Source: a virus
Length of the DNA stretch: 26,526 nucleotides
Direction: 5' to 3' (one strand)
Virus record (IMG/VR): IMGVR_UViG_3300043395_002192
Location: 1 to 26,526 of that record
The translations under genes were made by a program, and so were the position numbers. How positions within the stretch are numbered: position 1 is the stretch's first letter; the number at the start of each line of letters is the position of its first letter. The notes under the pieces are model-generated. The model was not told the origin of the DNA. It searched no databases and saw only the letters and a list, made by a program, of their open reading frames with translations. Of this stretch, positions 1 to 26,526 are shown piece after piece.

Positions 1-1
1 A

Positions 2-457
2 AATTTAAGAGATGTCAATGCAAACATATCAGGGTATCAAGTTGCATTAGGTAATGAAGAAAAAATGGTGACTATGTATCTTAGTGATAATGATCAGATG
101 AGTAGTTCAATTCTTAAACCAAAAAAGCATCTTGAAAATCACCCAACAGTTCATTTTGAGGGAACTGAAGAAGTTGAAATGAAACGTCTTGATAGCTATT
201 TTGATGAGACTCAAACTTTTAATTTTATTAATATGGATGTTCAGGGATATGAACTTGAAGTTTTGAAAGGTGGTGGAAAAACACTACAACATGTTGACTA
301 TGTGTATTGTGAGGTCAATAGAGACGAAGTTTATGAAAATAATGCTTATGTCGAAGAGTTAGACGAATTTTTGAGTGATTACAATATGAAAAGAGTTGAA
401 ACAGAATGGTCTGGTGGAATTTGGGGCGATGCACTTTACATTAGGGGAGTAGAATGA
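2..457 (+). CDS. FkbM-family methyltransferase, C-terminal part (5' truncated by window edge)
   Basis: The reading frame is open from base 2, so the gene starts outside the window and about 151 residues are visible. The segment MDVQGYELEVLKGG followed by a V-x-C-E-V-N stretch is the hallmark of FkbM-type SAM-dependent methyltransferases, where the Asp/Gly/Glu region closes the active site. The family usually O-methylates sugars or polyketides. The stop overlaps the start of the next glycosyltransferase gene in an ATGA junction, so it is the first visible member of a five-gene glycan operon. The acceptor is unknown; a sugar on the virion or on host surface glycan is an inference from the neighbours. 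Confidence 0.85.
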   Translation, partial: NLRDVNANISGYQVALGNEEKMVTMYLSDNDQMSSSILKPKKHLENHPTVHFEGTEEVEMKRLDSYFDETQTFNFINMDVQGYELEVLKGGGKTLQHVDYVYCEVNRDEVYENNAYVEELDEFLSDYNMKRVETEWSGGIWGDALYIRGVE

Positions 458-1305
458 CTATTAGTTATAATAGACTAGGATCTAATGGACGCTTGGGAAA
501 CCAAATGTTTCAATATGCTTCTTTGAGAGGTATTGCAGAACATAGGGGGTTTGAATGGATGATTCCAAGACCAGAAAGTTATGGAGATTCTAATTATGGA
601 CTTTTTGATTGCTTTAAGATGTCAACAGTCCAGGAAAAAAATTTTGGAATTTTAGAAGCAGATAGCTATGCTACAGGACAATTCCATTTCTCTAAGGAAT
701 TTTATGATAATTGTCCAGACAATATAAATCTTCATGATCATTTTACGACGGAAAAATATTTCTTAAATGTAGAAGATGTGATCCGACGAGATTATACTTT
801 TAAAGATGAGATTTTAAATCCTTGCAAGGAAATGATCGATAGTTTTGAAAATCCTATATTTCTACATGTTAGAAGAGGAGATTATCTCGCACACCTAGAT
901 GCTCATCCTGTTTGTGCGATTTCATATTATCGAAAAGCTCTAGAGTTTTTCGATAATGATTGTCCTGTTTTTATTTTTTCCGATGATATTGGATGGTGCA
1001 AAGAACAAGAGTTATTTGCTGATGACAGATTTATGGTATCGGAATATAAACAACGTTATCCTCAACTTTCTGATACTTTGTATGGAAAGCAAAAATCATT
1101 GATTCCATATTTTGATTTATGCATGATGTCTCTTTGTGATGGTGGAATTATTGCTAATAGTACATTGAGTTGGTGGGGTGCTTGGCTAATAGAAAACCCA
1201 ACACAACCAATTGTTGCTCCTAATCCTTGGTTTGGGAAATTTTATGACCATTATAATATGAGTGATCTCATTCCCGATGAGTGGATAGAGGTATCTTATG
1301 AATGA
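454..1305 (+). CDS. GT11 alpha-1,2-fucosyltransferase-like glycosyltransferase (copy 1)
   Basis: The 283-residue protein has the GT11 landmarks in order: GRLGNQMFQYASLRGIA near residue 12, the GDP-binding HVRRGDYL near residue 138, and NSTLSWWGAWL near residue 235. Family length is about 270-300, so it looks complete. GT11 enzymes transfer fucose (or a related sugar) from GDP-sugar in the cytoplasm. A GGGGAG ribosome site precedes the ATG, which overlaps the upstream stop as ATGA. A paralogue lies at 2112-2918, with one other glycosyltransferase between them. GT11 membership is firm; donor and acceptor are not known. Confidence 0.9.
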   Translation: MTISYNRLGSNGRLGNQMFQYASLRGIAEHRGFEWMIPRPESYGDSNYGLFDCFKMSTVQEKNFGILEADSYATGQFHFSKEFYDNCPDNINLHDHFTTEKYFLNVEDVIRRDYTFKDEILNPCKEMIDSFENPIFLHVRRGDYLAHLDAHPVCAISYYRKALEFFDNDCPVFIFSDDIGWCKEQELFADDRFMVSEYKQRYPQLSDTLYGKQKSLIPYFDLCMMSLCDGGIIANSTLSWWGAWLIENPTQPIVAPNPWFGKFYDHYNMSDLIPDEWIEVSYE

Positions 1306-2125
1306 TCTTACTTTTTTGATGCCATGTAGAATAGAAAGTAATGATAGACTTAAAAATATTATTACCACAATTGGCTATTTGCATTATAATTTTCCAGAAT
1401 GTTCTATTATTGTAAAAGAACTTGATAAAGAATCTGTATTTACGCAGCAAGTAATTCCAGTCATAAGAAATATTTTTGGATATATCCCAGAAAATTTAAA
1501 TCACATTTATGAAAGGTCTGATGATCCATTTTTTCATAAAACTAGAATTTTAAATGATTTAGTTTTGGCATCTGAAACTGATATAGTTTACAATTACGAT
1601 ATTGACCATTTATTACCAATTGATAGCTATAGAAAAGCACATGAAATGATTAGCAGTGGAAATTACGATGCTGTTTATTGTTATGGAGTAGGAGTATATC
1701 AATATCTTGTAGATTATTCAGTTGAAATGTTCAATGAATTCATTGAATCTAAGTTTGATTTAAATGTTTTGTCTCCTGGTTGTAATATATCTCCTTCCGT
1801 AATGGGGTTAGGGCAAATGATTCGAAGGAGATCGGAAATAGATTCTTATATGTGGAATGAAAATTTTATGGCTTGGGGACCAGAAGATTGTGAATTTTTA
1901 TATAGAATACAGGTTCTAGGATATAAAGTAGGTAGAATAAATGATATATGCTACCATTTAAATCACGAAAGAACATTTAATTCTCACTACCATAATCCAA
2001 AGTGGAAGGAGAATATGGATATTTGGCAAAATATTAGAACGTGGGACAAAAATAAAATAATTGAATATTATGAAAATCAAAATTATGTCAGTGAACGAAG
2101 GAGTTATTTGAATGTTAGCGTTTAA
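1298..2125 (+). CDS. glycosyltransferase, GT2/GT7 galactosyltransferase-like fold
   Basis: This 275-residue protein starts with a strand typical of a GT-A fold (FLMPCRIES). It has an acidic YNYDIDHL motif near residue 103 that fits a metal-binding DxD element. Its C-terminal half carries MAWGPEDCEFLYRIQ and YHLNHERTFNS, resembling the C-terminal galactosyltransferase/GT7 signature (W-G-x-E-D and H-x-x-H). It overlaps the previous gene by 8 nt and is itself overlapped by the next gene by 14 nt, as in a translationally coupled operon. The GT-A assignment is good; the exact family and sugar are inferred only. Confidence 0.78.
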   Translation: MNDLTFLMPCRIESNDRLKNIITTIGYLHYNFPECSIIVKELDKESVFTQQVIPVIRNIFGYIPENLNHIYERSDDPFFHKTRILNDLVLASETDIVYNYDIDHLLPIDSYRKAHEMISSGNYDAVYCYGVGVYQYLVDYSVEMFNEFIESKFDLNVLSPGCNISPSVMGLGQMIRRRSEIDSYMWNENFMAWGPEDCEFLYRIQVLGYKVGRINDICYHLNHERTFNSHYHNPKWKENMDIWQNIRTWDKNKIIEYYENQNYVSERRSYLNVSV

Positions 2126-2918
2126 TCATCTTGGAAAACTGGGCAGACTTGGAAATCAGATGTTTCAATATGCCTCTTTACGAGGTATTGCTAGAAATCG
2201 TGGATATGATTTTTGCATTCCAAGCCACAATCAAGTGGTTAAGGATCCATATGGATTTGACTTGAAGATAGAATTATTTTATCCTTTTGAAATGTCTCAT
2301 GTAAGTTCACGTAATATTAAACTTCTTGATAGGGGATATGCTCCAGTAGCAGAAGAAAAACATTTTCATTTTGATGAACTTCTTTTCCATATGTGTCCAG
2401 ATGAGATTTCTCTTGCTGGATTTTTTCAGTCTGAAAAATATTTCAAACATATTGAAAATGAAATACGCGAAGACTTCACATTCAAGGACAATATTTTTAG
2501 TCCGTGTAAAGAAATGATTGATTCAATCGATGAAGCAATTAGTTTACATGTAAGACGAACTGATTATCTCCAAAATCCAAATCATACTACTTTAGATATG
2601 GATTATTATGAAAAGTCTTTATCTAAAATGGATGATAATCTTCCGATAATAGTTTTTTCTGATGACCCTACATGGTGCAAAGAACAAAAACTTTTTGAAA
2701 GTGATAGATTTATGATATCTGAGTCTAATGATCATTATGTCGATTTGTGTCTTATGACTTTGTGTAAATATCATATTATTGCTAATAGCTCATTTAGTTG
2801 GTGGGGTGCTTGGTTATCAAAATCAAATAAGGTAATTGCACCTTCAAAGTGGTTCGGTGAAGGTAATATAGATAAAAATACTAAAGACTTAATTCCAGAT
2901 AGTTGGACAGTAATATGA
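2112..2918 (+). CDS. GT11 alpha-1,2-fucosyltransferase-like glycosyltransferase (copy 2)
   Basis: Second GT11 gene, 268 residues, with GRLGNQMFQYASLRGIA near residue 10, LHVRRTDYL near 147 and NSSFSWWGAWL near 222. The first motif is identical to copy 1, and KEMIDS and WCKEQ stretches are also shared, so the two are recent paralogues with divergent middle regions. An AAGGAG site lies 8 nt before the ATG. HVRRTDYL replaces HVRRGDYL of copy 1 in the donor site, which may mean a different specificity. The order GT11-GT2-GT11 suggests sequential action on one glycan; this is inference. Confidence 0.9.
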   Translation: MLAFNHLGKLGRLGNQMFQYASLRGIARNRGYDFCIPSHNQVVKDPYGFDLKIELFYPFEMSHVSSRNIKLLDRGYAPVAEEKHFHFDELLFHMCPDEISLAGFFQSEKYFKHIENEIREDFTFKDNIFSPCKEMIDSIDEAISLHVRRTDYLQNPNHTTLDMDYYEKSLSKMDDNLPIIVFSDDPTWCKEQKLFESDRFMISESNDHYVDLCLMTLCKYHIIANSSFSWWGAWLSKSNKVIAPSKWFGEGNIDKNTKDLIPDSWTVI

Positions 2919-3709
2919 TGGATAAAAATAAATCTACTTATAAACTTAAAAATTTTGGGCCAGTATATTATTTGAATCTTGATGATCAACCAGAGAGAAA
3001 AGAGTATATGGAAGATCAATTTAAATATTGGGAAATAGAAAACTATACTCGAATTTCTGCATACGATGGTAGAAACGATGATCTAAGTGATATTATTTCT
3101 GGTAGGTATCCTGAAATGATGACTTCAGGTGAAATTGGATGTGTTACGTCTCATTTGAAAGCAATTAATCATTGGTATAATACCTCTGATAGTCCTTATG
3201 CGATTATCATGGAAGATGACTGTGATATTAGTCTTGCACATTATTGGAATTTTACTTGGTCTGATTTTATTGCAAAAGTTCCTTATTCTTGGGATGTAAT
3301 TCAGCTTGCAATTATTTGTACTGGGAATATTGTTGTTCCAATTCATACAAGATTTGTAAATGATTTTTCTACCGCATGTTATGTAATCACTAGACATCAT
3401 GCTGAAAAATTAATTAAATTCCATATTAGAGGAGAAAAATATAAATTAGATAATGGCGTAAAACCTCGTCCAGTTGCTGACGATCTCATTTATAATTCTG
3501 GATGTACATATGCGACACCTATTTTCTTGTATAAAATTGAATTGGGATCTTCTATTCATCCTGAGCATATTGATATCTTTCATAAAAATAGTTATAGTGG
3601 AATTCTTAATTTCTGGCAACAAGCTGGAGCACAAATGACATTAAATCAAATTACTGATTATGATCCATATCTTGGTAGGATCACAGAACCAACTGGCGAA
3701 GGGTCTTGA
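2915..3709 (+). CDS. GT25-family glycosyltransferase (LPS-biosynthesis type)
   Basis: The protein begins with a VYYLNLDDQPERKEYM strand typical of GT25 enzymes. GEIGCVTSHLKAINHW and the acidic AIIMEDDCDIS motif (metal and nucleotide-sugar binding) follow near residues 70-110. GT25 includes bacterial LPS galactosyltransferases. The ATG at 2915 overlaps the preceding stop, so I prefer it to an upstream in-frame TTG at 2903; an ATG at 2918 is also possible. It is the last gene of the glycan operon. Its 3' end overlaps the -35 box of the porin promoter, so there is no spacer between the two transcription units. Confidence 0.86.
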   Translation: MMDKNKSTYKLKNFGPVYYLNLDDQPERKEYMEDQFKYWEIENYTRISAYDGRNDDLSDIISGRYPEMMTSGEIGCVTSHLKAINHWYNTSDSPYAIIMEDDCDISLAHYWNFTWSDFIAKVPYSWDVIQLAIICTGNIVVPIHTRFVNDFSTACYVITRHHAEKLIKFHIRGEKYKLDNGVKPRPVADDLIYNSGCTYATPIFLYKIELGSSIHPEHIDIFHKNSYSGILNFWQQAGAQMTLNQITDYDPYLGRITEPTGEGS

Positions 3710-3739
3710 CATGCCACGATAATCATGTTAAGATAAATA
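3706..3739 (+). promoter_or_regulatory. composite sigma70 / T4-late-like promoter of the porin gene
   Basis: TTGACA (3706-3711), a 17-nt spacer and TAAGAT (3729-3734) preceded by TGT form a strong sigma70-type promoter with an extended -10. GATAAATA (3732-3739) overlaps the -10 and matches the T4-type late motif NATAAATA. The same fusion is found at psbA. It drives a leader of about 110 nt before the porin ATG. The -35 lies inside the stop region of the preceding gene. Confidence 0.75.
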
Positions 3740-3850
3740 AATCAAGTGACGAATGCCTCAACTACTTGCTGTAGTCGCTTGAACTAACGGAGTTACGTCG
3801 AAACTCCTTACATCCGCAGGTAAACTCTGCGAGAAAATATAGAGGTACTT
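3740..3850 (+). promoter_or_regulatory. structured 5' leader of porin mRNA
   Basis: The leader contains three consecutive inverted repeats. The first has inner arms ACTAC/GTAGT inside a CAAGTG/CGCTTG outer helix around 3743-3782. The second is GGAGTT/AACTCC (3789-3794 with 3802-3807). The third is CGCAG/CTGCG (3815-3819 with 3827-3831). A GAGG ribosome site then lies close to the ATG. None is followed by a T-run, so these look like mRNA-stabilising or translation-control hairpins rather than terminators. No known riboswitch class is recognised. Confidence 0.5.
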
Positions 3851-5335
3851 ATGTTTAAATCCGCTTTCGCAGCAACTCTTGCTGCAACTCCACTTGTCGC
3901 TGGTGCTGCGTTCGCAGAACCTTACGGTCCTTATGTGGATATGCCCCAAGTAACTAGCATCACTCAGTTCTCTGATGTTCGCCCTACTGATTGGGCGTAT
4001 CAGGCACTTAGCAACCTTGTAGAGCGTTATGGTTGCGTTGCTGGTTATCCTAACAGCACCTTTGGTGGTGGATCATCAATGACCCGCTATGAGGCAGCAG
4101 CACTTCTGAATGCTTGCCTCGATCGTGTGACTGAAGTTACCGATGAACTCAAGCGTCTGCAAGCTGAATTTGCTTCCGAACTTGCTGTTCTTCGTGGTCG
4201 TGTTGATAAACTGGAAACTCAGGTTGGTCAACTTGAGGCAACTCAGTTCTCTACTACTACCAAACTGCGTGGTGAAGCTTCTTTCGTTCTGGGTGGTGTT
4301 AGCAACGCTTGGACTCCTGGCGCAACTGCTAGCACGAATGTTGGTGAAACCGCATTCAACTATGACCTTCGCCTGAACTTTGATACTTCGTTTACTGGCA
4401 AAGATCTGCTTCGCACTCGTCTGCGTTCTGGTAACTTCTCAAGCCAACCTTTTGGTTCTTCTGCTTCGCTCTTCAAACTTGATAAAGCAGAATCCACTTC
4501 TGATGCCGTAAAGATTGACCGTCTGTACTATCAGTTCCCTGTTTTTACCAAGGGTCTGACTGCTACTGCTGGTCCTCTGGTTCGTAATACTGAGATTGCT
4601 TGGATTCCTTCCGCATATAAGTCGGAAATCCTTGACTTCTTCCAACTTGCTGGTGCTCCTGGTGTCTATAACAAGGCAACTGGTTCTGGTTTTGGACTCC
4701 AGTATGTTCAACCTGGTAAGAAGGGTGGATTCGTTGCTGGTGTCAACTATGTTGCTCAAAGTGGCGCTGATTCCACTAAAGGTGAGTTCAATGAAACTGG
4801 TGCTCTGAATACGATGGCACAAATCGGTTATCGTGCTCCTCAGTACGGTATTGCCTTTGGTTATCGTTATGGTACTGAAGGAACTCGTGTTCGTACTTAT
4901 AATGGCGTTCTGGGTTCTTCTGGTGTTCTTGCTCCTGGCCAAACCTCTAACGGTTATGCTCTGAGTGCTTATTGGCAACCCAAGACTTCAGGAATTATTC
5001 CTTCGGTCTCTGCTGGTTATGGTTGGAACACCGTAAGTCGCAATGCTCTGAATCAGACTACTCCTAATGGTGCTACCGATTCTCAGACTTGGTATGCTGG
5101 TCTGCAGTGGTCTGATGTGTTTGCTAAGGGTAATGGTGCCGGTTTCGCTATCGGTCAACCTGGCAACGCTGAAGGTCTGTCTAAAGATGCCCTCATGTGG
5201 GAAGCATTCTACAAGTATCGTGTAAGTGATCATATCACGATTACTCCTGCTGTATTTTATGTTTCTAACAATCAGGCATTTGCAGGTGCATCTTCTAATT
5301 ACGGAGCAGTGGTTCAAACAAAATTTACTTTTTGA
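3851..5335 (+). CDS. cyanobacterial-type outer-membrane porin (SLH domain + OprB-like beta-barrel)
   Basis: The 494-residue protein has a signal peptide of about 22 residues ending A-F-A. An SLH domain (about residues 36-95, FSDVRPTDWAYQALSNL ... RYEAAALLNACLDR) follows, then a heptad-rich coiled coil (about 93-131) and a long Gly/aromatic-rich barrel ending in terminal phenylalanine (QTKFTF), the outer-membrane insertion signal. This matches host Som-type porins that anchor to peptidoglycan-linked polymer through SLH and form pores for small solutes or iron. Codon use and G+C are visibly higher than in the neighbouring glycosyltransferases, suggesting acquisition from a host. Strong promoter, own leader and terminator make it a single-gene unit. 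It is intact in length and frame. Its role in infection (nutrient influx, receptor masking or replacement of host porin) is inference. Confidence 0.92.
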   Translation: MFKSAFAATLAATPLVAGAAFAEPYGPYVDMPQVTSITQFSDVRPTDWAYQALSNLVERYGCVAGYPNSTFGGGSSMTRYEAAALLNACLDRVTEVTDELKRLQAEFASELAVLRGRVDKLETQVGQLEATQFSTTTKLRGEASFVLGGVSNAWTPGATASTNVGETAFNYDLRLNFDTSFTGKDLLRTRLRSGNFSSQPFGSSASLFKLDKAESTSDAVKIDRLYYQFPVFTKGLTATAGPLVRNTEIAWIPSAYKSEILDFFQLAGAPGVYNKATGSGFGLQYVQPGKKGGFVAGVNYVAQSGADSTKGEFNETGALNTMAQIGYRAPQYGIAFGYRYGTEGTRVRTYNGVLGSSGVLAPGQTSNGYALSAYWQPKTSGIIPSVSAGYGWNTVSRNALNQTTPNGATDSQTWYAGLQWSDVFAKGNGAGFAIGQPGNAEGLSKDALMWEAFYKYRVSDHITITPAVFYVSNNQAFAGASSNYGAVVQTKFTF

Positions 5336-5348
5336 GTAATAAATAATA

Positions 5349-5409
5349 TTACCTGACTTGTTCGCACTTTTCAGGTAAAGATTGGAGGGCAGAAATGTCC
5401 TCCTTTCTT
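5349..5409 (+). terminator. double hairpin terminator after the porin gene
   Basis: Hairpin 1 has arms TTACCTGA (5349-5356) and TCAGGTAA (5371-5378). Hairpin 2 has arms GGAGGGCA (5384-5391) and TGTCCTCC (5396-5403) with a GAAA tetraloop and a following TTTCTT tract. The second hairpin is the likely rho-independent terminator. Confidence 0.8.
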
Positions 5410-5410
5410 G

Positions 5411-5418
5411 TATAAATA
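5411..5418 (+). promoter_or_regulatory. T4-late-like promoter box TATAAATA
   Basis: An exact TATAAATA lies two bases after the terminator tail. No convincing coding gene starts just downstream; hli begins 210 nt later. It may give a late hli transcript or a short untranslated RNA, or be a chance match in AT-rich DNA. Confidence 0.4.
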
Positions 5419-5566
5419 GTATTGCGAACAAGTTAGAGTAGAACTATGACTTCCCAAAGTCCAAGAGTATATACTTATAAAATCACCACAAGGCACGACT
5501 TGCTGTGAACCGTATCGGTCAGTAAACTGTAAGCATTTATACTTAAAAAAGTTAAGAGATGCTGAC
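5419..5566. other. non-coding stretch between porin terminator and hli promoter
   Basis: No convincing gene is seen; a 20-codon ATG frame at 5445 has no support. The stretch TGCGAACAAGTTA (5423-5435) is complementary over 13 positions (one G-U) to 5354-5366, in the loop of terminator hairpin 1, so a long-range RNA helix is possible in read-through transcripts. Confidence 0.5.
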
Positions 5567-5603
5567 ATGGGGGGTTGACAACTTCCCATTTTTGATATAT
5601 ACT
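5567..5603 (+). promoter_or_regulatory. terminator-like hairpin fused to sigma70 promoter of hli
   Basis: TTGACA (5575-5580), 17-nt spacer, TATACT (5598-5603). The -35 box sits in the loop of an inverted repeat ATGGG (5567-5571) / CCCAT (5586-5590) followed by a run of T, with an inner GTTG/CAAC pair. The arrangement resembles the module at 22893-22929 closely. Confidence 0.75.
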
Positions 5604-5630
5604 TCTGTAACAGTTCTTTACAAAACTTAT

Positions 5631-5840
5631 ATGACTGTAACAAAAAACGAATTTGGACAAATGAATATGTGGGCAAAAGAACCTTCTATGTACATGACTA
5701 AAGAAGATCTTGAGCGTTATGGTATTGAACCTTATGCAGAACGGGCACAAAGAGCAAATTCTAGATGGGCTATGATTGGAATTATTTCTGGTATTATTTC
5801 TTATAGTCTTACTGGAAATCTTTTCTTTGGTATCTTCTGA
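5631..5840 (+). CDS. hli: high-light-inducible protein (Hli), copy 1
   Basis: This 69-residue protein ends with AERAQRANSRWAMIGIISG and a single transmembrane helix, the chlorophyll a/b-binding-like Hli motif (E-x-x-N-x-R-x-A-M). Hli proteins sit in the thylakoid membrane, bind chlorophyll and carotenoid, and protect photosystem II during assembly or excess light. ATG 5631 is chosen because it lies just downstream of the promoter; longer in-frame starts overlap the promoter. No clear Shine-Dalgarno site is visible. The stop overlaps the next small gene as ATGA. The motif has S where the family usually has G (N-S-R instead of N-G-R). Confidence 0.88.
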   Translation: MTVTKNEFGQMNMWAKEPSMYMTKEDLERYGIEPYAERAQRANSRWAMIGIISGIISYSLTGNLFFGIF

Positions 5841-5926
5841 TGACTGAAGCAATTTTTACTGTAACCAGTGTTGTATTTTTGGTGCTTCTAAGTTTTTCTG
5901 TAGAGAAACTTTGCGAAACTTATTAA
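5840..5926 (+). CDS. 28-residue single-helix membrane peptide between two hli genes
   Basis: The frame starts at an ATG overlapping the hli stop (ATGA) and ends at TAA 5926. The product is MTEAIFTV..., one hydrophobic helix at about residues 5-21 and a charged V-E-K-L-C-E tail. Size and topology recall small photosystem or cytochrome b6f subunits, but I do not recognise a family. The tight coupling to hli and the helical product argue that it is real. Confidence 0.6.
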   Translation: MTEAIFTVTSVVFLVLLSFSVEKLCETY

Positions 5927-5968
5927 AACATATCATACTAATTTAAATAATTATTAATGGAGGAAAAC

Positions 5969-6091
5969 ATGAAAAATTTTGGATGGACTAAATCTGCTGA
6001 ACTTCTTAATGGAAGAGTTGCTATGCTATCATTTGTAGTCATGGTAATTGTGTATTTGAAAACTGGACAGCTAATTCCAACTATTTGGTGA
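5969..6091 (+). CDS. hli: high-light-inducible protein (Hli), copy 2
   Basis: The frame encodes 40 residues with a strong GGAGGA site 6 nt before the ATG. The sequence has the compact Hli core: GWTKSAELLNGRVAMLSFVV followed by a helix and TGQLIP, matching A-E-x-x-N-G-R-x-A-M and the conserved TGQ end. This is the canonical short phage Hli type, unlike the longer copy 1 with N-S-R. It is the last gene of the hli unit and is followed by a strong terminator. Role: photoprotection at photosystem II in the thylakoid. Confidence 0.92.
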   Translation: MKNFGWTKSAELLNGRVAMLSFVVMVIVYLKTGQLIPTIW

Positions 6092-6112
6092 GCTTAGTTT
6101 TAAGATAAATTT

Positions 6113-6151
6113 TAAACTCTGTTTCTAAATAAGAAACAGAGTTTATTTTTT
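6113..6151 (+). terminator. rho-independent terminator after hli unit
   Basis: Arms AAACTCTGTTTCT (6114-6126) and AGAAACAGAGTTT (6132-6144) form a 13-bp stem with a 5-nt loop followed by ATTTTTTT. Confidence 0.93.
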
Positions 6152-6152
6152 T

Positions 6153-6311
6153 ATGCCTAGAAATCAAATTACAAAAGATGAGATTAAATGCCTGATTTTA
6201 AAACAAAAACATAAACTTATAACTGAACCATATTATACTAGTGATCCAAAAGCAATGGCAAATAGACACTTAAATGAATTACTAGATAGAATAGAGGAAT
6301 ACAGGTATTAA
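6153..6311 (+). CDS. hypothetical protein, 52 residues
   Basis: The frame runs from ATG (just after the terminator tail) to TAA. The product MPRNQITKDEIKCL... is charged and predicted helical, with no membrane segment. It ends 4 nt before the C39 peptidase gene, so the two may be co-transcribed. A GAGG within its 3' end may serve as ribosome site for the next gene. Family not recognised; similar small proteins are common in cyanomyoviruses. Confidence 0.6.
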   Translation: MPRNQITKDEIKCLILKQKHKLITEPYYTSDPKAMANRHLNELLDRIEEYRY

Positions 6312-6315
6312 AAAA

Positions 6316-7014
6316 ATGACAATAGATCTTTATAACTTCTTCTTGCATTTCGATCCTAAAAATCCAAAACACGTTGCTGCTGTAGAACAATTTGGGAAAG
6401 ATTTGCTTCTTAAAGCAGAGGAGTTAATGCAAGATGAAGCAAATTGGGTAAGAATTTACAGAACAAAAGAAGAAAAACCACAAGCATCAATCTTACCAGT
6501 TCCTTATTATCCACAGACTGATAATTACAGAGATGCAAACCGAACCTGTAATTCTTCTTCTTGTGCAATGTGTTTAGAGTATTTTAAACCAGGAACTTTA
6601 AAAGGAGCAAAAGGTGATGATGCCTACGTTCAAAAAGTTTTTGCAATTGGTGACTCAACAGATCACGTTGTTCAAACCCGTGTTCTGGCGTCTTACGGAG
6701 TTAATTCACATTTTAGTTACGGTCTTTCTTTTTCTGACCTTGATCGTGAGCTTGCTGCTGGGAGACCCGTCGTTATTGGCATTCTTCATCGCGGTTCTTT
6801 ATCTGCACCTACTGGTGGGCACATGGTTGTAGTGATTGGTAAAACTCCATCAGGAGATTATGTAGTAAATGATCCTTATGGAAGTTTAAATGATGGTTAT
6901 ACTGGTGCAGTATTAAATGGAAAAGGTGCTGTGTATAAGAAGAGTGAACTTGCTCGTAGATGGTGTCCTGGTGGAAATGATGGTTGGGGTCGTATCTTTG
7001 ATATCAAACCATAA
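6316..7014 (+). CDS. C39-like cysteine peptidase / papain-fold hydrolase
   Basis: The 232-residue protein has a catalytic-type segment RTCNSSSCAM (Cys78), a histidine in GGHMVVVIG (about His169) and an aspartate in NDPYG (about Asp186), the Cys-His-Asp order of the C39-like (Peptidase_C39_2) family. VPYYPQTDN just before the Cys is also typical. No signal peptide or membrane segment is seen; about 60 N-terminal residues precede the domain. Such domains occur in phage cell-wall hydrolases and in processing peptidases. It converges with, and overlaps by 11 nt, the thermonuclease gene on the other strand. Endolysin function is possible but unproven. Confidence 0.8.
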   Translation: MTIDLYNFFLHFDPKNPKHVAAVEQFGKDLLLKAEELMQDEANWVRIYRTKEEKPQASILPVPYYPQTDNYRDANRTCNSSSCAMCLEYFKPGTLKGAKGDDAYVQKVFAIGDSTDHVVQTRVLASYGVNSHFSYGLSFSDLDRELAAGRPVVIGILHRGSLSAPTGGHMVVVIGKTPSGDYVVNDPYGSLNDGYTGAVLNGKGAVYKKSELARRWCPGGNDGWGRIFDIKP

Positions 7015-7345
7015 AAGGAACTGCCACACCCTCAGTTAACATTCTTTGGTTAATAGTAGCAGTATCTCCAGTAACATAAAGAGTTCCGAGTATTCTTCCA
7101 TACTTATCCTCTTTAGTTGTTTCAATCATCCACTCTCCTTCACGGGAGAGTTCTTTTTTTAGCCATTCTTTGGCGACAAGACCTTTTTCTTTCTCTTCTG
7201 TGCTTAAAGTTCTTGTTTCTGCAGCATTAATACCTTTTAGTCTGACTCTTTGTGAGATTGTCAAACCAAATCCTAAATCGATATCAACATCAACTGTGTC
7301 ACCATCAACAATTTTTTTGATCTTTTTGATTTTGTACTGATACAT
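7004..7345 (-). CDS. thermonuclease / staphylococcal-nuclease-like protein
   Basis: The 113-residue protein contains the SNase pattern: VDGDTVDVDIDLGFG, then RVRLKGINAAETRT (Arg and Glu of the active site), then YGRILGTLYV (second Arg). This fold cleaves DNA or RNA with calcium. ATG at 7345 is preferred over one 15 codons upstream because homology begins right after it; that upstream stretch overlaps the adjacent membrane-protein gene. No signal peptide is present, so it probably acts inside the cell, perhaps on host nucleic acid. It is the last gene of a four-gene minus-strand cluster. Confidence 0.88.
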   Translation of the reverse strand: MYQYKIKKIKKIVDGDTVDVDIDLGFGLTISQRVRLKGINAAETRTLSTEEKEKGLVAKEWLKKELSREGEWMIETTKEDKYGRILGTLYVTGDTATINQRMLTEGVAVPFMV

Positions 7346-7445
7346 TTTCTTGATTTGCGATTTGTAAAATTTTATAGATGACCCAAGCAACTCCTATGAG
7401 TCCTATTCCTAACATTATATTGACTGACCAAACTATCTCTCCCAT
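7305..7445 (-). CDS. small single-pass membrane protein, 46 residues
   Basis: Read on the minus strand from ATG at 7445 to TGA at 7305. The product MGEIVWSVNIMLGIGLIGVA... has one transmembrane helix (about residues 5-27) and a polar Gln/Asn/Lys-rich tail. It overlaps the thermonuclease start by 41 nt in another frame. Position in the compact cluster supports it. Function unknown; a holin-like or membrane-anchor role is only a possibility. Confidence 0.6.
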   Translation of the reverse strand: MGEIVWSVNIMLGIGLIGVAWVIYKILQIANQENVSVQNQKDQKNC

Positions 7446-7447
7446 AA

Positions 7448-7702
7448 TTAATTCTCTTCTATTCTAGTTTTTAATGCAATGATTGTAGTTAAAATTGATA
7501 ATAGAGTATCATATCCTCTTCTTTCAGATTCTTTGCAATCTAAAGGAGGAGGATTTTTTAATCCACCTAGAACATTTGATCTGTTAATTGATCCTGGAAT
7601 CATAAAATTACAGGAAATAAAATTAATACCAACGAACGTAACAACTGAAAAACAAACAACAAAAATTAATTTATTGAAATTTAAATTATTTTTTGTTGTC
7701 AT
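7448..7702 (-). CDS. membrane-anchored or secreted hypothetical protein, 84 residues
   Basis: The N-terminus has basic residues followed by a hydrophobic segment (about residues 12-30) ending F-I-S-C, a near-lipobox with Cys31, so a signal-anchored or lipoprotein form is plausible. The rest is polar with a P-P-P stretch and a hydrophobic C-terminal helix (LLSILTTIIAL). The ATG follows the upstream stop at once (TGAATG), with an AGAGGGG site. Small membrane protein plus lipoprotein-like protein next to a possible wall hydrolase would fit a lysis group, but this is inference. Confidence 0.6.
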   Translation of the reverse strand: MTTKNNLNFNKLIFVVCFSVVTFVGINFISCNFMIPGSINRSNVLGGLKNPPPLDCKESERRGYDTLLSILTTIIALKTRIEEN

Positions 7703-7894
7703 TCATTTCCCCTCTTGTTTGTGTATCCAAGTCTTAAGTTCGTGTAAATATTTTCTTAATATATCTGCTTTTTCTAAATGCCAAATATCACCACTTATGA
7801 AATACTCATGAGTGTGATTATCTATTGCTTTTAGAATTTGATGTATTGGTGCGTTCCACTTTTCTCTATGTGGAGTATTGAAGGTGCGTGACAT
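7703..7894 (-). CDS. hypothetical protein, 63 residues
   Basis: First gene of the minus-strand cluster. The ATG at 7894 is preceded by AGAAGG. The product MSRTFNTPHREKWN... is rich in His and Trp, predicted mostly helical, without a membrane segment. It is translationally coupled to the 84-residue gene. A GATAAATA late-like box lies about 20 nt upstream on the same strand. Family not recognised. Confidence 0.65.
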   Translation of the reverse strand: MSRTFNTPHREKWNAPIHQILKAIDNHTHEYFISGDIWHLEKADILRKYLHELKTWIHKQEGK

Positions 7895-7913
7895 TAAATG
7901 TGCCTTCTTTATT

Positions 7914-7921
7914 TATTTATC
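7914..7921 (-). promoter_or_regulatory. late-like promoter box GATAAATA (minus strand)
   Basis: Read on the minus strand it matches NATAAATA and stands 20 nt before the first gene of the minus cluster. It forms a divergent pair with the plus-strand box at 7935-7942. Confidence 0.5.
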
Positions 7922-7934
7922 AATTATTATCCGA

Positions 7935-7942
7935 AATAAATA
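7935..7942 (+). promoter_or_regulatory. late-like promoter box AATAAATA (plus strand)
   Basis: It matches NATAAATA and lies 22 nt before the ATG at 7965, suiting late expression of the internal-protein candidate and virion gene downstream. It also reads TATAAT close by (7941 on), so a sigma70 -10 element is an alternative. Confidence 0.5.
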
Positions 7943-7964
7943 TAATATAAGAAGATCAAGACAT

Positions 7965-8297
7965 ATGAAAACATACAAACAATTTATTTCTGAAAATGTA
8001 AATATTTCTGGTAATGCTTCTGTAGGAACTTTAATTATTAATGGTTCTGAAGAACAAGCGTCTCAGCCAGTTGGAGAGCAATTTTATGCTGATTTTATGT
8101 GGGAAGGAAACATCTATAGGATTGAACTGATTTCTGATTCTAATAATCTTCCATCTAGAGAAAAACTTGCAGAGCAAATTCAAAATGAATATCCTGGAGC
8201 AATTGTGCATAACATATATCCAGCATTAGGAACAAATAATCCTTATAAAGTTTCAGACATAAAGAGATATCACCCAGCAAAATTAGATTGGATTTGA
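7965..8297 (+). CDS. candidate phage internal protein with T4-type capsid-targeting sequence
   Basis: This 110-residue protein starts MKTYKQFISE, nearly the same as the capsid-targeting sequence MKTYQEFIAE of T4 internal proteins I, II and III. In T4 that peptide directs proteins into the prohead and is cut after its Glu by the gp21 protease, whose sites end in (I/L)-x-E. Here I-S-E precedes Asn11, leaving a mature protein of about 100 residues. ATG 7965 is chosen because of this match; a longer in-frame start lies at 7878 and would overlap the divergent gene. The rest (beta-rich, then an NEYPGAIVHNIYP segment) is not recognised. The next gene is a probable virion protein. Delivery into the host with the DNA is inference. 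Confidence 0.72.
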   Translation: MKTYKQFISENVNISGNASVGTLIINGSEEQASQPVGEQFYADFMWEGNIYRIELISDSNNLPSREKLAEQIQNEYPGAIVHNIYPALGTNNPYKVSDIKRYHPAKLDWI

Positions 8298-8305
8298 GGT
8301 AAATA

Positions 8306-9628
8306 ATGGCTCAGTGGAATAAGCATAAACAAGATTATTTGAATCAAGAAAGATCTCTTTTTGAAGTTAATAATATAGCTACAAAAGATGGTAGAATAGT
8401 AGATGATTATAATAGATTTCCTGTTACTATAAATTCAGATGCATTTGGAAGAACAAGAGTATCAAGTCCATTAACACTCTTTGATTCTTCTCATAGATAT
8501 AGAGATAATAATCTTTGGGACAGTCTGGTTATAGGAACTGGTTCTACTGTTGGTTTTGTAACTACTCAAGGGCTAGTTGATATTGGCATTGGAACTACTG
8601 CTGGTTGTTCTGTGATTAGAGAAACAACAAAAACATTTTCTTATCAGCCAGGAAAATCTTTATTAATTATGAATACATTTGTGATGAATGAACCAAAGCA
8701 AAATTTGAGACAAAGAGTTGGATATTTTGGTTCAGATAATGGAATGTATTTTGAGGTAGATGGAACTATAGCATATTTCGTAGAAAGAAGTTTATCAACT
8801 GGAACAGAAACTAAAGTACCACAGACAGATTGGAATATTGACAAATTAGATGGAACTGGAGTTTCTGAAATTACGTTAGATCCATCTAAAGCCCAAATTC
8901 TTTGGATGGATATTGAATGGTTGGGCCTCGGGACGGTTAGACTTGGCTTTGTAATTGATGGTCAGTTTATACACGCACATTCATTTCACCATGCAAATAT
9001 AATTCAATCAACATACATTACAACTGCATGTCTTCCAATGAGGTACGAGTTGAGTAATACTGGAGTGACTACCAGCCCTAGTAACATGAAGCAGGTTTGT
9101 TCTTCTGTGATTTCTGAGGGGGGTTACGAACTTCGTGGATTGCAACAAGCAGTTTCGACACCAATTCAATCCCCAATAGATTTGCCAAGTGCAGGAACAT
9201 ATTATCCAATAATTTCAATTCGTTTGAAATCGCCAGTTAATGGACAGCCAGATAGATTGGATGCTATTGTCATTTTAACAGCATTATCTTTGATGGGAAC
9301 TGGGAATGGTCCAAAATATAATTGGCAAATAAGAGCTAGTGGAATTACGTCTGGTGGAATATGGAATAGTGCTGGGTCGGATAGTGCGGTAGAATATAAA
9401 ATTGATGGAGGAACTATAAGTGGAGGAAGAATCTTAGCATCAGGATTTCTTACTTCTGCCAACCAATCAACTCCAACAATTGATATTCTTAAAGAAGCAC
9501 TTTTTAAATTCCAGCTTGAAAGAAATGGTTTAACTCAAGTTCCTTATGAATTGACTTTAGTTGCTTCTTCAGATACTGCTGGAGCAGATATTTTTGCTTC
9601 TATGGATTGGGAAGAATTTAGTAGATAG
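8306..9628 (+). CDS. probable virion structural protein (440 residues)
   Basis: Long beta-rich protein with many Gly, Ser and Thr residues and no signal peptide or membrane segment. It begins MAQWNKHKQDYLNQ and has a mid-region rich in aromatic beta-strands. GAGG precedes the ATG by 8 nt. It follows the internal-protein candidate by 8 nt, so both probably share the late-like promoter. Long proteins of this composition in cyanomyoviruses are often virion-associated, possibly tail or fibre-related; I cannot name a T4 counterpart. Assignment rests on composition and context. Confidence 0.6.
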   Translation: MAQWNKHKQDYLNQERSLFEVNNIATKDGRIVDDYNRFPVTINSDAFGRTRVSSPLTLFDSSHRYRDNNLWDSLVIGTGSTVGFVTTQGLVDIGIGTTAGCSVIRETTKTFSYQPGKSLLIMNTFVMNEPKQNLRQRVGYFGSDNGMYFEVDGTIAYFVERSLSTGTETKVPQTDWNIDKLDGTGVSEITLDPSKAQILWMDIEWLGLGTVRLGFVIDGQFIHAHSFHHANIIQSTYITTACLPMRYELSNTGVTTSPSNMKQVCSSVISEGGYELRGLQQAVSTPIQSPIDLPSAGTYYPIISIRLKSPVNGQPDRLDAIVILTALSLMGTGNGPKYNWQIRASGITSGGIWNSAGSDSAVEYKIDGGTISGGRILASGFLTSANQSTPTIDILKEALFKFQLERNGLTQVPYELTLVASSDTAGADIFASMDWEEFSR

Positions 9629-9629
9629 T

Positions 9630-9743
9630 TTATTTTTTCTTACCCCCATTTTTTGCTTTTTTCGCAGTCGCATTTCCTTGATTTTGTTTTGACTGCTTTC
9701 CGCCAGAAGAACCTTTTTTACCTTTGTTTGGCGACTTAGACAT
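9630..9743 (-). CDS. 37-residue very basic Lys/Gly/Ser-rich protein
   Basis: Read on the minus strand from ATG 9743 to TAA 9630, with AAGGA 9 nt before the start. The product MSKSPNKGKKGSSGG... contains about 13 lysines, few hydrophobic residues and no aromatic ones; it should be disordered and may bind nucleic acid. It converges on the virion gene with one base between stops and diverges from psbA, whose -35 is only 36 nt away. Confidence 0.7.
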   Translation of the reverse strand: MSKSPNKGKKGSSGGKQSKQNQGNATAKKAKNGGKKK

Positions 9744-9778
9744 TAGTAGTCCTTATGATTATCATATTATTTAGGGGC

Positions 9779-9812
9779 TTGACAGACTCGTAAAGATCTG
9801 TTACAATAAATA
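9779..9812 (+). promoter_or_regulatory. composite sigma70 / T4-late-like promoter of psbA
   Basis: TTGACA (9779-9784), 17-nt spacer, TACAAT (9802-9807) with TGT before the -10. AATAAATA (9805-9812) overlaps the -10 and matches NATAAATA. The same layout is seen at 3706-3739. An ACAGA/TCTGT dyad spans the spacer in the same place as an ACATG/CATGT dyad in the porin promoter. Confidence 0.8.
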
Positions 9813-9976
9813 CATCAACAGGTTAAGAAATGTAACAGGTTCTTAATGTTGTCCTCTTCCTAACCGAGACCTATGGGGAGGTTAAACACAGTCTCTCATA
9901 CCCACAATGGAGGGTGTTGTGGGAATATCTGTACCGTTCAGTTCCCCCTGAATTTTTACTTACCCTTTTAACAAAA
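9813..9976 (+). promoter_or_regulatory. psbA 5' leader with repeats and hairpin
   Basis: The roughly 160-nt leader has two direct copies of AACAGGTT (9817-9824 and 9834-9841) and a hairpin with arms CCCACAA (9901-9907) and TTGTGGG (9917-9923). No clear Shine-Dalgarno site precedes the ATG at 9977. It may control message stability or light-dependent translation, as psbA leaders do in hosts; this is inference. Confidence 0.5.
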
Positions 9977-11314
9977 ATGACTGCTACAATTTCACAACAA
10001 CGACAACTTAATACTTGGGATCAGTTCTGTGACTGGGTTACTTCAACGAACAACCGCCTTTATGTTGGTTGGTTCGGTGTATTACTTATTCCATGCCTTC
10101 TTGTTGCTACTTCAGTTTTTATTATTGCTTTTATTGCAAATCCGCCAGTAGATATTGATGGTATCCGAGAACCCGTTTCTGGGTCTTTAATGTGGGGAAA
10201 CAACATCATTTCTGGTGCTGTCGTTCCTTCTTCTAATGCTATTGGACTACACTTGTATAATCTTTGGGATGCTGCTTCTATTGATGAGGCACTTTACAAT
10301 GGGTGGGCATATCAAGCAGTAGTATTCCATTTTCTTATCGGAATTTATGCTTATATGGGTCGTGAATGGGAACTTTCTTACCGACTGGGTATGCGTCCTT
10401 GGATTTGTGTCGCTTACTCAGCTCCTGTTGCCGCTGCTACTGCTGTTTTCCTGGTCTACCCCTTTGGACAGGGTTCCTTCTCTGATGGAATGCCGCTTGG
10501 GATTTCTGGCACTTTTAACTACATGCTTGTATTCCAGGCAGAACACAACATTCTTATGCATCCTTTCCACATGCTGGGAGTTGCTGGGGTCTTCGGTGGT
10601 TCTCTTTTCTCTGCTATGCACGGATCTCTTGTCACCTCTAGTCTTGTACGTGAGACGACAGAAAATGAGTCCCAGAATTATGGATACAAGTTCGGACAAG
10701 AAGAAGAAACATACAACATCGTAGCAGCACACGGTTATTTCGGTCGCCTTATTTTCCAATATGCTTCCTTCAATAACTCACGTTCTCTGCACTTCTTTTT
10801 AGCGGCGTGGCCCGTTGTGGGCATCTGGTTTGCTGCTCTTGGTGTTTCTACGATGGCTTTTAATCTCAACGGACTGAATTTCAACCAGAGTATTCTGGAT
10901 AGTCAAAACCGAGTAATTCCTACTTGGGCTGATATTCTGAATCGTGGTGGACTTGGAATGGAGGTAATGCACGAACGGAACGCTAGATTTGTTGGTGTTC
11001 TTGCCTAGTAATAGGCATTAGTAAAATCGGGTTAAACGGGGAAACTCTCAAGTAGACAATCCCGTACCAAGTCAGAAAGGGTTTAAGTTTTCTGAAAGGT
11101 CTAACGACTAGGTAGTGAGTCCCAACAATAATCTACCCACGAATGCCCGACTCCTTAATAAACATAAGGATGAAGAGATAGTCTGAACTTACTGGTGACA
11201 GTAAGAAGTAAAGAATAAAGAGTCTTTACGGTAACATAATTGCACAATTTCCCACTTGACCTTGCTAGTGTAGAAGCAACACCAGTTGCTCTTACTGCTC
11301 CTTCAATCGGTTGA
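9977..11314 (+). CDS. psbA: photosystem II D1 protein, split by a group I intron (join 9977-10984, 11243-11314)
   Basis: Joining exon 1 (336 codons) and exon 2 (23 codons plus stop) gives exactly 359 residues, the usual cyanobacterial D1 precursor length. Key residues fall at standard positions: Tyr161, Asp170, Glu189-His190, His198, His215, Ser264 and His272; His332 and Glu333 are in exon 1, while His337, Asp342 and the C-terminal tail with processed Ala344 are in exon 2. Residue 130 is Glu, the high-light D1 form. The start is ATG 9977 ([10 protein letters not shown]); an upstream in-frame ATG at 9914 adds non-D1 residues. D1 turns over rapidly in light, and a phage copy sustains photosynthesis during infection. 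Unspliced mRNA would read seven intron codons and stop at 11008. Confidence 0.97.
10985..11242 (+). mobile_element. group I self-splicing intron in psbA (258 nt)
   Basis: Exon end GAACGCT pairs with intron GGTGTTC (10994-11000) as P1, with the conserved U-G at the splice site. P2 is TGCCTA/TAGGCA (11002-11007 with 11012-11017). P7 is GACTA (11106-11110) with TAGTC (11179-11183), in the typical contexts AACGACTA and AGATAGTC. P9 is CTTACTG/CAGTAAG with a GTGA loop (11188-11205). The intron ends with the required G at 11242. It has no internal gene. D1 reads through perfectly once it is removed. psbA group I introns are known from Synechococcus phage S-PM2 relatives. Confidence 0.95.
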
Positions 11315-11341
11315 TATAACAACTGAATATGTGATATAATT

Positions 11342-11366
11342 AAGAGACCTTCGGGTCTCTTTTTTT
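11342..11366 (+). terminator. rho-independent terminator after psbA
   Basis: Arms AAGAGACC (11342-11349) and GGTCTCTT (11354-11361) close a TTCG tetraloop, followed by a T-run. Confidence 0.95.
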
Positions 11367-11373
11367 ATAAATA
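11366..11373 (+). promoter_or_regulatory. T4-late-like promoter box TATAAATA before the endonuclease
   Basis: An exact TATAAATA uses the last T of the terminator tail and lies 26 nt before the endonuclease ATG, a normal late-promoter distance. Confidence 0.65.
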
Positions 11374-11399
11374 GTTATGGAAAGTTATGAGCAACTTAT

Positions 11400-11996
11400 A
11401 TGGATTTGCACGAATTAGTAATAAATGAATGTGAAAGACGAGGGCTGGAACTAATATATCTTCCAGAAAAACTTGTGCGTCGTTCTACTGATGTGATTGT
11501 TAGTTGCCCTTGTACAGGAAAAAGAAATATGAGTATAAGAAACTTTATTGTGACTTATGAGAAAGGTGGTGAAGCGTTTTGCTGTAAAAGAAAATCAAAA
11601 GTTGGAAAAAACAATCCAGCATTTGGAAAACCAACTTGGAATGCTGGAACTGTTGGTGTATCAAAAAGTTATGGATTTTTTGGGTTTAAGGAGGAATGGT
11701 CTGATAGAGAAGATTATTTGTATTTTATAGAAACTACATATGGAACCTACAAAATAGGTAGGTCTTTTCACGGAATAAAATATCGTTTTACTGAAACTAC
11801 AAAAGAACTTGGTGAATGGAAAGCAACTCATAAAGAAGTATTTGATTGTGAAAGATACATATTGAACACATATAAACAATATCAAAAAAAGATTGATGGT
11901 ATAATTGGAGGGTCTGAACATTTCACAAAAGATTTGCCCATAGATAAAGTTATAGAATACGCTAATAGCAATTTGCAGAAAAATTATGTCTCATAA
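11400..11996 (+). CDS. free-standing GIY-YIG-like homing endonuclease
   Basis: The 198-residue protein has a Cys-rich N-terminal part (CPC near residue 36, CC at 61-62), then a NUMOD3-like segment VGKNNPAFGKPTWNAG (about 68-83) found in DNA-binding parts of homing endonucleases. DYLYFIETTYGTYKIGRSF (about 105-123) resembles a GIY-YIG core, with a Glu/Asn region downstream and GGSEHF near residue 170. It is not inside the intron but directly after intron-bearing psbA. A free-standing endonuclease cutting the intron-insertion site of psbA (F-CphI) has been described in related phages; whether this is the same family is not established here. Confidence 0.75.
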   Translation: MDLHELVINECERRGLELIYLPEKLVRRSTDVIVSCPCTGKRNMSIRNFIVTYEKGGEAFCCKRKSKVGKNNPAFGKPTWNAGTVGVSKSYGFFGFKEEWSDREDYLYFIETTYGTYKIGRSFHGIKYRFTETTKELGEWKATHKEVFDCERYILNTYKQYQKKIDGIIGGSEHFTKDLPIDKVIEYANSNLQKNYVS

Positions 11997-12105
11997 ACCT
12001 CAACACGAACCTATGGAACCCTGGGTAGTTTGGGCAGGTGTAGGAATAATGGGATTCACTATTATTGTGTTTGTAGTATTCACCTTAAGTATGATGTACT
12101 TTTAA
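11986..12105 (+). CDS. 39-residue single-helix membrane protein
   Basis: The ATG at 11986 overlaps the endonuclease end by 11 nt and the frame runs to TAA 12105. The product MSHKPQHEPMEPWVV... has a polar 11-residue head and one long hydrophobic helix (about 13-37). Head and helix resemble small thylakoid subunits, but no family is recognised. It probably belongs to the same transcription unit as the endonuclease and the next tiny gene. Confidence 0.6.
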   Translation: MSHKPQHEPMEPWVVWAGVGIMGFTIIVFVVFTLSMMYF

Positions 12106-12109
12106 GCAT

Positions 12110-12178
12110 ATGATGTTTATTCTCGCAGTCTTTATTCTTTTTGGCATTTTTATGTTCATAATGTCTATGATAGAATAA
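12110..12178 (+). CDS. 22-residue hydrophobic peptide (tentative)
   Basis: Two consecutive ATG codons at 12110 and 12113 open a frame of MMFILAVFILFGIF... ending M-I-E and TAA 12178. It is one transmembrane helix. It lies 4 nt after the previous membrane-protein gene and before a terminator, so the reading is plausible. Too short to judge by coding statistics. Confidence 0.4.
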   Translation: MMFILAVFILFGIFMFIMSMIE

Positions 12179-12201
12179 TATGTTCGATTCATGACAATTC
12201 A

Positions 12202-12229
12202 TTGACAGCCAAAAAGAACTCCTTATAAT
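12202..12229 (+). promoter_or_regulatory. near-consensus sigma70 promoter of talC operon
   Basis: TTGACA (12202-12207), 16-nt spacer, TATAAT (12224-12229). Expected start of transcription near 12236 gives a leader of only about 18 nt before talC. Confidence 0.85.
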
Positions 12230-12253
12230 TACTAATGAGTTCTTTCTTTTTTT
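12213..12253 (+). terminator. terminator hairpin whose loop holds the talC -10 box
   Basis: Arms AAAGAACTC (12213-12221) and GAGTTCTTT (12237-12245) enclose a 15-nt loop containing TATAAT, followed by a T-run. It would stop read-through from upstream, but transcripts starting at the internal promoter lack the left arm and so escape it. Confidence 0.8.
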
Positions 12254-12916
12254 ATGAAGATCTTTTTAGATACAGCAGACGTTTCACTTATCGGTTCAGC
12301 ATACGACACAGGATTACTTGATGGTGTCACTACAAATCCATCATTAATTCTCAAAAGTGGCAGACAACTTCAAGAAGTTATTAATGAGATTGCAAATATA
12401 TTTCCAGAGTTAGAAAGCATTTCGGCAGAAGTCGTTGCAGATACTGCAGAGGAAATGCTTACAGAAGCAAAGAATTATTACACAATTTCACCAAGTGTTA
12501 CCATCAAAGTTCCTTGTACTGTAGAAGGACTGAAGGCGTGTAAGTTCCTATCAAAGCAAGGAATCAAAACTAACGTAACTTTAGTGTTCTCGGTAGCACA
12601 GGCAATTCTTGCATCAAAAGCAGGAGCAACATTCATCTCACCATTCGTAGGTCGTTGGATGGATAACTCAATTGATGGTATTGAGTTGATTAAAAATATC
12701 CGTAAGGTATTTGACCGCTCAGGTACATCTACACAAATTCTTGCAGCATCTCTTCGTGATGTAAGGCAAGTAGAACAATCTGCTCTTAATGGTGCAGATG
12801 TGGTTACAATTCCTCCAGTAGTATTCTGGGCGATGTATAAGAACATTATGACTGAGAAAGGACTGGAGTTATTCCAAAGGGATTGGGAGGAAGTTCTTAA
12901 GAGTAAGGGTGAATGA
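12254..12916 (+). CDS. talC: transaldolase, short TalC/FSA-type
   Basis: The 220-residue protein has DGVTTNPSLI (about 23-32), catalytic IKVPCT with Schiff-base Lys85, and a C-terminal segment like other small TalC proteins. Glu59 stands where fructose-6-phosphate aldolases of this fold have Gln, which favours true transaldolase chemistry (moving a dihydroxyacetone unit between sugar phosphates). It feeds the pentose phosphate pathway in the host cytoplasm. The start has no Shine-Dalgarno site, only a U-rich leader. The stop overlaps zwf by 4 nt. Confidence 0.96.
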   Translation: MKIFLDTADVSLIGSAYDTGLLDGVTTNPSLILKSGRQLQEVINEIANIFPELESISAEVVADTAEEMLTEAKNYYTISPSVTIKVPCTVEGLKACKFLSKQGIKTNVTLVFSVAQAILASKAGATFISPFVGRWMDNSIDGIELIKNIRKVFDRSGTSTQILAASLRDVRQVEQSALNGADVVTIPPVVFWAMYKNIMTEKGLELFQRDWEEVLKSKGE

Positions 12917-14238
12917 AAAACATAGTCATCTTTGGCGCAACAGGAGACTTGTGCCGCAGGAAACTTATACCTGCACTTTATGAACTGCATAAGAAGAATT
13001 TACTTCCAGAAGATTTTGTGATTACTGGAGCATCCAGAACACAACACAGTAAGCAGAGTTGGTTACACACTCTTGGTTCTTATCCAGAAGATTTTGTGAA
13101 TCGTTTGGATTATGTTGTTTGTGATTTGTCTGATTCGGAAAGTCTAAAGAAACTGAATCCAGGAGAGGATGTAACATTCTTCCTTTCAGTTCCGCCAGAA
13201 CGGTATGGTGATGCAGTTCTCAGTTTGAAATCAACAGGTTTTGTTGATGACCCGAAAACCAGTAGGGTAATTATTGAAAAACCTTTTGGTTATAATCTAC
13301 AGTCTGCAGAGGAACTACAAGCAATTGTCGCAGAAAATCTTCGTGAGAATCAGGTTTATCGTATCGACCATTATCTTGGAAAGGATACTGTAAACAATAT
13401 TCTTGCCACAAGGTTCAGTAATATTCTTCTTGAACCTCTTTGGAATCGTGATTATGTTGAGGAGGTTCAAATCTTTGCAACCGAAACAATCGGTTGTGAA
13501 GGTAGAGCACAATACTATGAAACTGCTGGTGCTGTAAGAGATATGTTACAGAACCATATGCTCCAACTCCTGGCACTAATTGCGATGGAAGCACCTTGCA
13601 AGAATAATGCAAAGGAGATTCGTAGAGAGAAGGTCAAAGTTCTTTCTGCAGCACGTCTTGGAACTAAACTGGTCTGCGGTCAGTATTCTGGATACAAGAC
13701 CGAACAAGGAGTGGATTACAACTCACAGACTCCTACATTCGTTGCTGGTGATATTTACATCGACAACTGGAGATGGCAGGGTGTTCCTTTCTACTTTATG
13801 ACTGGTAAGAAACTACCAGTATCTTGTGTGGAGGTTGTAATCAAATTGAAAGCACCACCAGTTCGTTTGTTTGATGGACATCATTATAATGACCGTATTG
13901 TGATGAGATTCCAACCTGACGCACACTTTGATATTCAGATTGATATTAAAGCACCCGGACTTGATGATAAGGTTGAGACCGCAATCTTGACTCACAAATA
14001 TCCTGAAGGTGCGATTGATGGATATGTGAAATTGTTCTATGATGCAATTAATGAAGACCAGTCACACTTCGTTCATTCTGAAGAAGTGCTAGAATCCTGG
14101 AGAATCGTTGATGAACTTCTTTGTGTTGGGGATTCTTGTCCTATCAACACAAGACCTTATTCATATTCTGGAACTTGGGGTCCAGAGAAACAAATACAAA
14201 AAATTACTAAGTGGGATTATCCACTAAAACTTGTTTAG
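12913..14238 (+). CDS. zwf: glucose-6-phosphate 1-dehydrogenase
   Basis: The 441-residue protein begins with the nucleotide-binding FGATGDLCRRK. IEKPFGYNL (about 121-129) and the active-site RIDHYLGK (150-157) follow, all diagnostic. Family length is usually about 480-510, so this is a compact phage version shortened mostly in loops and at the C-terminus. It oxidises glucose-6-phosphate to 6-phosphogluconolactone and makes NADPH. Translation is coupled to talC by an ATGA overlap with an AAGGG site upstream. It is the second gene of the three-gene operon. Confidence 0.97.
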   Translation: MKNIVIFGATGDLCRRKLIPALYELHKKNLLPEDFVITGASRTQHSKQSWLHTLGSYPEDFVNRLDYVVCDLSDSESLKKLNPGEDVTFFLSVPPERYGDAVLSLKSTGFVDDPKTSRVIIEKPFGYNLQSAEELQAIVAENLRENQVYRIDHYLGKDTVNNILATRFSNILLEPLWNRDYVEEVQIFATETIGCEGRAQYYETAGAVRDMLQNHMLQLLALIAMEAPCKNNAKEIRREKVKVLSAARLGTKLVCGQYSGYKTEQGVDYNSQTPTFVAGDIYIDNWRWQGVPFYFMTGKKLPVSCVEVVIKLKAPPVRLFDGHHYNDRIVMRFQPDAHFDIQIDIKAPGLDDKVETAILTHKYPEGAIDGYVKLFYDAINEDQSHFVHSEEVLESWRIVDELLCVGDSCPINTRPYSYSGTWGPEKQIQKITKWDYPLKLV

Positions 14239-14247
14239 GAGAAAGTT

Positions 14248-15270
14248 ATGAAAGTCGGTCTAATTGGTCTAGGACGGATGGGCGAAGGAATGTCCCGTCG
14301 TATGATGAAAGCAGGTATTGAAGTCTGGGGATATCGGAGGAATTATGACAAAGCTCAAGAAGCATACGAAAACGGATATGTTAACGGTGTTACAACTACT
14401 ATTCAAAGCCTTGTTCAAGTAGTTAAAGGAAATAATAATCCAGGCATCTTTATGATGGTAGTTCCAGCAGAAACAGTAGAGGAGACGATTGATGAGTTAC
14501 TACGATTTTGTGGTGAAGGAGATATTATTATTGATCATGGCAATAGCAATTTTAAAGACAGTCGGAAGAGAGCAGAACGTCTGGCAAAGATGGGTATCCA
14601 ATATATTGATTGTGGCACTAGCGGCGGTGTTTATGGTTTGGATCGTGGATACTGTCTTATGGTTGGCGGCGGAAATACTGCGGTCGCCACTTGTGCAAGC
14701 ATTTTTAATGCCCTCTCTCCAGACATCGACTCTGCCCCCAGGACTCAGTTTGACTCGCCTGTAACTTCTGCAGAGCATGGTTGGTTGCATTGTGGTGGTC
14801 CTGGTGCTGGACATTTTGTAAAGATGGTCCATAACGGTATTGAATATGGTATAATGCAGGCATATGCCGAAGGTTTCAACATTCTAGAAAATGCAAACAA
14901 CGGAGCACAGTATGTCAGAGAAGGAGACGCAGAAGTTGCGCCTATGGCAGATCCAGAAAGTTACTGCTATGATATCGACGTTGCTGAAGTGGCTGAGTTA
15001 TGGCGTCGCGGTAGCGTTGTTAGTAGCTGGTTACTTGACCTTACTGCTGATGTGCTGCGAAGCAGCCCACATCTTACACAATTTTCTGGTGGAGTATCCG
15101 ATAGTGGTGAGGGCCGTTGGACAGTCAATGCCGCTGTAGATCTTGGGGTTCCTGCTCCCGTCATCACTACTGCCCTTTATGAGAGATTTAATTCACGCAA
15201 TCTAGGAACTTTCGCTGCCAAGATTCTGAATGGTATGCGTTATATGTTTGGGGGTCATCACGTCCGATGA
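14248..15270 (+). CDS. gnd: 6-phosphogluconate dehydrogenase (decarboxylating), short form
   Basis: The 340-residue protein has a Rossmann motif GLIGLGRMGEGM at the start. The substrate motif DCGTSGGVYG lies near residue 125, and GPGAGHFVKMVHNGIEYG near 190 carries the catalytic Lys. It lacks the long C-terminal helical repeat of the classical enzyme of about 470 residues, so it belongs to the short class. It oxidises and decarboxylates 6-phosphogluconate to ribulose-5-phosphate with NAD(P)H. A GGAG site lies before the ATG. It completes NADPH and pentose production started by Zwf. The stop overlaps a 36-residue gene. Confidence 0.96.
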   Translation: MKVGLIGLGRMGEGMSRRMMKAGIEVWGYRRNYDKAQEAYENGYVNGVTTTIQSLVQVVKGNNNPGIFMMVVPAETVEETIDELLRFCGEGDIIIDHGNSNFKDSRKRAERLAKMGIQYIDCGTSGGVYGLDRGYCLMVGGGNTAVATCASIFNALSPDIDSAPRTQFDSPVTSAEHGWLHCGGPGAGHFVKMVHNGIEYGIMQAYAEGFNILENANNGAQYVREGDAEVAPMADPESYCYDIDVAEVAELWRRGSVVSSWLLDLTADVLRSSPHLTQFSGGVSDSGEGRWTVNAAVDLGVPAPVITTALYERFNSRNLGTFAAKILNGMRYMFGGHHVR

Positions 15271-15377
15271 TTACATCTGAGACACCTTACAAACTGGCTG
15301 AGATTATTCGTGAGACTTGGCCAGGTCTGTATAGAAAAACAGAGATTCCACCAGTAAAAATACAGAAAAGTAAATAA
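15267..15377 (+). CDS. 36-residue hypothetical protein at end of the pentose-phosphate operon
   Basis: The frame starts with ATGA overlap to gnd and ends at TAA 15377. The product MITSETPYKLAEIIRETW... is soluble, with an amphipathic helix (about 7-19) and a Lys-rich C-terminal tail. It is not a CP12 (no CP12-type Cys pairs). Coupling to gnd supports it being translated; function unknown. Confidence 0.6.
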   Translation: MITSETPYKLAEIIRETWPGLYRKTEIPPVKIQKSK

Positions 15378-15389
15378 ATCCGGTTTTTA

Positions 15390-15398
15390 TGTTATAAT
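15390..15398 (+). promoter_or_regulatory. extended -10 element TG-T-TATAAT
   Basis: TGTTATAAT abuts the terminator stem at 15396. No good -35 is present. It could start a transcript that immediately contains the terminator, or the similarity may be fortuitous. Confidence 0.35.
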
Positions 15399-15424
15399 GG
15401 GAAGAGTAATCTTCCCATTTTTTA
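15396..15424 (+). terminator. rho-independent terminator of the talC-zwf-gnd operon
   Basis: Arms AATGGGAAGA (15396-15405) and TCTTCCCATT (15410-15419) with loop GTAA, followed by TTTTT. Confidence 0.93.
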
Positions 15425-15470
15425 TGATTAAGAAAAAAATTGATTTTTTTGATGACTGTAATTATGTTTA

Positions 15471-15479
15471 TGTTACATT
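15471..15479 (+). promoter_or_regulatory. extended -10 promoter element before HNH gene
   Basis: TG-T-TACATT with a weak ATGACT -35 at 15452-15457 (16-nt spacer). ATGTTACATT recurs at 22688 and 25338. Placed 39 nt before the HNH ATG. Confidence 0.45.
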
Positions 15480-15517
15480 AGTAGAGTTAATAGATATTAT
15501 ACGTTCGCATTTATGGA

Positions 15518-15889
15518 ATGCAATTATACGAAAGTTCCAAAGATTATCTTTACAATTTAGAAACATCATCTCCATCAGAAGCAAGAAAATTGTGGAAAAG
15601 ATCAATTAAAGAAAAATGGGAACATAAATGTGCATATTGTTTGGGTGAGGGCAATTTAACCATAGATCATATTATTCCACGATCTAAAGGTGGGACAGAC
15701 CATATTACAAATGTAGTTTGTGCATGTGAATCATGTAATAAAGACAAATCGCATGAAGATTGGGAACTATGGTATAAGAGACAAGAATTTTTTAGTATTG
15801 ACCAATATAATCAGATTAATATGTGGAGAACACAATTATCAAAACAAGAACTAATGGTATATAAACCTCGTAAAAATTTTATTTTATAA
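15518..15889 (+). CDS. HNH endonuclease
   Basis: The 123-residue protein contains CAYC (38-41), LTIDHIIPRSKGG (DH at 50-51), N65 and CESCNKDK (70-77): the two zinc-binding Cys pairs and the H-N-H active site in the usual order. Such free-standing HNH genes are mobile in T4-like phages and often spread by cutting related genomes. The start codon lacks an obvious ribosome site. It stands between the sugar operon terminator and the first of the small early genes, a typical insertion point. A restriction-type or recombination role is also possible. Confidence 0.9.
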   Translation: MQLYESSKDYLYNLETSSPSEARKLWKRSIKEKWEHKCAYCLGEGNLTIDHIIPRSKGGTDHITNVVCACESCNKDKSHEDWELWYKRQEFFSIDQYNQINMWRTQLSKQELMVYKPRKNFIL

Positions 15890-15890
15890 T

Positions 15891-16112
15891 ATGAGAACTG
15901 GATTTATCACACAGGACAATTATGCTGCCATACCATATGGTACTAAACAATTAATCGTTATTTACAATGGTCAACAATTGGAGGTAGTAAATACGCAAGC
16001 ACAAGCAAAAAAATTTATTGAGCAACATAGGTCCACTCCTGAAGCTGGCACAGTTTTTTTAGATTCTTCTTCAAGTTGTGGTAAAATAAAGAGGCCAAGG
16101 AAAAAATCATGA
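15891..16112 (+). CDS. hypothetical protein, 73 residues
   Basis: It starts one base after the HNH stop. The product MRTGFITQDNYAAIPYGTKQ... begins with a beta-rich half containing LIVIYNGQQLEVV, followed by a helix and a Ser-rich then basic C-terminus (KIKRPRKKS). No membrane segment. Unrecognised; the basic tail could bind nucleic acid. Confidence 0.6.
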   Translation: MRTGFITQDNYAAIPYGTKQLIVIYNGQQLEVVNTQAQAKKFIEQHRSTPEAGTVFLDSSSSCGKIKRPRKKS

Positions 16113-16161
16113 AAAAGAGTTATATGAATTATTAAATAGAAAAGAATTAGGAAATTTATAG

Positions 16162-16329
16162 ATGGTTGTTTTAACTGCGGCAACCATAATAACATGCTCC
16201 CAAGTGATCGAAATTGTGAATAGATTACAAAAAATTGCAAATCTTACTCAATTACAAAAAATTGAAATCATAACCGAAATAAAAAAAACTATTTTTACCT
16301 GTCCAATAGTCATTCAAAATAAAAAATGA
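16162..16329 (+). CDS. hypothetical protein, 55 residues
   Basis: Frame from ATG 16162 to TGA 16329, overlapping the next ATG as ATGA. The product MVVLTAATIITCSQ... has a mildly hydrophobic N-terminus and then amphipathic helices with repeated LQKI segments (LQKIANLTQLQKIEI), and two Cys. It could be peripheral to the membrane. Unrecognised. Confidence 0.5.
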   Translation: MVVLTAATIITCSQVIEIVNRLQKIANLTQLQKIEIITEIKKTIFTCPIVIQNKK

Positions 16330-16514
16330 ATCATAGAACTAAGACATTAGAAGCAATCGATCTTTTTATCGAGGACATTAGAACACCACATTCTAAAATT
16401 CGAACTATAGCAAAAAAGAGAGGTTGTAATGAAGAACTGACGATCTATCGGGATTTTGTTTTGGAGTATCTTCAAAACATTAGAACTACAGTTCAAGGAA
16501 ATTCGAAACTTTAA
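16326..16514 (+). CDS. hypothetical protein, 62 residues
   Basis: Translationally coupled to the preceding gene. MNHRTKTLEAIDLFIEDI... is charged and helical, with net positive charge and no membrane segment. Unrecognised small early protein. Confidence 0.55.
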   Translation: MNHRTKTLEAIDLFIEDIRTPHSKIRTIAKKRGCNEELTIYRDFVLEYLQNIRTTVQGNSKL

Positions 16515-16518
16515 AATC

Positions 16519-16785
16519 ATGAATTTATATACGTCATCCCTTTGCCTCTTTTTTGGTGTCGTCATTTACATGATGTTGGTAGATAAAAATGTTTTAGATG
16601 CAATTAATTTAATCTACAATTCGATACTAATTAAAATTAATAGGATTTTTTGGGTTATTCGTTTCCATCCAAAAAATCCTATTACCAATCTAATTGTCAA
16701 ATTTAAATATCAAAAAATTGTTGCGGAGTTACAAAAAGAGTTGACAACAAAACATGAATCTAGTAATCTACAATCTGAAAAATAA
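16519..16785 (+). CDS. membrane-anchored hypothetical protein, 88 residues
   Basis: ATG 16519 is chosen because it follows the previous stop by 4 nt; a longer frame from 16456 would overlap that gene. An N-terminal hydrophobic helix (about 8-23) anchors the protein; the rest is basic and ends in a charged helix (VAELQKELTTK). Unrecognised. Confidence 0.55.
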   Translation: MNLYTSSLCLFFGVVIYMMLVDKNVLDAINLIYNSILIKINRIFWVIRFHPKNPITNLIVKFKYQKIVAELQKELTTKHESSNLQSEK

Positions 16786-16790
16786 GGAAC

Positions 16791-17393
16791 ATGAGTACGG
16801 AATCAAATTCAATCGACTTTAAATCTCTCCAGTCTAGAATTAATCAAATTAAAAGAGAAGGAGAAGAAATTACAGACTTTACTTATGACTTTTTAGAATG
16901 TTTAATGTATCGTCATGATCTAGATAAATGTATTCCTGATGACTTCGAATTGGAAGATGTACCAGAAGACATTATTGATACGTTACGAAAAGGAAAAATT
17001 CCATCTAAAGAAGAGTTGATCATAATCTCTCCAGAAACACAAAACTTTATGTGTTTTGAATTGATTTGGATTTGTGGTATGGGAGCTATTGCTTCATATG
17101 GGGCAGACGAAGATGGAGAACCAGATGACGGAATTCCTAGTACATTTGAAACGATTATTGCAATGAGGGATGTAAGTCCAGCACATAATATTGCCTCATA
17201 CATTATTGCAGTTCTTTCTTTACTTATGGCACAACTACCATCTGAAGACATGATTGAAAGAATCACGAATAACTATGATGATAGCGAAGATCAACTTCAA
17301 AAAAATATGGATAATTTTGTTGAATTTTCTGCATCTGTAATTACACGCTACCGAGAAGACAAAATGTATTATGGACAACCAAAATATGAGTAA
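16791..17393 (+). CDS. acidic hypothetical protein, 200 residues
   Basis: The largest of the small-gene array. MSTESNSIDFKSLQ... is strongly acidic (D/E-rich segments near residues 43-65 and 105-118) with a hydrophobic FELIWICGMGAIASYG stretch and a helix ASYIIAVLSLLMAQ. Acidic phage early proteins often bind host factors or mimic nucleic acid, but no family is recognised here. GGAAC lies just upstream of the ATG. Confidence 0.75.
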   Translation: MSTESNSIDFKSLQSRINQIKREGEEITDFTYDFLECLMYRHDLDKCIPDDFELEDVPEDIIDTLRKGKIPSKEELIIISPETQNFMCFELIWICGMGAIASYGADEDGEPDDGIPSTFETIIAMRDVSPAHNIASYIIAVLSLLMAQLPSEDMIERITNNYDDSEDQLQKNMDNFVEFSASVITRYREDKMYYGQPKYE

Positions 17394-17601
17394 ATCATTC
17401 GAATGGATTGATGATGCTTTTCATGTCGAAAAAACAGGTTGGGGAACATGGAGAAGTTTCAATAAAGAAGAAAAAATTTTGATTACATCACTTACTCAAG
17501 AAGTTTGTATTCATGCAACTCGATTTTATCTTAAAGGACTCCAAGAAGGATGGGACGACAATCATACAAAATATGATAAAAAATTCGAATATAAATTATG
17601 A
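17386..17601 (+). CDS. hypothetical protein, 71 residues
   Basis: ATG 17386 overlaps the preceding stop by 8 nt; ATG 17371 would add five residues. The product MSKSFEWIDDAFHV... has a compact aromatic pattern (WGTWRSF, GLQEGWDD) and no membrane part. Motifs of the K-G-L-Q-E-G-W-D type recur in the 60-residue gene at 17972 (LGYQSGK), hinting that the two are related. Unrecognised. Confidence 0.65.
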   Translation: MSKSFEWIDDAFHVEKTGWGTWRSFNKEEKILITSLTQEVCIHATRFYLKGLQEGWDDNHTKYDKKFEYKL

Positions 17602-17768
17602 CTGACACCGATTTTACTTCTCCTTGGTTTGAATTTTTATCTTATGTTAGGTGCTGTGAATCTCTAGGTATAATTCCTAGTATTAACAAGTTTGTTTCAT
17701 ATAATCGGTATTATAAATCTATTTTAAATGAGAAAAAAGAAAACAACAAAGTTAAAACCACAAGATAA
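17598..17768 (+). CDS. hypothetical protein, 56 residues
   Basis: The ATG overlaps the previous stop by 4 nt (ATGA). MTDTDFTSPWFEFLSYVRC... is aromatic-rich, with a Lys-rich C-terminus. Its last 41 nt are shared in another frame with the next gene. Coupling supports translation; function unknown. Confidence 0.55.
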   Translation: MTDTDFTSPWFEFLSYVRCCESLGIIPSINKFVSYNRYYKSILNEKKENNKVKTTR

Positions 17769-17985
17769 AAGGGAAAAACCAAAAGAAAAAATCATATTTG
17801 ATACATTATCATTTCATGAAACTTTTCCGTTTACTTTAATACATAAAGATGGAAAGGAAGATAAAGTTTGTTATTTTGTATGTCAAGAACATCTAGACAA
17901 ATACATTTTTAGATATAAGTTAAATAAAAAAGATTATACAATTTCTAAAACAAAACCAAAGAAGTTAGAAAATGAATCATTATAA
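17728..17985 (+). CDS. basic hypothetical protein, 85 residues
   Basis: Starts inside the previous gene. The N-terminus is a dense basic stretch (MRKKKTTKLKPQDKREK) and the middle is beta-rich (CYFVCQEHLDKYIFRY) with a C-x4-C pair. A nucleic-acid-binding role is possible. The last 14 nt overlap the next gene. Confidence 0.6.
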   Translation: MRKKKTTKLKPQDKREKPKEKIIFDTLSFHETFPFTLIHKDGKEDKVCYFVCQEHLDKYIFRYKLNKKDYTISKTKPKKLENESL

Positions 17986-18154
17986 AAAATTTGAAGATTG
18001 GTTTGATGAAAGCGAAGGATATCATTTAAGAAGTGAAAGATTTTTCTCAGAGAGTAAATCTGCTGATCCATTTAAAACAAACAAAATTCTAACGGAATGG
18101 CTGAAAACTGCTTGGAATTTAGGATATCAATCTGGCAAAAATGAAAAAACCTAA
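17972..18154 (+). CDS. hypothetical protein, 60 residues
   Basis: MNHYKKFEDWFDESEGYHL... is charged and helical, with a WLKTAWNLGYQSGK end like phage proteins of the small 'ead/Ea22-like' kind, though I cannot assign it. It overlaps both neighbours (14 nt each). Confidence 0.6.
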   Translation: MNHYKKFEDWFDESEGYHLRSERFFSESKSADPFKTNKILTEWLKTAWNLGYQSGKNEKT

Positions 18155-18350
18155 AAATGCATGGCGATGGTGGGCCAAAGCACTAGGAGAAAAGGCGTCA
18201 AAATGTAATCGTGAATCAGATAGTATTGCTATTATTAGGACAGTAATTTTCTTTACGTATTTAATTACAAATTGTTTTATCGTAGCTGGAGTCATTCGAC
18301 ATTGGAACGATATAGAGTGTACCAAACAATCCATTAATAGAATACAATGA
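18141..18350 (+). CDS. single-pass membrane protein, 69 residues
   Basis: A basic, Trp-rich head (MKKPKNAWRWWAKALGEK) is followed by one transmembrane helix (about 29-51) and a short polar tail with a Cys. The positive head suggests an N-inside orientation. The stop overlaps the next start by 4 nt. A membrane-targeted host-interaction role is possible but not shown. Confidence 0.65.
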   Translation: MKKPKNAWRWWAKALGEKASKCNRESDSIAIIRTVIFFTYLITNCFIVAGVIRHWNDIECTKQSINRIQ

Positions 18351-18556
18351 AGTATAGAGTAGTAGAAAAATCCGATTTAACTGGAGAATTATGTTTTTTC
18401 CCACAGTATAAAAAATTTTTTATTTGGTGGAATTTTGTTGAGATGGAAATGTTTCCAAAAGTGATAAAGTTTTATTCGTTAGAGTCCGCCACTAAGTTTA
18501 TCAAAAAACAATTTAAAAATCCAGAAAGAAAAATTTATTACATTCAAAATGATTGA
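18347..18556 (+). CDS. hypothetical protein, 69 residues
   Basis: The start overlaps the previous stop as ATGA. MKYRVVEKSDLTGELCFF... is beta-rich and aromatic (FFIWWNFVEMEMF), with a basic C-terminal helix. Unrecognised. Confidence 0.6.
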   Translation: MKYRVVEKSDLTGELCFFPQYKKFFIWWNFVEMEMFPKVIKFYSLESATKFIKKQFKNPERKIYYIQND

Positions 18557-18839
18557 TCAAATTATTACTACTTTAATTGAAAACCCAACAGAAGAAAATA
18601 AAACCAAATTTGAAAGGGAATTGAACATTCTAGAATACTCTACCCTACAGGAAGCAGAAAGTTTTCCTCTAAAGTCGAAAGAATACTTTCAAAAGAGAAC
18701 AGAGGCATTTGCAATCCGTCCAAACTGTGCTAAAATGGTTTTGTCCAAATGGGTCTCAAAGTTTGGTTCTACGCAAGGATGTCCAGTGACTTATGAAATG
18801 ACCTTAAATATTCCCTTTCGGCAAATCAAAAAACCATGA
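18549..18839 (+). CDS. hypothetical protein, 96 residues
   Basis: MIDQIITTLIENPTEENK... has charged helices, then a compact domain with two Cys (RPNCAKM and QGCPVTYEM). It overlaps the upstream gene by 8 nt. Unrecognised. Confidence 0.6.
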   Translation: MIDQIITTLIENPTEENKTKFERELNILEYSTLQEAESFPLKSKEYFQKRTEAFAIRPNCAKMVLSKWVSKFGSTQGCPVTYEMTLNIPFRQIKKP

Positions 18840-18849
18840 GAATGTAAAA

Positions 18850-19044
18850 ATGAAAATTACTGATGAAGTAACGGGAGTTGAGTATTCTATTGTGGATGCA
18901 ATCGTCAATGCAATTCGAAAAATTGATGAACAAGAAAAAAGGATTTCTACATTAGAAAGTGAATCAATTAGTACATCAAATGAGATCTATCAACTTTATA
19001 ATACTATCGACACGTTAAAAATGAGTCTTAATTCTGAAATTTGA
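18850..19044 (+). CDS. coiled-coil hypothetical protein, 64 residues
   Basis: MKITDEVTGVEYSIVDAIV... carries heptad-like spacing from about residue 20 to 60 (IDEQEKRISTLESES...LYNTIDTLKMSL), predicting a coiled coil and probable oligomer. Followed after 1 nt by the AbrB-like gene, so it may partner with it. Unrecognised. Confidence 0.6.
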   Translation: MKITDEVTGVEYSIVDAIVNAIRKIDEQEKRISTLESESISTSNEIYQLYNTIDTLKMSLNSEI

Positions 19045-19045
19045 T

Positions 19046-19672
19046 ATGGAAAATTATAAAAAGTATTCTCTTGAAAACCTTGAAAATTGGTTGCACGATG
19101 CTATGTCTGCTGACGGAGCAACACCGCAAGAAATCTATGGTACTATTCGTAAAGTAGTAGAGGAAAACTACTACTTTTATAAACATCAAACATCTAAAGC
19201 ATATGAACTTCTTGCACTGTTGAATGGTAATGGTAAGGGGCACATTAAAGAATATGATGATTGTGTGGATAGAATCTTCAGTTGTGATAAAGATGATCAA
19301 TCACCTGAACGTAAAGGTGCTTGGGATAGTTTTTGGACGCATGATGATGTATTAATACAAAGAGAATACTATCAAAAGAAAGATAAAGTTTTTAAGTGGC
19401 GACTTCCTGTAGAACTAGATGGTCCAAGTGGAGAGTACTATATTATTCTTCCTGATGATTTGCTTGAGGCAGCAAATCTTAAAGAAGGTGATCAAATAGA
19501 ATGGATAGATAATAGTAATGGTTCATTTATACTTAAAAAGTGCGAATCAGATACACATAAAGAACTTCCAAACCACAGTCAATCAATCAATAATGACTAC
19601 AAAACTTACGAAGAAGCAGTGAAGAATGGATGGACAATGACTGCTGATGGATTTTGGATTAAAAATTCATGA
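19046..19672 (+). CDS. protein with AbrB/MazE-type swapped-hairpin DNA-binding segment, 208 residues
   Basis: The middle part (about residues 118-166) reads WRLPVELDGPSGEYYIILPD, then DLLEAANLKEGDQIEWID, then SFILKK. That is the AbrB/SpoVT pattern: beta strand, I-(L/I)-P, L-G-(L)-K-x-G-D, beta strand. The N-terminal 80 residues are helical (DAMSADGATPQEIYGTI) and the C-terminal part has EEAVKNGWTMTADGFWI. AbrB-like proteins are transition regulators in cyanobacteria; a phage version could act on host or phage promoters. No Shine-Dalgarno site is visible. Confidence 0.72.
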   Translation: MENYKKYSLENLENWLHDAMSADGATPQEIYGTIRKVVEENYYFYKHQTSKAYELLALLNGNGKGHIKEYDDCVDRIFSCDKDDQSPERKGAWDSFWTHDDVLIQREYYQKKDKVFKWRLPVELDGPSGEYYIILPDDLLEAANLKEGDQIEWIDNSNGSFILKKCESDTHKELPNHSQSINNDYKTYEEAVKNGWTMTADGFWIKNS

Positions 19673-19687
19673 AGTCTAATTCAGATG

Positions 19688-19732
19688 AGTTCGGTAGACC
19701 GAACTTGTATTAATATGAAACTTTGATAAAAT
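19688..19732 (+). promoter_or_regulatory. perfect dyad and sigma70-like promoter before the 79-residue gene
   Basis: AGTTCGG (19688-19694) and CCGAACT (19699-19705) form a perfect 7-bp inverted repeat around TAGA. TTGTAT (19705-19710), 16 nt and TAAAAT (19727-19732) form a promoter directly after it. No T-run follows the dyad, so it may be an operator rather than a terminator. Confidence 0.45.
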
Positions 19733-19756
19733 ACTAATACTGGTAATAAAAAAATC

Positions 19757-19996
19757 ATGGCACTCTCAAAAAACGTAAAAGAAAATTTAGAAGAAGCTCA
19801 GAGTTATCTTCGTGCTGCACTAGCTAATGCAGCACGGTCAGAAAAATCTACAGTGACTCATCAAATCTCTGAAATTTTAGTTGGTATTGATCGCATCATT
19901 AAATCTGAAGAATTTTCAGATAAGCTTGAGGAAGTTATCGAAAAAATGAAAAAAGAAGGAGGAGGTGGAACTTCATTTTTTGGTGGAATGTTTTGA
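19757..19996 (+). CDS. helical hypothetical protein, 79 residues
   Basis: MALSKNVKENLEEAQSYL... is fully helical and amphipathic (LRAALANAARSEKS, IDRIIKSEEF), ending in a flexible Gly-rich GGGGTSFFGGMF tail. Ends of this kind with aromatic residues often mediate protein contacts. It has its own promoter and is isolated from both neighbours. Unrecognised. Confidence 0.75.
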   Translation: MALSKNVKENLEEAQSYLRAALANAARSEKSTVTHQISEILVGIDRIIKSEEFSDKLEEVIEKMKKEGGGGTSFFGGMF

Positions 19997-20063
19997 AATC
20001 AACTTATAATAACTTAATATACATTAAAAATCGTTACTATTTACATCTACATATTAGGTAATG

Positions 20064-20072
20064 TGTTATAAT
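20064..20072 (+). promoter_or_regulatory. extended -10 promoter TG-T-TATAAT
   Basis: TGTTATAAT lies directly before the gene at 20095, with only a poorly spaced TTTACA at 20040. Expected transcription start is near 20079, so an in-frame ATG at 20071, inside the -10 box, cannot be the start codon. Confidence 0.65.
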
Positions 20073-20094
20073 GGTAACAAATACGGAGAACAGT

Positions 20095-20262
20095 ATGATT
20101 TCAAACGACGAATGGGAAGAACTAAATTCACTTAAAAATGCAATCAATGAATATCTAGCTACCGTACATCCCATTAAAATGGAGAGATTTACTGAACTTT
20201 TAGTTAAAAGTTTAGAAGGAAAAGGAGATTTAATACACAAGGAAGAGCCAACTAATTTTTAA
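20095..20262 (+). CDS. hypothetical protein, 55 residues
   Basis: ATG 20095 is preceded by GGAGA and lies just downstream of the extended -10 promoter. MISNDEWEELNSLKNAIN... is acidic and helical, with a conserved-looking Y-L-A-T-V-H-P centre. No membrane segment. Unrecognised; short leader and strong promoter suggest early expression. Confidence 0.65.
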   Translation: MISNDEWEELNSLKNAINEYLATVHPIKMERFTELLVKSLEGKGDLIHKEEPTNF

Positions 20263-20288
20263 TAAATAATTTATAAAAAAAATAAACA

Positions 20289-20525
20289 ATGAAATTTACA
20301 ATTTATTCTAAAAATGGATGTCCATATTGTGAAAAAATCAAACAAGTAATGCAACTTTCTAATTTAGATCACGTTACTTACACACTAGGAGAAAATTTTT
20401 CTAGAGATGAGTTTTATGCTGAGTTTGGAAATGGATCTACATTTCCCCAGGTAATAATAGATGACCAGCATCTTGGTGGATGCACAGATACTGTAAAATA
20501 CTTAAAAGAAAACGGAATTCTTTAA
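20289..20525 (+). CDS. nrdC: glutaredoxin (NrdC-like)
   Basis: The 78-residue thioredoxin-fold protein has the CPYC active site at residues 11-14, the cis-proline T-F-P-Q-V near 52 and the GGCTD motif near 63, all glutaredoxin landmarks. In T4-like phages NrdC supplies electrons to ribonucleotide reductase, converting ribonucleotides to deoxyribonucleotides. The stop is followed at once by the next ATG. The weak ribosome site is only A-rich. Other thiol roles are possible. Confidence 0.93.
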   Translation: MKFTIYSKNGCPYCEKIKQVMQLSNLDHVTYTLGENFSRDEFYAEFGNGSTFPQVIIDDQHLGGCTDTVKYLKENGIL

Positions 20526-20879
20526 ATGCAAGAGTATTGTATTGACGTAGAAAAAGCAATCGACTATGCTTTTATAGAACAAAAATTTGTAATGAACTTT
20601 TATCAATACTTAAAAGGAAAAGAAGCAAAGAGAGTTGACGCTCAGCAGTTTATCCAAAGTAGTACAGCAAATAATTTAAAATATCTAGTAGAAGAACTAG
20701 ATGAATTCTTAGAAGGCGGTCAGGATGAAATCCATAAACAATTAAGAGAAGCTTATGGATATTTGTCTAAACCAGTTGCACGTAAAATTCGTAATTATCT
20801 TTTTTCCATTCTAAGTGATACGGAGAAATATTTGTATGACAAAAGGCCAGGAAGAAGGAAGAAGGTTACCAATAAATAA
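20526..20879 (+). CDS. helical hypothetical protein, 117 residues
   Basis: The start abuts the nrdC stop. MQEYCIDVEKAIDYAFIE... is helical, with an acidic centre (VEELDEFLEGG) and a basic C-terminal tail (RPGRRKKVTNK). Proteins of this type are found near nrdC in cyanomyoviruses. Function unknown. Confidence 0.7.
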   Translation: MQEYCIDVEKAIDYAFIEQKFVMNFYQYLKGKEAKRVDAQQFIQSSTANNLKYLVEELDEFLEGGQDEIHKQLREAYGYLSKPVARKIRNYLFSILSDTEKYLYDKRPGRRKKVTNK

Positions 20880-20883
20880 AGGT

Positions 20884-21024
20884 ATGGAGCTTATGCTCCA
20901 AAGAAAAAATAAAAAAAAGGAGGAATCATATTTTTTTAGTTTTATCTATGCAAAAATGGTTTCTCTGTTTGATAAAGAATTTCATTTTCGCATAGAATTT
21001 AATATACGAAAAAGAAATCTCTAG
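20884..21024 (+). CDS. 46-residue basic protein (doubtful)
   Basis: Frame from ATG 20884 to TAG 21024: MELMLQRKNKKKEESYF.... The start lies in a hairpin (TGGAGC/GCTCCA, 20885-20900) and has only weak ribosome-site support (AAAGG). An internal AGGAGG at 20919 is not followed by a usable start close by. Composition is basic and could be coding, but non-coding spacer is also likely. Confidence 0.35.
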   Translation: MELMLQRKNKKKEESYFFSFIYAKMVSLFDKEFHFRIEFNIRKRNL

Positions 21025-21035
21025 GAGAAAGAACA

Positions 21036-21275
21036 ATGATCACAGTAGCTATCACATTAAGCATTCTTGTTACAATTTTGTTCTTCCTTGTTGGCGGACT
21101 TATAGTTTGGGTGATAAGTCAACATATCTCAGATAATAAATTACCATATATGCACCCAGAATTTTTTGATAGAAATGGGAATTTAATCCCAGACGAAATA
21201 CTTGCTTTACGTTTTGAAGGAAATTTTAATGACTATTACGAAGACGAAGAAGACGACGACGAAGGCTGTCAGTGA
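21036..21275 (+). CDS. single-pass membrane protein with acidic tail, 79 residues
   Basis: AGGAG precedes the ATG by 8 nt. MITVAITLSILVTILFFL... has a transmembrane helix at about 3-28, then a conserved-looking MHPEFFDRNGNLIPDEI segment, and ends with an acidic DYYEDEEDDDE tail. The last 47 nt overlap the next gene in another frame. Likely inner-membrane or thylakoid. Function unknown. Confidence 0.8.
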   Translation: MITVAITLSILVTILFFLVGGLIVWVISQHISDNKLPYMHPEFFDRNGNLIPDEILALRFEGNFNDYYEDEEDDDEGCQ

Positions 21276-21798
21276 AACTATTAAACTACAGCCAAATCCA
21301 TTTCAATATGAAATACTTGAATTGGCATCAAAACAAAGAACAAATGAAAAAAAGGTAGAAATCTTAAAAGAGTATCGTAATGATGCTCTTGTTTCTATTT
21401 TTATTTGGAATTTTGATGAAACTGTAATTTCAGTTTTACCTGAAGGTCCTGTGCCTTACTCCAGTGTACAGGAGCAAACTTCAGGTAATGATACCCTTTC
21501 TGGCAGCATAGAAAAACAGTTAATCAATCCAAGTAAAATGGATTCTCATATGGCTACTCAGAGAACTTCTTTGAGGCAGGAATCACATTTGTTTTATAAT
21601 TTTATTAGAGGTGGTAATGACACTTTACCTAAAATTCGTAGAGAAACTATGTTTATCAATTTACTAGAAGGATTACACCCTCTTGAGGCAGAAATCTTAA
21701 TTCTAACGAAAGATAAACAATTATCATCTAAATATAAGATAAGCCATCAAGTCGTAAAAGATGCATATCCTGATATACAATGGGGTGGCCGATCATGA
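21229..21798 (+). CDS. conserved cyanophage-type protein, 189 residues (possible DUF6433)
   Basis: ATG 21229 is preceded by GAAGG; a longer frame from 21202 would add nine residues without a ribosome site. The segment YEILELASKQRTNEKKVEIL, then LVSIFIWNFDETVISVLPEG, recalls a family common in T4-like cyanophages that I remember as DUF6433, from memory only. The C-terminus has LHPLEAEILILTKDK and a short helix-turn region. Role unknown; the conserved helices suggest a structured protein of early or middle expression. Confidence 0.75.
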   Translation: MTITKTKKTTTKAVSETIKLQPNPFQYEILELASKQRTNEKKVEILKEYRNDALVSIFIWNFDETVISVLPEGPVPYSSVQEQTSGNDTLSGSIEKQLINPSKMDSHMATQRTSLRQESHLFYNFIRGGNDTLPKIRRETMFINLLEGLHPLEAEILILTKDKQLSSKYKISHQVVKDAYPDIQWGGRS

Positions 21799-22130
21799 AA
21801 ACTATTTCAAAAGAAAACAAGATGGCAGAGTGGTCAAAAGAAGAAAAAGAAAAAATTAATTCTGTTTATGGTTGTGAACTCATATATGAAAACGCTACTT
21901 ATGAGCAAATAAAAGATGTATCTCTACCTAATGACGCATATCTTGTTTATTATGAACTAAAAGGAAATACGTATGTTGATGTTTGCAGAGGAAGAAAAAG
22001 AGTAGATATTTTTGATTTGTATTACGATAAATTTGGTCCTGACGTAATTAGAAAAATAGATTTTGGGTATGGTAGGACAAATCCCAGACTTTGGGGATAT
22101 AAAGCACCAGATAGCAAGAAAAAAAGATGA
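21795..22130 (+). CDS. hypothetical protein, 111 residues
   Basis: ATG 21795 overlaps the previous stop (ATGA). An internal start at 21822 (MAEWSKEEKEK) would give 102 residues and is a serious alternative. The protein is mixed helix and strand, with YLVYYELKGNTYVDVCRG and a basic C-terminal tail (KAPDSKKKR). Unrecognised. Confidence 0.7.
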   Translation: MKTISKENKMAEWSKEEKEKINSVYGCELIYENATYEQIKDVSLPNDAYLVYYELKGNTYVDVCRGRKRVDIFDLYYDKFGPDVIRKIDFGYGRTNPRLWGYKAPDSKKKR

Positions 22131-22318
22131 GCACTGGATTTAATAGTGATAAAGCAAATGTTATCATATACAAGGATGAGGTACAAAAACTCATTAAAAA
22201 ATATAAGAAAATTAAAAAGTATATGAAATCTCCATTGTTTCAAGTTAAAACAATGGATGGGACAGAACAGACAGTATCTGATTTATTAAAAGAATATGAG
22301 GAGAATCCTATAGATTAA
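22127..22318 (+). CDS. hypothetical protein, 63 residues
   Basis: The start overlaps the preceding stop by 4 nt and the stop overlaps speD by one base. MSTGFNSDKANVIIYKDE... has a Lys-rich helix (VQKLIKKYKKIKKYM) and an acidic end. Its 3' end supplies the GAGGAG ribosome site for speD. Unrecognised. Confidence 0.65.
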   Translation: MSTGFNSDKANVIIYKDEVQKLIKKYKKIKKYMKSPLFQVKTMDGTEQTVSDLLKEYEENPID

Positions 22319-22644
22319 TGGGTAAGCATTATTTACTTAACTTATATGGGTGCTCGTTTGTCCTTTTGGATGACGAGCGTTGTCTTATAGATTTATTAGA
22401 AAATGCAGCAATCGCAAGCGGTGCTACTGTGGTGCAGACTATCTCAAAGAAGTTTGAACCACAAGGCGTTACTGTTCTCTGTCTGCTCTCGGAGAGTCAT
22501 ATAAGCATTCATACTTGGCCTGAGGATGGTAAGGCAGCAGTGGATGTATATACATGTGGAGATTGCAATCCAAAGATTGGATGCGATATAATTATTCAGC
22601 AACTTTACGCATCTAATCATACTTTAAGTTATATTGAAAGATAA
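22318..22644 (+). CDS. speD: S-adenosylmethionine decarboxylase proenzyme
   Basis: The 108-residue protein has the self-cleavage site SESHISIHTWPE: cutting between Glu59 and Ser60 would make a pyruvoyl group on Ser60. His65 and Cys80 (VDVYTCGDC) match the processing and proton-donor residues of class 1b bacterial SpeD. It decarboxylates AdoMet for spermidine synthesis. Length is slightly shorter than the usual 120-130. Phage polyamines might help DNA packing or translation; that is inference. Last gene of the long array of small genes. Confidence 0.94.
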   Translation: MGKHYLLNLYGCSFVLLDDERCLIDLLENAAIASGATVVQTISKKFEPQGVTVLCLLSESHISIHTWPEDGKAAVDVYTCGDCNPKIGCDIIIQQLYASNHTLSYIER

Positions 22645-22697
22645 TTGTAACAAAAGTTACAAAATTACTTGACTAAATTCTATTAGGATGTTACATT
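22645..22697 (+). promoter_or_regulatory. dyad and sigma70 promoter downstream of speD
   Basis: TTGTAAC (22645-22651) and GTTACAA (22656-22662) form a 7-bp inverted repeat with AAAA between. TTGACT (22669-22674), 17 nt and TG-T-TACATT (-10 at 22692-22697) follow. The dyad just upstream of the -35 could be an operator. The leader to the next ATG is about 80 nt, with CGTTG/CAACG arms. Confidence 0.7.
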
Positions 22698-22785
22698 ACA
22701 TCTATCGTTGGCTGGAATTATCAGCGGAAGTATCCATATAGGAGAAGCAACGCAAATTTACATCTAGTAAAAGAGGAAAGCCAAA

Positions 22786-22887
22786 ATGAATACATTTTTT
22801 GTTCATTATCTTAAGAAAAAAGCAAAGAAGGAAAAACTCCTTCAAGTAGCACAATTGAATATGGCAAAGCAACCACAAGTTGCATGA
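22786..22887 (+). CDS. 33-residue basic peptide, single-gene transcription unit
   Basis: AGAGGAAAG precedes the ATG by about 5 nt. MNTFFVHYLKKKAKKEKL... has a hydrophobic start, a cluster of seven lysines (residues 10-17) and a polar C-terminus (MAKQPQVA). It has its own promoter, an 80-nt leader and a strong terminator, which argues strongly that it is expressed. A host-binding peptide or a leader-type RNA is possible; family unknown. Confidence 0.65.
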   Translation: MNTFFVHYLKKKAKKEKLLQVAQLNMAKQPQVA

Positions 22888-22893
22888 CATTAT

Positions 22894-22929
22894 GGGGGGA
22901 TTGACTTTCCCCCCTTTTTCATATAGAAT
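22894..22929 (+). terminator. strong terminator fused with the next sigma70 promoter
   Basis: Arms GGGGGGA (22894-22900) and TCCCCCC (22908-22914) with T5 tail end the 33-residue gene. The loop holds TTGACT (22901-22906), and TAGAAT (22924-22929) follows after 17 nt, so the loop is the -35 box of a promoter for the 22959 gene. Nearly the same module is at 5567-5603. Confidence 0.85.
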
Positions 22930-22958
22930 ACTGATGTGATGAGTGAGTCGAAACAAAC

Positions 22959-23135
22959 ATGAATAAAAAAAAAGTAAAGTTGATAATTAAAAATATGGAA
23001 TTATTAATTCAATCTTTAAAACTTGAATTAGAAGAAAAAGAAGAAGAAAAAAATATTATCAAATTACAAGACATTGTTGCAGAGAAACTTGAATTGATAG
23101 ATGAATACGAACCAGATTATTATGAGGAACGATAA
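22959..23135 (+). CDS. coiled-coil acidic protein, 58 residues
   Basis: MNKKKVKLIIKNMELLIQ... has a basic start, a continuous helix with heptads (LIQSLKLELEEKEEEK) and an acidic aromatic tail (EYEPDYYEER). TAATG links it to the next gene. No Shine-Dalgarno site is visible. First gene of the thyX-phoH group. Confidence 0.7.
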   Translation: MNKKKVKLIIKNMELLIQSLKLELEEKEEEKNIIKLQDIVAEKLELIDEYEPDYYEER

Positions 23136-23323
23136 TGTACGAAGAACTGACTGCTTTTGAAAGAGCACTTGCTAGATTCGGAGATAAGGTTCAATATATT
23201 GTTGGACTTGAAATATCAAATAAAATGTCTCCAGAATTGGCATATCAAGAAATTAAAGATATGATGAAAGAACTTAAAAAACTTAGAAAAAAAGAAAGAG
23301 ATAGTTGGGAGATTGATGAGTGA
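23135..23323 (+). CDS. helical hypothetical protein, 62 residues
   Basis: The ATG overlaps the preceding stop by one base, with GAGGAACG upstream. MYEELTAFERALARFGDK... is helical and ends in a charged KKLRKKERDSWEIDE. Its stop overlaps the GTG start of thyX by 4 nt. It may be a partner of the thyX product or simply co-translated. Unrecognised. Confidence 0.75.
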   Translation: MYEELTAFERALARFGDKVQYIVGLEISNKMSPELAYQEIKDMMKELKKLRKKERDSWEIDE

Positions 23324-24072
23324 AACCTATTAAAGCAAAAGACCTTCTTGAACTTGATAAGAATTTAGAAGTAGTAGTTTTGGATAAGTATGAGTATCCC
23401 CAAAAAGTAATTTGGCAGGCAGGTAAAGGAGATTATTCTGAAGTTCCTATTCACACTCTACAACCACCCACTCATAAGGATTGTGGTGAATGGATTGTAG
23501 AGCAACTCCTGGGTAATGAGAGAGGGCACTACGGTCCTCTAGAACACCCTGCAATTACATTTTCGGTTGCTGGGTACGTTCATAATGTAATGGTGCAAGC
23601 AAGGACTCATAGAGTGGGTGTGACATTTGATGTTCAATCCCAACGTTATACTGGAAAGAGAGTTCTCAAAGTTGCAAATGGAGAACTAAAACCAGAAGAA
23701 GTTTTTTATGTTCGTCCTCCTGGTTTTTATGTAAATCGTAAAGGTAAAAAGTACGATTGGACTCAAGAGGATTATGATGAAGATTTAAATTGGTATGTAG
23801 AAGGTTGTAAACGATATGCATCAAAATACAATAGAGGAATGTGTGAGGAACATATTCGTGATGGTCTTGCCCAAGGTATTCGTCAAAACTTTGTGGTAAC
23901 ATTCAACCTTCGTTCTGTTCTTCATCTTATGGATCTGAGAGCAAAGATGGATGCACAACTTGAAATTCAGGCACTTTGCGAACAACTTGCTCCAATTCTT
24001 CAAGATTGGGCACCTGATGTTTGGTCTTATTATGAAGAAAAACGTCTACATAGAGCAAGACTATCACCATAA
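23320..24072 (+). CDS. thyX: flavin-dependent thymidylate synthase
   Basis: The 250-residue protein starts at GTG and overlaps the previous stop. RTHRVGVTFDVQSQR (95-109) is the ThyX signature region (Arg-His-Arg with a following Ser and Arg), and QGIRQNFVVTFNLRS with LRAKMDAQLEIQ matches the FAD and dUMP-binding C-terminal part. It methylates dUMP to dTMP using methylene-tetrahydrofolate and NADPH, so it uses the NADPH made by Zwf and Gnd. T4 itself has the unrelated Td enzyme; cyanophages commonly have ThyX. Confidence 0.95.
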   Translation: MKPIKAKDLLELDKNLEVVVLDKYEYPQKVIWQAGKGDYSEVPIHTLQPPTHKDCGEWIVEQLLGNERGHYGPLEHPAITFSVAGYVHNVMVQARTHRVGVTFDVQSQRYTGKRVLKVANGELKPEEVFYVRPPGFYVNRKGKKYDWTQEDYDEDLNWYVEGCKRYASKYNRGMCEEHIRDGLAQGIRQNFVVTFNLRSVLHLMDLRAKMDAQLEIQALCEQLAPILQDWAPDVWSYYEEKRLHRARLSP

Positions 24073-24078
24073 ACAATT

Positions 24079-24237
24079 ATGAAAAGTTGGTGCGTTAAAG
24101 ACCATTTAACTGGTCATGTATTTAAAATATTACTAACAGAAAAGGAATTCCAAGAATTTTTGAAAAGAAATGTAGATATTGATGAATGCATTGATTGTGT
24201 AGAATGTGATGACGCACCATCAATTTGTATTGAATAA
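24079..24237 (+). CDS. Cys-rich hypothetical protein, 52 residues
   Basis: ATG 24079 lies 6 nt after thyX. MKSWCVKDHLTGHVFKIL... ends with DECIDCVECDDAPSICIE: four Cys in C-x2-C and C-x8-C spacing plus acidic residues, suggesting metal binding or redox activity. No strong ribosome site. Unrecognised. Confidence 0.55.
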   Translation: MKSWCVKDHLTGHVFKILLTEKEFQEFLKRNVDIDECIDCVECDDAPSICIE

Positions 24238-24266
24238 ATATGCTTATATAAGATGGAGGAATAGAA

Positions 24267-24518
24267 TTGGCAACTTATCCAATTATTCATAAAAAAACTG
24301 GTGAACAGAAAGAAGTGAGCATGAGTGTTCACGATTGGGACCAGTGGAAAAAAGACAATCCAGAGTGGGATAGGGATTGGAGTGATCCATCAACTTGTCC
24401 TGCTTCTGGTGAAATCGGTGAGTGGAAAGATCGCCTTGTAAATAAGAACCCAGGATGGGGAGAAATCTTAAAAAGAGCAAATAAATCAGCAGGTAGTAAA
24501 TCACAAATGCAACTTTGA
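24267..24518 (+). CDS. hypothetical protein with TTG start, 83 residues
   Basis: The frame begins at TTG 24267, 7 nt after a strong GGAGGA site; no ATG lies near. MATYPIIHKKTGEQKEVS... has a FmdB-like opening (short beta ribbon, KKTGE) and a Trp-rich centre (HDWDQWKKDNPEWDRDW) then EVGEWKD-type repeats, here GEIGEWKDRL. It lacks the zinc Cys of FmdB. Directly upstream of phoH. Confidence 0.75.
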   Translation: MATYPIIHKKTGEQKEVSMSVHDWDQWKKDNPEWDRDWSDPSTCPASGEIGEWKDRLVNKNPGWGEILKRANKSAGSKSQMQL

Positions 24519-24519
24519 T

Positions 24520-25281
24520 ATGACAAGGAAAAAAAGAACCTCAAATGATTATCAACCAATTGGTGTTGGTATGACAGCTAGACAAATGAAAAGAAAAAAA
24601 CCAATTAATGTAGATTTACTTTTAGATATTGAACCATTAACTGGAAATCAAAAAAAACTTTTTAATTTTTATGATGAAGGTAAGCACATTCTTGCATATG
24701 GCGCGGCTGGAACTGGAAAAACATTCGTTTTGTTATACAAAGCATTGCAGGAAGTTCTGAATGAAAAAACTCCATATGAGAAGATTTACATTATCAGATC
24801 TCTAGTACAAACTCGTGAGATTGGTTTTCTTCCTGGTGGGCACGAAGATAAAAGTGCACTATTTGAAATTCCGTACAAGAACATGGTAAAGTATATGTTC
24901 AAGTTACCATCCGATGATGACTTTGAAATGCTCTACGGGAATCTTAAATCACAAGAAACAATAAAATTTTGGTCATCTAGTTTTCTAAGAGGAACTACAT
25001 TTGATGATTGTATTATTATAGTCGATGAATTTCAAAATATGAATTTTCACGAATTGTGTTCTATTATCACTAGAGTCGGAGAAAATTGTAAAATATGTTT
25101 TAGTGGAGATGCAAGCCAAAGTGATCTAGTTAGAACTAACGAGAAAAATGGAATTATAGATTTCATGAAAATTCTAAATGTTATGCCTTCATTTGGTATT
25201 GTTGAATTTGGTATTGAAGATATTGTCAGATCATCTTTGGTTAAGGAATTTTTAATTGCTAAGCATACGTTGGGACTATAA
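24520..25281 (+). CDS. phoH: PhoH-like ATPase
   Basis: The 253-residue protein has Walker A GAAGTGKT (61-68), IRSLVQTREIGFLPGG (about 92-107), and Walker B CIIIVDEFQNM (164-174), in PhoH order. GDASQSD near residue 196 is the sensor-like motif. PhoH proteins are P-loop ATPases, several with RNA-binding or helicase-like activity. They are widespread in marine phages, and whether they respond to phosphate is unsettled. No Pho-box was identified here. Starts one base after the previous stop. Length is typical for phage PhoH. Confidence 0.95.
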   Translation: MTRKKRTSNDYQPIGVGMTARQMKRKKPINVDLLLDIEPLTGNQKKLFNFYDEGKHILAYGAAGTGKTFVLLYKALQEVLNEKTPYEKIYIIRSLVQTREIGFLPGGHEDKSALFEIPYKNMVKYMFKLPSDDDFEMLYGNLKSQETIKFWSSSFLRGTTFDDCIIIVDEFQNMNFHELCSIITRVGENCKICFSGDASQSDLVRTNEKNGIIDFMKILNVMPSFGIVEFGIEDIVRSSLVKEFLIAKHTLGL

Positions 25282-25369
25282 AGAAATGGTAAAACTTGAT
25301 GAAAAGTATAAATATTCTTTATCAAGTCCTATAATTTATGTTACATTTCATATATAGAATTTATTCCCC

Positions 25370-25398
25370 TTGACATCAGAGGATACTTACTCTATAAT
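25370..25398 (+). promoter_or_regulatory. consensus sigma70 promoter of the nuclease-gp33-gp59 unit
   Basis: TTGACA (25370-25375), 17-nt spacer, TATAAT (25393-25398) match consensus in all 12 positions. ATGTTACATT at 25338 is a possible second upstream -10, and TATAAATA at 25307 a possible late box. ACTTGAT/ATCAAGT arms (25294-25326) flank that box. Confidence 0.88.
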
Positions 25399-25420
25399 AC
25401 ATAAAAGTTCGTGAGATGAA

Positions 25421-26143
25421 ATGCATACTACTTGGAAATACCAAAAATTAAATGTAAAAACATTTAATCATGTCAATTTAGATTTACCTAATTTAGAAAG
25501 AGAAACGATTAATGGAGTCCGCTATTACAAGATCCCAAAAGAAACTGGACTGAAAAGATTTGTTTCGGTAACATCAGTAACTTCACATTATAATAAAGAA
25601 AAATTTGTAGCCTGGCGGCAAAGAATTGGGGAAGAAAAAGCAAATCAAATCACAAAAATGGCCACACTTCGTGGTACAGGGATGCATTCTCTAATTGAAA
25701 ATTATTTGTTAAATTTACAAATTCCTGATGCTGACCCTCTTCCTAAGTTTTTATTTGATGTTGCAAAATCAGAATTAGATAAAATTGATAACATCATTGC
25801 GATTGAACGTTCACTTTATAGCAATTATTTTCAACTTGCTGGTACTGTAGACACAATTGCAGAATATAATGGAAAATTAAGTATTATTGATTACAAGTCT
25901 GCAGAAAAACCAAAACCAAGAGAATGGATTGAAAACTATTTTGTTCAGGCAGTAGCGTATTGCTTCATGTTAAAAGAATTAACTGGCAGAGAAGCAGAGC
26001 AATTAGTTATTATTATGGCATGTGAAAATGGAGAAGTCATGACATATGTTGAGACTGATATTAAAAAATATATTAAACTTCTTGTAAAATATGTAAAAAA
26101 GTTCACTTACGATAAACTCAAAGAATATGAATGCATCGGATGA
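25421..26143 (+). CDS. PD-(D/E)XK exonuclease (RecB/Cas4-like)
   Basis: The 240-residue protein has RGTGMHSLIE (His89, motif I), LAGTVDTIAEYNG (Asp144), LSIIDYKS (Asp157-x-Lys159) and QAVAYCFM (Gln and Tyr motif), the set used by RecB/Cas4-type nucleases. It lacks the Cys cluster of Cas4, so no iron-sulphur cluster is expected. Likely acts on DNA ends during recombination-dependent replication or host DNA breakdown. It starts 23 nt after a consensus promoter and overlaps the gp33-like gene by 17 nt. Its partner proteins are unknown. Confidence 0.88.
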   Translation: MHTTWKYQKLNVKTFNHVNLDLPNLERETINGVRYYKIPKETGLKRFVSVTSVTSHYNKEKFVAWRQRIGEEKANQITKMATLRGTGMHSLIENYLLNLQIPDADPLPKFLFDVAKSELDKIDNIIAIERSLYSNYFQLAGTVDTIAEYNGKLSIIDYKSAEKPKPREWIENYFVQAVAYCFMLKELTGREAEQLVIIMACENGEVMTYVETDIKKYIKLLVKYVKKFTYDKLKEYECIG

Positions 26144-26390
26144 GTTAAAAAAAGAACTCCAAAAAAAGTTTCTATGTCAAGACAAATTTGCACAAGAAAT
26201 AGAAACAATAGTTCAAAATAATCCTGGCTACAATTATATCAATGCAATTGTTGAATATTGTGAAAGAAATAGTATTGATTTGGAATCCGTCCCAAAATTA
26301 ATTTCTAAACCTCTGAAAGAAAAATTAAAATGGGATGCCACACAACTCAACTTTTTGAAAAAAAGTTCCAGAGCAAAACTTCCTTTATAG
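26127..26390 (+). CDS. 33: late-transcription coactivator gp33-like
   Basis: The 87-residue protein ends LNFLKKSSRAKLPL after a helical region (YINAIVEYCERNSIDLESV), the pattern of cyanophage gp33-like proteins that in T4 bridge RNA polymerase and the sliding clamp at late promoters. The hydrophobic C-terminal end would contact the clamp, as T4 gp33 does. It is immediately followed by a gp59-type gene, the T4 order 33-59. Sequence similarity to T4 gp33 itself is low, so the call rests on end motif and synteny. Confidence 0.7.
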   Translation: MNASDELKKELQKKFLCQDKFAQEIETIVQNNPGYNYINAIVEYCERNSIDLESVPKLISKPLKEKLKWDATQLNFLKKSSRAKLPL

Positions 26391-26396
26391 AATTAA

Positions 26397-26526
26397 ATGA
26401 AAGTGACACCGCATGAAACATACAAAACATATCTTGCATTGAAGCAACATTTTTCAAATGAAACTTACGATTTTGTGAAGTACAACGGAAAAATAAAAGC
26501 ATCAATAGAATCTTTCCATAAGAGAA
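26397..26526 (+). CDS. 59: gp59 DNA helicase loader, N-terminal part (3' cut by window edge)
   Basis: The 43 visible residues read MKVTPHETYKTYLALKQHF..., then VKYNGKIKASIESFHKR. T4 gp59 has a matching YKLYLMIKQH and VIKYN segment with a following KR. gp59 loads the gp41 helicase onto gp32-coated forks in recombination-dependent replication. The start lies 6 nt after gp33. It continues out of the window. Confidence 0.85.
   Translation, partial: MKVTPHETYKTYLALKQHFSNETYDFVKYNGKIKASIESFHKR

Follow-up and report, generated by a model that had tools for sequence, protein, structure and literature searches.

Overlapping sigma70-type and T4-type late promoter elements upstream of psbA and a porin gene in a viral genome fragment

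How might a phage keep a gene transcribed both before and after its late apparatus takes over? The question is raised by two genes, psbA and a porin gene, of a cyanobacterial virus, IMG/VR record IMGVR_UViG_3300043395_002192, analysed over a stretch of 26,526 nt (the window). A preliminary description placed TTGACA, 17 nt and a TGT-preceded -10 fused to a late-type box before both genes, and its coordinates are exact in each case. At the porin the 17-nt spacer leads to TAAGATAAATA (3729-3739), and at psbA to TACAATAAATA (9802-9812), with TGT ahead of the -10 at both (Table 1). The two composites, at 3706-3739 and 9779-9812, are the only matches to TTGACA-N17-TAnnATAAATA in a pattern scan of the window. 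The sigma70-type halves (TTGACA, 16-18 nt, TAnnnT) fit the consensus at 10 of 12 positions at the porin and 11 of 12 at psbA. A T4-type late box is present at each site, with start positions that are predicted: 3741 (sigma70) and 3745 (gp55-type) at the porin, 9814 and 9818 at psbA, the gp55-type starts being derived from the -13/-6 box placement quoted in PMC1524935. The position equivalent to 9814 is a purine in 54 of 55 psbA composites, counts of which exclude three identical and two short rows. The NATAAATA box at -13 to -6 is that of the T4 late promoter served by gp55/gp33/gp45 (PMC2988020, PMC1524935), which is described in PMC2988020 as having no conserved -35, unlike the near-perfect TTGACA found here. 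Because both sites have TTGACA at a spacing of exactly 17 nt, they are filed as composite and not as plain late promoters; in each, both elements lie before one gene in overlapping register, the arrangement of a candidate overlapping early/late promoter.

Table 1. Positions of promoter, leader and gene features at the porin and psbA loci.
Feature	Position	Strand	Basis and remarks
Upstream glucosyltransferase-like ORF	2903-3709		phrog_2835, ORF list; TGA stop 3707-3709 lies within porin -35
Porin -35, TTGACA	3706..3711	+	Sequence, pattern scan
Porin TGT, extended -10-like triplet	3726..3728	+	Sequence; scan flags TG before -10
Porin sigma70-type -10, TAAGAT	3729..3734	+	Sequence, pattern scan
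Porin T4-type late box GATAAATA, overlapping -10	3732..3739	+	Sequence, pattern, positional enrichment of box in six cyanophages
Porin 5' leader, ~110 nt	3741..3850	+	Fold, homologous leaders
Two-hairpin leader RNA	3780..3841	+	Alignment, covariation; model match 3780-3839, 66.6 bits
Porin leader, helix 1	3789-3794 paired with 3802-3807		GUCGA in loop
Porin leader, helix 2	3815-3819 paired with 3827-3831		Followed by GAGG 3842-3845
Porin gene, 494 aa, SLH domain and OprB barrel	3851..5335	+	Pfam PF04966, PF00395
psbA -35, TTGACA	9779..9784	+	Sequence, pattern scan
psbA TGT, extended -10-like triplet	9799..9801	+	G kept in 41/55 psbA composites
psbA sigma70-type -10, TACAAT	9802..9807	+	Sequence, pattern scan
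psbA T4-type late box AATAAATA, overlapping -10	9805..9812	+	Sequence, pattern scan
PhotoRC-II leader RNA	9841..9936	+	Rfam RF01717, 73 bits against gathering 39
psbA (D1)	9977..11008	+	Pfam PF00124; first exon to about 10987

Within the window, significance is restricted to the fused register, and neither half is unusual alone. ATAAATA occurs 12 times against 13.7 expected, and sigma70-like pairs in positions 1-20000 number 75 against 77.0 expected, whereas the composite, present twice, has a mean of 0.00 in dinucleotide shuffles and appears in 0 of 100. No third exact copy exists in the window, nor one with a spacer of 16-18 or with any base at the box A. The earlier statement that there is no third copy thus holds for the exact motif and these spacers, and fails for a one-mismatch near copy, TTGACA-N17-TATAATACATA, at 25370-25403. 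This near copy sits shortly 5' of an ORF starting at 25421. The likeness of the bases that follow the box (CATCAA, AATCAA), also pointed out earlier, is incidental: the psbA consensus reads CATCAAC, and porin relatives carry GACCGA, CGTTCT, AACCGA, TGTTCT or CCGTGA at this place. As a third common element it is rejected, not being kept in porin relatives.

The comparison with chance that the preliminary description proposed for this and related genomes comes out in favour of the fused motif, which exceeds the shuffles and recurs in cyanophages with a marked excess at one spacing. In six cyanophage genomes, TTGAC stands at spacer 17 in 11 of 36 TAnnATAAATA boxes and only once at all other spacers from 5 to 39 (binomial P 6e-24). 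In the same six, 166 of 301 ATAAATA occurrences lie 10-80 nt 5' of an ORF start (20 expected), as do 5 of 172 occurrences of the control TAATAATA (5.9 expected). The exact composite is found at 26 sites in 18 of 22 cyanophage records, with no match to the reversed pattern, and a C variant at 7 sites in 6 of the 22, with one reversed match. Eight of these phages were chosen for a psbA upstream like that of the window (Sf-FS3, S-RSM4, S-CAM9, S-PRM1, Sf-CH5, DSL-LC03, S-SCSM2R, ACG-2014f), and four records (S-SRM01, S-PM2, S-CREM1, S-SSM7) entered via the porin or its leader. The other ten were chosen by psbA protein alone (Syn9, S-WAM1, S-SM2, S-SKS1, P-HM2, P-SSM4, S-CRM01, S-CAM1, S-CAM4, S-RIM8), and eight of them carry the composite in A or C form, P-SSM4 and S-CRM01 being without it. 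The exact composite is absent from all 41 picocyanobacterial genomes scanned, and sigma70 elements with AAATA occur in one of 78 host psbA upstreams, a weak one, in a set of mostly filamentous cyanobacteria from which five viral and two host rows had been dropped; a host origin of the psbA promoter is rejected on these two counts. As judged from its distribution, the composite is a real phage element, its halves held in fixed register, kept in phages and absent from hosts.

The genes behind the motif were also approached with no gene preselected. The collection scan, run with a short motif, returned at least 120 stretches, and its counts serve the motif-to-gene relation, being uninformative on rarity. 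Among the 123 matches listed, 31 stand immediately 5' of psbA (23), of a cyanophage outer-membrane protein (OMP) gene (5) or of a porin gene (3), and none has these families on its upstream side. Among the matches listed, a further six lie before gp32 and three before a late sigma factor gene. In total, 92 of the 123 listed have no member of the five families queried (psbA, psbD, porin, OMP, talC) behind them, so that the motif by itself also arises by chance or in front of other genes. P-HM2 has three composites (two exact, one C variant), which lie upstream of psbA, of an OMP gene and of a short ORF. Composites also stand 5' of psbA in Syn9 and of both psbA and psbD in S-PM2. Because this motif-first scan returns psbA, OMP and porin, the promoter link between psbA and the porin is, at the level of sequence, genuine.

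At the porin the composite is variable and a minority form, with seven exact copies and one C variant among 56 distinct relatives' upstreams (24 identical upstreams dropped beforehand). Many relatives keep the sigma70 half without AAATA, while in three (L251, L283, L294) a tRNA-Gly gene replaces the -35, yet ACTAAATA is retained; the halves are therefore separable in nature. Upstreams of the OMP family carry the composite in 17 of 68 cases (nine identical and three short ones dropped), with halves also found apart.

Below the promoters, the two genes carry different RNAs. The psbA leader is a full-length PhotoRC-II member, and the porin leader is a separate, undescribed RNA common to the cyanophage outer-membrane-protein family (Pfam PF24653 Phage_OMP / phrog_417), in which part of the members also have the composite. 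Members of this family measure about 120 aa, unlike the 494-aa SLH/OprB porin of the window. The porin/OMP leader is found in 16 of 22 cyanomyovirus genomes examined, and 9 of 11 pairs in the porin leader covary. As far as the alignments indicate, the leader RNA is better conserved at the porin than the composite promoter. Leaders at least 90% alike were thinned from 82 to 63 (porin/OMP) and from 53 to 41 (psbA), and 4 of 98 without the CATC[CT] extraction anchor were dropped, so that the anchor is partly enforced. Among 4227 Rfam models none matches the porin locus (3700-3900) up to E 5, and none reaches gathering in the porin loci of seven relatives. A kinship with PhotoRC-II or the glutamine riboswitch is rejected on this absence of Rfam matches and on the failure of the porin/OMP model to find the psbA leader. 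Run over the window with filters off and E up to 1, that model has one other match, 22877-22922 (14.3 bits), taken as chance. A host origin of the leader is not supported (0 of 4 genomes), and 41 host genomes scanned with stricter filters give only three matches, in two genomes (E 0.036-0.057). The psbA ORF as read continues into a group I intron (Rfam RF00028 match, 10975-11205).

The composite early/late promoter at psbA is already published (PMC5931967, ISME J 2018): from promoter motifs 3 and 6 of cyanomyovirus psbA, which combine sigma70 elements (-35, -10) with a Gp55 site lying in the -10 motif, early and late psbA expression was concluded. What that paper says of these motifs is confined to psbA. 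The present analysis takes in the porin and the viral OMP family, which appear to be new cases, and adds the quantified spacing, the host absence and the motif-to-gene test. Early and late elements at one gene have also been proposed for the T4-type phages RB49, S-PM2 and Syn9, which lack MotA/AsiA (PMC2984593). In that account the overlap concerns homologues of T4 middle genes, whereas here a rigid 34-bp architecture precedes host-like and membrane genes.

On the preferred reading, each site would combine two promoters that overlap at a constant offset. The host sigma70-type holoenzyme would recognise TTGACA-N17-TAnnAT, whose -10 is often of the extended type (TGn). The late box, which begins with the final three bases of that -10, would serve the late holoenzyme of the phage (gp55 and sliding clamp). 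Transcription would start soon after entry and be handed to the late enzyme, shifting the start by at most about 4 nt, so that the same structured leader would head the mRNA in both phases, PhotoRC-II at psbA and the two-hairpin leader at the porin. No gp55, gp33 or gp45 is identified among the window proteins scanned, the record being a 26.5-kb fragment; g55, g33 and g45 homologues are reported in cyanomyoviruses (PMC2984593).

The sites could instead be ordinary strong host-type sigma70 promoters, in which AAATA is an AT-rich stretch that eases opening and goes unused by the late enzyme. Such a reading draws on the TTGACA, the 17-nt spacer and the extended -10 near consensus, on the many porin relatives with the sigma70 half alone, and on the description of T4 late promoters cited above. 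It is unlikely, however, given that AAATA follows 11 of 114 TTGAC-N18-TAnnAT against 36 of 16252 TAnnAT overall in the six cyanophage genomes, and that among psbA leaders containing a PhotoRC-II core, 50 in all, both halves occur in 45 and a spacer-17 sigma70 pair without AAATA in only two. Moreover, AAATA is missing from host psbA promoters apart from the weak case, and ATAAATA is itself a promoter-position motif. Mere chance, or a recent copying event within the genome by which one promoter region gave rise to the other, is hardly credible. The window does hold only two copies, with ATAAATA alone at chance level, but the shuffles contain none, neither the 17-nt spacers nor the leaders show kinship between the two sites, and other phages have relatives of each site in front of the same gene; the cyanophage records, spacer-17 excess, host absence and motif-to-gene test already disfavour it.

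It is also improbable that the fused motif forms a third class, a cyanophage middle promoter with its own timing, for which a single modified holoenzyme would take the place of two enzymes acting in turn. Its three copies in P-HM2 are too few for the whole middle class of that phage, and the two halves also occur separately. In its favour, the published expression clusters of P-HM2 place all auxiliary metabolic genes, psbA included, in the middle one (PMC5082946), motA and asiA homologues are absent in cyanomyoviruses, and PMC2984593 reports proposals of overlapping early/late promoters at middle genes of RB49 and S-PM2.

We consider it likely, from the conserved register, that both halves of the composite are functional as overlapped host sigma70 and gp55-type promoters; which enzyme acts, and when, is what we infer. 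The preliminary reading of early and late use is partly supported, at the level of sequence, by the fixed register, the restriction to phages and the late box at promoter positions. Its extension to expression through the whole infection fits P-HM2 poorly, where psbA carries the composite; Q-PCR of a few S-PM2 genes saw no middle timing (PMC2984593). Compared with a middle peak, continuous expression across the infection is somewhat the less likely alternative.

In conclusion, the observation at two sites becomes a defined, searchable regulatory class, predicting that psbA and the porin each have a pair of starts separated by 4 nt. Tentatively, marine T4-type phages may possess a fused-promoter regulon for genes needed before and after the late switch, built on one TTGACA-N17-TAnnATAAATA and comprising psbA, psbD, OMP and porin genes and, elsewhere, gp32 and the late sigma factor, with a membrane branch whose new phage-specific leader RNA would control the mRNA post-transcriptionally. 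If true, this would explain how expression of selected genes outlasts the early-late switch in phages without MotA/AsiA. With a composite at its own gene, the late sigma factor would first be made through the host enzyme and then be amplified by its own product. The supply of D1 would also be linked to how the outer membrane of the host is remodelled.

The composite elements before the porin and psbA each span 34 bp and consist, as the preliminary description stated, of TTGACA, 17 nt with TGT at the end, and TAnnATAAATA. The window holds these two matches, and 100 dinucleotide shuffles averaged 0.00. A third copy, already reported as missing, is found neither in exact form nor with another base at the A of the box. 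Singly, neither half departs from chance within the window (ATAAATA, 12 found versus 13.7 expected; sigma70-like pairs, 75 versus 77.0), so the weight falls only on the fused register.

Features of the window and their positions
Feature	Position	Remark
Composite promoter, porin	3706-3739	
Predicted starts, porin	3741/3745	4 nt apart
Linear motif, approximately GCCTCAAyTAyTyGC	3755-3769	5' of the two hairpins
Two-hairpin leader RNA	3780-3841	5' of porin; covariation in 63 thinned leaders
Near-consensus sigma70 pair	5575-5603	near high-light-inducible gene; no late box
Composite promoter, psbA	9779-9812	
Predicted starts, psbA	9814/9818	4 nt apart
GAGAC, PhotoRC-II hairpin-1 loop	9866-9870	can pair with GUCUC
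GUCUC	9891-9895	downstream of GAGAC
Group I intron	10975-11242	near psbA 3' end; RF00028
ORF 3' of the intron	11400-11996	no Pfam or PHROG match
Near-consensus sigma70 pair	12202-12229	5' of talC; no late box
Glutamine riboswitch	22704-22756	RF01739
Near copy of composite	25370-25403	one mismatch

The IMG/VR record is a fragment of 26,526 bases, covered entirely by the window, and its gene set is that of a T4-type cyanophage: glycosyltransferases, porin, high-light-inducible protein, virion structural protein, psbA, talC, zwf, gnd, AdoMet decarboxylase, Thy1 and PhoH. The ORF following the psbA intron looks GIY-YIG-like in sequence. Together, intron and ORF resemble the arrangement described for S-PM2, in which psbA has an intron and a homing endonuclease (PMC5931967). 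The riboswitch precedes a short ORF from 22786, read by eye as about 33 codons. The near copy, a full sigma70 consensus TTGACA-N17-TATAAT followed by ACATA, stands just 5' of an exonuclease-like ORF at 25421 (phrog_298). With sigma70 pairs lacking the late box at the high-light-inducible gene and talC, promoter type varies among neighbouring host-like genes.

Within six cyanophage genomes (Syn9, S-PM2, P-HM2, S-SM2, S-SRM01 minus its last 842 bases, and S-PRM1), TTGAC lies at spacer 17 in 11 of the 36 TAnnATAAATA occurrences, and the remaining spacers between 5 and 39, pooled, yield one (binomial P = 6e-24 for spacer 17, background 0.00124 per position). Three first-order Markov replicates of these genomes contain no composite. 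AAATA follows TTGAC-N18-TAnnAT in 11/114 cases versus 36/16252 for any TAnnAT. The late box by itself is a promoter-position motif in the six cyanophages: ATAAATA lies 10-80 nt 5' of an ORF start, as set by our own simple ORF caller, in 166/301 cases versus 20.1 expected, and the controls TAATAATA (5/172 versus 5.9) and TTTATATA (3/63 versus 1.7) are not at promoter position there.

The strongest test runs from motif to gene without chosen genes. Scanning viral contigs of any virus gave 123 sites in 120 stretches among the matches listed, and directly downstream of these listed sites, on the same strand, stand psbA (23), the small outer-membrane protein OMP (5) and porin (3). None of the three occurs on the upstream side, where talC is found twice. 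ORF clustering places gp32, the single-strand DNA-binding protein (phrog_224, PF08804), downstream of six listed sites (contigs L032, L041, L045, L049, L063 and L066); a late-transcription sigma factor (phrog_12791, phrog_234) follows three (L026, L035 and L102), two of the proteins sharing 83 and 90% identity with the third, and Hsp20 and HNH follow two each. The 120 listed loci were selected for composite presence, so comparison with their non-composite sites is not independent. Few such sites lie within 300 nt of these genes: out of 433 late-type sites, 3 are near psbD and 1 near gp32, and out of 159 sigma70-only sites, 3 are near gp32 and 1 near OMP.

Across 22 cyanophage records, TTGAC-N18-TAnnATAAATA has 26 sites in 18 records and its reversed pattern none; the C variant TAnnCTAAATA accounts for 7 more, spread over 6 records, with one reversed match. 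These 33 sites are assigned to psbA (18), small OMP (9), other ORFs (3) and, once each, S-SRM01 porin, S-PM2 psbD and P-SSM4 talC. Among the 21 records examined for psbA, 18 carry the composite there, and it is absent in ACG-2014f, P-SSM4 and S-CRM01. It occurs in none of 41 picocyanobacterial genomes (a family around one genome), and sigma70 plus AAATA is present in 37/75 usable IMG/VR psbA upstreams versus 1/78 of hosts. When psbA leaders from IMG/VR, cultured phages and the window are joined, the spacer-17 composite heads 45 of 50 distinct leaders with the core of PhotoRC-II, the psbA leader RNA (one further leader has it with spacer 18), versus 10 of 47 lacking the core; a purine occupies the equivalent of 9814, the predicted sigma70 start, in 54 of 55 spacer-17 psbA composites.

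Few cultured phages carry the porin: tblastn gives hits in 6 records and coverage of at least 80% in 2, both S-SRM01, whose porin is preceded by the composite. Of 56 distinct IMG/VR porin upstreams, 7 carry the exact composite, 1 the C variant and 48 neither, many of the latter retaining the sigma70 pair followed by other bases. At three porin loci (L251, L283, L294), a tRNA-Gly gene takes the place of the -35 region, and ACTAAATA is kept at the same position ahead of the same leader. The two halves are thus gained and lost separately, as expected of two promoters. The tRNA-Gly (TCC) genes directly 5' of porin, replacing the promoter, are seen at these loci and at L258, and also 5' of some OMP genes (L480, L541). 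Among 68 OMP genes, the composite precedes 17; another 31 show a sigma70 pair at spacer 17 but no composite, and the remaining 20 show neither. In 50 of the 68, [AC]TAAATA lies at some position in the 330 nt upstream.

A common leader almost always precedes porin and Phage_OMP genes (the OMP family; PF24653, phrog_417). From IMG/VR and cultured cyanophages, 94 of 98 leaders were extracted and 63 aligned after thinning. Its two hairpins covary, with two-sided changes at 9 of 11 pairs (154 changes versus 41.1 after shuffling) and 96.9% of cells paired versus 77.5%; sliding the partner strand abolishes the signal. The window leader alone folds into both hairpins (-28.3 kcal/mol, z -1.95). The model finds one strong match in each of 16 of the 22 cyanophage genomes, 5' of the OMP gene in the 13 loci readable forward, and only chance-level matches in hosts, including the 41 genomes. 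The leader has no Rfam match and no description in a text search of open-licence literature; separately from the promoter, it may represent a new RNA family. The linear motif recurs, by eye, in porin and OMP leaders (L148, L490 and others). In PhotoRC-II, the variable base pair between GAGAC and GUCUC is G-C in 36 and A-U in 5 of 41 aligned leaders (one A-U, S-CRM01, after a one-column shift), with no mismatch, a possible pseudoknot not shown in the Rfam structure line.

The best reading is that the overlapping DNA would be read first by the host sigma70 enzyme and then by the gp55 late enzyme. With predicted starts 4 nt apart, the same leader would head both transcripts. The gp32 protein is in use throughout T4 infection. 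Composites before gp32 and the late sigma factor in other phages are consistent with a need in both phases; before the latter, they suggest an early start and self-amplification of the factor. Accounts of T4 place the late box at -13 to -6 (PMC1524935) and describe late promoters without a conserved -35 (PMC2988020). Expression through the whole infection had been proposed. The P-HM2 time course assigns psbA to the middle cluster (PMC5082946), which fits an RB49-type overlapping early/late promoter (PMC2984593) better than flat expression. P-HM2 has three composite sites, so composites do not explain its whole middle class.

The psbA promoter has been published with the same two readings (PMC5931967), and the promoter belongs to a known type, with porin and OMP as added members. 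As far as the searched literature shows, these members are new, as are the fixed-spacing statistics, host absence, motif-to-gene test and leader RNA. The fused form, nearly fixed at psbA and optional at the membrane-protein genes, represents one solution among several.

Follow-up and report, generated by a model that had tools for sequence, protein, structure and literature searches.

Why would a cyanophage carry a complete outer-membrane porin, and where does the gene come from? Both questions are raised by the stretch of DNA analyzed here (26.5 kb, hereafter the window), an IMG/VR virus record from a T4-like cyanophage, for which the freshwater phage S-SRM01 is the best annotated match. The original prediction, made from the letters alone, read the gene as a full-length host-type porin with host-like composition and its own expression signals, standing beside photosynthesis genes as part of a host-support group.

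The window encodes an intact SLH/OprB porin

The predicted protein comprises the following parts:

3851–5335, + strand: SLH/OprB porin of 494 aa in a single open reading frame (Pfam, NCBIfam, AlphaFold2)
3968–4099, + strand: SLH domain, residues 40–83 (PF00395, 31.7 bits against a cutoff of 20.8), with an intact TRYE motif at residues 78–81
4085–4243, + strand: coiled-coil helix, residues 79–131 (AlphaFold2 model)
4256–5329, + strand: 16-strand beta barrel, residues 136–493 (AlphaFold2 model)

The NCBIfam model por_somb, 'iron uptake porin' (NF033921), matched at 290.8 bits (cutoff 100) and was covered from position 1 to 485, while Pfam OprB (PF04966, 53.9 bits, above cutoff) matched residues 99–494. 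AlphaFold2, given a 55-row alignment from which the S-SRM01 row was left out, returned a mean pLDDT of 80 and exactly 16 strands between residues 136 and 493 with no gap; run without an alignment, it reached a pLDDT of 35 and gave no usable model. The predicted fold resembles OprB, OmpM1 and general porins, and the C-terminal residue is phenylalanine in the window porin and in all 56 distinct phage copies. At the level of domain searches and model, the protein is confirmed as a complete and intact member of the Som-type SLH/OprB family, with predicted pore activity. The signal peptide, SLH domain, coiled coil, barrel and terminal phenylalanine that the original prediction had placed in one frame were all recovered.

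Origin and selection of the phage porins

A full-length phage SLH porin is in itself already known, as one is annotated in S-SRM01 (Serangoonvirus; 'porin', QPX48248.1); this SLH/OprB protein is 78% identical to that of the window. The S-SRM01 genome paper does not mention it (PMC8557907). Searching IMG/VR yielded 267 porin relatives, showing that the gene is common among cyanophage contigs; 80 of these, 73–89% identical to the window porin, were kept. Because relatives were retrieved with peptide patterns of the window protein, distant phage copies may be missing from this set. The best host porin match reached 58% identity. When 56 phage and 103 host sequences were placed in a tree, every phage copy, including that of S-SRM01, fell into one clade with a support of 100, which adjoins a small host-porin group consisting mainly of Cyanobium. 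Host Som or SLH-OprB porins (Slr1841 and Slr1908 type) and OmpM1 of Veillonella share the architecture and fold of the window protein, but the host porins lie on the host chromosome, are at most 58% identical and have a GC3 of about 0.83. As a member of this phage-only clade, the window porin is not 'host-type' by origin.

Composition and selection point in the same direction. The porin has a GC3 of 0.318; phage psbA (0.349) and gnd (0.338) have similar values, while the median of host porins is much higher (0.83), contrary to the predicted host-like composition. The overall GC of the window porin, 0.466, is high because of codon positions 1 and 2. Pairwise dN/dS among the phage porins had a median of 0.21. 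Values rose to 0.49 in six barrel segments, probably loops, as against 0.17 in the remaining barrel, and the SLH domain was the best-conserved segment. No barrel strand was missing, so that the search for decay, proposed with the original prediction, found none. By these sequence data, the phage porins are old, long-resident phage genes under purifying selection, and recent capture from a host is ruled out by GC3 and phylogeny. Accidental carriage, in which a freshly captured host porin or a mis-assembled contig would have no role, could draw on the difference in overall GC between the porin and its neighbors. It is refuted by recurrence of the gene, which is present in the isolate S-SRM01 as well as in numerous phage contigs, together with the low dN/dS within a phage-only clade, and the phage-like GC3 and phage-specific leader also speak against it; we consider its probability negligible.

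Two further observations were made in the sequence collection. Contig IMGVR_UViG_3300044631_000905 contains a pair of distinct full-length SLH porins (L038 and L075), separated by about 15 kb. A metagenome-assembled genome record titled Bifidobacterium breve contains cyanobacterial porin genes (L111 and L160), and this bin is probably mislabeled or contaminated.

A DUF680-type cassette at the start of the porin gene

The 5' end of the gene has a different affinity from its body:

3851–3916, + strand: DUF680-type signal peptide (MFKSAFAATLAATPLVAGAAFA), matching PF24653 positions 1–26 (E = 3.7e-4 for the isolated N terminus)
3926–3947, + strand: recombination junction between the DUF680-type start and the porin body; homology to the DUF680 leader stops at 3926 and homology to the S-SRM01 porin starts at 3947

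Cyanophage DUF680 (PhCOG173, PF24653 Phage_OMP, T4-GC 241) is a small outer-membrane protein of about 123 aa with a small barrel. It differs from the window porin in lacking an SLH domain and any sequence relation to the porin body, but leader RNA, signal peptide type and genome slots are common to both. Window positions 3797–3926 align with one DUF680 gene at 79% identity over 132 bp (E = 6e-19). Since the match of the whole porin to PF24653 (15.9 bits, cutoff 27) is confined to positions 1–29, that is, to the signal peptide, the porin is not a DUF680 member and the cassette alone is shared. The S-SRM01 porin, by contrast, has its own host-type signal peptide and leader, both unlike those of the window, and is homologous at the DNA level only from 3947 on. 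It is well supported by these alignments that the porin body in the window was joined to the leader RNA and signal peptide of a DUF680/PF24653 gene.

DUF680-type cassettes were found in 9 of the 56 phage porins. These nine do not group together when the porin bodies are placed in a tree (AU test, p = 0.011; three changes), implying that the cassette was swapped repeatedly, or else that it was gained and then lost. In the literature searched, we found no description of the chimeric cassette, of DUF680 displacement or of the leader RNA. S-PM2p169 (T4-GC 355) was considered as a candidate for the small outer-membrane protein and ruled out by its translation.

Expression signals and a structured leader RNA

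The porin gene is flanked by the following signals:

3706–3734, + strand: sigma-70-type promoter TTGACA-N17-TAAGAT (sequence pattern)
3753–3782, + strand: short open frame MPQLLAVVA* with a conserved TGCCTCAACTACTTGC element, recurring in other porin and DUF680 leaders
3779–3862, + strand: two-hairpin leader RNA (model R1), with hairpins at about 3789–3807 and 3815–3831 and its 3' end over the first codons
3841–3845, + strand: ribosome-binding site AGAGG (direct reading of the sequence)
5384–5413, + strand: intrinsic terminator (GGAGGGCAGAAATGTCCTCC-TTTCTTGT at 5384–5403; sequence)

The promoter, leader and terminator that had been proposed for the gene are thereby all located. Promoters of this type occurred in 49 of 56 related leaders, as against 14.5% of random 220-mers. 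A late promoter motif, NATAAATA, was also considered, and its 12 occurrences in the window against 13.7 expected provide no evidence for it.

The R1 covariance model was trained on 31 leaders (9 porin and 22 DUF680). An unfiltered scan of the window gave one strong match of 84.9 bits, with the runner-up at 13.8; as the window leader was itself a training row, independent support for R1 in the window comes from the local DNA alignment. Within the R1 alignment, 9 of 12 pairs showed compensatory changes and 95% of cells were paired, and the covariation score was 0.622 versus 0.218 (s.d. 0.020) in shuffles. An Rfam search of the leader gave no match up to E = 10. When 32 phage records were scanned, each had at most one copy, overlapping the start of either DUF680 or a window-type porin; many of these records had supplied training rows, and among the six that had not, five matched. 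The S-SRM01 porin does not have R1. An exact search of IMG/VR with the window leader string returned L048 only. The simplest guess for R1 is a role in mRNA stability or timing.

A conserved element TGCC[GTC]CAACTAYTYGCA, which can encode MPQLLA, is found at 3753–3782 of the window and in L002, L020, L025, L056, L163 and L187, although these leaders otherwise differ. Its flanks lengthen a stem by at least three pairs in 39 of 55 porin leaders, compared with 2 of 56 other sites. The window leader contains no Pho-box-like repeat. Porin leaders resembling that of S-SRM01, among them L050 and L020, have CTTAAG-N5-CTTAAG hairpins and TTAACC repeats near the −35 box, which could be Pho-box-like. An 11-bp YTTAA repeat was present in 25 of 56 porin leaders versus 0.4 in shuffles, a count confounded by relatedness of the rows and by the palindromic CTTAAG hairpins.

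Genome slots shared by DUF680 and SLH proteins

Three neighbors define the position of the porin in the window, where the gene order is GT11-GT25-porin-hli:

2903–3709, + strand: GT25 glycosyltransferase (PF01755, E = 3.7e-13), the upstream slot marker
5631–5840, + strand: hli gene, the downstream slot marker, also found 3' of DUF680 in L187 and L249 and 3' of six GT25-preceded porins
5969–6091, + strand: second, short hli gene, 3' of the porin in the window

SLH proteins and DUF680 have two slots in common, one between GT25 and hli and the other after tRNA-Gly. The order in S-SM2 is GT11-GT25-DUF680-DUF680-pstS. A tRNA-Gly(TCC) gene precedes DUF680 in S-CAM3 and S-RIM44, the SLH protein p168 in S-PM2 and the porin in S-SRM01 and L006; the S-SRM01 porin thus differs from that of the window in its slot as well. 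GT25 precedes 11 of the 56 phage porins, and a tRNA gene, in most cases for tRNA-Gly, precedes 33. The two hli genes downstream agree with the original prediction that the porin stands beside photosynthesis genes, but a GT25-[OMP]-hli slot that elsewhere holds DUF680 explains the arrangement better than a host-support group.

Co-occurrence was assessed in phage records. DUF680 was above cutoff in none of 25 SLH-bearing records, including the complete S-SRM01, S-PM2 and S-CREM1 genomes, and none of 24 DUF680-bearing records had a por_somb match; the window is a genome fragment, and its phage may carry DUF680 elsewhere. DSL-LC03, which comes from a lake, carries DUF680 and lacks an SLH domain. 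Both genes are absent from freshwater S-CRM01, which rules out a strict either/or. DUF680 and SLH proteins are alternatives in the records tested, and neither is required. Habitat and ancestry of a freshwater lineage could cause the exclusion, and the common slot and leader may reflect common regulation rather than common function.

A third cyanophage outer-membrane architecture was seen in the 'putative S-layer protein' S-PM2p168 and in S-CREM1_199 (L004, 5932–6771; L003, 5935–6813). Both resemble the window porin in their signal peptide, SLH domain, coiled coil and terminal aromatic barrel end, but they are 279 and 292 aa long, with a short non-OprB barrel below the por_somb cutoff.

Elsewhere in the window, the pentose-phosphate genes talC, zwf and gnd are grouped at 12254–15270, with raised GC3 as in the porin and psbA. 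The psbA gene (9841–11315) has a PhotoRC-II RNA ahead of it and a group I intron near its 3' end at 10975–11205 (Rfam), leaving a last exon of 22 protein letters at about 11245–11315. A free-standing open reading frame 3' of psbA (11400–11996) resembles GIY-YIG homing endonucleases. A glutamine riboswitch (glnA leader RNA) at 22704–22756 exceeds the Rfam gathering score.

Possible roles during infection

Taken together, we think it probable that the gene is a functional, long-resident phage porin spliced into the DUF680/PF24653 cassette and occupying the slot of that gene. Host RNA polymerase with sigma-70 would produce a monocistronic, structured porin mRNA, and the protein would be exported by Sec and inserted as a trimer by the host Omp85 machinery. 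Its SLH domains may then attach to the cell wall of the host, as the analogy with OmpM suggests (PMC10628300). Remodeling of the outer membrane by the porin during infection is plausible. With lower confidence, and slightly short of even odds, we favor as its main benefit an altered outer surface: porin and adjacent glycosyltransferases would together change the exterior of the infected cell so that fewer competing phages adsorb, while the membrane would stay tethered and permeable until lysis. Surface remodeling is preferred because barrels of very different sizes fill the slot, the neighbors are glycosyltransferases and variation clusters in a small number of barrel segments, presumably loops.

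Phage-encoded outer-membrane proteins are exemplified by the Lc porin (NmpC type) of phage PA-2 and by Lom of lambda. Lc lowers superinfection by altering the receptor porin. Phages with Lc and Lom are temperate and act through lysogenic conversion; these proteins have no SLH domain, and their leader is unrelated to that of the window. By analogy with Lc, the window porin could contribute to superinfection exclusion. The SLH gene of S-PM2 is reported to be among its earliest and most abundant transcripts, and a review has proposed that its product protects against infection or grazing (PMC2984593). A viral OmpL porin located beside glnK-amtB is likewise an environmental-phage porin and was read as auxiliary metabolism, but it is of Bacteroidetes type and belongs to a nitrogen-uptake operon (PMC8115048).

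The main rival is nutrient uptake, with the porin as an auxiliary metabolic gene that would let more phosphate, iron or other solutes through the outer membrane during phage DNA synthesis. The curated family is named 'iron uptake porin', an slr1908 mutant of the host relative is low in iron (PMC8707739), OmpM1 is a nutrient channel (PMC10628300), and the whole barrel is kept. DUF680, too, adjoins pstS in S-SM2 and has been tied to phosphate limitation (PMC6224464); yet a protein of 123 aa that also fills the slot is too small for a wide pore. With a leader devoid of Pho-box-like repeats and with glycosyltransferases and hli genes rather than transporters as neighbors, this role is possible but, on balance, doubtful. 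Envelope support, in which the porin would chiefly act as a tether between outer membrane and cell wall and so hold the infected cell together up to lysis, is unlikely: DUF680 occupies the same slot without an SLH domain, and host cells already have several SLH porins. It is nonetheless consistent with the strong conservation of the SLH domain and its intact TRYE motif, with the tethering function of the homologous OmpM (PMC10628300) and with the retention of SLH domain and coiled coil beside only a short barrel in S-PM2 and S-CREM1.

Surface remodeling leads to a broader and more tentative proposal, which we hold to be possible rather than probable. The locus might be a modular site for cyanophage outer-membrane proteins under a previously undescribed cis-regulatory RNA, with unrelated barrels (DUF680, SLH with a short barrel, and the full SLH porin) exchanged by recombination around the signal peptide, as each would remodel the host surface. 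In S-TIM4, DUF680 was lost during passage on WH8102, and the gene was broken repeatedly in laboratory evolution; this shows the benefit of DUF680 to be conditional.

An intact phage porin in the cassette of another phage membrane-protein gene suggests that the host outer surface may be rebuilt routinely during infection. DUF680 is among the commonest cyanophage genes of unassigned role, occurring in 456 phage records; a PhoH relative occurs in a similar number of cyanophage records (458). A recognizable porin with the slot, leader and signal peptide of DUF680 would link this family to outer-membrane remodeling, and makes the question of its role testable.

Follow-up and report, generated by a model that had tools for sequence, protein, structure and literature searches.

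The open reading frame at positions 7965 to 8297 of a virus fragment encodes a small protein with an N-terminal decapeptide that matches the capsid-targeting sequence (CTS) of T4 internal proteins. This leader is conserved at the positions important for function, and other cyanophage proteins that were detected in virions have it as well. The leader is very probably a working CTS, because the corresponding pattern greatly exceeds its control in phage genomes and because it heads unrelated proteins, virion-detected enzymes among them. The explanation we consider probable is a late protein with a T4-type CTS, processed by the prohead protease gp21, that serves as a prohead-core or internal protein. 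Residues 1-10 would dock the protein to the prohead core during head building, gp21 would cut behind Glu10, and the mature 100-residue protein, consisting of a disordered linker and a small beta-beta-alpha-beta domain, would stay inside the head.

These parts deserve different degrees of trust. A location of the mature protein in the head is again probable, while its injection has somewhat less than an even chance: it may exit with the DNA at infection, which is speculative, as is any action in the host. A role as anti-defence effector is quite improbable. The explanation gains support from the mature domain, which recurs in proteins labelled as or detected among virion proteins (S-SCSM1 ORF29, S-CREM2 gp137), and from a late-promoter-like element upstream. 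It is weakened by the fact that two virion proteomes do not report the family, by the acidic mature part, and by the pairing with a virion-protein gene.

The gene, its family and the leader

The window, i.e., the whole analyzed stretch of 26.5 kb, is an IMG/VR virus record and was judged by gene content to derive from a T4-like cyanophage. It contains psbA-, transaldolase-, zwf-, and gnd-like ORFs (the names are our reading of the sequence) and shows PHROG matches to a high-light-inducible protein and to cyanophage head proteins. The ORF is intact, with an ATG at 7965, 110 codons and a stop at 8295-8297 on the plus strand.

The protein is a member of PHROG 1742 (profile match E 2.1e-27, 96 bits, residues 1-88), which corresponds to T4-GC 1019 in Syn33; no difference of the window protein from this family, to which no function is assigned, was noted. 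The family is widespread in T4-like cyanophages (Kyanoviridae). A tblastn search with the window protein gave 143 phage records at E<=1, many of them near-identical isolates, with a query coverage of at least 80% in 26; all 143 are named after Synechococcus, Prochlorococcus or cyanophage. Thus, the protein is not undescribed, as the first-pass annotation had suggested it might be. Pfam (E<=10, which includes DUF6321, PF19846), PADLOC, and NCBIfam revealed no match.

In total, 54 IMG/VR loci were retrieved for the family. Family statistics are based on 61 sequences, 48 of which are distinct once identical ones are merged; L045, L056, L057, and L059 (cut or broken frames) and L058 (match to residues 62-110 only) were left out. 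In L059, the leader is retained and the frame ends after 41 residues, and L058 has a leader-bearing 60-residue frame directly before the conserved end. Both broken frames may reflect assembly error or decay.

The T4 sequence confirms the likeness claimed at first reading, as the leaders of ipII and ipIII both read MKTYQEFIAE. M1, F7, and E10 are invariant in all 48 distinct members, position 4 holds either F or Y, and position 8 one of I, L, and M, such that each of the 48 shows the N-terminal CTS with its aromatic residue 4, F7, hydrophobic residue 8 and E10. In T4, targeting is described as acting mainly via residues 4 and 7 and processing via residues 8 and 10 (PMC9026906). Conservation at these functionally mapped positions, together with the same leader on cyanophage virion proteins, supports the assignment as capsid-targeting. 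Purifying selection acts on the leader. Its pN/pS is 0.20, compared to 0.49 in the linker, 0.40 in the domain and 0.72 in the tail (39 sequences, with synonymous sites near saturation), and codons vary freely across members while the key leader residues stay.

Cleavage by gp21 is predicted behind Glu10. The aligned gp23 region reads FLTE/A in T4, the site at which T4 gp23 is cut, and FLAE/A in S-SCSM1; the other two cyanophage gp23 sequences in that alignment lack the motif at the aligned place. A gp21 gene is annotated in S-SCSM1, S-CREM2, and S-SM1, the last of which is without the family, and none was identified in the window. Table 1 lists the features of the locus.

Table 1. Features of the locus (window coordinates).
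Feature	Position	Strand	Basis
ATAAATA, late-promoter-like, 22 nt before the start codon	7936..7942	+	same place in relatives
CTS-like leader, residues 1-10, MKTYKQFISE	7965..7994	+	identity with T4 IPII/IPIII 7/10
Predicted gp21 cleavage site Glu10/Asn11	7992..7997	+	I-x-E motif; Glu invariant at position 10 (48 members)
Linker, residues 11-37, predicted disordered	7995..8075	+	pLDDT <50 over residues 1-35
'YPGA' domain, residues 38-86, beta-beta-alpha-beta	8076..8222	+	model pLDDT about 70-83
C-terminal tail, residues 87-110, conserved RY-x-P-x-x-L-x-W end	8223..8294	+	alignment
Partner gene, PHROG 1645 'virion structural protein'	8306..9628	+	E 2.1e-162

The leader pattern in phage genomes and virion proteomes

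A search for other leader-bearing proteins had been suggested at first reading. The pattern M-K-x-[FY]-x-x-F-hydrophobic-x-E, applied as DNA, has 52 matches in 25 phage records (4.25 Mb; 25 in 11 records, 24 in 12, and three new ones in two more), whereas the same pattern reversed, used as control, has a single match (S-CAM9). Two whole cyanophage genomes yielded 7325 start-anchored 12-mers, which fulfil the rule five times in the CTS register and never in three shifted registers. The window holds one leader-pattern ORF only, that at 7965-8297, and the cyanophage S-PM2 none. T4 itself has three matches, ipII, ipIII, and gp61.1. T4 IPI, for which a longer propeptide is described (PMC9026906), is not caught, and the rule therefore misses real cases. 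The matching gp61.1 (gene 61.1, T4 19101-19130) starts with MKTFKEFIKE, and the adjoining gene 61.2 is adfA, an anti-DarT gene (PMC9391042).

Sorted by the sequence behind the leader, the leader-bearing proteins fall into 15 unrelated groups, the biggest being the 7965-8297 family and an NMNAT/cytidylyltransferase family, whose S-SCSM1 member belongs to phrog_395. A further family of 240 residues (L076, L077, and L078; phrog_36119 for L077) has a nucleotidyltransferase-like GG...YSDLDLH motif. The S-CREM2 virion list includes gp156, which does not have the strict leader and by eye looks akin to this family. NMNAT-family proteins of eight records have in common a module of about 45 residues (LGL-x-x-DGHG-x-W-like) after the leader, also found in a short S-SKS1 ORF, the S-CREM2 kinase gp14, and the Cas9-like gp12 (loci L064, L065, L066, L079, L081, L109, L114, L115, and L121, with S-CREM2 gp12/gp14 in L153). 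As the module is common to unrelated virion enzymes, these proteins seem to have a two-part N-terminal leader. Two more leader-bearing proteins are an 82-residue basic paralogue of the YPGA domain in Sf-FS3 (L063, 111880 in the record), distant from the main gene, and a stand-alone DUF6321 protein in S-CREM1.

Table 3 of PMC10665884 lists 52 virion proteins of S-CREM2 identified by MS; such lists may include contaminants, according to the same source. We scored 217 of the 219 S-CREM2 CDS, leaving out gp21 and gp105 (across piece ends), neither of which is in Table 3. The strict leader occurs in three of the 217, and all three are among the virion proteins (Fisher p 0.013): SAM hydrolase gp6, kinase gp14, and cytidylyltransferase gp154. 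Five of the seven CDS with a relaxed leader are in the virion list (p 0.0095), and expressed otherwise, the relaxed leader is found in 5 of 26 listed non-structural-set proteins vs 2 of 165 unlisted ones (p 0.0006); since this leader was set after some N-termini were known, the p-values should be read as a guide and not as clean tests. The Cas9-like gp12, in which a leader-like stretch begins at residue 17 of the annotated protein, at a CTG codon, was counted as neither strict nor relaxed.

Further proteomes are in line with this association. The NMNAT of S-SCSM1 has the leader and was detected in virions (48 virion labels were counted in the record annotation vs 45 per paper). The S-SZBM1 cytidylyltransferase, whose leader is one residue shorter, was detected in the virion proteome (Table 1 of that study), and the single pattern match of S-SM1 belongs to the T4-GC190 family, whose detection in S-SM1 virions is reported in PMC3037559. 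Strict-leader proteins outside the 7965-8297 family were thus reported in five of five cases in these proteomes. The 7965-8297 family itself was reported in neither of the two published virion protein lists able to show it (S-SCSM1 ORF30, S-SZBM1_191). Proteins of 61-93 residues were reported in those proteomes; a low copy number in virions may account for the absence from both lists. S-CREM1 also has the family, and only 14 proteins were detected in its virions.

The mature part and the neighboring genes

The AlphaFold2 model, built on 31 sequences, has a mean pLDDT of 61. A PDB search gave nothing at E<=0.001. The top match to a solved structure is T7 Gp2, and it is weak (E 0.19; Z 5.5 over 50 residues, rmsd 2.0), as a structural Z below 8 proves nothing and beta-beta-alpha-beta is a common arrangement; ribosomal and phycobilisome-linker chains score nearly as well. 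In the model, the strand-helix arrangement is similar to that of Gp2, and no sequence likeness to Gp2 was found. Two other leads were dropped. A likeness to CpcD/phycobilisome linkers (several chains with Z 3-4) was without sequence support: CpcD is absent from the 14 Pfam families listed for 38 members, and PF01383 matches none of four phage records. Profile hits to RPA and R.MvaI in the PDB (E 0.03-0.12) were too weak.

Matches to the YPGA domain in a viral library comprised an S-SCSM1 virion protein as well as DUF6321 proteins from P-HM1 and S-CAM9. A profile search of 21 records revealed the family in 17, eight of which hold extra domain copies; seven of these copies lie inside large ORFs, including S-SCSM1 ORF29, labelled as virion protein, and one is the small Sf-FS3 paralogue. 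S-CREM2 gp137, which is on the MS virion list, holds the domain as well. The DUF6321 virion proteins share the domain with the window protein and differ from it in being large, modular and leaderless.

Compared to T4 IPII and IPIII, the protein agrees in leader spacing, cleavage motif and small size, but its mature part is unrelated, acidic and conserved across many phages. The mature pI is 4.5-5.2 in five members, with values up to 6.2 also obtained, vs 9.6-9.7 for IPII/IPIII. The family therefore lacks the basic mature part of T4-type internal proteins; acidity is also seen in T4 gp61.1 and in some of the cyanophage proteins with the leader, and a basic pI is not strictly defining.

The gene sits in the gp16-gp17 structural region among fiber-like genes. 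The late-promoter-like element ATAAATA has a nearly constant position in the window and in L006-L010, the five relatives closest to it (6/6), and is absent there in L015, L019, L029, L056, and L059. As it occurs 12 times across the window vs 13.7 expected, its number is not above chance and was dropped as evidence; what counts is its conserved place alone. The ORF directly upstream ends, in many phages, in a DUF6321-type stretch (Pfam match in both tested), which neither the window nor L006-L008, its near relatives, have. Upstream DUF6321 proteins of other phages also contain the YPGA domain. The model of the partner at 8306-9628 is of low confidence (mean pLDDT 52.9). A laminin-G/galectin-like fold was rejected for this protein, as Foldseek TM-scores to the query do not exceed 0.21, and only the description 'beta-rich' was kept.

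Competing readings and wider meaning

A possible, though rather less probable, reading is that the small protein assists assembly of the adjacent PHROG 1645 protein: the leader would hold it in the prohead core, and it would be lost from the finished particle or remain in few copies. T4 gp68, with 240 copies in proheads and none in mature heads (Table 1 of PMC9026906), provides a precedent for such a loss. In most records the family gene is followed by full-length PHROG 1645, and the distance to the start of the downstream gene does not exceed about 15 bases in most loci. Full-length PHROG 1645 was found only in family-holding records and in none of the five family-lacking ones, with no match in P-SSM2, Syn9, and S-SM1 and partial matches in S-PM2 and S-CREM2. 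In S-SM1, which is without both genes, T4-GC119 is directly followed by T4-GC392, while Syn33 has the pair. Thus, gene and partner appear to be gained and lost together, which favors a particle-connected role. Along this line, the partner's homologue S-SZBM1_190 is in the S-SZBM1 virion proteome and the small protein is not. However, S-SCSM1 and S-SKS1 keep the small protein with a different gene in the partner's place, and a cleavable leader has no obvious use in a protein that acts in assembly only. In S-B43, the PHROG 1645 match is split in two pieces.

An injected effector, acting for example on RNA polymerase or a defense system, would be a further step of the best explanation rather than exclusive of it, and we regard it as unlikely. 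Injected T4 proteins have this leader, and among them Ip1, Ip2, and Ip3 are described as blocking GmrSD enzymes (PMC12373910), and the best structure match, T7 Gp2, is an RNA polymerase inhibitor. Yet this fold match is weak and nearly equaled by other chains, the strong conservation is unlike T4 internal proteins, and the searches of Pfam, PADLOC, and NCBIfam gave no match. The first-pass annotation had read the signal correctly but overreached in function: the proposed effector against a cyanobacterial defense is supported by no test, and the family is conserved rather than diversifying, acidic, and tied to a virion-protein gene. More doubtful still is a leader that docks to another virion part (fiber or neck) and resembles T4 by convergence. 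The location among fiber-like genes would suit it, but the leader also heads virion enzymes without an obvious structural role (NMNAT, SAM hydrolase, kinase), and the gp21-type I/L-x-E end is kept. Ten residues are short enough for a chance likeness to come to mind; the excess of 52 matches over one control in 25 records and the invariant positions in 48 members make it negligible.

The prohead-core or internal protein that we favor shares its leader type with the cyanophage NMNAT/cytidylyltransferase (T4-GC190) and the S-CREM2 SAM hydrolase and kinase. These differ in being larger, virion-detected enzymes, several of which have a GDGHG-type module that the window protein lacks behind its leader. 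Whether such enzymes (NMNAT, SAM hydrolase, kinases) are cargo or contaminant in cyanophage virions was left undecided by the authors in PMC10665884 and PMC9602691; the T4-type tag makes cargo likelier and provides a rule by which more can be found from sequence. Should this rule work, genomes could be used to list the proteins that first reach the inside of a cyanobacterium together with the phage DNA. Our literature search, with subscription papers outside its scope, found no paper on CTS-bearing cyanophage cargo, and a search on NAD+ reconstitution no title on cyanophage capsid cargo. We tentatively suggest, as an idea with the odds against it, that the capsid address of T4 serves T4-like cyanophages as a general loading tag for a set of proteins delivered ready-made at infection, commonly the NAD-making enzyme NMNAT and in some phages SAM hydrolase, kinase, or a Cas9-like nuclease. 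The 7965-8297 protein would then be a highly conserved small member whose domain acts in the host in the first minutes.

Two features elsewhere in the window were observed in passing. A cyanobacterial-type porin gene with SLH and OprB domains lies at 3851-5335 within the phage fragment. By eye only, positions 454-3709 hold a series of sugar-transferase-like ORFs, two of which, 454-1305 and 2112-2918, resemble each other.
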